Of a DNA stretch of 64,000 bases, positions 1 through 64,000 are shown piece after piece (within the stretch, counting starts at the first letter, position 1; each line of letters begins with the position of its first letter). Source of the stretch: Paralvinella palmiformis (lineage: Eukaryota; Annelida; Polychaeta; Terebellida; Alvinellidae). The position numbers and the translations under genes were made by a program. The stretch is from contig JAODUP010000134.1 of NCBI GenBank assembly GCA_025642065.1, forward strand, positions 165,001 to 229,000, written 5' to 3'. The notes beneath the pieces were generated by a model. It was not told the origin of the DNA. It made no database searches and worked only from the letters and a program-made list of their open reading frames with translations.

Positions 1-1150
1 AGATTTATATCTCAAGAATATATCAACAACCAGACTCATCATTTGTTTTATTTATTTTTTTACAGCAAATAATCATAATTGAAAATTAAAAATATAACCT
101 ATATTACTTTTATGTACAATTTAAAAACAGTATGGGGCATGGAAGCATTCAGAAATTTGGTTTGATACTTCTGTTTCATCTCGAGGAGATCAGTAGAGTG
201 CTTTGTAAATATTTGAATACCTAAATTAGTTCAGATTGAGTCTCAACCAATTAAGCATGCAATTTCTTATGAAGATATGCAACATTTTTCAATTTACCTT
301 TTAATACATTCAGTATCACAGTACCATCTTCAAAATACAGCATTTTTTGTTGATTCAGCATCATATATTTCAGTACAAATAACCACTGCTTTGTTAAAGC
401 ATTATATGCTTAATGACATGTTGGTGAAGGGATTGTTAAATAACTCCCCATTTTGTGCCCTGAAATGCACCTGAATATATTGGAATAATGGTGCTCTTGG
501 TTAATCCACAAAATATTGAATATGTTAGGTAGTGAGAGCTGGGTCAGTTCAACAGCTGTTTAGGTAATTTCAGGTCATTGCGTTAATGGAGATTTACCTG
601 TTGTTTATTTATGCCGTGTACCTGATCTCCTTATTCTATGGTCTTATTATAGAAGGTATGACATAATGGATAATTGCTGATATAATATTTTCCATAATAT
701 TTCTATCCACATCCCATTACCACAAAGTAAATATCTTTCAAATAGAACTCTGTCAATGGCAGTGATGTACCAATACTTTTGTTATGTTTATCCATTAAGC
801 CAAGACATTGGAATGTAAACATAAGTTGTATATGGGTTTCAAGTTGAATTTTTATTTAAGTGGTATCGGTAGACATATACACACTTTATTTTGTGATTTA
901 GCGCACTTTCCCTAATAAGTGCTCACTTGGCTTTCTGCATAATTACTCAGGATTTAAACATTTCATTGGCTATGCCAAGCAAGGTGGCTCTTTGGAAAAC
1001 TTCCACGGTCCTGCTTAACCAAAATTCTAATCAAGTTTAATCATCTGCCAGACATGGGCTCAATTCCGGAATTGGGATTCCTTATTTTAAAAAACCATTC
1101 TGAGTAGCTAATCCAAACAAGCCGGTTTTGAGAAGTGGTTGACCCCATAC

Positions 1151-1267
1151 AAGATGATGGACAACCTAAAACTGGCCACAACTTTAGATCCACGTTTAAA
1201 ACTGTACTGGTGCCAGAATGACGATGTCTGCGATATGCTGACTTCCCAGGTGGTGCAATTGTCGTAG
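1151..1267 (+). pseudogene. hAT/ZBED-like transposase fragment
   Basis: The + strand reads an open stretch containing NLKLATTLDPRLKLYW followed by QNDDVCDMLTSQVVQL and a stop. The motif (M/L)AT.LDPR.K is typical of the C-terminal half of hAT-family (ZBED-like) transposases. Only about 38 residues are recognisable and there are no flanking domains, so this is a relic at best. It could be a chance match. Confidence 0.3.
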
Positions 1268-3160
1268 GGTATGTAGAATTGACCCCATGTCTGTCATCTA
1301 CTGTTTGTAAAACTAGAACTGTGTTATCTGTCTATGCTACTTCAAGAGCCCTTATATGCCATGATTGACTGGCTGATATGGTCAACTATAGAAGATTATA
1401 GTCCACATCCAACAATTACTGTGACAGTTTGTGGCATGTTAGTCATGGAGAACACTATTTTACAGAGTGTGTGGTAACAGCCATATTTGAATAAAATTTG
1501 TATAGAGTACAATAAGAAATTATCTGTTTATTATTTTTTAAATCTGCTAAATTGGGTCCAACCATTTTCCAGTTATCAACATGCATATGATTATGAAAGA
1601 TTTTTTTAGAAGCCAACTCGTTTGATCCACATACTCTCAAGTTGAAATCCGGCTACTTTCATTTCCAATGTTGCTTCGTGCCATTGTAGGCCCTTGATGT
1701 CTGCCGATATCTGGCCCTTTCTTTTGTTGGATCCCCCCCCACCCCACTTTATTTCTTAACAAAACCATTGAATTCATTTTATGTTACTGACGGTAATTCC
1801 TGTGGACAATTTTCTAGCATCTACTGGTTATTAATATTAGGTGACCACCAATCTGAACCTGTCCCTTGCTGCAACCATATAGGCAGTCAGAGTCTGGTCA
1901 GAAGACAATGGCTTTTTGTTATTTATAAATAGGGATAAATGTTTAGTATTAGTAATGGTCATCACCTCGTAGTTATGGAAATTCCGTTTCTTTGACAGAT
2001 TTTATTTGAATACCAGGGATTGTTGTTCTGTAACATGTAGATGTGAAACTATGTGTAGTTACTGGAGATAGGTGTCTTTGTTTTGAAGTAATCATGTTCA
2101 TAGCGTATACTTTGCAGTCGGTTAAATATATATTTTATTGACCAGCTAATATGTAGAGAAGCAGTTTCGTATCAAACTGTATATTTATTGATTATATGGT
2201 AATGGTTGCCTTGTATTGAATAAATTATAATTATGGGGATTTGATAGGAATCAATCAAATATTTAGATTGACATTAGCCAAAACTTCAGCACATGCTTAA
2301 TATAAAGCAAGAACTACTGGACAATTTTTTTAATGCACTGTGAATGTCTTTAATATATTCTGGACAAAATATTGGAATGAATATACTAAGACATAACGTA
2401 ATTTTATTGTTAGCATCAGAATAAACAGCTTTTATATATATATAAAAATTATGGCTTCAACAGATTAATTCATGGATGGGGTTACTTCACTTTATAAGAG
2501 AGTGTGTGTCTATATATATATATGTAAATACACAGATTTCTAATTCAGGTATAATAATATTCTGTTTGAGTGCGCATGTAACAGAAACAGTCCCGGCTAG
2601 AATGCTAATATTCATGTGGCTATAACCAGTTCCTCCCAGTTTTGTTGTCTGGAGGTTTTAGCCTTAGGCTAACTTTGAATATAATGTTTTCATCGGCTTG
2701 AATAAGTATACCAATCAATAATAGTTACAGCAGCTAGACTACTTTGCTGTAACAGGCGGCTATTGTGTTTAGATATGTGTGGACGTGTAGGTATTTGATT
2801 CTTGTGGCACTCATTTACAGCTTATCATCAATAGTCAGATTTCTCATTAATTATGCAGCGAATAGTATATTTGCATAAATTGTTGACTGCTCTACGTTTA
2901 GGCGAAATTCGTAGTTGTTTTATGACATACACCGCATGGTACGCAGCTATGGTAACTATGCTGTTCTTTCCATTACCAAATATCGGAATAAAGGTGCTAT
3001 ATTTTTATTATGATCTAATTTATAATGTGTGAAGTAAACACAACAGACTGTTTGACTAGCTGTATCATTACTGCTATTTGTATCTTTTCTAAATATAGTC
3101 AAATAAGACTGCAATATGTGGCCTCGTTATAATGCAATCATTATGTGATCATCTTACTGA

Positions 3161-3303
3161 TGTTGGATCACAGATCACCTCCACCTGAGTTCGAATCTCT
3201 GCTTGGGCATATCTGAAGGGTGTTTCATCTTTCACTTTGCTCATTATGATTTAGCCTACCATGTGCACAAAAGTGGCCGTAATACATCAATCATCTTCTT
3301 CTT
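3161..3303 (+). mobile_element. tRNA-derived SINE, 5'-truncated copy (family S1)
   Basis: Shares with the other S1 copies the block from 'ttggatcacagatcac' through the B-box-like 'gttcgaatc', the 'gggcatatctgaagggtg' segment and the 3' end 'gtgcacaaaagtggccgt' plus a (ATC)-rich tail. The A-box head is missing, and about 20 bases within the body are deleted. Confidence 0.75.
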
Positions 3304-3361
3304 ACTGATGATTTCGTATAATACACCGTAGCTGTCATTAGAAGTTTCAAAGCCATTGTTA

Positions 3362-3541
3362 GGGCGCCTCCGTGGTCTAACAGTAACACGTTGGATCACA
3401 GATCACTACCACCCGTGTTCGAATCCTGGCATGGGCATATCTGAAAAGTGTTTCATCTTTGACTTCTCTTCATTACCTTTGGAGGTCGCTGGGCCCATTT
3501 AGCCTACCATTGCACAAAAGTGGCTTCAGTGATCATCTTCA
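3362..3541 (+). mobile_element. tRNA-derived SINE (family S1), near full length
   Basis: Begins with the tRNA-like head 'gggcgcctccgtggtctaac' (A-box region), followed by B-box 'gttcgaatcc', then the family body with 'cctttggaggtcgctgggcc' and the tail 'catttagcctacc ... gcacaaaagtgg'. It lies 60 bp after another copy in the same orientation. Confidence 0.85.
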
Positions 3542-4256
3542 AAAACTTCTAAACCCATGGTATTAATGGAATTGTAAAAATGGAAATAAAGCATCATTGA
3601 ATGGTGCATTGAACTTGGTTTGCAAACAACCATAAATTGCAGGGGTCGTAGATGTCTTTGATGCCACTGAACATGATAGGATTTTGGGGTCTTTGACCTC
3701 ACAGTATATCAGTATTTCATATACTCTGATTCCCCAGTTATTATGCAGGTAGCTTGTTTCATTGCAAAATCAATATTAATAATACAATGTCCTGATAACA
3801 AAATTCGTCAAAGCAGTTGGCATTAATATAATGCTACTTTGCTGTGTGAATTTGTTTTTATCTTTTATTTTGATCTACTCATGTTTCTACTATACGGTTC
3901 AATCTAATACGCAGTAATTGGCTACAGCTTTTGTATTTTAATTTGTTTCATTCGATGTTTTAAAAAAATAAACCACTAGTTCAGCGTTTTTGATAATTTC
4001 AACATGCCGGGTCAAAAAGAATTTTTCTGAAAATAACATCTTTTAACGGTTTTTAATTCTGTCTCGTCCTTTATTCAAGTTGGTCAGTTTCCCGCGATAT
4101 TGACTGATTTAATGACCCTGTCTTATACACAAGTATATACAGTCCATTTTGCCTAATACTAGCTGATGGTCAATTGAATTGTGTCAAAGTGTCTATATTT
4201 TGTGTGATATTTCATCTTCTACTATAAATCTAATATCTGGTATTTTTTCCTTTTAG

Positions 4257-4434
4257 GTGTTTATGAGTTTAGAACTGAAGAGTTAGCTGTTGTCTCTACT
4301 AGCTTTGCTGCATCAGTGTATGTACAGGCTTAGTAGCTGGCAACTTGTAACACATCCCAGGTACCATCTAGAGGAGTTCATCCAGTCAAGATTTACAGAA
4401 GAATTTAATTCGAACAGATAAAACAACATAATTG
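4257..4434 (+). other. SLC40A1: non-coding 5' exon of ferroportin (carries the IRE)
   Basis: Bounded by a strong polypyrimidine acceptor (tattttttccttttag at 4241-4256) and a donor (g|gtatgt at 4435). The 178-bp exon has no long ORF in any + frame and lies upstream of the exon with the ferroportin start codon. It contains a canonical iron-responsive element (4301-4330) and two short upstream ORFs: ATG at 4263, 7 codons, and ATG at 4320, about 31 codons. The second starts inside the IRE and ends before the donor. Exon status is inferred from splice signals and the IRE; a transcript would settle it. Confidence 0.65.
4301..4330 (+). promoter_or_regulatory. iron-responsive element (IRE), 5' UTR type
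   Basis: The hexaloop CAGUGU (4314-4319) is closed by a 5-bp upper stem: UGCAU (4309-4313) pairs with AUGUA (4320-4324), four Watson-Crick pairs and one G-U. An unpaired C (4308) sits immediately 5' of the upper stem, exactly where the IRE C bulge is required. The lower stem pairs 301-303 and 305-307 with 325-330, with one bulged U. All hallmark features of an IRP-binding IRE are therefore present, in the 5' leader of a ferroportin gene, where vertebrates also carry one. Expected effect: IRP binding blocks translation when iron is low. Confidence 0.8.
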
Positions 4435-6449
4435 GTATGTATTTGTGTAAGAGTTTGCTGCAAATTAAAAAAAGAGTGAAGTTTTAAATGATTTGATTTG
4501 AATGTGTTATCAGTAGCACTCAAACCGCATTTATATGGGCCTGGAAATAAGTAGAAAATGGTGCATTATGATGAGAAGCAATCCTATCATAATGCACTTC
4601 GTTATGCTTGATTCAAAATGGGATTTACAGGGTTCGCACGCATCCTGGAATTTACTTGATTTTAATATCATTCAGTCCTTGTTTTTCAATCCATCCCATT
4701 AAAATGGAATTCACCCTAACCATTTTGAAAATTGTGCCTTATCAAGCTGGGAGCTTAGATCAAACAAGTAGCATGCATAGCTGTCAAAACAAGTGATTAT
4801 ACAGCTCAGGTATTCCAAACCTGATGTCGCTCTTTCCCTGATTTTTTTCTGAATGACACTATGTATGGAAAATAGTTTACTACCTCCATGATTGATATCA
4901 CTGCATGTTACAGGATACTATACGAATGAGCATTTTTGAAAACTATTCATGTGAAGGACCCACATAAGAATGCGCACCCACACACAAACTGTGCTGAGTT
5001 ATCTTGTGCTATAGTTATAGCCATGCAGGAGTTTACCTCATTCCCATGGGAATAATGGGGATAATAAGATTTGTGTTGTACATACATTCTGGTAGATCAC
5101 TGATGTAAAATGAGATCCAAGAGATTCAGGTAGCTCTGCACATACTTATTGTCTTATATTCACATATAAAAATGGCATCGGATATCTGTTCCATTATTCA
5201 AATGTTAAAATACCCCTGAAAATATTGATTGGATCCTGGAAAGGTAGATATTTTGATGAACAAATTTCCTGGAAAACCATACATGTGAAAGCCTGTATTT
5301 AACTTGTGCTGGTTAGGATGCTTCACAGGGAAAAATCTGACATGATGTTGCAACATCAGTCATTTTTCCTTACCCTGAATGTTTATATTGTGTTTTGAGA
5401 GCTAAATCTATGGTCCCAGCTTATGATGTGTGATCTTTGATGCTGATAGTGATAAGTAACTTCACGAAAACAAGTTTATACAGTGACCTGATGTGTTGTA
5501 GTTTACTTTAAGGTCAGTGACCCAGTTTCCTATTGACATGCATTGACATTTATTTGTGTGTTTTGTTTTCATTAATAGCATTCAGGATCGTGATGCTGGT
5601 TGAACGGAATCATAGTGTTTGATGATTATGGTGTAAATCCTATAAATAATAATCATTATTATTGTTTCATATAAATGAATCCATAATACTTTGTTTATTG
5701 GCTGTATCAATATCATCGTGATCCTTATGTGATGTTTCAGTGAGTATGTGTTTCTTGAATAGTGTTAGCAAAAGTATTTTACATCTTACATGGTGATTCC
5801 TTTCTTATTCGTTTGCCTTTAAACGACATTTATTTATTTACTGAATATAGAACCAATATATTGTAAAGTCGTCACTTATCACCTTAAATTATCAGATATC
5901 TTTTATGAACTGCACAAAATCTGATCATGACCTGAAATTATCTTTGTGTTTGTCTCTTCTATTGTTATTTCTGTAATCATTATTATCTACTTAATGCTGT
6001 TTGTAAGAGGCATATCTGGCCATACTGTAAGGACAACACTGACTAAATCTTTGTTTTTATGATCAGTGCTGGCCTGTCCGAATTTGGTCAACTTTTGCAT
6101 AAGTCGATGAGGTGAGATTTTCACGAGACGCCCAAAAAGCACTGTGTATTAACGGCTAGTGTCTTTTGATCCTAGGATGTATACATACAGAGCCTTTATA
6201 TCTAGGTTCCATGCGAATATTATCATACTAATACCAGTATCACGTTTACTTTTGAACTTTAGCGGGGAGCTATCAGCATGATGTACATGTATCAGAAGCA
6301 CCAAGTGATTACCAGTTTCTTGTTGAAAGATCTGGCCTCACGGAATACAATGTTGATTTTTTTTGGTGAACTTGTTGTGCCGTGAGCATCAGATGGTCGT
6401 CTTATATTTAGGTTGTTCAGCTAACCCTGTCACCTTTATCTTAACACAG

Positions 6450-6570
6450 ATCAAGCTGCGTCAGAATACCGCTCAATTATTGTTGGTGAAAAGGACACTG
6501 CGATTCTGGAAATAAACGAGACTATAAAACATGGCACAGAAAAAGGATAAGAACTGCTTTGGGCATTCAG
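6450..6570 (+). CDS. SLC40A1: ferroportin exon with start codon
   Basis: Acceptor ttaacacag at 6441-6449, donor cag|gtgagt after 6570. The first 81 bases are 5' UTR. ATG at 6531 opens MAQKKDKNCFGHSG, a hydrophilic cytoplasmic N-terminus, and an in-frame TAA sits two codons upstream. The exon ends in phase 1. Confidence 0.85.
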
Positions 6571-9500
6571 GTGAGTGTTTAATATTGGGAATATCATCCC
6601 CTAAAAGCTATATTTGGTATTTTTGGGAATTGCTGGTTTATCGTAAGGCATTGAGTGACCATCTGTGTGCTGTCTGTTGTATCATTAGGAAAGTAGGTGT
6701 CCATCCCTGCCAGTTAACTTGTAGACTTTGTTCGGATTATTATAGTGTTTGCATTTATTTTTGTTGAAAAAGCTAAGATAATTTTATTAATATCAGCCTA
6801 GTAATTTTCCTGTCACATGGTGCTTCTGTTAATTTACAACTTTATTATATAATTTTGTGTTCTTAATATAATTAGTTCATCACCTGCAGACAGCATGCTA
6901 ATCACGATGAAAACCATACAATGATTTTGACCCAAAATGGTTAATGGCTACTTCATGATTAAAAACCACAATAATACAAGTGTCAAGTGGAGAGCATAAT
7001 TGTTATCACGTAAATAATATCAAAATATTAACCAGATAGACTTGGCCAATATCTGAGTGTATGCTGTATTTTTACAGGTACACATGAACCTGTTGACCTC
7101 GGCATCGAGTTAGCTTGTTCTGTGACAATTGTATAGACTTGTTGCTATCTTAAAAGTACACTTGATGCAGCTTGTACATTGACAGGCACAAGAGTATGTT
7201 ACTTGTGTCTCTTTTCTGTGACTGCTTTCGTGCTTGGTTTTATACTGGCAGTGACAGTCATACATGCACACAGACAGTCAATTGGTTAATTAAAATTTCT
7301 CAAGCATCATACACATTTCATCCAGATCACATAAAGGCAGTTTCCATGTTATTCAAAATATTGTCTGTATGTTTGTGAAAGACAAGTAAAACGATTTCTA
7401 TACAGGTAAAACATCAGCTACTGCTGATCTCGAGTTAAACTGAAAGCCAACAATAGATTTCGACAAAGGTTACTCTAAATTTTGTTGCTGATGATTTAAA
7501 ATTAAAATAAGAATGTTTTGATAAGAAATATTAAATACTACCTTTTTTATATTGTTGTTTTGCACTGTTTCACTTCTCTGCACAGATTGCTAGTGTTGCC
7601 TTGTTCAATGGGATACTCGCCCATAGAAAACCATATGTAATTAAGCAAAGCAATCAGTGACTCATAACATAGCAAGAATACTGATATGATGTGCATTGTT
7701 GGTTCATAACGTGCACACTTCTTTTGAAACTGTCCAAAACTGCTTTAATATGTTGCCATTTACACCATTTGAAGTTTCAATGACCAAAACATAATAAAAC
7801 CACATATCTAAATGCAAGCAGTGCTTGTGTATAAATGAAATGAAAATATATTAATGTTGTTTGAATTTGTAATGTTCTTTTACTTGCAGAATCTTGTATG
7901 GAATGGATAAAAGGTCCATCGTGTGCACTCTATTCTAATTATGTACTCTCAGCTTGGGTTAGTGTCCATTTTATATTGAATTGCTGTAATAAGCTTATGA
8001 AATTTGTTTTAAAATTTATATACCAGTACTAAAAGAGTTGTCTTTAACTGATGATATTTTAGACTAACAATTGTGTAATTATACAAGTCCAGTATCAACA
8101 AATGTAAAAATTTAATCACAGTCTTTGTCATTATTATGGTTCAGGTTAAATGTGTAATACAGTGTTGTGTGGATATTCTTTACAGGGAGATTGGATGTGG
8201 CAGTTTGCTGCCGGATTATATCTGGTGTATTTAGCCGATGGGATGTTAAGATTGGCTGCCATCTTCGGTTTTGCTGGAGGCACGTTGATGCTGCTTCTTG
8301 GCGGAATTATTGGAGATTGGGTTGACAGGAATGGAAGGATGAAGGGTAAAATATTAATATCCGGCACAAAGAATTTGCTTTCATAATTATGGCCTTTTAT
8401 CTGTAAAGAACATCATCCGAAAACAAGTTTTAATATTTGTAGAGATATTTGCAAATGCACAATTGGCTGTGTGTCTGTTCACTTACACGTGCAATAATGT
8501 CAGATAATTCAATTTAGCTGTATTCATTTATCACGTGGCATCTTATTTTCAGTGGTGATTGTGTCGTTATTTATCCAGAACATATCCGTGGCACTCTGTG
8601 CTACCAGCGTCTGCATGGTTCTTGTCTATCATGATCATATCTATGATGGCTCACATGGTGCCATACGTGTTCTTGTTGAGGGTGTCGTCATTGGTCTGGC
8701 TCTGATTGCTTTCCTCGCCAGTATGGCTTATAAGATTGCCATTGAAAAGGATTGGATTGTCGTTGTATCTGGCGATGACAAGTTCAAACTTACCAGTAAG
8801 TAGAATATGTACTAATGTGGCCGTGTTCTGATCATTGCACGTGGATTTAGTGATTTTATCATTACAGTTTATATTTACTTGATGTGTGGACATCCATGTG
8901 AAATAATTTCAAGCGGATACATCGGAGTATTAATAATTTAATACCTTTGGAAACATGAATAATATGTTATTTCAAAGAGGATAGGTAAATGAAAATATTG
9001 TAATTGATATTCAAAACAGAAGCACACTATTTCTGTTTATGATACTAGTGTTCTGTCATTGTTTTCACATCATCTTAACTGAACTTTTGATCACTATTTA
9101 TCATATATATTAAACCTTAATTAGCCAGAAAACAATAACACCATGTCCTACAAGTCACAGTCCAACTCACTGTGGTGCTTCAGGTTGTAGAGAGAGACTT
9201 GGGCGTCACATTTTTGTTACCTAAACATTTATCTTCCATAACAGACTTGAATGCCGTAACCAGAGCCATCGACTTGTCATGTAAGATTCTAGCACCGACC
9301 GTGGCGGGTCTGATTATGAGTTACTCTCACGTTATTGCTGCCATCTTCATAGCTGTATGGAATGTCGTATCCGTCATCTGTGAGTATGCCCTGCTGAGAC
9401 GAGTCTACAAACTTGTACCAAAGTTAGCCATTAAAGGAGCGACCACAGGTGGTAAGTACTATATTGATCAATTGTATATTCCATTAAGATGGTGAGGCTT

Positions 9501-12500
9501 TGATGTTTTAGAAAATTTCCGTTGGCCAAAGCATGAATATATTACAAGATTTTATCCCATTACAACACACTTAAATTTCTACTATTTATTTTATTATGAC
9601 GATTCTGTAGCCTTTTCTCTTATCTTTGGCCAAATTCTTTTGTTTTGGTTAAATGTTAATATTTATTTTGCACAGAATCCAAGGAGTATGAAATGAAACC
9701 TTTGAGCTGTAGTAATGGGGATGTGAAGGAGCCACTGAAAAAAATTGAAAATGGGAAATTATCTGATGAGATGGAAGGTGATGAAGTGGCCTCCAATGGT
9801 AACATCATCAGTGAAGTAAAACAGCCACTACAAGGGAAAGATGCTGAAGTGTCGGAAAAGTACACAGACGAAGATTGCGATGTGGAGAGTGGACAGACAG
9901 AGGAGAAAACGAGGAATCGATGTTGGCAGTTAGCCATGGATCCGTTTGTGATTCTAGCCACAGGATGGAGGACATATGTTAGTCAGAAGGTTGTACTGTC
10001 CGGGCTGGCTTTGGCTTTACTCTATATGACGGTACTAGGATTTGATTATGTAACAACTGGTAAGTAATATTTGAATGTCATAGTGGGGGGGGGGTCTAGT
10101 GGTAGCCTGTCGGCTCACAGATCACTACCACCCATGTTCGAATCTTGGCGTGGGCATATCTGAAGGTGGCTTCATCTTTGACTTCGCTTCATTGCCTTTG
10201 GAGGTCGCTCGGCCCATTTAGCCTGCCATGTGCTCAAACGTTGCCATAAAACATCAGTCGTCAATATTTGAATGTCATAGTGTGTGGTGTTTTAAAAACA
10301 AATTACGTATCATACATGACTGATAAACAGCCAGCCTTGAATAGGATGCCAACATATAGATATAAACAAGTACACATCTACATTTTTACTAGCAGTCCTA
10401 ATGTATCGTACAGCAATGTTTATGTTATCTCAGGTCACATAATCATTTCTTTGTTTGGTATTTTCTGATTAAACGTTGTCAAATATTTACCTGAAAATCA
10501 GTTTCTCAGGTATTCCCAGCCCAGTCAGCATTACATCAGTACATTAAACTGATCTGTTCCCAGTACTATCTCCATCTTATGTTATATAGTAATTTTATAT
10601 CCTATCCTAATCATATGTCAATCAATATAATGGGTACATTGTAAAATACGGTATGGAATATACGAATAGGTAGCTGAAGAGGTGAATCATTCCCAAAGTG
10701 CAATATAACTACAGATCCACTAGGTTTTGACAGAAGAACTTTAATCATGCTCACTAAAACCTATAACAGAGCACACTTCCATATCATCGGTTAACTTATG
10801 AAATGTAAATACCTATCTTTCACACAGTTACACTTTGTTAAAATGATTATCTGATCTAGCTGAAAGTTTATTCCACTGTATTTTGGTAAAACTAGAAGAG
10901 TACGCCACTTACTACACATGTAGCCTACTTGATATCCCTTTGTCAAAGGGACTTGTATGTTTCGAAAAACTTATGTGACAATGCTCAAACAAATGTTGGG
11001 TAAAATTACCTACAGATATGTTTTTGCAAGTAGGGCCAGAAAAGGTTTATGCTATTCAAATCCATCTGTCTGATAATTCATAAGGTCACAGAAAGAAAAC
11101 GTAACGAAACTGAGAAAATGGCTGACACAAGTTTATGTGTACATCTAATCCATTTTACTTACTTTGAAATAATTATATAATGGTTAAATGAATTTGTTTA
11201 GTATGTTATGTTGAGTAACCCACGTTTTACTACAAATATTCAAATAAAAAGTGGAAGTTCATGTTTGATGTTATATTTACCCACTTTAGTAATTTACGTT
11301 TTGATTGGATATGTGTCAATTTTTGGGAGATTGTCATGCATCCTTGCTGTTCTGAAAAATTCTGTTGATATCTATATTTTAAGTATATAACAGAGAAAGC
11401 ACTGGGTTAGTTGTTATGATATATTTATGTTGTGATTTGTATTATTCTGAGTGCATATAACATTTTGAAGATAAATCAAAGGCTTTGAGATTAAGAGCTC
11501 TTATAAGGTCAAAGAGTAGACAAGTTTAAAAATACATGCCTAGGTGATCAATCATTCGTGTTCAAACTGAGTTGCATAGCTTGATAAACATATCTTATTG
11601 TTGCTTATAAAGAACTTGTGTGGTTCACAAAAATATTGTATTTGATTCTGAAAACATTTTAATTTTCAGGCTATATCTATGCCAATGGCGTCAAGGAGTC
11701 TTATGTTGGTGTTTCAATGGCATTAGCTGGTGTCACTGGTATCATAGGGACCGTGGTCTTCTCACATCTGAATAAAAGGTTCGGATTGGAGCGTACAGGT
11801 TTGATCGCATTCTCTTCAGAAATCATCTGCCTGACGCTGACCGTGGCATCCATCTGGGCTCCGGGAACAGTCTTTGATCCAACTTATTCACACAAACCAA
11901 ACTGCAGTGTGACCACTGTTAATACGTCTAATGTTGCTGCTAAGGCTGCTGACGTCAACAACTTGTCTTACACAATTCCTGGTACAGATGAAGTGCGAGT
12001 TAAGCGTGATCTGAACTTGATGTTAGCACATGGCCCCCAAAGCCAACACTTCATAGAAGGCCATAGTTTTTCTGAGCAGTGGCGCCTTGGAAAAGATTTC
12101 CCCCAGGTCAGGTCTTTGGTGCAGGTGTGTTACCCTGACCATGACAGACCATTGAGCAGAAGGCGTCGTGACTTGGACACCAGCAACTTGCTAGATAGAA
12201 ACAAAGATGAATTGGCTAGCAACGGACAGGAACAACCACAGGCACTGGCTGTACATTCACTGGACCCTAAAACTGAGAGCGAAGGCGACTGTCCAACGTC
12301 AACGGCAACCGTGTCAATTATATTGTTTCTCATTGGCATCATTACATCCAGAATAGGTAAGTAGGTCGAATATATACTGAGTGACTGGCTTATTTCAGCA
12401 AAGAAATGCTTTCGTAATCTGATGTCAGTGTTAGAGGTCAGCTGTTACAAAAAATTAGTTTTGGACTTAACCCACAGTCAGTAAATTTGTAATGTATGAC

Positions 12501-13027
12501 AATGAATTGAGTGCTTTGTTGTGAGTGCTAGCCATAACCGGCATAACTCCGAACATGTATTTAATATGATTTGCTAATTATTATGCATGTTGTACTGGCG
12601 TCCCCTGGACCCTATGTCTAAGAAACCAATCACTCCTTGGGCTTCTTTTATTTTTACTTGTGTAAAGTCAGCATTTATATGTCTTCTTCCAGGACTGTGG
12701 ATGGCCGATCTCGTCGTCACCCAGCTGTTTCAAGAGAACGTCCCCGAGCTAGAACGTGGAATTGTCAATGGCGTGCAGAACTCTTTGAACATGCTGATGG
12801 ACATGATAAAAAATGCTTTAGTTATTGCCCTACCAAGAGTTGAAACTTTTGGCATACTTATTATACTGTCCTTTATCTTCATCGTAAGCGCAGGGGGTCT
12901 GTTTGTTGGTCATGTGGTGAAAAATGACAAATCCGTGTTTCTGTGCGGAGATAAGCTGAAGTCTAAACCAGCCGTTATTCAAGAGGTTGAGGTTGTTATT
13001 GATGATAATAAGCTACCAGTAGTTTAG
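6450..13027 (+). CDS. SLC40A1: ferroportin (SLC40A1-type iron exporter), 8 coding exons
   Basis: Coding exons: 6531-6570, 7890-7957, 8186-8345, 8553-8795, 9245-9451, 9676-10059, 11670-12356, 12693-13027. All junctions are GT-AG and in phase (2124 bp, 707 residues; human about 571). The start ATG at 6531 has an in-frame TAA at 6525. The product is a 12-TM MFS-like plasma-membrane exporter of Fe2+. Diagnostic motifs are WGDWMW in TM1, GGIIGDWVDRN, EKDWIVVVSGDD, KILAPT, YMTVLGFD, RTGLI, and ERGIVNGVQNS in the C-terminal half. Extra length comes from a Glu/Asp-rich cytoplasmic loop (exon 6) and a long extracellular loop (exon 7). By alignment to human from memory: Asp39, Gln99, Asn212 and Glu219 are kept (D38, Q98, N210, E217), while His43, Cys326 and His507 are Q42, Y364 and K636. 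Probably regulated by the IRE in the upstream exon. Confidence 0.95.
7890..7957 (+). CDS. SLC40A1: ferroportin exon: N-terminal end of TM1
   Basis: 68-bp exon between acceptor cttgcag and donor gg|gttagt. It encodes SCMEWIKGPSCALYSNYVLSAW, aligning with the human segment that enters TM1 (LYLGHSLSTW). Confidence 0.85.
8186..8345 (+). CDS. SLC40A1: ferroportin exon: TM1-TM2
   Basis: Encodes GDWMWQF through GGIIGDWVDRNGRMK. It contains Asp38 (human Asp39) and Gln42 where human has the metal ligand His43. The GDWVD motif of the TM2-TM3 loop is intact. Confidence 0.95.
8553..8795 (+). CDS. SLC40A1: ferroportin exon: TM3-TM4
   Basis: 81 residues with SLFIQNISV (Gln98, human Gln99) and EKDWIVVVSGDDKFKLT, the conserved cytoplasmic DWIVVV segment following TM4. 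Acceptor attttcag, donor a|gtaagt. Confidence 0.95.
9245..9451 (+). CDS. SLC40A1: ferroportin exon: TM5-TM6
   Basis: Starts NLNAVTRAIDLSCKILAPT (human NMNATIRRIDQLTNILAPM) and ends in the cytoplasmic segment KLAIKGATTG. Contains WN..SVICE, i.e. Asn210 and Glu217 matching human Asn212 and Glu219. The upstream open frame 9172-9244 is intron: the acceptor (ataacag) is at 9244. Confidence 0.92.
9676..10059 (+). CDS. SLC40A1: ferroportin exon: acidic cytoplasmic loop and TM7
   Basis: About 100 residues of a Glu/Asp/Lys-rich loop, poorly conserved in the family, precede LATGWRTYVSQKVVLSG and TM7 with YMTVLGFDYVTTG. Tyr364 occupies the position of human Cys326, the hepcidin-binding cysteine. The donor is followed within 7 bp by the target-site duplication of a SINE. 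Confidence 0.95.
10066..10282 (+). mobile_element. S1 SINE with perfect 20-bp target-site duplication
   Basis: The body (about 10086-10262) has the family B-box 'gttcgaatc', 'gggcatatctgaaggtgg' and 'cctttggaggtcgctcggcc'. It is flanked by the identical 20-mer 'aatatttgaatgtcatagtg' at 10066-10085 and 10263-10282. The insertion lies only 6 bp after the exon-6 donor of ferroportin. A perfect duplication indicates a recent LINE-assisted insertion. Confidence 0.93.
11670..12356 (+). CDS. SLC40A1: ferroportin exon: TM8-TM9, long extracellular loop, start of TM10
   Basis: Encodes TM8 and TM9 (VSMALAGVTGIIGTVVFSHL, RTGLIAFSSEIICLTLTVAS), then an extracellular loop of roughly 130 residues, then TM10 (TVSIILFLIGIITSRIG). 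The loop is about twice the human length. It contains two basic sites, RVKR (11996-12007) and RRRR (12158-12169), each followed by Asp-Leu. Confidence 0.95.
12693..13027 (+). CDS. SLC40A1: ferroportin last coding exon: TM11-TM12 and C-terminus
   Basis: Encodes GLWMADLVVTQLFQENVPEL, ERGIVNGVQNSLNML, TM12 and a cytoplasmic tail ending DDNKLPVV, stop TAG at 13025-13027. Lys636 occupies the position of the human metal ligand His507. Confidence 0.93.
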
Positions 13028-14400
13028 TAGATATTCTCAATTCCATCTGGAAAGATTCGTTTTTCAACACATTTAGGATGTTGACCAGTAATTACTTGCA
13101 ATGAATAGAAATCTCAGTCAAAGGCGAACATTTAATCAACAGATGTTATATCTAAATTCTTGGAATAAGTTGTGTTTTTTTTTTGTTAGCCAACTCTCTT
13201 AGATACATTTGACTACATATCTATCACATAAAATATAATTATTCTAATACAGTGTATGAATGGTTGTTATGTTGATTTTTGTATTATCAACACTGGAGTT
13301 TAGCTACATTTGAGCAGTAGATCTGTTTTTTCAGTGTACCTATTTCCTTTTGTACTAGAAAATCTGAGATTTGAGTTTGCTGTTATAGGATGAGCCACTT
13401 TAAATTTTTGTATGGTTCTTGGAACTATGCCAATTCTTGTATGCATCGTGTTTGCTAGAAAACATCCTAACTATGTGCCATTTAAATCTATTTAATTAAT
13501 CCTATTAGAACGAATGAAACTATGCACTGGTTAACCCTGTCATACAACCATCGTATACAGAGATGTTCAAAGTTTGTTTGTGTGGCTTTTAATTGGCTGT
13601 TGTGTAATATTTGTATGGTTAAAACACCACCAGTAGCACTGTGATTAACAATACACCATGCTTATCCATTTTAACTCTGAGTGTTGGCCGTTGTAATACA
13701 AGTTTGTTTCAACATATTTGTCGCATGATCAGCTATTATTGACACGACACAGTCGGAAATGATGCAAAATTTAATCATGACTGGAATTCTCTCTACCTGT
13801 TATCAATCCATGCCAATTTTGCTAGAAAATCTTTTTGATCTATCCATCACATTGTTGATGAATGGATGCTGTTTACGACGAATACTGAACATTTGCTGGA
13901 CAATTTCTAACCAAATCCAGAAAGATGAGATTGTTGTTGGTTGCTATTTATTTTAGATTTGTTTTTGGTGATGATTGCATAAATACATTTCAGGTAATTT
14001 GATGTAGATATTTCAGTATTCTTCTGGAAAGAATTCTACTATGAAGTGCTTAGTAGTATTTTGTAAATATAAAATTGACATTCGGATTATGTGCGCGCGT
14101 CAGTTCAGATGGTTGTTATGGATATATATCTTGATTTGTATATTTGTGTACGTGTTCATAATATGATAAGTTGCTTTTTAGAGTGATGTCATAATCAGAT
14201 GCGTTTGTCGTTAAGCAGATTATGTGTATACGAGTGCACAAGTGTAATTATGCAGTCATGCAGATGGTCACACACGCGATTGTTTACCAGCTGAACATAC
14301 ATCGTTAGTCTGTTCACGTGTCATTGGTGTCACCTCTCTAACCCTTATCGATGTTGGATTAATCCGGCGCATTTCATTAATACAATAAAATTTATTAATA
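13028..14400 (+). other. SLC40A1: 3' UTR of ferroportin (inferred extent)
   Basis: AT-rich, no coding signal on either strand. The first canonical AATAAA downstream of the stop on the + strand that I noted is at 14384-14389, implying a 3' UTR of about 1.37 kb. Two CAGTGT hexamers (13250, 13332) lack IRE stems. Confidence 0.35.
14384..14389 (+). terminator. candidate polyadenylation signal AATAAA of ferroportin
   Basis: AATAAA within 'tacaataaaatttatt', about 1.36 kb after the stop codon. Assigned by position only. Confidence 0.3.
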
Positions 14401-14840
14401 CCCGCTTGTATGAAGACTAAAATAATGGCAAAGCATGGAAGGTCTTCTGGCCAGAATTGGTTCTGTTCATCGACTACAGGAGCACTGGTGTGAGAATACT
14501 AAAACTTTGTTGGTGTGAAGCTCTACTTGGGGTGGAGCAAACCAGCCAAGTCATGTTGAAAACAACAACAACAACAACTAGACAATAATATCCACATGCA
14601 ATACATTTGTATATGTGGTAGCCTTTGACCTTTCTTTTTTTCCTTCTTTTTCTATATAGTTGTATAAAATGCTAAGAATCACTGTGTACTTTCAAACATT
14701 AAGTACTTGATCATAAACAAACTATTAATGTAGTCTAGTGGGCGGGGGGGTGGGGTGGAAATTTGGTACAAATACGCGCAATATTTTCGAATATAGGTCA
14801 GTTTAATCTAATTATGGCTTAATTGTCATCGCGTCGCGGC

Positions 14841-15026
14841 GGGCGCCTCCTTGGTCTAGCGGTAGCGTGTTGGACCACAGATCACTAACCATCCGTGTTC
14901 GAATAGCGGCGTGGGCATATCTGAAGGTTGTTTCGTCTTTCACTTCGTTTCATTACCTTTGGAGGTCGCTCGGCCCATTTAGCCTTCCTTGTGCACAAAA
15001 GTGGCCGTAAAACATCAATCATCATC
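14841..15026 (+). mobile_element. S1 SINE, full-length copy
   Basis: tRNA-like head 'gggcgcctccttggtctagc', B-box 'gttcgaata', family body and a (ATC)n tail. A short direct repeat 'gtcgcggc' flanks it on both sides, consistent with a target-site duplication. Confidence 0.88.
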
Positions 15027-15094
15027 ATCGTCGCGGCCTTCTACAAAACGTGCTGGTATCAACTTTGAACTCCTTGGCCAAAGTCTCGCAGCTC

Positions 15095-15160
15095 TTGAAG
15101 CGTAGATGGTAGCGTGCCGTATTGCAGAGCTTCATGTCGGGGTTCAAATCGGAGATGATC
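15095..15160 (+). other. tRNA-like fragment
   Basis: 'agatggtagcgtg' resembles an A box and 'ggggttcaaatc' a B box, 32 bp further on. No complete cloverleaf or acceptor stem could be folded by eye. It is probably the head of another SINE or a tRNA pseudogene. It sits between two S1 copies. Confidence 0.3.
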
Positions 15161-15223
15161 TTTATATTTGAATGTTACCGGATGGAGCGCCGAAGCAGAG
15201 GAGGATTTCCTATCAGCAGTGAC

Positions 15224-15406
15224 GGGGCGCCTCCGTCGTGTAGTTGGTAGCGCGTTGGACCACATATATCACTTTAGTTCGAATCTCGGCGTGGGCATAT
15301 CTGAACGGTGTTTCATCTTTGACTTCGCTGCATTACATTTGGAGGTCGCTCGGCCCATTTAGTCTACCATGTGCACAAACGTAGCCGTAAAACATCAATC
15401 ATCATC
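15224..15406 (+). mobile_element. S1 SINE, full-length copy with target-site duplication
   Basis: Head 'ggggcgcctccgtcgtgtag', body and tail 'aacatcaatcatcatc'. Flanked by 'cctatcagcagtgac' (15209-15223) and 'cctactagcagtgac' (15406-15420), a 15-bp duplication with two mismatches. Confidence 0.9.
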
Positions 15407-16147
15407 CTACTAGCAGTGACAACAATTAATGGCTTATGGATTTTGCATGAGATCACAGCTTGAAGCGGAGTATTTCCTACCAGCAGCGACCAAAAAAGGC
15501 TTAAAGATTTTGGATCATATCACACGTGTGCAGACAACAACTTTGGAATGCACAATACAAATATTCTGACCCCATAAACAAAACAAAAAGTTTTTTTCGC
15601 GACTCGGATAAAACTTTCAATTCCAGTTCAGTAATACGAGGTAATAATAATGGCCGAAATGACAGTTCTTTTGTGTGGCTGTCTACCTCAAATGAGGGAG
15701 ACTCACATGGTCTGTAATTTACTGTTTCACCACGGGGACTGATTCTAATTTGTTTTTAGAATTTCCGATAGATGGCATATTCGTCGAGAAGAACCTTACC
15801 TTACATTGATCGCTTATATATATATATATATATATGTTAAGCTGAAATCGGTTAAAGAAACCTTTTGAATTGCAGGTTTCTATAATAATTTGCATCGCAT
15901 ACATCTAAATGTTTGGATTGAACACGGTAGAAGGTTGGGAAAAAGTAGGCTGGTCAAATGGCTGCATAAATATCGGGCCGAATAACGAGAACGTAATCCG
16001 AGTTTATTCCTCGTACATAAATATAATTTTTAGATAAGCAGACTGTCCGCCCATCACAGATGGTTTTCTCGCTGGCATGATTCTCGCTCGCTCTCTGTAT
16101 AAAAGTGATGGCGTGGTAGGCTACAAATCTAGATATTAGTTTCGTTC

Positions 16148-16207
16148 GAATAGAAGGGTGTTTTATCTCGCACCGGGTTCGCATAAAAGTGGCCCTAAAA
16201 CAGCAAC
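16148..16207 (+). mobile_element. S1 SINE relic (internally deleted)
   Basis: Only 'gaagggtgtttt' and 'cgcataaaagtggccctaaaacagcaac' match the 3' half of the S1 family; the middle is missing. Confidence 0.35.
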
Positions 16208-17567
16208 GTTTAAACCTTTTCTGTAAATATATCGCACATTCATGAAAAAAAAACAGTTTATTCAAGGGAGTCTTCAGATAAAATGTACAAATGGTTAATA
16301 TGAAGTCTTAACTAATTTAAATGGTACGTTTAAGAAAAGGAATATTGTACGCACCAATATACTCCTCCCGAAAAATTCATCCCAACAACGTTACAGTACA
16401 AAACGCTATCTCCACGTCAACGTCATATATAGAAACTCCACGACAAAATGTACTACTTGCACCAGATCCATGATGAAATCCATAATTATCTGGAATGAAC
16501 TTTGTCCTTAATCCTAGAACCTTAGAATAACCTTCGAACTAGGACGTGATTATATATATATATATATATGCATGGCTACTATATCCAGGTAGTATATCAT
16601 TTAGTAAATTCTAAAAGTGAATGAGAAGCGATTTTCCAGCAGTAAGTGGTCTTAATCTATCTTCCGTGTGTTTAACGTTTGTCTGATATTCACAATCGGT
16701 TGATAGTTCCAGCTATTACAACATTAAATGGTGTCCTTCCTTGAATTCACCTTTTAAATACCATATGGGCTTATATCAATATATATATATGGACTGTTCC
16801 GATGCTTTGTTAAAATCCCTTGACACCTGTTACCTTTCATTTATTAACAGCCTTCTAGTCTGTAGCGAACGAGGCCTCATTTTATATTTGGAAAACTGAC
16901 GGACTACAAATAGAAGTGTCACGATGAACACTCGACGACTCACTAGAGTGGTCAGCTGACTACTAGACTTTCTAGTTGATTGGCAAATCCTACACTTAAT
17001 TGTATAGCTAAATGACTGGTCAAGTGAACTGGACACCATGCATATGCACAACTCCACACTTTTGTAAAACGACAGTACTCTGTGTGTACCCGATATATCA
17101 TCACATTTATATAATATATTGCTGACCTGAGTGGCAGTACCATACCCAGATAGCATGTCGCTGGCAGTCCGGCGACGTCAGACAGTGGTCCGACGTTGGC
17201 TCAACGTCGGAAAACCAATCAGTTGATCCAACGGTGTCCCAAACGTGACATGAGCGGACAGGCCAATTAAGTATACATACATACAAACATGTTCGGCTTT
17301 TAAAAGGTTTATTTTTCATTTAAAATATTATGTCAGAATCAAATTTTGAAGCTAGTATCGCATCTCTCGGTTGCTGCGGCACGGTCTTGTTATGAAAATA
17401 TATGATTTTTGAACCAGAAAGGTTAAACATTTCCAATACAATAGTAATTTCACCGACCGATCTAGTTTTGATCTTCTCATTTTTATCAGTGTCGATTTGC
17501 TTAAAGATCTTATTGAAATTTGAACCAAATTAATAGTAGTGGTTATTTAAATTTTGTGCACTTAGTA

Positions 17568-17704
17568 GACTAAATGGCCCGAGCGATCTCCAAAGGTAAT
17601 GAAGCGAAGTCAAAGATGAAACACCCTTCAGATATGCCCACACCGTGATTCGAAAATGGGTGGCAGTGATCTGTGGTCCAACACGCTACCGCTAGACCAC
17701 GGAG

Positions 17705-17708
<4 letters not shown>
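17568..17708 (-). mobile_element. S1 SINE, minus-strand copy
   Basis: Read on the minus strand: head 'gcgcctccgtggtctagcgg', B-box region, 'gggcatatctgaagggtgtt', ending 'gggccatttag'. The 5' end abuts a 16-unit (AT)n tract at 17709-17740. Confidence 0.88.
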
Positions 17709-17743
<35 letters not shown>

Positions 17744-17979
17744 TTTATTCAAATGTCATTTACTATCATTTCACGATGTGAGATACTTCAAGCGATGGAC
17801 TATATATGTGTCTGAAAAACAACTTTGAACGGGTTTTAAAAATGTAGAAAGGGTGAACTATATATTTTCGCTGTAAGTATCACCCCTCTCTATTAAACAC
17901 ATATATGAGACTGCGTCCGTTGACATATTAATTGTTAGCATATTCGGGTTAAAACACAGACACACACATATATATATAT

Positions 17980-19098
17980 CGTCTAAAGTAATTTGCAAAC
18001 GTTTAAGACCACACAGGATTTTAATCCTGTGACCTTATTTATTGTTTTATTGCAACATCCAATTTGAGTCATAGAATAGTAAGCCTAGTAAGAACTTGTT
18101 GGTTATTTGTCTACTGCTGTCGGTGTTGTTGGGTGTGTTTTCAGCCATCTCTACATCCACACATTGGGCAAAATCTTCTTTGACAGAGGTTCGAAGGACA
18201 CAAACAATTACTCTACACGTAAAAGGATACACAGGAAGGGACATTCCTACTAAATTGCGTTGCTCCAAGACAGCGGTGCACAATGATTTCGTCTACAAGG
18301 AAAGGTCTGGTCGTCCACGGAAGATTACGCCCAGGGAAGATGAGACAGATATTGGAAACTCGCTGAATAGAAGAAAACGTCGTTTTCAGACGAATGCACC
18401 GTGCAGCAATTTGTACCTCACCACATGAACATTAGACGGCCATTGGGTAAGCGTTTTGGCAAGAAATATGCTGTAACAGCAATGAAATACCCGCCGAGCC
18501 AAATTATTTAGAGTGCAATGTCTTGCCGTGGCGCTGCTGGCCTGTATTTTATTCCCCCTAACACCATTATGAATGGACCCAAGTACGTGAAACTGCCCAA
18601 AGAGAAGCTGAATCTAAATATGCACGTCCATGGCTGCACGATTTTGATGTAAGATGCGCTCCTTGTCACCAATCAAAGGTAGTCACTGACTTCCTGAAGA
18701 AAACCAAGATCTCTGTTCTGGAATGGCCCGGAAATCGACCAGATATCAATCCAATCGAGAATCTGTGGACTATTATGAAGGATAGGGTGGCTTACAAGCA
18801 ACCATCAAACGCTGAATACCTGAGTCAAGCAATCAAGGATGTTTGGGACACTGAAATTATCCAGGAGTACTGGGAATCTCCGGTATCCAGAATGCCGTTT
18901 CGCATCCAAGTAGTCATTGACAGAAAAGGAGGAAACACTAAATACTAAAAGGCAGTGACAATGACACTTTTAGATCTCTTAAAATTTCTAATTGTGTTGT
19001 ATTTTGCTTCTGGTGAAATAAACTTCGTACGAAGGCCAAAAGACACAGTTTTGTCAATTTTATTTTAATAATTATGTCTGGTCTTAAACTTTTGCAAA

Positions 19099-19102
<4 letters not shown>
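17980..19102 (+). mobile_element. Tc1/mariner-like DNA transposon, degenerate
   Basis: Terminal inverted repeats: 'atttgcaaacgtttaagacc' at 17991 and, on the opposite strand, 'atttgcaaaagtttaagacc' at the right end (19080-19099). Both ends lie in (TA)n, fitting the TA target preference of the superfamily. The interior holds a broken transposase reading frame (18096-18948). The left end carries about 11 extra bases relative to the right. Confidence 0.85.
18096..18948 (+). pseudogene. Tc1-like transposase, frameshifted
   Basis: Fragments in different frames follow Tc1 order. First comes a DNA-binding/linker part with ERSGRPRKITPRED (about 18300). Next is the DDE-domain start, IIWSAMSCRGAAGLYFIPP (about 18500). 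The C-terminal part is APCHQSKVVTDFLKK, then EWPGNRPDINPIENLW, ending at TAA 18946-18948. The catalytic NPIENLW block is intact, but frame breaks and an internal gap make the gene inactive. Confidence 0.85.
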
Positions 19103-19141
<39 letters not shown>

Positions 19142-19574
19142 CGGTATATTATTTGGTGACTTTCCCCAGACACGGACAGCAGTTTAGCATATAATAGTTA
19201 TTGTTAATAAATAGTCAAATATGCACAAAATCATATAAAATTCCTCAGCCCCATTTCGCCCCCACATGTACCTGTGTGCTGAATGGTCTATGTACTAAGC
19301 CCGTAGTCAATTTTAGATAATCATTTTCAATTTGAATCTGAATTATGAAATGATTCCTCCACAAAGATGGGTTCGTTTCAACTCCTGGCTAAACAACAGT
19401 CAACAGTCAACAGTTAGGTTATAAAAGTACAGTCTTTTATCATCTTATTCCAAGAACAGTTATCTGTTAAAATATGGTGTGTGTCACATGTCCAGTAATA
19501 AATGCAAAACATTAATCAAGATGTCCATAAGCATGACATCTAACAAAATCTCACCAATATATATTAAAGACTTC

Positions 19575-20141
19575 CCTGATCAACATTAAGGGCTTCAATA
19601 ACTGTTGTCACTCTTTTGTTTCCACTTGACCTACTGTGGAGAGATTTTGTATCAGACCTAGTCAGTACCTTCATTCGCTTGTGATCAAGAACAATTTCAT
19701 CCATATTCCAAAGTTTGGCGCCAAATTTATCATAAATATTGTGCTAAGCACAACATTTAACCAAGCTCAGACGAATTGCTTCGAGGTATGACTTCACATT
19801 TTCACGTTTCAGAATTCCACACCACCACTTATTTCATGGCTTTCCACCTTTGAAATTCCTACCATACTTTTTTAGCATACTGTCCAGGGTATATAAAAAA
19901 TTGTTTCTTGTCGAACCGTACACCCATGTCTATCCGGTTACATGCATGGTGAACCAATTTTCTCTCTTGTTGGTAAGTAAACCTTGACATCCTCCCCGGA
20001 TTTGCATTAAGTGTTACCTTCTCATTGGGATGGGTTTGAAGTGTTGTCCGTGGTACATTACATGTGGTTTGGACTGATCGCTCGGACATCTAACCCGAGT
20101 TGACTGTCTGAACTGCTGCAAGCACGTCAGTCTCATTTCAA
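19575..20141 (-). pseudogene. pogo/Tigger-type transposase, degenerate (N-terminal and DDE start)
   Basis: The minus strand begins (about 20140) with TDVLAAVQTVNSG, a stop, then SERSVQTTCNVPRTTLQTH, which matches the psq-type helix-turn-helix of pogo transposases. RFTYQQERKLVHHACN follows (CENP-B-like second HTH). Several stops later comes IYDKFGAKLWNMDEIVLDHK and SLHSRSSGNKRVTTVIEALN, which corresponds to the first catalytic Asp region (W/YN.DE) of the pogo DDE domain. The frame is broken repeatedly and the C-terminal half is absent. Confidence 0.7.
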
Positions 20142-21638
20142 AGCCTATAGCGTGTATGGACTTTGAGTGCGGTTAGGAGCTGTTATTCAGTTAACATCCC
20201 TAATATGTGATTTATATTCAGCCCAGGAAACATGTACTACGCAGACATAGATGATATGAGCTTACTATTAATCGTTCACAAGGCATAAGTTGAGTACCTA
20301 ATCCATTAATAACTTGAGTACTATAGTGTTACTATGAGACACCCGTCTCACTTTATTGTGGACTTGTAATGCATTACTTTCTTTCCTTTGGTTTATTATG
20401 GTCCACTTTAAAGCCTTAACATTTACTACATTGTGGCAGTTCACTCTAGTAGTATTTTTAATTATTAAAACAGACCCACAATCCCAAATATTTGACATTA
20501 ACCCTAACCTAGCCAAAAACTATTAAAAAAATATTTTCTAAACGTGTTGAAGCCTAAAATTTCCTTACTTGTGTTCTATAATATGCTATTTACTTAGTGG
20601 CGAAATTGAAAAAAAAGTTTAATGGTGAAACCTTTCGGTAAAAATATGTTATTCACACCTCAATTTACCGCGTTTCTTAATTCAAATCACAGCGTGATGA
20701 CACAGGGTGCTACGTGTCGAAATGATAGTACCAGTAGATGGTACCAACAAACATATCCATCTCATGCACACGAAGAAGAAATTAGAGATTTCTGGGCCAC
20801 CAAAGGTGGCCAGCTTTAGGGAGGTGGACCGATTTACGTGAAATTACCCTATCGGGAAACGTTATCGAGCCCATACCAGTCCGTTAGGAAATTTTTATAT
20901 AAGGTTTATGACTAATTTAATTAAATTTAATCGTTTTTAATTTTTCTTGGCTAACTTTTTCATTATCTTTCATAAGTTACTTTTTGTTTTGTTTTATAAG
21001 AGCTATTTGTGTTTTTCGTGTGTTAAGTCTTTAATTATCTCTTTCATTATCATAACCATTGACTTCCGGTCGAGGAAATAGGAACGCATACTGGAAAAAT
21101 CAGGTTTATAAACGTGGTGATTTATTGTTGTATCGATGGTTGCATAGGCCGTGTGCATGGAAGTAATACAAACGGGATGTCTTTTCATCGGTAAGTATAA
21201 GGAACACATTTAAAATAGCTGTTATGGGGGGGGGGATTAAGCTTAACTGTTATCCTATTTAGCCTGTTCGACAACCCCTGGCCTATCTCTGGCGTTTGAT
21301 CCCAATTAAACTAGATCTACGGACTTGTATAAAACGACATTTACATATTTCATGGCAAATAATAGGAGAGGAATAATACAGATTGTCTGCACATACAATA
21401 TTGTATGCACACATCACACTAAATGTCTGTATTCGTAGGTTCAAAACTCGAAGCGCAGCTGCTTCAACGTTGCTTTTTCACCTACCGGAAGTCGGCGCTG
21501 TTTGGTCATGGCGGCCCATTCAAACACCTCTGATTGCTCGGTCTAACCCCATAGAAGATTGAATGGAATAGACATGAATCTAAATGAAAGATAATAGAGT
21601 CTTTGCTCCAGAAGAATTACACATCTAAAATATACAAT

Positions 21639-21814
21639 GGGGCGCCTCCTTGGTCTAACTGGTAGCGCTTTGGATCACAGATCACTACCGCCGGAGTTCG
21701 AACCTCGGTGTGTGCATATCTGAAGGGTGCTTCATCTTTGACTTCGCTTCATTACCTTTGGAGGTCGCTTGGCCCATTTAGCCTATCGTGTGCACAAAAC
21801 TGGCCTTAAAACAT
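21639..21814 (+). mobile_element. S1 SINE with target-site duplication
   Basis: Head 'ggggcgcctccttggtctaa', B-box 'gttcgaacc', family body. Flanked by 'catctaaaatat' at 21622-21633 and again at 21815-21826. Confidence 0.92.
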
Positions 21815-22020
21815 CATCTAAAATATTTAACGTCAGCTAGGTACGGCTAACTAATGATTACTCTTTTCCACAAAAAGTTTATCACGAAAAAGACAACGAA
21901 AAAAAAACGGCGAATAAATATCCAGAGTAAACTCCTATAGCTCACCATATAGCTAACTTTATCATCCATTTGCGACCATATCATCAATAATAACATTCAT
22001 GTTCAATCATTTAATTTTTA

Positions 22021-22079
22021 TCGGCCCATTTAGCCTACCATGTGCACAAAAGTGACCGTAAAACACCAATCAATCAATA
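22021..22079 (+). mobile_element. S1 SINE, 3'-end fragment
   Basis: Only the terminal 'tcggcccatttagcctacca ... gtgcacaaaagtgaccgtaaaacaccaatc' of the family is present, typical of 5' truncation. Confidence 0.7.
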
Positions 22080-22145
22080 ATTTCATTTGCTATGATAACT
22101 CGGTGAAATTTCACAGAAATAATAAATACGTGCGTGCACACACAG

Positions 22146-22146
<1 letters not shown>

Positions 22147-22187
<41 letters not shown>
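22147..22187 (+). repeat. (AT)n microsatellite
   Basis: Uninterrupted AT dinucleotides of about 18 units directly upstream of the TMEM249-like ORF. Confidence 0.9.
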
Positions 22188-22189
<2 letters not shown>

Positions 22190-22350
22190 TGTGACAACGT
22201 TTACAACAAATACATTAATTTATGACGAACACATAATAATATATAGCATACAATAAAGGAACGCGCAAGACGAGGCTGTGTGACCAGGAGACGCGGAATT
22301 ACACGTTTCCGCGGCAAGTTTGAAATTTCAAAACCGAACTCGTCCACTTC

Positions 22351-23283
22351 ATGCATCGACGAACTTCCAACGAGATACGCGATGCGAGGAAGCTTCAACG
22401 TCGCCTGGATCAAACAAACGGCAAACAGATTCTCTTTAGCGTAGCCATTGACTCACAGAACAAATTAAGAAACTGGGGAACATCGACATCTTTTCTTACG
22501 AACGAAAACCACCACGCCGTCAGTCATAGACAGCTGTTCGTCTGGAATATCGTAGATTGCGGGGATGCTTCAACCGATGCTGGGATGTTGTCAATTGACA
22601 CACCCATCAGTATATTCTCGCGTCACATAGACAAGGATCCCGCTTATCCTTTCAACGAAACCGAACCGCGCGTCTACGAACTGACCGGGAACTGGGGCAG
22701 TTTTTCCATCCCCGTCGTCGTCTCTTGCGTCGTTTTCTTCGGCACGACGGTGTTTTATGCCCTTTATCCCGTCGACGAATACGTGGTCTTTCCCTTAATC
22801 GTCTTCCTGTGGTCGTCGTACGCCGCCTGGTGTCGGAAGGAGAAGCGGCTCTACATTCTCGACTGCATACGGAAGGTGTACAGGTTCTATTTGGGAAACG
22901 ATCTGATCTACCAGGGCCAGTACCACAACGTCTACATCAGGCTGGAAGCGCGCAGTCCGAGAACGGGTCGAACCTGTTACCGACTCGTACTGGATGGATA
23001 TCGGCTGGAAACACGCCACCTGACGTCCTACGGCGACAACTACAAATGGCTTTATAAGATGGGCACCAAGTTAGCCTGCACCCTGGAGGTGAACTTCTTC
23101 GATTACCAAAACAAGGCCAGGACTCACGAGGTGCCGCACAGACGTCGCGGTGCCGCCGATTACCAAACCGGTGTCGCCGCCGACGGGGACAACGGCGATA
23201 GGTCCGAGCCAGAAAAGGTGGAATGGGGGGTGGGACGGTACACCCCTATTAGAGAACGAAACACGGTGATGAAGTATGTGTGA
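22351..23283 (+). CDS. TMEM249: TMEM249-like protein (CatSper auxiliary subunit), single exon
   Basis: 310-codon ORF, ATG 22351, TGA 23281-23283, markedly more GC-rich than its surroundings. Residues about 1-105 are hydrophilic. Two transmembrane segments follow: SIPVVVSCVVFFGTTVFYAL (about 117-136) and YVVFPLIVFLWSSYAAW (about 143-160). Then comes a soluble domain with YRFYLGNDLIYQGQYHNVYI, CYRLVLDGYRLE and NFFDYQNKARTHEV, and a charged tail. The two-helix hairpin followed by an 'IYQG..HNVYIRL ... NFFDY' domain is what I recall of TMEM249. TMEM249 is a component of the sperm-flagellar CatSper calcium-channel complex. The true N-terminus is uncertain: the first 60 or so residues show no family similarity I recognise, and a 5' exon may exist. 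The lack of introns is unusual beside two intron-rich neighbours. The assignment is by recollection of the family and is not secure. Confidence 0.7.
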   Translation: MHRRTSNEIRDARKLQRRLDQTNGKQILFSVAIDSQNKLRNWGTSTSFLTNENHHAVSHRQLFVWNIVDCGDASTDAGMLSIDTPISIFSRHIDKDPAYPFNETEPRVYELTGNWGSFSIPVVVSCVVFFGTTVFYALYPVDEYVVFPLIVFLWSSYAAWCRKEKRLYILDCIRKVYRFYLGNDLIYQGQYHNVYIRLEARSPRTGRTCYRLVLDGYRLETRHLTSYGDNYKWLYKMGTKLACTLEVNFFDYQNKARTHEVPHRRRGAADYQTGVAADGDNGDRSEPEKVEWGVGRYTPIRERNTVMKYV

Positions 23284-23522
23284 TCGTAATTTTTAACACA
23301 TCGCACCCCACCAAATCGCCCTCCCCCCATCATTTACATAATCCTACACCCACGTCACAGATAATATAGGCCTCGGATCGACTTAAGCAGATGATGACGC
23401 GACTTTCATATAAAGTTAATGGGTACATCGGTTTTTGTCGATCATCATCATCATCATAGCTGGAGTAAATCATCAACATTTGTTCCATGGATCACGTGAT
23501 TTGTCACGTTGCTATAGACAAC

Positions 23523-23528
23523 AATAAA
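23523..23528 (+). terminator. candidate polyadenylation signal of TMEM249-like gene
   Basis: AATAAA 240 bases after the stop codon; position-based assignment. Confidence 0.4.
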
Positions 23529-23683
23529 TAATACAAAATGTATTTGTTTCATTCTAGTAATTGGATTTATCTCTTCATTTAGATAATTGTCTTTGTTTTA
23601 TTTATGTCTAATCATAATCATATATAATGACACCAACTCTGTAACCCAAACCAACACAACATTGGAAAGCTCAATCCATTAAG

Positions 23684-23704
23684 TCACACACACACACACA
23701 CACA

Positions 23705-23745
<41 letters not shown>
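23684..23745 (+). repeat. compound microsatellite (CA)n then (GA)n
   Basis: About 11 CA units, then 'tg', then about 18 GA units. Lies in the spacer between two convergent genes. Confidence 0.95.
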
Positions 23746-23747
<2 letters not shown>

Positions 23748-23787
23748 TCTTCCACCAGTCCAATAAAAATGTTGTGTTTTTTTGGCA

Positions 23788-23793
23788 TTTATT
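23788..23793 (-). terminator. candidate polyadenylation signal of AK9
   Basis: AATAAA on the minus strand, about 475 bases after the AK9 stop codon; position-based assignment. Confidence 0.3.
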
Positions 23794-24266
23794 GGTAATA
23801 ACAGTTTCATTTTTAAAACAAACAAATAACATATGCAGTGTTCTGATTCTACTAACAACAGAACATTAGTAAACAAAAAATATATTATTAAATAATAATA
23901 ATAGGATTTTTAAACTTCGACACAAATGACCTTTGAGATATTTAAATAAAAATAACCGCCGAAGAACACATAATAATACACGTCTTCACTGTCTGACCTT
24001 GATCAATGAATCTAAGCTTTAAGTAAACAACATCACATGTTCAAATATAAAATTATAATATCCATCTCGAGAACATTTTTATCAGCAGTTAAAATGCATC
24101 GATGTCTGCACAAACATCTGCACAAACAATCGACTGATATTTAGCTCTTGCAAATATCACAGGTCAATAATACCCTTTTTAACATGAAATAAAGGGTCGA
24201 TGATGTCTAGAATGTGGTTAGGATATAATCCGGGAACCATGAAAGAGCACATAATGATCAGAAGAT

Positions 24267-26557
24267 TCACAGCAGCCAGCTACTGGATGGCTCAACACCT
24301 CGTAACTTCACAAACTGTTCCATCTTTGAATCGAAATCAATCAGCCTCTCTTTCGGTTGTTTGTATTTCTTTGTCATATGGTCCCCAAGGTAGTTGATCA
24401 GTTCACAGGTATTTTCAAATTCCATCAATTTACGTTTGTATTTTCTTCGCAGGTAATCTGTGCTTTTGGGGTTGTATGCTGAAAGGTACAAAAATGTGGT
24501 GGTTCTCATTATGGTTACAGAACACTGAAATGGAACCACATGAGTTTGAAATATTAGACTGGATTATTAGCATTCGAGGACAAACCTTTCAGATGGTAGG
24601 CCACGTATATCAGGGCCGATCTTGTGGGGCTCAGGTAAGGAAACTTTGGCTTGAAGTTTCCGACAGCAGTCAGAGATTTGACAACGGCAGCTGAAATACT
24701 CTGTTCCATATAGCCCAACATTGGCAGACCCGAAACGGACATCAGCTCCTTCTTTGGTGGTAACTTGTGCGGCAACTTTAAGTCCCAGTACTGCTCAGGT
24801 AATCTGAAAAACAAAATGATAATCCCCCAGTTAGCAACACATCCATTTTTAGATTTACTCGTTCAAAACAAAATATGGTTACATATTACATCCTCCTGAA
24901 CCTCTGGGTTCTGAAATGGGCTTAGCAATAATATCATATGAGTAATCTGATGAAAACCGCTTAAATGTGTGAAGTCTAAAAAAATATTTTACAAATAAGA
25001 CTGTGTAGGATTTCCTATAAAAATCATTTAAATTTATCCGGTAGATTGTCTGAGACATAACACAGTACCTCATGAACTTCTCTAATTTGTCTTCTGATTC
25101 AAGGGAGTAATATCTATTTCTATATTCCACAATCAGGTCAGGATCACCAGGTACAATGGCTTCATATCTGTATAGAGTAAAATTTTGACATAATAACACA
25201 ATCAGACAATAGAACAGCTAGGCTTAGGAATATCATCCCGAGTAATACAGTTTTATCATTCTACAATAAGACAAGACAGAAACAAAACAGGAAGTCAGAA
25301 AAAATACTCATATAATTCCTACCTCACTTGTGAGATTTCCAAAACTAAACAAGTCATAAACATATTTACACAAAAGTAACAGGGAATTACTCAGTATTAA
25401 CGTATGAAACTTAAAATTTAATAAGTAAATACACAAACCTTTGTTTGCCATCTTTAAATGTAACAGGACAATAGCCCTGAAGCTCTATCTTTAATGGGAA
25501 GTGTTCCTTCATGTATGCACCTGTACGGCGGATTGGCCGTAACTCTTCGGGTGGCAACTTATTAGGAGCAAATGGTGGCACATATTTCTCTGGGTCATTC
25601 AGAAATTCTTCCAATTCTTTTTGGCCAGCCATCTTGTAATAATGGCCTACAGGTATAATTATAACATTGTGAATGTGGGTGAAATAATAGTAACTGAAAG
25701 GTGAGTCCTGTGAACTCTAAAATAGTTTTACTCATCGAAAGGTAGTAATAAATATAATTCTGTTACACCTAGGTTAAACACTATATGATTGATGTTAAAT
25801 AATAAATTGATTACCTCTGAATTCTACTGCATATTTCAATGATCTTGTTGTGGAACAATCAGCTAGCTCTCCCTTAGATAGCCGTACAGGACAGTACTGA
25901 CTAAAATCACCAAGACGCACTTCAAACTCACTTGGTGTGATACACATGTCTGCCACCGATGCTGATTTACCTGACAAGAAGTTATCATAGATAGCATTGG
26001 TTACTGTCTACAAAATATAGCTTGAGATAGGAGACTTAAGTTAAAAATTAAATAACAGTAAAATATGTGGTACAGGTAAAAATAAAACAATAGCTTTATA
26101 ACTTTGTTGATTACAAATGTATAACATAACAGACTATAAGAAGACAACTTCAAAATTAATTAACACATTGACATAAGGCAGCAATAGAGCAAATTAGATT
26201 ACAGAGATCATTTACAATTGTGATTTCTGTTAGAAATGAATAGCACAACAATATTAAAAAAATTACTCCAAATAAAGATAAAAAAGGTCATGACATCGAA
26301 CAAATAAAAAAAAAACCTACTCTCTCAAGATCTGCTTACCCTCAGCAATTCTCTGTAGATAGGTTTGTATTTGTTTAACACTTTTCTTCGCAGTATCTAC
26401 AACCTGAGACCAGACCCACCATTTTGATCTCTCCCCATCAATGGACACATAGTTATCATGTTCATTCTGATACCACTCTCGTACAGCCTGTACTTCACGT
26501 TGGAAGGCACCGAGCTTGATGACCGTGATCTGCGCTGAGTCGTGCAGTGGATACACT
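24267..26557 (-). CDS. AK9: AK9 exons 34-39: C-terminal region with two further Cys-Pro-Val modules
   Basis: Exon 34 (26340-26557) carries VYPLHDSAQITVIKLGAFQR and WWVWSQV, strongly matching human AK9. Exons 35-36 (25815-25970, 25439-25646) give QYCPVRLSKGELADC ... FLNDPEKYVPP. Exons 36-38 (25069-25167, 24586-24803) give LQGYCPVTFKDGKQRYEAIV ... KLEKFMRLPEQYWDLKLP. Exon 39 (24267-24478) encodes YNPKSTDYLRRKYKRKLMEF and ends VEPSSSWLL with TGA at 24267-24269. Confidence 0.93.
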
Positions 26558-29500
26558 CTGTGGATGTTCACAGATTGTGTTAGCATGTAATTATGAAGAC
26601 CACAAAGTTGACATTTTCTCAGGAAATAAATAAAATATTAAAGTATACAGTTAATTCTATTGTTTATTTAATTGATATGTTAAATGTTGACATTGTCATA
26701 TTAGGCTGTTGGTACATAGTCTGGATCAGATCCAGTGTATTCATCAGTTTGCAATTCCACCGAACACCATTTCGTCTCGCACTAACTGCAGCCGCCAAGA
26801 GAACACTGCAGTCTTCACAAAGCACAATAATGGTCAGTTTATTCAAAGCTTAATCATCCACACACCACCACCATAACTAACACCGACAGTGCAGTGCTTA
26901 GAGTATTGTGCTGCAAACCCATAGGTTGTGAGCTCGAATCCACTTCATACCTATGTTTGTTGGATTTGCTTCTTCATGGAATAAACCCTCGGCCATATGA
27001 CCCAGGCATGACCAGCGATGAGGCAAATTAACCCAACAACAGCATAACATAACATACATTATCATCAAAAAGACAGTTAAATCCAAAACAAATCTCAAGT
27101 TTAAAGGTTATAAATAAGCTGAGTGATGAGTAATGCAGTTAGTCAGTTGTGTCACAACCAACAGAAGCTGTGTGAAAGAGACAATGCCATCACAAACTGT
27201 GTGTATACTCCCACTCAAAGTTGATTAGAGAGAAACAGGTACATAATCATCATGAATGTCACTGAGAAATCTGAATTTATTATTAGCACTTGGGAGAAAT
27301 AATCTGTTTACAAAACCTCACCTATCATATATAAATATTTGATAATGAAAATATATTATTATTATTATTATTCAGAAACCAACAAAAATAAAGAGTTTCT
27401 TAATTTACAGCACAAAGAATCAACTACCGGCAGTAAAAACTAACCAAATGATTTTTGCTGTATAACTTAACTGTTATTCTGTAGGTTTTTTTTATTGTAT
27501 ACTAATACTATTCTAGTTTGTATCTCTATACAACTTCATCATGTAAGTACAAGCTTTACATGAAGGCTATAGTTTTAGTTTTTTTATATTAAATATAACA
27601 TACCCAACTTTAAAGGGATTTTCCGGTGTTCTAAACTGACTCAAAAAAAGAACAGTTCACTCCCAGATGTTATGACTTAAATGTGTAATGCTTTAACTCA
27701 AAATCCCACAATAATATTTGTGAAATATACTTGATACGACAGATATAAGGAAATAATCCAAATTACTGGAGGACTGCCATTACAGCTCCATTGAACGCCT
27801 GGAGACTGTATGACGGGAAAAAGAAAAGTCACGTGATCTGATGTCAACAAGCACCAGGATTATGTAGCCGTCTCCATCCAATTTGAATCAGGTCACAGAT
27901 GCTCTGGTTTAGCCATCCTTGTGCCCTCGCCTGCCCCCAGGCTTAACCTACTAGGTAACTGCTGCTAACGGATCCAGTTGTCATGTCATTTACATAAATC
28001 TGACAGGTCAGTAGATGCTTCATGTTGCAAGAATACAAAAACAAATTCATACGGAATTTCACTCTATATATATATATATATATATATAAATTTATTATTA
28101 AATTACCCCAACATGCTTGACTAATGCTTGTTTATATCATTATAACCGGGTCATACTAACAGCTTGTACTTAATATAATGTCAGACTTCAGGATTATCTG
28201 GTCTGTGTACGACTTGAAAATGGCAGCTGTCAAAAGAGGAGTCGTAGCCAATTCAGCAACTGGATGTTTTAATATGTTGTTGGTGGTTTTCATATTTTGA
28301 CATCATCTATAATTTGTCAATATAGTTGTACTAGTCCTGAAAATGAACTACTCCTTTAACCAAAATTTATATTTTAGTCAGAACTCGTTTGTATTGAAAA
28401 TGAGTGAATAAAACATAAATTAGCATCCCAGACAAACCAAAAATACCAGGCTACACAAACGAATGGGACACAAACTCCTTCACATCTATGAAGAGTTCCC
28501 GGAAAGCTGAGCAGTACAACAGCTGAGGCAGAGTCACCGACTTGGCGGGAGAGATTATACTCTTGAACTAACTAATCAAATATGCTAATTTCTTAAATAT
28601 ATTTGTTTGGACTTTGGAAGATACTAAAGTTCAAGACAATGAAAGCAGTGGGCATTAAAAAAACAGGTTTACGAATATAATGTGTAACATTTAATTACAC
28701 ATATGCTACAACCGTTAACTTACAGACTTGTAGATAACTTTGTTGTTTTGTCTCCGTGAAGTCTAAATTAACATTGTATACACAATATCATGATAGGCAA
28801 CAAATGTATTAAATACATATCGTTTGACGATCAGCTAAAAGTTCCTCCATATGACGTGTTGAGATCTCAACAGATCTGCTTTTTTCTGTTTACTTTATTA
28901 CAACTATAATTACACAGCTTTAACGAAAAGATAATTATTTGAGTGTTAATTATTTAAGCACGTTACAGTAGATGGAACACGGCGTTGATACACTGCATAA
29001 ACAGTTTGTATATACATCTCTATTCTAACGGAATAAAATTGTAAGCAAGAAAAGTATTAGGAAATAATCTTCTTTTATACGTTGGGTTCAGAAAAAGTCA
29101 AACAGCATTTATTCTCCATAAGAATGGCAGTGTAAATGTATTCAGATCAAGTCTTACCAAACTGAAATAAAGTTTTATCTTATCCTATCTTAAGTCAGGT
29201 ATAACCTTATTCTATACACATCACCAAGTTTAATAACACACACACACAAACAGACAAACACACACACCAAGATTCCAGATGTTTGCTTGACCAACCTTTC
29301 AGATGCAAATCTATCTTTTGTTGCCCTTGATGCTATTTCCATTGCACTAACTTGAAGTTCAATAACACGGATGGGTATGATGCTCCTCTTTGTCATCAAA
29401 TCGAGTTGCTTCTTTGTCATTGGATAGCCATCAAGAATAAAGCTAGAATATCAATGGAAAACAAGTCACGATATCATATAAATATACAGCAATATCTTCA

Positions 29501-31943
29501 TATAAAGGCTATAAATATAATTGTTATTCTTTTTATAGTACCTTAAAACAGTTTACTGAACTGAGCGCTATATATTAATTATAGAGATGTTAACAAAGGG
29601 CTACATTACTAAAAGGCTAAGTAATAAATACCAGTATACTATAAGAGATGAAATAAAAGTATCCTTTGCAAAGTATTAGACATTTTTGTCTTCAAACAGA
29701 CAGTCTGAAAAGTATATCTCTCATAAGTTGTACAGCCTGTATTTATTTATTTAACCTAATACCGGAACAATATAAAGACAAACCTACCCTCTTGTCTGAC
29801 ATGTCATGTTCATGAGAGTCACTTCTAAAGCTTGCACGGCTAACTCATCGGGGACTGTCAGACCCTTACACAGATGGGACTCTATGCTGATGGCTAGCTC
29901 AGAGTGTGGCTGTAACTCCAACAGAGATCTGACAGCTTCACCAATTGACAGCCTCATCATGCCATATTCTTCAGCAAACCTTTTAGCCACTATATACAAA
30001 TATATTGAATAATATTCTCTTGGGAATGTAGCATGGAAATGGATGCTCTACGAGTAAAACATAAACTCGAGAAATCTAAATTTAGGATAATATTATTTAA
30101 ATATTTTAAACGACTTGGTCACAAAGTGAGAAAAAGTTGGTTTGTGGCCACCTGTGTAAAATCTTTAGGCTAAATAGGTCAAATAAATGAGATGAAACAT
30201 CCTTTAAATATATTTGGGCTAGAATGTAAACTTCAGCATTTGATGTCAGATTGTTAATGAGTCACCATTAGAAACATGAATTCACACAATATAACATATC
30301 CATTTGTACGTACCTATCAAGCATAACAATCCTCAAATATTTATACTTACACGTTGTTTTACCAGATTTTGGTGGCCCAGTGATAGCCATTCTGATGGGT
30401 ACAACAGGTTTGGGTGACTCCTGTTCCAGGTACATCATTGGATTTTGCATAAATTGTTCTCTGGCACTCAGAGATGACAAAAAATATAGAAATGATCTAT
30501 AGATCGCTGGATACGTCTGATAACCTGGTCCCTGCATTGGCTGAATTACTTCACCATCCATCAACTGGAAATAAAATGATTTACTGATTTCACTAAACAT
30601 TCTCCAACATGGAATCCGTCTATTTTGGGTTCTATCACCTAACCAACCATATTTTATCTGAAATTGCTGTATCTTGAAAAAAGATCTGTATAGCATGTAT
30701 TAATTATAATAAAGATCTATCACCAATAGCTACCTGTACAGGACACCAACGACCAAATCGACTTGGCTGTTTGTATCCAGTCTTCAACATACGTAAAGCT
30801 AGCTTCTCTTTAATGGGATACACTCGCTCAAAGATGCTATGACGATACTGTACAACATTCCTTAGTTTCTTTGTTATTGTGTATCTGACGATATGGGCCT
30901 TTTTACCAGCATCCAGCTCTAATCTCTGGATCAGCGCATCTTCTAACTTGTTCTGTTTACAATGAAAGATTTGTTGTCATCATGAAAAGTATATATTATA
31001 TTCTGTGTGTGTGTGTGTGTGGGTGTGTGTGTGCGTACGTGCAAGCGTGCGTGTGTGCATATTTGTGCCTCTGTGTATAATTGTATACTGTATATGTTTA
31101 TAAGTCTATATCTGTCAAATTATCTCCCTATATATATATATCTACCTGTACATCAGAGAGCCTGTTAGTATCATTATCATAAACTTCTTCCAGTGCATTC
31201 TTCATCCTGTCTGTTGCATCATCTTCTAGCTCTTCCTCTTCCTCCTCCTCTTCCTCCTCTTCGAATTCTTCAGCAATAATAGCTTCAATGTCCTCTTCTT
31301 CTTCCGCATCTTCTTCCTCCTCCTCTTCCTCATCAGAGCCATCACTGCCACCAGCCTCCTCTTTTTCAGCCTGTCTTTCAGCCTTTATAAAAACACAAAT
31401 CATCTCTTAGACACTTCAATATGACCTTCATTATGACCTTGACTATTGGATGACTTTGAAGGACAAAAAGAAATAATCTCAGATACATCATCACCTCATA
31501 AACAAGTGAACTAAATGTTGCTATTTTTGTTGCACATTTTTGCAAATCATAGGCTACAGAAGCTGAGTAACCCCCAACACGTGTCAGAGAGGTTGGTGGC
31601 AAATTTGGGCCATCAATTCCACCAGAAACAACCCACTCAAAAAAGGGGAACTTAATTAAAACTACAAAATGGCATTAAATGAGAGAGGACATTAAGCATT
31701 ATATGACCCCAGCCTAAAAAAAAGGATAAAATTCAGTTTAAAACAACCTGAAGTGTTATGTGATATAGTAATAGTAATTTGAGCACTAAAATAACTTAAT
31801 TAGTTTAAATTATTTATTAATTCCCAAACACATTAAAAGTATACAAATGGCTCTTAACGTAGAACTTGAGTATAAGCGTAAAGAAAATCTATTATAATAT
31901 AAGTGAATCACCAGACTCAGGCTGCATATTTATGTCCCCATCA

Positions 31944-31980
<37 letters not shown>

Positions 31981-34900
31981 ACTTTAAATATTAGATATAT
32001 TTTAATATTAGAATGTTTTAAACAAAAGGCAACTTGAAGCATGAAATAACATCAAATGTTAGATGTGATCAACAATCAAATGACCTTAACTACAATACAC
32101 CTAAAGCTTTAAAAGGGATTTGGCATAATAAACCTTTTTTTTAAATTCAACGTATAACATGTGCTTTATGCTATGTTTTAAATTTGTAGGCAGAGTGTGG
32201 TTTAAAACGGTGTGTTATACGTGTAATTTAGAAATACAGAAGAAACTTGCTCATGAACTTTACATTTAGTTTGTATTTGTTAGCATATTTCATATCATAT
32301 TTGTGTTTGTTTTGACGCACCTTTCTCTGTGCTCTCTTCTCTTCCTGTTCCTTCACTAGTTCTTCTCGTCTCTTGGCTATGGCTGCTGCCTGCAGATAAC
32401 AGTAATAATGGAAAACAAATGAGAACAATTTGATGAAGTAATAATATACTTGAATAGTTGGGCATGTATGTGTTGTGTGTGTGCGTGTATGTGTGTGTGT
32501 GAGGGGGTTGTTGTTGTAATTCTTACCCTTTTCTTTTCCTTCTTTTCCTTCTGCTTCTTCTTCTTTGCCAGTTTCTTGTCTCGTTTATTTCTCCATTTCT
32601 CCAGTTTTGGTGGCAACAGACGTGCAATCACATCTGTGTCTTCCACAGCCAAGATCAGAGCAGCATCAGGAAAGAGCCCCTTCTCCGCCAGATACTCCGC
32701 CTCATCAGTGGTCCGCGGAAATCCCTCAAGAATAAAACCCGTTGATCTGAAGCAAACAGTCCACAAATTATTCCAGAACATGAATAAAGCTGGCAACATA
32801 TGCCAAAATAAAATACTCAGAAGAACGTGTGAGTAAGAACGTCACGAATGATTCCAGAACATGAATAAAGCTGGCAATATATGCCAAAATAAAATACTCA
32901 GAAGAACGTGTGAGTAAGAACGCCACGAATGATTCCAGAACATGGGAAAAAGCCCCCCGCCAATATCCGCCCAAGTGGTGGAAATCCCTCAAAAAAAACC
33001 TGTTTATCTAAGAAAAAGCCACAAATTATTTCAGGAACATGAATAAAGCCCGGCAACATATGCCAAGGAAAAATACCAAAAAACTTGAATACAAAAAATT
33101 TAAAACTTATTAATTTTGTTTGATCTATTGATATTTAATGCACAACGTAAAACAATATAGTGCTTTTTCATTAACCATTTCAATTACAAGATAACTTGGC
33201 ATCCATGAGCTCATTCTGCTGTGTACCAGCTAGTACACAGCTGAGTGTAAGAGGACACAAAAACAAAAAAATTTAAACTAAACATAACTATCACTGATGT
33301 AACATGAAGCTGATGTCAATAAAACAGCATATGAAATTACAACATGTAAAAAAATTTAAATAAAATGTATGTATAGTATTTGAATAAACAAAAAGTAGAA
33401 TACATTTTTAAAAGAACAAACTGGCATCACTACCATAAGATGACTCACTTAAAGGGTTCTTTATGCCACCATTCTGGGATGATCTTGTCAAGAACTTCAC
33501 TTGGCAGTGCTTCGTCATCCTTCAGATAGTTCACTATGGCCTCCTCATCTTCAGTCAGATCAAGGTGCTCTTCTTCCTCCTCGTTGCCCTGTGACAATAA
33601 ATGATGACAAATATTTCAATGCATGGGGACATAGATCAGCACTATCACTATTGACACATTTAGTGCACATGCCCCAATTAAATCAGTTCCAATTTTCAAA
33701 GGAAATGCTGTTTGATCTGTGTCAAACACGAACTGCGCACAATCACAGACTCTTCACTTGAACCATCAGTAAAACACTCCATTTTAGATATCCACAGTTT
33801 GACAGGCCTCATAAGATTTAGGAGATGATAATTATTTAGTCATAAACCATGCAACAGTTGGTCGTGGTAGTCCTTGGTAAAGTGGGCCAATAAAAGCTGA
33901 AATTTCCAGGTCTAAATCAAACAAATAGCTATTGCCATGCTGAATTAGACAGTAAAAGATTCAATCAGGACTGGGAAATCTATATAGTCAGGATTCCCTC
34001 AATCTTCTGTATTGTGCATTTAGGCTGGTGAATGATCCAAATCAATAGTCTGACCAGGCATATGGACTTCTTTAAGGCAAAATATGATAATTACGTGTGC
34101 ATCCAGTGATTTGCAGTTGTTTGGGAGTTCTTCAAAGAATATATTTTATGAAATTCTATGGTTTGATCAATGTAGTCACAGCAAGAACGTTATGAGATTG
34201 AGTTAATAATTTGACAGAATAGTCACTGACTGAAAATCAGTAAATATTAATAATCTAGGTTGATAATAATATATTCTGATACATTTCTTGTTTTTTTCTT
34301 GAAAACTATGTTACATTTTATTAACCAGTCAACAGTATTCTCAAATTATATTTCAACAATCAATCAATCTTGTTTTCAAACATGGAGGGTGATAAACAAT
34401 TGTTTTGACCAGAAATGAGTTTGATTCAAATACAACAGACTTTATTATTCATCTCACTTGTAAATGATAATTGCTAAACCTGAGAATGTCAATAAAAGCA
34501 CTGAATATCTATTTAATATCAAAAGTTTTCACAGGAAACTTCCAAACTTAGCACACTTCATGGTTAATTACACTTAACACTAAAGTAATATTTTGTGCTA
34601 GTGGATCTTAAATTTTTCTAAATTGTATTGGGCCCTGGATTAAATACCCATCAGATATAGCCTCTCACCCAGTTTAGCTTTAGAATAGATATATGCATGT
34701 GGAACTCCTTTGAGACAGCTTTATAGTATAAAAAGTTAACACTATCTAAATATGTTAATTAAGACAAAAGTCTACTGTATTGTTGTGTACATCAGTTTAA
34801 TGAAGTTAGTAAATGAGTTAACAGCCTAACCTCAGAAAATATTTTTTAAATATGTAATGATTAGAACAGTAACCAAAAATTCCACAATATAGGGAAATAA

Positions 34901-37900
34901 TCCCAATTACTGGACGGCTATCATTACGGCTGCACCGGATGCCAGATTGGAAAGCGGGAAGGAGAAAACCGAAATGCTCTGGCGTCACATCAGCTCTCTC
35001 TAGACTGACTCGGATTATAGTTTGTCTTGAGCATTAATTTCTGAGCCATTTTGAATCATCTTCCTCTTGTCAGACTGATATGGTTGGATGTCATTCATGA
35101 TGTAATTTTAACAAAATAATGCCATTTTAAGTTCTGAAATAATACTTTGCTCACACTTGTTTAAATGCTTTGTACAGGCTCTACAGACTTCCAGTCAAAT
35201 TGCTGCATTCAAGTGACTTCAGCATTCAGGAGCTTCTTGTCTCCATCCTAAGCTTCAAAATGGCAGCGCCCACAGGCCATTAAAAGACGATTAATCTGCA
35301 CTTTTAACTGGATTATTTAATATGTGGGTGATCATTTACACATTTTGACATTATTTATTATATTTGTGAGTATGGCTGTATTAGCCCTGAAAATTTTAAA
35401 TGAAGGTGGCCTATCCATTTAAAACATAAATATTCTCTAGTTTCTTACCACCTCATAGTCTCTGGAAAAATAATGAGCTCAGGTAGGGGCAACAGATTTA
35501 GTATACTCACAGTCTTTTCTTCTGGAATTGTCTCTTTAGATTCCGTCTTTTCAGGATTTGGCTCTTGATCTTTAAACTGCGTCCCATCAGGATTCTGGAT
35601 TGCCCCATCAGCATCTTCATCTTCCCTATATTACAGGAGAGAAATGGGTTATTTAGTATCGAGGTCAAGTATAAATGAAGTACTTATATTTGTTATAATC
35701 ACCCGCAGTTTTGTTATTCTACATGAATTATAACAGTAATAATTACAGTAGGTGAAAACAAAGTATGAATAATGTTAATAAGATAACTCTCTCCATTTTG
35801 ATATTTAACTCTCCAATGACAAGCCTATTCACAAATAGAATTATACATATTCAAATGCAATTAAGCTATTCACTTCAATCTATAAAACTGAATTATGAAT
35901 ACTGACAATATGGAGCTTTTAGACACCATGTGAAAGTAAGGCCATTCTTTTTCCTACTACTTGGGATATATTTCTTCCAAAAATTAGGCCCAGGAAAAAA
36001 ATTAAATCACTGAAAACATTGAGTCAGTCGAAACAAATTGACACAAAGTTCTAGATTCTGAAAGATTTGCAAGATTCAGTACCCAACCATTTACAAATAT
36101 TCTGGATTACTCTGGTTTTATATTATATTTTTACATTGATATTCAAAATCAGTTTGACAATGATATCCACTGGCGTGTCTTCCTCGACGATCGTCTGGCC
36201 CACGTCAATGTTTACTATAACATATTCTTCCTTTAGTTGGGATTTCACAATCTCTCCAATAGTTTTGCTTTTTTGAGACTTTATAATTTTCTTTTGATCA
36301 TGACTTGTCAGCAAAATGTAAACTATAGACGTGTCACTGTCAGCCTAATTAAAGATAGGGACAGGTCAGTTCCGCTTCAAAATCATTTCAGTTATTTCTC
36401 CAGTAAATCGGTTTTCAAGCCTAGAAATCTTATAAATTTAAACTAATTATAACTTCCTACTCATTGAGAAACATGCAAATAGTTCAAACTTTGCATAGAT
36501 CTACTTTAAATCGCCATAAAGAATAACTGAAAAATTTCGAACTGGAAGCGACCTGTCACCATCTTGGATTAGGCTAAAATGCAAACTTTGGAGGTGACGG
36601 TTTTGTTTTAACTAAATACTCTCATAATGATGATCAGAAACCAATACTATAATGCAGCCATTTTTAACATATATGACTCCAAAATATTATATTCCCCGAA
36701 TCCAAATATTAAAGCAGTGAATTTGTTGACTGATAAGCAAAGGGAGAAATTAATTGTGACAAGAAACATATACTAACAATTATGCATTGTTATTTAAGTA
36801 CATGTAGTATTACTGCATTCTAACTAGTTTTATAATATAAATTTCCGGCTAACAAATCCGAATATGGCAATTCTTAAACAGTTTACACTCATCTTTTAAA
36901 ATAAGAGTGTCAACAAATTGGTACTATCAGTATACTGATGACATGTAAATCTTGTTTTACTCACTCTTCTTCTGGCTCCTCTGGTTCATCTTCATCTTCC
37001 TCAAATTCTGGGCCAACTTTCTTTTTAGTTTTTGCTATAATCAGCTCCTGAAGGCGTTCCCTGTACTGTATATGAAAGAGACCAAGTTTCTGGGCAAGAT
37101 GGCGACTGTGCAAGGACTTCCCTGAACCTCTGGGACCTAGTATCAGCAGACGTATTGGGGGAGCCTGAGAAAACATAAACAGGATGAGAAATCAAATGAG
37201 AGATTTGTTCGCAATCAGTATACAGTAGACCCCCCGTTATAACACGGACCAGTATAATGTGAAATCGGATAAAACTTTAAGCACTACACTGTAGGACTAA
37301 CAAATGCAAATAATTAACATCATAGAGTGCAACAGATTGGGGTTCACTCTGTACCCAAAGTAAGAAAGTAGCAAGTTTTTCAACAAGTCAGGTACTGGTG
37401 ACAATTTCTCTTCCAGACATGGGTAGAGCCATATTATTAACAGCCAGTCAAACTATTATCATGTCAAGTCATAAGCCAGAATAAAGTGGCAGCTGTGGAT
37501 ACCCACATACCTTGAATGGCTTGCCCTTCGGTAAATAAGGAATAGGATCCTCCAGGAACTTGTCACGACTCTCGTTATTAGAAAAGTAATACGTCTTCTC
37601 TCTGTATTTAGCGGCAATCTCAGGATTTCCGGGCCAAAGTACATCCTTATCTTTCAATGCCACGGGGCAAAAGTAGTTCAGGTCGCCAAGCTGTTTCTTT
37701 AAAGCTCTGTTTGGATCTACTTCCTACATGAAAATTAGATAAACTTACAGTAAATAAGAAAAACTCACAGTGACAAATTATTTCTCACCATGTCACATTA
37801 ACATAAACAACAACTACGTTAAACTATCTCTATCGGTGAAGTGATTGCGATGATGTAGTAGCGACACTGTACCTCTTCTGCTTCTTCCTCTTCTTCCTCT

Positions 37901-38069
37901 TCACCATCAGCATCACCATCTTCATCTTCTTCATCAATATCCTGACCTTGCATCTCCCAACCCTGATATGACATGTTCTCTGAAATGACAATATAAATGA
38001 TCTCGTTGTGATTTTTAACAGAGATTTTTAAAAAGAAACACAATTGCTCTCTCTCTCTCTCTCTCTGTA

Positions 38070-38121
<52 letters not shown>

Positions 38122-38470
38122 GCATGCATGCACACACACACACACAACTAATATACAGTACATATGCATGGTTACTAACTTTCCAGAGAATGGACCACTT
38201 CCTTCAGGATATCCTCTTCACATTTTGTAGTGGCCAGACCTTCTTCAGGATGGTTCTGTATGTCAATAACGACAGGCTCCAGAAGGCTTGTACCAGTAAT
38301 AACAGCCATTGATGATATCCATTCAATGTCCCACTGCTTTCGAAGCTCACGCTGGGCATCTAACTCAACACCCTCGGGAGGCATCTTTTCCTAGATGATG
38401 GATGGAAGAAGGCAAAATTTATTTTCGAGAAATAAAGAAGTAAAACATATATCCCTCTTTTGTCATCAAT

Positions 38471-38513
<43 letters not shown>

Positions 38514-39640
38514 TATATATATATATATATATACAATGAATGAATGTATTACTTTATTTTCTGAACTATATACAAAATATACATTGACATACAAAGTAAC
38601 GGTTCATGAAGAGAAGTAAATAATAAATACAATAAGTATACAGATCACAGATGTAGAAAGGATTCTATAAGAGACTGTCCGGCTCAACTAGACGTAATTA
38701 AATTGTGTAAGTAAATACATTTATATTATAATTTTAGCTGGAGCCATTCTACAACTGAATGTGAAAGGTAGTCAATTTGACATAATAAGTACTGATTTAT
38801 TCCATAAATCTGATATTGCCGCCCTTGTGCAGTCCCATAACTCTGTACTACTCATTAAAAGAATATGCCACACCATAAATACATGGCCGAAAAAATAGGA
38901 TTAGTCATCATAGCCCTTCAGTGTCTACCATTTGAATCTGAATGAGAAACCCGCACAAGATATGAGTAATGAGTTGTGCATATAGATGTCCTGCAAGAAA
39001 AAGTTCCATCTTTGAGGAGCCATTTGGATGATGCTTTCGCATGCAGCCAAGGTTTGTGTTTTTTGCACCAATAATTTTTATGCTATCGATTGTCTGGTGT
39101 TGTGGCCATGTTGATTTTGTGATAATTTAAATATGTGTTTTAACGAAGAAGACAATAAGCCCTTAAAATTTTTAAATATTGGTGTTGTATATGCCCTATA
39201 GTGTGCTCCTGTGATGATTCTGACACTTTTGTTTGCATTATGATCAATTTTGATAAATAAACATGACAATTGCTGCTCCCCATAATATAATGCCATAAGT
39301 TAAGTATGGATATATGAGAGAGTAATAAAGTGTACTTAAGCTTCTTTTAGGCATGATATGTTTAACTTTACTAATTGCAATGAATGATTTTGATATTTTC
39401 TTTTTCATCATATTAATATGTTCATCTCATTTTTAATTTATCATTATCACACACACACACACAACATACTAAATATACTAAATACTGCATTATGTGTAAC
39501 TCAGTATTACTGATTATACTGATACATAGTTGCAGTATTTGTCATGACTGTAATTTTTCTGTATCTGAAATGCAGTAGGCTCCATAAATGATATTTGACT
39601 TAGAATGGCTGAGCTAGATCATTTGACAAACAAACAAAAC

Positions 39641-39684
<44 letters not shown>

Positions 39685-41263
39685 TTTCCAAGGTTTTCAG
39701 ATGCTTATATAAATATAATAGATGACAGACCTCACTAAACCTATGTTTACTAGTCTGGTCAAAAACAACACTTCATCTTATGTTTTATTTATAACGCATG
39801 GTAATCATTTGTTTTTAGAAGATGCCAGGACAGAAGAAACTGAGTAATACAGAAAAACAAAGACTCTATACTATATATATATATATATATATAGACAATG
39901 CCGCGATAATGATTTAGAGATGCGTGCTGCATACCTGGAGAGTAAAAAGAACAAGCACCATGATGATATTGAAATCGGAAAGAGGAAGACCCTGCTATGA
40001 ACCTAATCAATTTGTGATTGGGGCTGCTGTAAATCTCCTTGCTTAAGCACAGTCCAGAATGTTGGTACAGACATGACGGACAACACCGGGCAGGTACAAA
40101 CCCAGAATGTCAACACAGACAACACTCTGGTAGGAAACCAGATAAAAACTTCTCGTGGTTCCCTAAATGCAACCAACACACTCCAAAGGCCACATTTTCT
40201 CAGTAAACTCACATTTTGGGAGATTCTGTGTAGTCATTTATGATCAAATACCATACCCAGGTGAGATTCTTAACATGGACGATGGGGAAGTCGAAGTCAG
40301 TTGCATTAAATCTTTGGGATATGTAACAAGTTTTGCTGGCCTAGCCCTAAAAAGGATATCAACTGGTACACTGATGGTGATGTAGCCTGTCTCATTCCCT
40401 TTGCCCTACAGGAATCAGCAGCCTGCACCGAGTCATAACTACCCAGACATTTTACAGATAGGATGCGTTACTGCTGACAGTGACATGGAGAAAGGATCCA
40501 GTGTTGACTGGATTTAGTTTTTAGGTATTTTTAGATTCATATTAGTTGTCCATTGTCTGTTACCATATTGTCATTGGTGTTATCATATCTTTAATTGCAG
40601 AATAATTATGTCCTGTAACTATGTTATAATTAATCAAAACATTTTACAGATAGAATGTGTAGTAACTACTGATAGTGACATGGGCAAAGGATTCATGTTG
40701 ATTGTTTGTTTTGGGGTGTTTTTTAGATTCACATTAGTTGTACACTAGCTGTTACCATATCGTCATTGGTGTTATCACAATGTCATGTTTTCTAATTAGT
40801 GTAAATGTGATATCACTGGTGCTGAAGTTGATTTGTTATGTATAAAGCTACCTAATATACTTCAATGTTAATTTTGATTAGGTCATCAAATATCTCAATT
40901 TCATCTGACTAGGTTGATTGATAGCAAGGTTACCCCATAATATTTGGAACAAAACTGGCAAAAAGTATGTTTTTCCAAAAATAGCTTACATTTTCTACTG
41001 AAATAAATCCATGATATTTCAATAAAGACACCTTTACTACAATTTTATCAAATCAATCTTAATATATTATAATTTGCTATTATTGCTACGATCAAGTTAT
41101 AAGTAGATTTAACATGAAGTATATTTGTAATTTAGCTTAGCAAGTTCTGGTTTTCTGATTGTTAGATATTATATTTCTTTATTTAAACAAAATAAACACT
41201 GATTAAAACACAACATCTTTGTTGGTTTTGCAATGTGAAAAGATACCCCAATAAAAGAATGAC

Positions 41264-41303
<40 letters not shown>

Positions 41304-41854
41304 ACAAAAGAAAGGGCACCCACATTATATATAAAAAGTGGAGTGATGTGGTAATGGTGATGCACACCTCCCTTACACTTAACAATTAGAAATATCCTAT
41401 TTTAAACTGATCGAATTGTCATTATGGGTTTTAGTATGTGAAAGTATACATCCATGATATGTCTTACCATACTATATGGTGTGTTACAGAGTGTTTCAGT
41501 AAATCATGTTATATCATGATATCTTGTGTCTGTCAGTGCATGTATGTCATAAATATCACAATACATTGCCATATAATCTAATATATTGTAGTATGTATTA
41601 ATTGGTGTGATATCTTCTTTGTTACAGTCATTACCTGTTCTGGAGTGGCTGGAGGGGGTGTAGGGGGAAGCTCCATATTGTTTGATCCATCTTGTTTGTC
41701 AGTAGCTGATAAAAAAGAAGTAATGATAAAGAATGTGACATTAATATTTATATGCACAGATCACAAACACATATATTTCAGTCAAAAAAAGGTAATAACA
41801 CATGCTTTACATAATCACAAAATGCATTTTACTATTTAACTTGATTATATTCTG

Positions 41855-41913
<59 letters not shown>

Positions 41914-43772
41914 CAAATGGAAAAATGCTATAGGAAAATAGATTATATCTCTTAACAAATTAAAACACAACAAAAACACACAAATAAGCAATTCACAACT
42001 GGTCAGACAATTGGTACTACATACTATTTTCTATGAATAACTGTGAATAAAAACTATGTGAATAACTGATCAGTAAACCAAATGTGGACCTCAGGATTTA
42101 AGAAGCCCATCCTACTTTATCTGCACATATCAGTCACACCTGTCCAACGTAGCTTCCATATATACATATGTACTAATATGTGGTCATGGTTTCACCGGTA
42201 ATACACCAATACCACAAAAGATGGATGTCATATTATTAATCATGCATGGACTGAGCAGAGAAAAGAGGTTATACGTCAACATGCAGTGGACTGTGTGTAT
42301 ATTTTCCATACCATACTGTGCAACACCACTGTGTAAAATATACCTAGTCAAATCTTCTACATTCATACCTGATAAAGTCACCCTGCTTCAACTGGTAACA
42401 GATTTTTAGAAAGAAAAGAAAATGCGAAGGAATGCCTTTCATTCATAAAGAAGGTTAACATCAAATACGAGGAGAGGAAAAAGTTTATAGACAGAGTATA
42501 CTCAACATGTTTAATGAGAAATTAAGGCTTCACGTCGATATAGGCATACAAATATTAAACATGTAAAAGAATGTCATATCAGAATAAAACAAAATCATTT
42601 CTTAAAGACAGTTCATTCTTATTATAATATAAACACACAGGTATGTCAACCAATTAAAATGTTTATAGGTAATAATAAACAAGAGTCTGACTGGACAGAA
42701 ACTTTAACGTTTAAAAGAACCAATGATCTAAAATGTGACAGTCAAACTAACTGATATTTAAACAGATAAATGAATTTGCAAAAAAGGCATAAATCACGTG
42801 ATTATGATAACTCCATTACTTGCATCAACAAACATGAAATGGTTACATAATTTTCCCCCTATTTTAACATCTTTCAAATATACTATATATTGCACCTGTA
42901 TGGTTAAGAAATATTTTCATAAATGGTAAAAGTTTACATATCATTGATTGTTGATTTATACAATATCCATTATCATTATAGAAATATTGCCACAATTAAT
43001 GCAGTCATCCAGTTGTCTGTTTGATGAGAAATATACATGTACTACCACCAACAATTGTTTGTCTGCTAGCAGCATGTACACTGCCAGACAATTTAGTTAA
43101 GCAGGAGTTAATTTGTGTACAAAATTAGTTGTTAGTCTGTTTCAGGTATTAAACCAGATATGGGGTCAAATAAGTTGCAATGCATTTAATTACAAATACA
43201 ATTAGGCCCTACTTTTCATTAGGTGAATTACAAATAAAAAAACATTTAAAGGTAGATGGATTTAAATGCAATTACCCTTTTAAAAGTATTTCAAATACAA
43301 ATACTTATCAAATATAATAACCAAACTGTTACTTTTAACTTTATTTCTTTGATGCACACATTTTAATACATTTGGTAAAAATCACCTCTTATACCACCTA
43401 GCTTATATATCATCTGGTAACATACATATTCATAAGAAGCCAACACATTGAGGGATCACTAATTTCAGTTTTAATTCAATTACCTAATTTATAACCAGCT
43501 AAGATGCTGCAATGTTGGTCCTAAAAATATTCAGACAATTACTCAAAACAATGTTTAAAAAGTATTGTAATGGATTTGAAAATATATTTAAATGTAAATA
43601 AATACAACTACTTTTCATCTTGGAAAGCTCAGATACAAAACAATGCAAATAGTTGAAAAAGTATTTAAATACGTCCAAATACAAATACAAACATATTTGA
43701 CTACATATCTCAGGTAACACCTGTTTATTGTTATTTATTGTCAGATGAGTTACAATTAGTGTTACCAGACAT

Positions 43773-43803
<31 letters not shown>

Positions 43804-45387
43804 TAGCATTCCTTTTAACCCTCAGCTACCACAAATCCTATACACTGTCCCGGCTAAGACTAGGTGTTAGTTCTAATCTGATTTCAGTGTTAGTCCTACA
43901 TCCATCTTCCCACTTAAAAGCCACGTATAATGCATGTAAAATAAGCTAGAAAGCTATGGCCTCTACCTTGATCAACGGATGGTTCGGGTGTGATGGAGTC
44001 TGGTTTCTGCGCATCCTCCCCATCACCCTCCGTCTCTTCGGTTCTAGCTGAATCGCGTTCTTCCTCTGCTAAATCATGTGATGCATGCATTAAAACCTAC
44101 ATTATTACTGTGGCATTTGAATCTAAATCATGCATTTACTCTACGGTGACTAACTGGGCATAGCCAATCATGAATCTCTATCGTGCAATTCTTTCTAATT
44201 ACATTATGGATTACTGTCCATCTAATTCAGGTTTGGCTAACTACGGCTATTCAGACATGACCAACTAGTTTTTAATAACCGATAACATATTGTGACGATC
44301 ACAACCTGACACATCAAGTGAAAAACACGCCAAGGCTTAAAATATTATGTTGTGAATACAAATTATTAACAGGAAATATGTGCCATAAAACATTATTATT
44401 AGCTTGATAAATATTTAAAATAGCTAAATATTAATCCTGAAATGATAAAAAAACGCACATACACACACACACACATACACACATACACACAGAGATGTGT
44501 ATCTATAACTAAATTTCATAATAAAAACAACACATATAAATTGCAGATTACATACAGTTATTCCAATAATATGGTACCAATCAAGGCCATGACTAATTGC
44601 TGTCATGTTTGTGAGTTAGCTTTGTTATGTAATGGATAATACATAATGAACTATATTTTCTAAGATAACTTAATACCAAATATTTCTTAAACGGGAAAGT
44701 AAAATAAAAAATAGGAGAACAGTAAAAATGAAATAAAAATACTAGAAGGAGAAATACGAGATTTTAGGTAAGATTTGATAATTGGTTTATTTAAATTTTA
44801 AGGAAGTACCTTATCTATTTTTTTATAACAGAGAGCACAGCAATTAAATGAGAAAACTGACAAAACAAACAGACAGAAAATAAGGACAGCACAAGAGAGA
44901 GTGAAAGAAGAACAAAATAAATGTTTACATAATTCAGGTTAGAACTTTGAAGAGACCAAGCAACATACACAGCAATAACATAAGCACAAGAATTGATATG
45001 CTAATTTATTTGGTATTAAATAAAATAATCATAACTTATTCAAACTAAAAAAATTATAATAATAAATGAAATTGTACACCTATATTATTTGTTGAATATG
45101 AAATACTTAATATGGACATTAATGATTATATTGTCTGAAATTGTTCTAATTTTAAAATTAGTTAAATTAAATAAAACCAGCCAGGATATCAGTTTAGCAA
45201 GAATTAAGCTGCCACATATGTGACAATCTAAATAATAAAGTTAGGATGAGACACACTGAGGTACATTTGGAGGGAAGCACCATGAGGTACACAAAGGGTT
45301 GAGTTAATTGTTTAGCCTCAGTGCTGATCACACCTGGAAAATTTGACCATAGGACAACTGCCTTGAGAAACACAAATATACAGGTAG

Positions 45388-45438
<51 letters not shown>

Positions 45439-47252
45439 TCAGATCTGAACCCAGAACCTGGAGCTTTGCAGCGCAGTGTTCTAACCACTGCAGCATCAGT
45501 ACAGCCTGACATATACGAAGACGAAAACAACATGGAACACACTTATGAGGAAAGAAGCATGAATGAGACTTAAGATGAATTAAGCCAACATGAGATAAAT
45601 GTAATGGTCCTGTCACAGTATAGCATATGAGAGAAATGCATGAGTTCCATAATAAAATTCATAAAAAAATATCATACACACAAGAAGCCCTTGAAAATGC
45701 ATAATTGTGTGTATACATATTTAACTTATGGCCAGCATATGACCAGTGAATGTCAGGAAATGTTAACCTATGGCCATACGTCAGAGTATATGCAGAAAAA
45801 TTTTAAAGCATGCTTAAAATAATTTTCTACTTTACCGTATGCCAATATATTCCACTGTGCTTCAAATGTACACATCCTATGCCTAACATTCCCCTAGCAA
45901 ATGTCAGCATATACCAGCGTATGAGTGATATTTTTCATACACTGACATATGCTAATATGATACGCTACTGTGTAACAGGGCCATAACAAACTGGCAATAT
46001 ATAAGCAAAATTCATGTGCTTACAATTAACCAGAGGATATGACTGATTCATCAGTAAGCTGGCATCAGACAGGTCTAATAAGAAGTAAGAAGCCCAAAAC
46101 TTCAGAGGAAGCCAGCATCAGAAAGACCTAACAGAGGTAATTTTTTCTGTTTAAGGAAATTAAGTATGCCATGAACTTAAACCAATCATCACCATAGCAG
46201 GAAACATATAGACCTTAGATACTTTGTTAATGTTAAAAAAACATATAAACTTCTATAACCAGGTACCTTCTGCCTGTTCCACCAGTATTTCTGGGGCTTC
46301 CTGTGATAATCTAGATGGTGTTTCTGCGTTTTTATCTTCCACTTTCAGACAGAAAACAGCAAAATACATATCATACTCTTGTGCAAACAAACAAATGTAT
46401 TTAGCAGAATAAATATCACAAGATACCACACTGTGCAATAAATAAACACCTTATGTAAGTGAGATTCTAATTATTTAGAGTGAAAAAACACACCAATAAC
46501 CCATAATGAAAATCTTATTGCAAACAATGTCAGAACATATTAGATTGAGTAAATTGTGTTGTTTTTATATTTCTTTTCTATTTCTACAGAACAAGACAGC
46601 GATGGAAGTAAACTTCTATTTTAATTTCAGAAAGAACTGGGATTATCTTCATAGGTCTGTAAATAACCAATGATAGAATTCTATTTGATAAAATAATGTA
46701 TTAATTATCACAATTTGAAAGAATCTATAATTAATTTCATAAATTACAGAAATGAAAGACTGGAGAGTGAAATAAAGGAAGTACATCACTATAAATGAGG
46801 ATGGCGATCCATTACAAAACCATGTGACTGATGTGCAATTGTTGGCATGAAAACAATTACCAAAATTGGATTAGAACAATTAAGTCAGAGAACACAGAAC
46901 GCAAGATGAGAAAATCTACCTTCAGCTCCATCTTCACCTTCCTCTTTCTCTGCCTCTGCATAATATGTATGTAATAAGGATAAAATATGCCAAATGCATG
47001 CTAATTAGTTAATAGGAAGCTGATAACTGTTTCTTTCAAGCTGGTTGAAGTGTTATTATAATATATTACCTATACCTTAACTAGGTCTATCTAACAGCAA
47101 TCCATTCTAATCTATCATTTCATAATTGTTAATTAGATTTCATGCAATGTCCAATTTCAGTATGTATTATAATACATATAGACCTGGTTTCTAGATATAA
47201 ATATCTAAAATATTTATTAAATCTAATTATCCATAAGGTAACTATTACAAAA

Positions 47253-47293
<41 letters not shown>

Positions 47294-49151
47294 ATATAAA
47301 ATTGTATACATGCAAAAGCTACAAGTAATGGCAGAAACTGGCCAATGATGCTATCAAAGGCAGTTGTAATTTTTGTAAACAAAAATCTTACTAACCGTCC
47401 TCACTAATCTCGCCAGCTTCTAAACGTCGTTGATGTTCCTCCTCCTTGGCAATACGTGCTGCTTCTTCTGCCGCTTTCTTTTCTTCTTCTATTCTCAGCC
47501 TGTAATAGAGAAGAAGTGTTCTCCACCTTTGAGTATTCGCAATATATGTGTATATTACTTTCCTATATTTGGCAAGTAGAATCAGTACATTCCCCCAAAC
47601 GAGTTACAGATTATGCAAGACTGTACAGCTTCATAAGCCAGGAGGAGACAGGATACAAACAAGAAGCATCCCTCACAACTTTGCAAGGCATAAATTTCTA
47701 AGATTGAATGGTGGCAGTTTTACTGAATTAATTATAGAGAAAAGTAATTCAAAACAAAAGGTGAAATTGAACATAGATAACTGCAAGTGTGTGGATGCTG
47801 CAGGATACAATAGACAGTTTCTAAGCCATGTTGATCTATGTTCTTCGAAATAACAATACACAAACAATGAGCACCAAAAACCAAAATTACCTCTCTTCCT
47901 CTTCTTTTCGCCTCTTTTCAGCCTCTTCGGCCTCCCTTCCCCTGTTCCATCTTGAGGTCAATCTCTTTCCTGTTCACATAATACCATCGCTTTATCAGCA
48001 GATCGCCATTCTCGCTGTCATCTTTAAGGCTGATCACCTCATCAGGGGTAATACCCTTCTCCAGCATTGTTGTCCACTGGTCCCTGGTACGAGGAAAGTT
48101 GTCAAAGATCCATCCGCCTGCTCTGTAAACAAATGTTGAAGTTCTGGTTAAAACCAGCCTTTTCGGTGGAGAATAGAGTAGATTACCCGGCGCTTACCAA
48201 AAAGCAAGCAACAGCTCACCTGTGGTGGCCTGTAAAAACAGTGCAACATCATTGCCGCTGCATAGCTGGAGGGAAGTATAGATGCGGGTTGTGGGGGGAG
48301 GGGGTAGTGAAGGGCTGGCTGTTGGGTAGTGGTAGTCACACTAACACAGTAGTGGCCCTTCTCCGTTGGAATAGGGGGTTGGGCTCTCCCCTGAAAAAGT
48401 TGGAGGGAAATGGAGTATTTTGATGCCTTATAGGCCACTTTTTCACCCAAACCAAAGTAGCTGACTGATTTTCTGCCAATAGAATAGGAGACAAGGAACA
48501 GTAAAATAGGCAACGTATAACATCAGACGTCAGCTGCTATTGAAAAGGCTTTAAAATAGCACAGGCACTCTTTACAGTGGCATGAGGCACAATAACTGAG
48601 AACTATTTGTTTTATCCCCAAGATATGCTACACAAGTAAAGAGGGCTTTGAATCTGACAAATTTAACTATAATGAAAGAAAACACGAATGCCATCATTTC
48701 AGGCAATATATACAACCAGATATATATACACAAACTATTCTAGTTAATAAACATTCATATAGCAGCTTTTGCAATCTGGAGATTTGTAAAATGTTAGAAA
48801 TTATTGAAGATATATTACATGAAACAAACCACTTACAAAGGACCGTCAGGATTAACTTTCCTCATTTCCTGTTCAGTTTGCTTAATAGCTTCTTCCATTA
48901 CTTCTACCCATACTTCAGGTTGCAATGTGACCTCCTGATCAGCAGCAGCATTGACAGCAGCTTCCACAATGACCTTGACCTCTGGGTGATCTGCATCAAC
49001 ATCAAAACTAGGTGGTTCATTTGGATCATGAACAACATCCACCTTTTCTGATGTGCCAGTAAGTTCATCTGATAAAACCATAATGAGGATAATATTTGTA
49101 CACAACAGCAATAATAATAATATTACTAATAGTAGTATTATTATTATAATT

Positions 49152-49198
<47 letters not shown>

Positions 49199-49200
49199 TG

Positions 49201-49246
<46 letters not shown>

Positions 49247-51513
49247 CAAAAGCTAGCACAAATAGTATCTTAATCAAGACGCCTTCAACATATTCAGATA
49301 AAACTAAAATAAAAACTTTTATGGACCAGATGCAGATTGGGGATTATCACAACACAACACAACAACATGTCAATAAAACTGCTTTAAGAATAAGAATTAA
49401 GTGCAAATAAAAATGTGTTAATTAAAATCATAACATGCTTAAAAATAATTAAGTATCAGTACCATAATCTTCTGTGTATAACGTGCACTCGTGTATAATG
49501 CGCACCCCTTGTAGACCAAAAGAAATGTTTTGAAAAACCTAGTTTTAGTGTATAACATGCAGGAGAAACCGGAAAAATCTGCAGCTGGACGTGTGCACCA
49601 TTTTTTCCATAATTACATACACCCTCCATGTATGATGGCCTGATACAAATTTTGCTTCTAAGGTCCACAAAAAGATCAAAAGCTGTTTGTCACAACCTTG
49701 ATTTCCATTTGTAATTGGTTTGATGTTATAATTAATAAATAATCAATGAAATATGACTCACATATAAGTTGAGATGTTTCGCGAGTTTGTATGGTAGTTT
49801 ATTTATCTTCACACTTTTTTATCATTTGGTACTTAAAGATGATAAAAGATAATAATTAGACACAATGAAATTAACTGATTTATTATAAGAACGGCGAACA
49901 CAATTCAATTAAGTTTACAGCACATATTTTGTATGGCGATTTTAAGTAGATCTCCCCAAAGTTTGAACTATTTATGTTTTATTCTCTAAGGGAGGTGTTA
50001 TAAATAATTTAAATTTACAAGATTTCTAGGCTTGAAGACCGATTTATTGTAGAAATAACAAAAATAATTTCGAAGCAGAACTGACCTGTCACCATCTTGG
50101 ATTCGGCCGAGTGGTAGCCTAATCCATTTGAACATATATGGTGTTCAGATGAGCAAAAAAATAATATAAAGAATAAAAGTCTATTTTATTTCCTGGCAGC
50201 GGGTTTTGGCTGTGATTGGTGGCTTTGTAAAACAAGTATTCAAAAAACAATGGCCTTAGCAATAAAATATATCACACCGTCAAATTTTGTTTTCTTTAAA
50301 AGCAATGGACACTTTTAGTTATGATATATAATGTGCACCCCCTAAAAAACGAAAACAGTGAACAAAGTGCATGTTATAGAGGAAAGATTATGGTATACTC
50401 AAACTGAAATAAATACAATTTTAAATCCTGCCTTATTAATCAGTACAAACAGTAAAATATTAAATTAAGAAATGACCATATTTGAATCATGTACCATAAT
50501 AAAAAATAGCTATATTAATATATGTAATATTTCACAAACAATCACACAGTAAATAAAAAATGGTGTTATGTATAAATATTGATTAGATTCCATACAGGAG
50601 TAACTGTGAACATAAATCAACTTAATAATTACCTTTCTTTAGAGATAACATAAAAATCAAGTGGATAATATTGTTAGACTCATACCAATGTTAGGATTAG
50701 CATCATCAATGTCTAAATTAGTATGTGATAGACTTCCTGTTTTACCATCATCGTCCTTTGATTCACTGGCAGCAGCAGTCGTCGTGTCATCATCGCTTTT
50801 GTCTATGGCAGATGTTTCAAGAGCATCTACAAAATCAGATACCCAGTTAATTGTTTTGTTTAAAAATCAGCATCCGACATTTATCTAATAAAAAATGTAA
50901 ATAGCAAGTGTTATTTAAAATATAAACAAGTACATATTTCAAACATTTATTATCTAATTATTATTATTGTGACCATTATACAATAACATTAATAGAGTAA
51001 ATGTACTTAACATGCAGTTGAATTATAATGATACAAGAGGCAGAAACTGAGAGTGGAACAATGATTAATACAGAACCAAATTTAGTTAAATAAAAATTGA
51101 ATTGAGATAGAAATGAAATTACTAATTATTTTTACCTAATAACTGTAATGGCTACCACATTTTCTAAACAATTTAATTCACATTTCTTTATTTTCTTTAA
51201 AATAATATGTAATTAATATGTATAGTGATACTGAAAGGTGTAATCCTTAAAATTAATTACTACAAAAATAACACCTATAAAAATACTATAATTATTATTG
51301 TATTAAGGTAGTGAGCGTGAAATGGTATTAAATGTGCCACATATCATTATTATATGTATGATAATTATACTTATAAATCTGCAAAATATTTCTAACAAGA
51401 CTGATGTACCTATACATAATCAAATAAAGTAATTTTTATTAAAAATATCAGATGCTTGACATATTTTCAATACTATAATTACATAAACGAAAATATGCTG
51501 TGCAATATTTAAA

Positions 51514-51575
<62 letters not shown>

Positions 51576-54500
51576 ATGTCAGTCTGGAGTCACATGTATA
51601 TAACTGGATGATAAAAAAAATTATACATGTGAATATTATTAATTACCATATATACTCACATATAAGTTGCACTCGCATATGAGACGTACCTGTTTTTAGG
51701 ACTAATAAGTCCCCCTGGAGTCGAACCCACACATAAGATGCAATATTGACTAAAAACCCCAAAATTCATCACCATCACTTTCTTCATTGAACATCTGTTG
51801 TATGTGTTAATGTGTCATCATGTCATCATACATGTCGTCGCCTTCATCAGTGTTGGATTTGTCATACTGTTCAGCCCACAATACATCATCTTCTGTGCCA
51901 TTTAAATCCTTGCTGATAGAGCATTTCTTGAACAATTTGGTAATGATAGTGGGTTCGATTTAATCCCAGGCCATTTTCACCCACTGTGTAATGATGGGTA
52001 ACGACAGCCGCTTCAGGTTGCCTATTGCTGTGCATTCGTTTCCGTAATGCTGTTTGAAGTAGTTTATTAGTATTTCCCATGTGCCAGCTTTGGAAGTAAT
52101 TAACACAGTGTTTGCTGTAGTCATTTTCCTTTGATGTGGCATCTATGGTCATTCTTTGTGTGGTCTCATTTACCGTTCTGTTCACCTACGCACGCTCACA
52201 TATTTTGATAGTAGTCTAATGACAAGTCTTTGTGATCATGTCACTAATTAGAACATCAGATTAAATAATGACGGCAGTTATCACGATTAAGTTTGGCTTT
52301 GAAAGATAACAGAGAAAACACACCTAATAATTTTTTTATTGTTCATATATTCATTATTAAGGTTGAAAAACAATATTATTGTATATCCACCTAAATTATG
52401 CTAAAGTATTACCTTCCCTTTTAGTGTGACCCACGTAAAAGACGCACTTGATTTTGTCGTCGATTTTGGAGTATAAAAAGTGTGACTCATATGTGAATAT
52501 ATATGGTAATATAATAATATGTCAAAACTCTATTCAGTATACAAATACAGTAGGCCCCCGGTATACCACAGATTGCTATAACAGGAAATTGGATAATCAT
52601 TCTGATGGATCCATCTAGATAAACAAATTATCACCAGACAAGACCATTATTAACTCACTCTTATCTTCTGCTATTTCCTTCTCATCCTTTTCACTTTTTG
52701 TATCGGAAACTTCGTCTTCTCCTTTTTCTTTATCTTCAGCATCTTCATCTCCTTCGCCTTCTTTATCGCAAATTTTAAGACATTTTGCACAATTTTAAAA
52801 TCTTTCTTATAACGGTTTAAGAAAAAGAAACTGTTCTAGTTTATCCTTAATTACATTTATACACAAATTAGCCATACCTTCTCCTTCTTCTTTAGCGGCC
52901 TCTTGTTCTAAGAGCATGGCTGAAATTGTTAAATGATCAAACGCACCAAAATGATATTGTTAACAAAGGGACATAATGTTAATAAAATGCAAAATAACTT
53001 TGGTGAATGTGAAACTGTGCATCTGTGCTAGCAACTGAACACTCTATAAAGCATGACATAATTTCACTCAATAAAACGTCAGGCATATTTTAATCAAGTA
53101 GGCCATCTTGTAAATATGTTATAATGAAATCATCATAGTGGTGGCATGTATATTGTGAATTATAGGAACAAATTAGTGTGCACAAAAAATAAACAAATGC
53201 TAGCCTAAATATAAAGAATGAAATAAATTAAAATGATTAATTAATAATAATTATTATCTAGGCCAATGATTAATGCTAACCAAATACGAGTATTTTCTGA
53301 TAAAACTATGGCCGAATTTATATATACCAAATGATAACCTAAAGTAGTCTAAATATACAATGCCATTAAGCTGTAATTAAATTTGTTCAGAACATCATAA
53401 ATGCCTGCTAATTATTTCTCTAATAAGGAAATCTGTCACCCACAATTTATCATAAGAGAGTCACAGACTGTAACTGTTCAATATCTGTGACATCTCAGAT
53501 ACTCTTTGATAAATTAGGCTTAAAAATTGCCATTTTTTTATAATTTCTGTTCAAAGAATTAAGAATTAAAAGCTAACATCTGTGATCACGTGGCGTTAAT
53601 AATTTTCAACAAACTCGATGTTAATTGCTACACTAACCAGCTTCCTTCTGTTGTTGTTCCTGTTCCCATTGTTCCTTTAACTTGTTCCTTACTGTAAGAA
53701 TGGCAGTCTCAGTTGCTTCCTCTTTTACTTGATCAAGTAACTTCTTCTTGGCTTCTTCCATCTTTGGCATGATGAACTCGTTCATGTTGATGACCTATAG
53801 ATGGTGCAATAAGCCATTACTTTAAACGCCAAGCAAGAATATGTTCATAAATTGATTTCAAGTAATTAAAAGTGATTATCCACAAGAGCATAAGAGAGTG
53901 TCTAACCCAAAATGATAACAATATAAAAATATACACGACACACAATTTGTGACAATATTTAAAAGATTATTCTGTTATTAGTTAACATAATCAGTAAAAA
54001 TATGATACATTTAAGGCACAGTTCACTTTCATTTTGCAATTTCAGAACTAATACAAATATGTTCACATGAAATTTAAAAGAAGTCAAGATATGGGCATTA
54101 AATCAAAGAAATAATGTTTTAAATCCAGTTTAAAGCACTGGTGAATCAACAATAGCTCTTCTGTGGGTGTGACCACTTCTAGACAGAGAACAAAACTCCT
54201 GAAGTCTGATGTCACAGTACACAAGCTGTTGGTATGACCAAGTTATAATAGTGTAAACAAGTGTCGTCCAAATCTAATTCCAGAACAAAACCATATTTAG
54301 AAATATTACAGTATCTTTGTCCAAGCATCTTCAAGTGTTACTGGAATGGCTAAAGAAAACCATACAGTGAAATTCCTTATGATGGATGGCTGGATGGTTA
54401 GATGAACGTTATTTAACAACACATCAGCACAATGTAGGCCATTCAGTTGTAATTTTGTAGCAAGAAGCATCTACTGAACTTTCAGATTGATGTAAATGAA

Positions 54501-57500
54501 CGAACAACAACTGCATCTGTTAGCAGTCAGATATAGGAGGTTGAGCTTGGAGCCAGGTAGTGTCATGAAGATGGCTAAGCCATAACATCTGTCACAAGAC
54601 TTGGTCTGGATCAATTAAGGCAGCTATATGATCCCGGTGCTCATTGACGACGATGATGATGATGATTGATGTTTTACGGCCACTTTTGTGCACATGGTAG
54701 GCTAAATAGGCTGCGGTGCTCAATGACATCAGAGGAAGTAACTTTTCTCCTTCCTGCCTAGGAATCTGACTTTCAAGGAAGAGGCAATGGCTTTGTGACT
54801 ATTATTGTGGGACTTTGGGTTACTTTTGTGAGCATTACACATTTACTGTAGGTCCCGGCCATTAAGCCTACACAACCATTTTAAGCCTAAAATATCACAA
54901 TTTATGATAGTACTGTCCATTAGGCCGACCCAAAGATCATAACTTTTCCCAGCAGTATTTTTAGATGGCATGACTTGAACACATGATATAGCATTGAACA
55001 TTGCGCTTGTGAACCAGAAAATGAACCATGGGAACACTGAAAAGTAATTAAAAGACAAGATTGATGTTGTGAAATGATGATAAAATTACTGAAATAAATA
55101 TTTTTATTTAAACTGAACTTTTGTGTTTTCAATAAACCTATATTATAACCACAACGATAAACATGCTCTTCTACAAAAACAAGATGTAGATCTATGTCTA
55201 TGCTGCCAAACGAATGAGATACGAAGCTCGTGGGTACGGGATGTCTTGGGTACGAATTGTCTTGTTAATGACACGCAGCCTTGAAATTGGAAGTCATGAA
55301 ATGTGCTATGTCCAACAACATTTATCCCTAATTACAGAAATCAGATAATTATTGATTTTCATTATAAAGTCATGAATCATTATCATCAACTTGTTTCACT
55401 TCTCTTTTCACTCCATGACTGCATGAGTTTAGATCAAAATGATGATTGATGTCTGTTTGCATCTAGACTAGTCTAGATCTAGTCTAGACGGCTGCTAACA
55501 CACTGAAATTTCTTCTCCGGATTACTGAATTTCTTGACACCAAAATAACACTGGCTATTAAGCCAACCTCCAAAAATAAGGTTAATTATTTTTCTCAAAG
55601 TATCGGCTTATTGGCTGGGACCTACGGTAAGTCGAGAGAGTGAACTGTTCCTTTATTATTCATGATATAAATAATATCAAGCATTATACTACTACTATAT
55701 AATATCTCACTCAAAATATTATTCATATGTTAATATACTATAATGAAGCTTTACAAATTCATTGTATTAAAGCCCCAAGGGATATGACAACTGAATTTCT
55801 TGATAGTTAACATACATAATTATTAAAATGCCTAAACTGACCAGTTAAAATCATTTGAATGGTTAATGTAATTAATTAAGTTAACTCCAAACATGTGGTC
55901 AAAATGATTATAAGATTGGTGGCACCTATGGCTGGTGCTTAACAAAATGTATGTGAACACTTTATACCTTATACCTCCATTTCACTTTTGATACCTAGCT
56001 GTAACATAATTTACCTGTTATTTCAGTACTTTAGGACAGCTAATCTATAATTTGTAATAATTGAAAAATCAAAACATCTATTTTCAAATTGAGAAAAGCT
56101 CATAACACATAATCTAATGTACCTGAGAACTCAAAGTCGGCTTTTTGGCGGGGGAATATTTTAGAAAGATGACTTTGATGTTTTTAGTATATTGTATTAC
56201 CATCTTACCTTTGCACCATATTTCTGTGCCAGCAGATGACATAACGTTGTTTTTCCAGCTAGAGGTGGCCCTGTTACAATCAGTTTACAAGGTGGCCTTG
56301 GCTGAGGTGGCAACAGATATGGCCGTGGATTCTTCATGAACTTCACCATTGCTTCTTCACTTGACATGCAGTAAATCTTATCTAGAAAACTATTAAAAAC
56401 AACAACAATTGTTCACTGTGAAAAATATGTCAGTACACAGCAATATAATGTGGTCAGGCAGTTGAAGCATTTTATTGATGAATGAAACATGATACAGACA
56501 CATGCAATACCAAAATTCAATCTCATAACCTGGATATATCTAGTGGAGGTTGCTACGAATTACAGGACCACAGGCATAATCCAAACTGCCATAGATAGAC
56601 TGCATTAAAAGTTGAATCCTCCAATTATCATACAAGTTCACATTATAAAGATAATAATAATAATGTATATTTAATAAAGCGCCCTTACTAGCAGGAGCCA
56701 TTCAAAGCGCCATACAAATAATATGTAATATAATGATACCACAAATAATGTCTGCAAAACCCTGTAATGATTTAAAAGATAATAATTATTTATCTGTGAA
56801 AGCAACCTTGAACAGGTGTGTTTTTAGAAGAGATTTAAAATTTTCAAGAGACGACGCATTTCTAACATCTGCCGGCAACCTATTCCACAAAGTGGGGGCT
56901 GCAACACTAAATCACAATCACCATATGACTTGAGCCGAGACACTGGCACCTGCAATAGTATCTGACTGGATGACCTGAGTTTTCAGGATGACTTTCCAAT
57001 GGACACCAGTTCACACAGGTATTCTGGCGCCATATCATTAATAGATTTATAAGTTAATAACAAAATCTTGAAATGGATACGCTGTCTGACAGGTAGCCAA
57101 TGCAGTTTTTGAAGAATTGGGGTGATATGATCATATTTTCTAGTATTTTATCCTAGGAAGTCCTATAAGTCTGTCTTAGGAAATCAAGTTTATTTAAGGA
57201 TCCGCCAAGACAGGTTCTACTTCTTGCCAAAGGGGGGGGGGGGCAATGGGGGAGGGGAAAATAGACCTAAAGGTGGGAGGACAACAAACCTCAACAAGCA
57301 TTAACTTTCCTAAACGGCTTAACAAAAACCAACATTTAATGAAAAACACTACATATGAAACAACGACATTCCACTCACCTTACAGCAAACTCCGGCTTTC
57401 CTTGGGCCACATTACCCTCAGCAAGAGAAACTGGACACTGTCTAAGCCATCTACTACGTCTCCACCTGTACTTTGATGACACTGTCTTCTTACTACTAAG

Positions 57501-60500
57501 TTGTCTTAACAAGTCATCCGTGTCCACCTCCTCTGGGATTTCTTCTTCCTCTCCATCGAGCAATCGTATGGGTACGGCAGCAGGCCGAAGTACAAAACAA
57601 TCGAGTCGCATCAACAGTTCCTGTTCAGATGATGATAACAATAATTTATACGTCAGTACATATACAGACCAGCCATCGGCTAATTATACCATATTTTGGT
57701 TCTGTAATTATCATTCTAATTAAATTAAATAAGCCGACAACTTAATTGTGATCAATTAAAAATCATCACTTCACCTTAAAGAGAACAGCAACAGGTTTGT
57801 TGGCATCCAATTCTATGAGATACTGTTGATCGTGGTCAGCCATGTAATCCTGAAGGGAGATGAAGATGTTTGTTATTGATACTGCTGAACAGCTCATGAA
57901 TTATAATAACACGCAGCTCTCTGTCCAAACAAAATAGGTATCGCACAGCAATAATGAGAATAATTATACAAGACAGTCATAATTAATATATAACTTACTG
58001 CAACAACATCTGCTCTATCTGTCAATGTCAATAAGTAAACTAAACACTACAAATCAATTACAAGTAACCCCCCCCCGTAGAATCGGTTGTCGGCGGATAT
58101 TATAAATCTGTTGTCCCTTGAAAATAATAATAATGGCCAAAATGGCAGATATTTTACCTCAAATGAGAGAGACGCATATCGTCTGTAATTTACTGTTTCA
58201 CCGCGGGAATTAATTCTAAGTAAATTAAGAATTTACAATAGATATCCATATTTGGCGGAGAAAACCTTGCCAGAAAAACTCCTCTTGCTATAGTGCCATG
58301 GTTGGGATTCAAACCTCTGACCTCCCACACAGCATGACCATAAGTAAGAAAGTCCGACGCTTTTATATATATGTATACCCACCTGTTCTCTTATAGGGTT
58401 TTTTGCAGACATATTATTTGGGGTATTATTGTATTACACATTATTTGAACAGCCCCTTTGAATGCCTCCTGCTAGCTTTATTAAATATACATTATTAGTA
58501 TCATCATTATTATTATTATTATTATTATTACAAATTATTTATGACAACCATTCCCCACTGATGTACCTCGAGAATTCTAAGCATGTTCTTCTTGTATCGT
58601 GTGATGTTCTCTTCGACGTGAGTCGGCAAATCTTCGGGTCGTCTCACCAATCTCTCAAGTATCTCGGGCGATAAACCCACTTCGGCTTCTTCCTCCTCTT
58701 CCATTTCAGCCTCTTCTTCCTCCTCCTCTTCTTCTTCTCCTCCTTCACCAGGTTCCTGATAGCATGGATGATGTATGAACATGAGTAGAATATAGTCAAC
58801 TGTCACATGGTACATATTTCATTTGATTTATTTACTACAGAATTTACATGTTTTGATTTACATAGAATAAGTCCAAATACATGAATAAAAGTAATAAATA
58901 TACAATTTGTGTTTTGTTGAGATTGGTATGAAATTACATACATATAACATACATTTATGATGAAATATAACTCGTGAATTTGCTTTCTTAGAATCCTTTG
59001 CTTTTGTTGTGACTATTCTTGTACTATGTGAAGCATGGTAGATATAATCTCATGATCGCTAAACATTTTGAAATGATTTATAAAATGATTAAATAATTAA
59101 TATACAATAAAATATTATATTTCAATATTTCACAATAATGCCCATCATCTACAAAAAAGGCCAGACTTGAATAAATGTTAGAACAAAGTGAGCGATTTAT
59201 TTAGCCTCAGCACCTAATTCACACTTTGGACATATGGCTGAGAGATAACTCGGCTGGGAAACATCCCACAAACACAGGTATGAGTCAGACTAAAACCCAC
59301 AACCTGGAGTTTTATAGCACAGTGCTCTGACCACTTTGCTATCGTAGCATCCTAAATGTTAAAACAGAAGAGCTCACATCAAACATGCTTTTAGTCTTTA
59401 TCTAATAAGTAATAATGTGTAAAAAAAGGTTATATTTATATGTACATGCTCGGATTTAAATGGATACATGTTTGATTTTGGTAATCCCTGTTTGTATATT
59501 ATCTGTACTACATTTTAGAAATTAAATAATAGCTCAAACATAAATAAAAGCTCAGACTGTAGATCATGGTTTATACGATCTGCAAATATTAAACTTAATC
59601 TCTGATAGAAAGAGAACTATATACAGCTAAAATGCTGCATTTAGGATTTAGCTGTAGAACTGAAATAATGGCATTCTAATAATCTGACAAGAAGCAGTCT
59701 GAGATGAGGCAAGACTTTTTGTGCCAAAACGTGGTATTAAAACCTACTGAGTGACTCACTTATTGTGAGCTACCTGCCTGCGCACTGGCTGGAAGAATAA
59801 TAGAAAATAACGACTCGGAAATTAATAACCGAAAGAAAGTAACATCAATAAATCACTAGAAGATACCCTGCCAAGATTTGTTTAAGAAGTAAATGAACCC
59901 ATAGTGAGCTCCGGTGGCCTAGCGGTTAAGCACCCGGCACTTGGTGCCAATGGTCACAGGTTCAAACCCCGTAAGAGGTCGAAACTTTTCCAGAGATTAA
60001 TTTCTCGGCTCACAACACCGTGGGTGGATGACCACATTAAATGGAGCTGCCGTCTCAACTGAATTATTTAAAATAAAGGGGGATGTTAAAAACCCCTGGG
60101 GATTCTCCCTGAACAACAAAGCCTGAGTAATCAGTATTTCTAATGCTTCAAGAAAAATGTAAACTTGCTTTGTTCATCAAGACAGAACTTTAGTGATCAA
60201 TCTGTCTGCCTCTTACATACCTTTGTTATTTATTGTTTAAAGTAGCTATATCATGGTATACAACCGACAAAATCCCATAAAGTGATTAGAAATAAAGATA
60301 CCATTTATGAATAATAATGTATTCACTATAGCTATTTTTCCTTTCATACTGATACACGAAGCATGAATATTGAAATATTATTTTACGGATGGTCGTCATA
60401 CCATATAGTGTAAAGAAAGTGATAAATTGAGTTCTGCTGAATCATCTCTTTCAAAATGTTCTATGGAAAAGACACAGAACAGTAATTCAACTTTTTAAAC

Positions 60501-62086
60501 AAAATTTTACGAACGAGTTACTTACAGTTGGCTTCGGCTTATCAGGATCATAACTGTCTTTGGTGTAGAGCTCTCCAGTCAGTGGGTCTACCTTCTGAGC
60601 TACACGTCTTGTTTCCAAGTCTTTATCAGGCATCTAAAAATTGATAAGATCAAATGTTACTTCTAGAAATGAAAAGCCTTCTATTACGTTTGCTTTGCAT
60701 GATAACATACAATGTAATTGACAAGAATAATCCTAATTCCAATACACGGGCTATACATAAAAGAACATGAAAATGATACAAACCTTCATGTTTACGATAA
60801 AATCTGGCTTTAATTTCCAATTTTTAACTAATTCTAATTGGTCCTTGATTGTCATGTGATCTTCCACTAATGAAGGATAACCATCTAGGACATAGCCTGT
60901 ATTTAAATAAAGAAAATTATGATAATTATGTAATTGTTTCAAATGCTGTATATGTTTAACTTTCGGTGGGAAAAATAACATCCAAGAAATGTTTAGGATT
61001 CTAGTATTTAAACACCAGTCATAAACAGACCAAAGACCACTTGTTTTGATGAGTTTGTTTAACAACATGGTTTAAAATCAATAACATGCCTAATATACAT
61101 TTTCAAAGTGTCTGTGACATATACTTTATGCATTTACTGAAAGAAAACCTTCAAATTCCAAACAATTAATACTTCTTTCAAGAAGAGCTCAGCACTGTTT
61201 GTAATAAATTATTAATGAGCTGTGTTAAAAGTATTGATTCCAGGCCATTGCTTTGTGGGATATTCTCTGCAATTTGACTAACTTGATGCCAAAGCAATAT
61301 TTTGTTGTGGTCTGGTGATGGGGTGGGAATAGTTCACATATACTGCAATTATTTCAATGTTCTACAGATGACTGTTGCTTAAAGTACATGGGCTGGGACT
61401 TGCTTACAAAAATCATTGGGGAACCATTTCAGTTAATTAAAAACAGTAATCGTGTACACCTAGGTTTGCTGTGTAACACCTAGAATTTCCATATGTAACA
61501 TCTAGAATCTCCATATGTAACACCTAGAATCTCCATATGTAACACCTAGAATCTCCATATGTAACACCTAGAATCTCCACATGTAACACCTAGAATCTCC
61601 ACATGTAACACCTAGAATCTCCACATGTAACACCTAGAATCTCCACATGTAACACCTAGAATCTCCACATGTAACACCTAGAATCTCCACATGTAACACC
61701 TAGAATCTCCATATGTAACACCTAGAATCTCCATATGTAACACCTAGAATCTCCACATGTAACACCTAGAATCTCCACATGTAACACCTAGAATCTCCAT
61801 ATGTGACACCTAGAATCTCCATTCTTTCTAACGACACAATTATCGAGAGTTGTTTATTTCACATTTTATATGATGTTGCTCATTAAAAATCTAAACCAGA
61901 CAAAGTTTAACATTAAAACGTGACTGAAGTAATTGGTATCTAACAATTACAAAATGTTTGGTCTTTCAGCTAAAATAAAACACCATAAAGCATTTACAGA
62001 TGTAAAGGTTTTTATCTAGAAATCCAAAGTGAGGAGTCCAATTTTCATTTGCATGAAACATGTGTGTGTGTGCACGTGCATGCATG

Positions 62087-62137
<51 letters not shown>

Positions 62138-62992
62138 AAGAGAGTTAAAGATGTATTTACCATGATGAGCCACTTCTTGTGAGTTTATTTTATCCTCAAT
62201 CATCTTTGCAATGACATCATCAGGTATTGCCTCTCCCCTAAGTAACATTTCCTGACATTTGATGCCCATTTCCGTCGGAAGATCTAACGCTTGTTGTATT
62301 ACCTGTTGAGCTATAAACACAATTATAAATTCCATTTATTTCAATCATTTTTAGCAAACAGCAGTATTCATAAATTTATTGGTGTACCTTACAGAGAATA
62401 CCATACGGTAGAATAAAAAGGTGAAATAATTGTGGAAATCGGGGATGATATCAGAGATTTCCAAGAAAATGTCTAAAACTTACCATTTACATGCTCACAG
62501 TTCCATTCTTGGGATAATTTCTGACAAATGGTCGTTTTACCAGCACCTGGCTTACCAAGTACAATGAAGCAGGTAGGTTTTGAATGGAGAAATCTCAATT
62601 CAGCCTACAATTAGAGAAATATCACACACAATATTTGTGTAATATAATGAAGACGAGATTTAGCTGATATGCTTTTGTTACATCAATAGTTGTAATAATA
62701 AGGTCATTATACTAAAAACATCATACATGATTCATGCAAAATCTTTTATGATTGGTAACTCTTCCTGGGTAACTTAATCTTAAATAACTATCGCATCATA
62801 AAGGATGATTAAGGGAAAGACATGACACTCTACCTGGTCTTCATCATAAGGATCCTTATCCAGATTTCTTAGAAGTTCTGTAGTCTCAGCACTGAGATAA
62901 CTCAAGTCAGGAATGCTCATTGGAGGTTCAAGTGAAATGGTGGGAAAACCCTCTGAGGCAGCAGCCTCACCTGCTGTTGAAGCCTCATCAAG
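24267..62992 (-). CDS. AK9: adenylate kinase 9 (AK9), 39 exons recognised, start exon not found
   Basis: Exons in transcript order: 62992-62834, 62604-62484, 62310-62161, 60896-60784, 60633-60526, 58755-58567, 57849-57775, 57620-57379, 56389-56209, 53794-53638, 52919-52878, 52760-52659, 50826-50686, 49068-48837, 48122-47891, 47499-47396, 46955-46920, 46341-46267, 44068-43967, 41705-41635, 38390-38180, 37979-37873, 37723-37511, 37164-36965, 35625-35511, 33588-33449, 32746-32527, 32389-32321, 31382-31146, 30952-30734, 30564-30351, 29989-29788, 29442-29296, 26557-26340, 25970-25815, 25646-25439, 25167-25069, 24803-24586, 24478-24267. All use GT-AG and their phases join. Total 6037 bp, one base too many because of a G4 run in exon 15; corrected, 2011 residues (human about 1911). 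AK9 is a multi-domain nucleoside mono-/diphosphate kinase of cytosol, nucleus and motile cilia/flagella. Four P-loops: GKPGAGKT (residue about 70), GPPLAGKTT (426), GPRGSGKS (1064), GPPKSGKTT (1517). Exon 1 here opens in phase 0 with LDEASTAGEAAASEG, so an upstream start exon is required. A weak candidate is 63096-63070 (MFKFMISRQ). Confidence 0.95.
26880..27045 (+). mobile_element. tRNA-derived SINE, family S2
   Basis: Carries 'cagtgcttagagtattgtgctgc', B-box-like 'ggttgtgagctcgaatcc', then 'tcatacctatgtttgttgga' and a 3' part with 'cctcggccatatgaccc'. The same order occurs on the minus strand at 59200-59355 and, interrupted, at 45295-45510. Lies in an AK9 intron. Confidence 0.65.
27640..28361 (+). 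mobile_element. dispersed repeat R1, copy 1 (non-autonomous DNA element?)
   Basis: Ends 'aaagaacagttcactccc' (left) and, reversed, 'aaaggagtagttcatttt' (right), imperfect terminal inverted repeats. Internal blocks 'aaataatccaaattactgga' and 'cttgaaaatggcagctg' recur in the copy at 34866-35423. No ORF. A (TA)n tract lies at 28063-28088. Confidence 0.65.
29296..29989 (-). CDS. AK9: AK9 exons 32-33: kinase domain 4 core
   Basis: Exon 32 (29788-29989) encodes YGMMRLSIGEAVRSLLEL and LCKGLTVPDELAVQALEVTL. Exon 33 (29296-29442) encodes FILDGYPMTKKQLDLMTKRS. Here too the Arg of the DGFPR motif is absent (DGYPM), as in domain 1. The donor of exon 33 is placed at AG|gttggt. Confidence 0.9.
30125..30222 (-). 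mobile_element. S1 SINE relic, minus strand, diverged
   Basis: Contains 'ggctaaataggtcaaataaatgagatgaaacatcc', a diverged reverse copy of the 3' half of S1. Confidence 0.4.
30351..30952 (-). CDS. AK9: AK9 exons 30-31: third Cys-Pro-Val module and P-loop 4
   Basis: Exon 30 (30734-30952) ends FGRWCPVQ. Exon 31 (30351-30564) continues LMDGEVIQPM through FMQNPMMYLEQE and then PIRMAITGPPKSGKTT. As with domains 2 and 3, the module immediately precedes the P-loop. Confidence 0.93.
31007..31045 (+). repeat. (GT)n-rich microsatellite
   Basis: Imperfect GT repeats in the AK9 intron between exons 29 and 30. Confidence 0.8.
31146..35625 (-). CDS. AK9: AK9 exons 25-29: remainder of kinase domain 3 and acidic hinge
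   Basis: Exon 25 (35511-35625) is a hydrophilic insert. Exon 26 (33449-33588) has DEEAIVNYLKDDEALPSEVL. Exon 27 (32527-32746) has STGFILEGFPRTTDEAEYLA with the catalytic-type Arg and ends in a Lys-rich helix (KLEKWRNKRDKKLAKKKKQK). Exon 28 (32321-32389) and exon 29 (31146-31382) extend the coiled, then Glu-rich segment, with more than 40 acidic residues in exon 29. A degenerate second copy of part of exon 27 lies just upstream at 32947-33070. Confidence 0.92.
32767..33075 (+). repeat. local tandem duplication including a decayed copy of AK9 exon 27 edge
   Basis: Two near-identical units of about 100 bp ('ccagaacatgaataaagctg ... cgtgtgagtaagaacg') follow each other (about 32773-32870 and 32871-32943). 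Then 32947-33070 repeats, with many mismatches and homopolymer changes, the sequence of 32680-32830: the 5' edge of exon 27, its acceptor and adjoining intron. The copy cannot encode the exon. Confidence 0.8.
34866..35423 (+). mobile_element. dispersed repeat R1, copy 2
   Basis: Matches copy 1 through 'gggaaataatcccaattact' at the left and 'tgacattatttattatattt' then 'gtattagccctgaaaa' at the right. Lies in the AK9 intron between exons 25 and 26. Confidence 0.65.
36342..36575. mobile_element. MITE with about 30-bp terminal inverted repeats
   Basis: The left end 'agcctaattaaagataggga' plus 'caggtcagttcc' is matched in reverse by the right end (read on the other strand 'agcctaatccaagatggtga' plus 'caggtcgcttcc'). 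About 234 bp, no ORF. A related copy sits at 49932-50107. It lies in an AK9 intron. Confidence 0.8.
36965..37164 (-). CDS. AK9: AK9 exon 24: P-loop 3
   Basis: APPIRLLILGPRGSGKSLHS is the Walker A of kinase domain 3. It is followed by LGLFHIQYRERLQELI and an acidic end (EFEEDEDEPEEPEEE). Confidence 0.94.
37511..41705 (-). CDS. AK9: AK9 exons 20-23: linker and second Cys-Pro-Val module
   Basis: Exon 20 (41635-41705) encodes LPPTPPPATPEQ, exon 21 (38180-38390) ELRKQWDIEWISSMAVITGT with LLEPVVIDI, exon 22 (37873-37979) an acidic tract, and exon 23 (37511-37723) DLNYFCPVALKDKDVLWPGN ending KFLEDPIPYLPKGKPFK. Exon 23 is a complete YHS-like module directly ahead of P-loop 3. Confidence 0.9.
38040..38140 (+). 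repeat. (TC)n then long (CA)n microsatellite
   Basis: About 12 CT units followed by more than 20 CA units and further CA-rich sequence, in the short intron between AK9 exons 21 and 22. Confidence 0.92.
38471..38533 (+). repeat. (CA)n then (TA)n microsatellite
   Basis: About 19 CA units, then about 11 TA units, 80 bp upstream (in gene sense) of AK9 exon 21. Confidence 0.92.
39641..39682 (+). repeat. (TA)n-(TG)n microsatellite
   Basis: About 13 AT units followed by about 8 TG units in the AK9 intron between exons 20 and 21. Confidence 0.9.
39821..40450 (+). pseudogene. degenerate coding sequence of an unidentified repeat-associated protein
   Basis: The + strand reads KMPGQKKLSNTEKQRLYT, is interrupted by (TA)n, then reads RDNDLEMRAAYLESKKNKHH, and after a frame change GRFCVVIYDQIPYPGEILNM, DDGEVEVSCIKSLG and, in yet another frame, WPSPKKDINWYTDGDVACLI. 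The last blocks resemble a small domain (VxYDxxxYPGxI ... EVxVxCM ... F.WP...D..WY) that I have seen in repeat-encoded and uncharacterised invertebrate proteins. At least two frameshifts plus the TA insertion make it non-functional. I cannot name the family. Confidence 0.45.
40445..40790 (+). repeat. imperfect direct duplication, about 185-bp period
   Basis: 'cattttacagataggatg' then 'tgacatgg.gaaaggat' and 'ttaccatattgtcattggtg' occur twice (from about 40445 and about 40640) in the same order. It follows directly on the degenerate coding sequence and may be its 3' region. Confidence 0.7.
41859..41911 (+). repeat. (AT)n microsatellite, about 26 units
   Basis: One of the longest uninterrupted AT tracts in the window, in the AK9 intron between exons 19 and 20. 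Confidence 0.95.
43770..43802 (+). repeat. (ACAG)n tetranucleotide microsatellite
   Basis: About 8 perfect ACAG units. Confidence 0.95.
43967..53794 (-). CDS. AK9: AK9 exons 10-19: kinase domain 2 with long acidic insert
   Basis: Exon 10 (53638-53794) continues domain 2 (INMNEFIMPKMEEAKKKLLD). Exons 11-13 (52878-52919, 52659-52760, 50686-50826) are short, acidic and low in complexity. Exon 14 (48837-49068) has SFDVDADHPEVKVIVEAAVN. Exon 15 (47891-48122) resumes the fold with GGWIFDNFPRTRDQWTTMLE and an RWYY segment, then a charged helix, and contains the frame break. Exons 16-19 (47396-47499, 46920-46955, 46267-46341, 43967-44068) form a Glu/Ala-rich linker; exon 17 is a 36-bp microexon. The NFPRT Arg is kept, so this domain looks catalytically competent if the frame is intact. 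Confidence 0.88.
45295..45510 (-). mobile_element. S2 SINE, minus strand, split by (AT)n
   Basis: On the minus strand 'gctgcagtggttagaacact ... ccaggttctgggttcagatc' (A/B-box-like head), then 22 AT units (about 45391-45435), then the family 3' part ending 'gaggctaaacaattaactc'. Confidence 0.6.
47254..47291 (+). repeat. (AT)n microsatellite
   Basis: About 18 AT units in the AK9 intron between exons 16 and 17. Confidence 0.93.
47918..47942 (-). other. AK9: frame break in AK9 exon 15
   Basis: On the minus strand exon 15 reads ATG GAA CAG, then GGGG (47942-47939). With four G the frame meets TGA at 47920-47918. With three G it reads MEQGREAEEAEKRRKEEEER and joins exon 16 in phase. The total of all 39 exons is exactly one base over a multiple of three, which also points to one extra base. 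Sequencing error, allele or true loss cannot be separated here. Confidence 0.85.
49155..49244 (+). repeat. (GT)n microsatellite, about 44 units
   Basis: Two GT runs (about 21 and 22 units) joined by 'ggtgtt', in the AK9 intron next to exon 14. Confidence 0.95.
49462..50393. mobile_element. pogo-like non-autonomous DNA transposon
   Basis: The ends 'ccataatcttctgtgtataa' plus 'cgtgcact' and, reversed, 'ccataatctttcctctataa' plus 'catgcact' form terminal inverted repeats. TA flanks both sides (49460-49461, 50394-50395), as expected for Tc1/mariner/pogo insertion. 'gtgtataatgcgcacccc' near the left end also has a partner 'atataatgtgcaccccc' near the right. No transposase ORF. A MITE copy is nested at 49932-50107. 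Confidence 0.8.
49932..50107. mobile_element. MITE copy (same family as 36342-36575), one end lost
   Basis: In reverse orientation it matches that MITE over 'atggcgattt.aagtagatct', 'caaagtttgaactattt', 'aagatttctaggcttga' and the end 'gaactgacctgtcaccatct'. It lies inside the pogo-like element. Confidence 0.75.
51517..51571 (+). repeat. (TA)n microsatellite, about 26 units
   Basis: Uninterrupted TA tract, 75 bp left of a pogo-type element. Confidence 0.95.
51646..52506 (-). mobile_element. pogo/Tigger-type DNA transposon, internally deleted
   Basis: Terminal inverted repeats 'ccatatatactcacatataa' (left) and, reversed, 'ccatatatattcacatatga' (right), flanked by TA on both sides (51644-51645, 52507-52508). 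The interior keeps the end of a transposase gene on the minus strand (51807-52142). 861 bp in the AK9 intron between exons 12 and 13. Confidence 0.85.
51807..52142 (-). pseudogene. pogo/Tigger transposase C-terminal remnant
   Basis: The minus strand reads LKRLSLPIITQWVKMAWD, one in-frame TAA, then IEPTIITKLFKKCSISKDLN, GTEDDVLWAEQYDKSNTDEG and a stop at 51807-51809. 'W....AW..I....I..SFKKCGI...LDGTEDD' is the well-known C-terminal signature of pogo/Tigger DDE transposases. The DDE core itself is missing. Confidence 0.8.
54644..54713 (-). mobile_element. S1 SINE, 3'-end fragment, minus strand
   Basis: 'gatgatgattgatgttttac' plus 'ggccacttttgtgcacatgg' is the reversed S1 tail and 3' end. Confidence 0.8.
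54846..55627. mobile_element. DNA transposon/MITE with TA target site, nested in R1
   Basis: Inverted ends 'ctgtaggtcccggccattaa' and, reversed, 'ccgtaggtcccagccaataa', flanked by TA at 54844-54845 and 55628-55629. 782 bp, no transposase. The size and TA flanks fit a pogo/mariner-type non-autonomous element. Confidence 0.8.
56209..56389 (-). CDS. AK9: AK9 exon 9: end of module 1 and P-loop 2
   Basis: Encodes SFLDKIYCMSSEEAMVKFMK, NPRPYLLPPQPRPPCKL and IVTGPPLAGKTTLCHLLAQK. The module end 'NPRPYL' runs straight into kinase domain 2. Confidence 0.95.
56635..57175 (+). repeat. dispersed intronic repeat, 'caaagcgcc' family
   Basis: Contains 'aataaagcgcccttactagc', 'ttcaaagcgccatacaaata', 'gccggcaacctattccacaa', 'aggtagccaatgcagttttt' and 'gaattggggtgatatgatca'. 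This string of phrases resembles a repeat I recall from many marine invertebrate genomes; family name not known to me. It is a single copy in this window, in the AK9 intron between exons 8 and 9. Confidence 0.4.
57379..58755 (-). CDS. AK9: AK9 exons 6-8: acidic linker and first Cys-Pro-Val module
   Basis: Exon 6 (58567-58755) starts with an almost pure Glu stretch, then EILERLVRRPEDLPTHVEEN. Exon 7 (57775-57849) encodes ADHDQQYLIELDANKPV. Exon 8 (57379-57620) has YRWRRSRWLRQCPVSL, the start of a YHS-like module that continues into exon 9. These match the order of human AK9 (RPEDYLENVEN, YLIELNGNKP, RWQRSKWGRTCPVNL, from memory). Confidence 0.92.
59200..59355 (-). mobile_element. S2 SINE, minus strand
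   Basis: Minus-strand 'gcaaagtggtcagagcactg' (A-box region) and 'caggttgtgggttttagtct' (B-box region), then 'ctcatacctgtgtttgtggg' and a 3' end shared with 26880-27045. Confidence 0.65.
59905..60125 (+). mobile_element. tRNA-derived SINE, third family (S3)
   Basis: 'gagctccggtggcctagcgg' 'ttaagcacccggcac' resembles a tRNA A-box arm and 'caggttcaaaccccg' a B box at tRNA spacing (about 45 bp). A non-tRNA body with 'tctcggctcacaacaccgtg' and 'aaaacccctggggattctcc' follows. No clean acceptor stem, so not a functional tRNA. Confidence 0.55.
60526..62992 (-). CDS. AK9: AK9 exons 1-5: N-terminus and kinase domain 1
   Basis: Exon 1 (62834-62992) is a disordered leader ending LLRNLDKDPYDEDQ. Exon 2 (62484-62604) carries SKPTCFIVLGKPGAGKTTIC, P-loop 1. 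Exon 3 (62161-62310) supplies the NMP-binding segment (LLRGEAIPDDVIAKMI), exon 4 (60784-60896) VLDGYPSLVEDHMTIKDQ, and exon 5 (60526-60633) MPDKDLETRRVAQKVDPLTG, the LID-like DPLTG segment. In the DGFPR-type motif the Arg is replaced (DGYPS), so AMP binding may be weak. Introns hold a (GT)n tract and a 22-bp minisatellite. Confidence 0.93.
61472..61822 (+). repeat. 22-bp minisatellite, 16 copies
   Basis: Unit 'tgtaacacctagaatctcca' plus 'ca' or 'ta'. 351 bp, nearly perfect. Units ending 'ca' are grouped in the middle and those ending 'ta' lie mainly at the two ends, indicating recent block expansion. In the AK9 intron between exons 3 and 4. Confidence 0.97.
62059..62135 (+). repeat. (GT)n microsatellite beside AK9 exon 3
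   Basis: GT/GC-rich run ending in about 22 GT units, 26 bp from the exon 3 donor. Confidence 0.93.
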
Positions 62993-64000
62993 CTAAACAT
63001 TATTACAGAAAATGTCATTTTATTTGGTAAATACAAAATGCATGTATTGTTGTTATAGATACAAGCTACCTGTCTAGATATCATGAATTTAAACATTTCT
63101 AACAATATACAAACAATCTTCTCCAAAAAAGTCCAATATTTTTATAACAAAAAGCTTTTAGACCTTCATATACTTAGACCTCAAAAAACGAGGCAAATTA
63201 GGTCATTAGCACTCTCTGAATTAACCAAAAACAATTCATCATAAAGAGTTTTACCTGTATTTTTAATTTGTTTCATTGCAATAGGGTATTTAAATTAAAC
63301 CTATTAAGAATATGTGTAGAAGAGTCAGTTCAGTGTTACATATATCTCAAAATGTCTCCTGTTAATCGAGCACTTGTGTATTGATAAAACTCAATTATGG
63401 ACACTATTGCCCAGACATTTTTTTTACCAGTATGTTTTACTCAATTTAAGATAATTAAGGCTTTGAATACTATTTTAGATTTAGACAAGTTTGTGCCACA
63501 ATAAGCAAGCAATAAATTATGCATTAAATAAATTTTGATTGTAATTTGATTTTCACCAAATAAAACCTAATTTTATCTTGCTTATTTCATGATTTCCACT
63601 TTTTTCTGCAGCAGTGGAATCAATCTTAGTCTAACTGAAAAAGTTAGACTACCACAAATATGAACTGCAATTGAACAGCTATTGATTGCAATAACACAGT
63701 ACTTAATTAGTAACAACCCAAAAAAGAACAAAATGCATAGCCATAATATAATTATGTCTAAATTTATTCAATAATCCATATTTGTATGATATCAGTGTTG
63801 CAGTTGTCGCTGCAGCTATAATTAATTAGTGCAGGCAGTGCAGGCCTCTAGTAAATTTATTCTCTCTTCAGCAGCATGCCACAACTGAAGTTGCCATTCA
63901 GTATAATCATGCTGCACATGTACAAAGGAACTACCAGAGTCATAGCTGCTGTATGTCATGTTTAGGCCCAGACCAATAGCAACAGTCCTAAATGTGTTGT
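62993..64000. other. intron or 5' flank of AK9, start exon not identified
   Basis: AT-rich. The only in-phase candidate for a start exon is 63070-63096 (minus strand ATG TTT AAA TTC ATG ATA TCT AGA CAG, then gtagct). It is short, has no family similarity, and is listed only as a possibility. Confidence 0.3.

Follow-up and report, generated by a model that had tools for sequence, protein, structure and literature searches.

Introduction

Does an invertebrate ferroportin gene carry an iron-responsive element (IRE) in its 5′ leader? The question is raised by a hairpin upstream of a ferroportin gene in a 64,000-nucleotide stretch of DNA, analysed as a whole and called the window below, which a first-pass annotation had read as a canonical IRE. 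In vertebrates, a single sensor protein jointly governs the storage and the export of iron by binding hairpins in the two messages, and Piccinelli and Samuelsson are said to have found the ferroportin IRE in 2007 in vertebrates only. Ferroportin is counted among the ten classic IRE mRNAs (PMC8466369, in excerpt). According to the excerpt of PMC7034838, an IRE is apparently missing from FPN1 mRNA in two sponges, so that a ferroportin IRE would not be general in invertebrates. Among the matches listed from the CC-licensed PMC literature, as far as their excerpts go, none described an invertebrate ferroportin IRE, and the word "ferroportin" is absent from the main text of PMC7850002, on chiton IREs, as excerpted, a source whose supplement could list one.

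Results

An IRE-like hairpin lies upstream of a ferroportin gene on the same strand

The gene downstream of the hairpin, on the same strand, had been called ferroportin, and this identification was borne out by a full FPN1 domain (Pfam PF06963, 435 bits, 3e-130, positions 4-430 of 430). PDB entry 6vyh matched at E 7.8e-106, and the four best solved relatives are all named solute carrier family 40. The gene model in Table 1 is one of four in-frame variants, which use 9448 or 9451 and 7957/8186 or 7961/8190, and its start codon has A at -3 and G at +4.

Table 1. Features of the ferroportin locus, in window coordinates
Feature	Position	Strand	Basis or remark
TATA-box-like TATAAAT	4223..4229	+	28-34 bases before 4257; possible promoter, inferred
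Putative 5′ leader exon	4257..4434	+	splice ranks, TATA; first exon, or internal exon after acceptor 4256
Upstream ORF, 7 codons, before hairpin	4263..4286	+	ORF reading
Candidate IRE	4296-4336	+	read from sequence, IRE-rule scan, Rfam, folding
Upstream ORF, 33 codons	4320..4421	+	ATG = first three bases of 3′ upper-stem strand
Start-codon exon	6450..6570	+	start codon at 6531, AAAACATGG; 5′ edge uncertain (6449 poor, 6066 better)
Ferroportin (SLC40A1) coding region, 707 aa, eight exons	6531..13027	+	gene model
Ferroportin coding exons	6531-6570, 7890-7957, 8186-8345, 8553-8795, 9245-9451, 9676-10059, 11670-12356, 12693-13027	+	

At the candidate site, the plus strand reads CUACUAGCUUUG-C-UGCAU-CAGUGU-AUGUA-CAGGCUUAGUAG. 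The hexaloop CAGUGU (4314-4319) agrees with the IRE consensus CAGUGN, where N is not G, and by sequence position the C at 4308, five bases 5′ of the loop, is the C8 of an IRE. The upper stem UGCAU/AUGUA (4309-4313 with 4320-4324) is paired at five of five positions, by four Watson-Crick pairs and one G-U. Eleven of the 12 positions of the lower stem (4296-4307 with 4325-4336) are paired, three of them as G-U, and one is a C-C mismatch; the rule scan described below counted 9 of the 10 positions nearest the core as paired. As we read it, the site also shows the features that a figure legend of PMC7034838 (in excerpt) lists for SIREs: the loop is canonical, the upper stem has one G-U and no mismatch, and position 25 is C instead of G. 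The hexaloop, the unpaired C and both stems are thus where the first-pass annotation had placed them, while the upper stem, described there as perfect, contains one G-U wobble. A hairpin with all described IRE elements is confirmed at this site; the exon around it is putative, an interpretation and not an observation.

The hairpin is rare by chance and matches the Rfam IRE model below its gathering score

Both strands of the 64-kb window were scanned with a rule requiring a C, then five base pairs of which no more than one could be a wobble, and the loop CAG[UA]G[ACU], and the candidate site was the sole match. In 300 dinucleotide-preserving shuffles of the 64 kb, this basic rule gave 0.137 matches per shuffle, falling to 0.01 when at least four of the five adjoining lower pairs were also required; with at least nine of ten lower pairs, as at the real site, there were 0 matches in the 300 shuffles. 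For the 2274 bases between 4257 and the start codon, counting the sense strand only, the shuffle rates scale to about 0.0024 expected matches, or about 0.0002 with the lower stem. These expectations argue against a hairpin that arose by chance in non-transcribed or intronic DNA, with the ferroportin mRNA starting downstream, for example near 6067-6530, and lacking the IRE-like sequence; we consider this alternative improbable.

In the covariance-model search that the annotation had proposed, Rfam IRE_I (RF00037) matched the site from end to end (1-36 of 36) at 25.4 bits, with E 0.0023 for 501 bases and 4227 families, which by arithmetic becomes about 7e-5 when rescaled to one family in 64 kb. 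Over positions 1-14000 its E of 0.065, which rescales to the same figure, was the lowest among the 4227 families, with four matches listed, and one unrelated family there had 25.7 bits but E 1.4. However, 25.4 bits does not reach the IRE_I gathering score of 34, which governs inclusion in the family and does not describe structure, and this shortfall favours a chance hairpin. It is also the reason why the default Rfam scan of the window, which applies gathering cut-offs, reported no match, and why we term the site a candidate IRE.

The canonical fold is not the predicted minimum

For the 41-mer, the canonical fold was predicted at -11.4 kcal/mol and the minimum-energy fold at -12.4 kcal/mol, making the canonical fold about 1 kcal/mol costlier. 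In the minimum-energy structure the register is shifted and C8 is base-paired, and the probability of the canonical core in the predicted ensemble is 0.26. By the same measure, the canonical fold had a probability of 0.95 for human ferritin H, 0.65 for the Hyriopsis cumingii ferritin IRE (computed from a 27-base piece) and 0.007 for the Eisenia andrei ferritin IRE, so the window hairpin is likelier to take this fold than that of Eisenia and less likely than that of Hyriopsis. The excerpt of PMC4184891 gives 0.9% for the canonical form of the Eisenia IRE, and reports that in vitro this IRE is gel-shifted by earthworm IRP and also, though less strongly, by mammalian liver extract. Since the Eisenia IRE, whose canonical form is rarer still, shifts with IRP, the shifted register is no strong objection to an IRE at our site. 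Judging from Eisenia, which fails this test yet binds IRP, having the canonical fold as the minimum is in practice no defining IRE feature.

Folding energies around the site were unremarkable: z was -0.90 for 42 nt, -1.35 for 56 nt and -1.19 for 81 nt, and +0.61 when the leader's first 144 nt were folded. Such ordinary energies of the unconstrained fold are a further point for a chance hairpin.

The hairpin resembles two lophotrochozoan ferritin IREs

In the 27-mer CUUUGCUGCAUCAGUGUAUGUACAGGC, 22 of 27 bases agree with the ferritin IRE of Hyriopsis cumingii (sequence from PMC3144951, in excerpt) and 21 of 27 with that of Eisenia andrei (sequence from PMC4184891, in excerpt). Random IREs obeying the rules reached 22/27 to Hyriopsis in 19 of 200000 cases and 21/27 to Eisenia in 52 of 200000, in a comparison that assumes equal base use and covers these two published IREs. 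Two of the five mismatches to the mussel IRE fall on partner bases of the upper stem, where A4312-U4321 (27-mer positions 10 and 19) stands in place of the mussel G-C, both sides being altered and the pairing kept. Both ferritin IREs share with the window hairpin the C8 and the placement of the G-U in the upper stem, and the Eisenia IRE also shares the loop CAGUGU; they sit on ferritin, whereas the window hairpin sits on ferroportin. A review states that position 8 is G rather than C in brachiopods, annelids and arthropods (PMC8466369, in excerpt); unlike that statement, the window hairpin has C there, as the Eisenia sequence does. The resemblance exceeds what the IRE rules demand, which weighs against a chance hairpin and favours a genuine IRP target with the form that IREs take in the same broad animal group.

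The same closeness to ferritin IREs would also be expected of a stray first exon from a duplicated or broken ferritin gene, without a role in ferroportin, which we regard as highly improbable. At E values up to 1, no Pfam family matched the three sense frames of 4201-6530 or the 10 ORFs scanned out of the 15 before 6530 that reach 60 aa, and the exon at 4257-4434 has no second copy within the window, where the best other match was 18 bases long (E 0.37). With the Pfam scans upstream of 6530 empty, a ferritin remnant is unsupported, and the absence of a second copy in the window likewise rules against a repeat-borne exon. As far as the sequences tell, likeness to ferritin IREs does not separate descent from ferritin from convergence.

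Splice and promoter signals suggest a leader exon around the hairpin

Splice sites were ranked over positions 100-20000 of the plus strand (pseudocount 4) with a matrix built from the seven coding introns of the gene; these introns score well by construction because the matrix derives from them. Donor 4435 ranked 18 of 1293 GTs and acceptor 4256 ranked 12 of 998 AGs, and both scores fall among those of the coding introns. Because TATAAAT lies about 30 bases upstream, 4257 may be a transcription-start region and not an acceptor, and this box would fit a first exon starting at 4257 as well as the splice acceptor fits. Either way, the site is flanked by an exon-like donor and by an acceptor or TATA signal, which is a point against a chance hairpin. 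Acceptor 6449, in turn, ranked 414 of 998 AGs (375 at a stronger and 482 at a smaller pseudocount), so the proposed junction from 4435 to 6450 is doubtful, and this weakness favours the chance alternative. Acceptor 6066 ranked 8 of 998 and donor 6112 ranked 19 of 1293. The 45 bases between these two good sites (6067-6111, plus strand) are a possible extra leader exon; alternatively, the start-codon exon may actually begin at 6067.

The leader is more than 2 kb long and contains these further splice signals, and TATA[AT]A[AGT] has four matches in 3001-6450 of the plus strand, at 5165, 5641 and 5670 besides 4223. Both observations would suit an isoform switch, in which transcripts could begin with any of several first exons, that with the IRE among them, and only part of the message would be iron-repressed. 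Vertebrate FPN1A/FPN1B provide a precedent for such a ferroportin switch. We consider it somewhat unlikely here; it is compatible with, not opposed to, the reading of the hairpin as a 5′ IRE, and the odds of the two overlap. A ferritin isoform without an IRE is generated through an alternative first exon in a chiton (PMC7850002, in excerpt), which also points to this possibility.

Two upstream ATGs, one of them inside the hairpin, would burden translation of the leader. The ATG at 4320 has a weak context, with T at -3 and T at +4. Since the 33-codon frame opens inside the hairpin, an IRP bound there and a ribosome starting at this ATG would be mutually exclusive.

The ferroportin protein groups with annelids

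We obtained 75 ferroportin protein matches, drawn from the 7996 candidates sharing most words; the closest, P0001, is 76% identical and lies on a 4120-base contig. In a large tree of the window protein and 35 of the 75 matches, an 18-row branch holding the window (99/94) takes in all six annelid-named rows, namely Owenia, Lamellibrachia, two Capitella, Helobdella and Dimorphilus, the last flagged as a long, unsure row. The eight mollusc-named rows (five Haliotis, Patella, Lottia and Crassostrea) all fall in another branch (100/99). A 16-row tree with 15 of the 75 matches placed the window with Capitella, Helobdella and Lamellibrachia (100/99), and with Owenia added (88/88). Forcing the window and P0001 together with four mollusc rows was rejected in this tree (p-AU 3.5e-6), the mollusc grouping having been picked after the large tree was seen.

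The first-pass annotation had spoken of a mollusc ferroportin. The annelid branch and the p-AU value lead us to reject a mollusc origin for this one gene. Because the protein groups with annelids and the mollusc grouping is rejected, the source animal is most likely an annelid as judged from one gene; hidden paralogy is possible, since the placement rests on that single gene. In the first membrane helix, the 18-row annelid branch has GDWMW in 10 rows (window included), GDRMW in 4 and neither pattern in 4, and the mollusc branch has GDRMW in 9 of 9 rows. GDWMW versus GDRMW is possibly a lineage marker at a conserved spot.

Other features of the window

A sperm cation-channel subunit, TMEM249, lies at 22576-23283 on the plus strand (PF15158, 7.5e-35), for which a single database relative was found. 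Many exon-like ORFs, judged by eye, occupy about 24500-63000 on the minus strand; two of the five ORFs scanned there (29784-30047 and 32377-32841) gave weak ADK matches under the Pfam cut-off, and the other three gave none. The region is a putative multi-domain adenylate kinase gene, which we take to be AK9-like. A DDE_3 transposase piece at 18562-18948 on the plus strand (6.8e-09) is presumably a mariner-like relic. Two similar plus-strand stretches at about 3360-3540 and about 10090-10260, each with a tRNA-like GTTCGAATC box recognized by eye, are probably SINE copies.

Discussion

We conclude that the hairpin is probably a 5′ IRE through which an IRP would repress ferroportin translation at low iron. 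What the analysis shows directly is a motif that is rare by chance and resembles two lophotrochozoan ferritin IREs, a ferroportin gene downstream of it on its own strand, and exon-like signals around it; these observations partly support the interpretation as an IRE controlling ferroportin. Inclusion in the mRNA, distance from the cap, IRP binding and repression are what we infer.

At low iron, cytosolic aconitase/IRP1, which we assume to be present, would lose its iron-sulphur cluster, and the cluster-free protein would grip the CAGUGU loop and C8. Bound IRP1 would keep the small ribosomal subunit from loading close to the cap; less exporter would then be made, and cells would retain iron. 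When iron is plentiful, IRP1 would turn into aconitase and let go of the RNA, and ferroportin would be translated. If transcription starts near 4252-4257, the hairpin would lie about 39-44 nt from the cap, and such a cap-proximal distance is the usual place for IRP repression.

The vertebrate FPN1/SLC40A1 IRE likewise precedes the start codon of an iron exporter, the orthologue of the one described here, and follows the same loop, C8 and stem rules, and repression at low iron would be common to both. It belongs to a different phylum, however, and the two are likened at the level of these rules, the exon structure and the IRP control in the window being putative. Tentatively, and with slightly less than even confidence, we suggest that annelids captured or re-evolved a ferritin-type IRE in the leader of ferroportin, convergently with vertebrates, so that iron export would have been wired to this control at least twice; in a variant of this proposal, the element would be ancestral to bilaterians and lost elsewhere.

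If an annelid uses IRP on iron export, such control is not a vertebrate invention, and if this is true, an ancient versus a convergent origin becomes testable across annelid transcriptomes. Many annelids have large extracellular haemoglobins, and the control of iron export in these animals would bear on their blood physiology.
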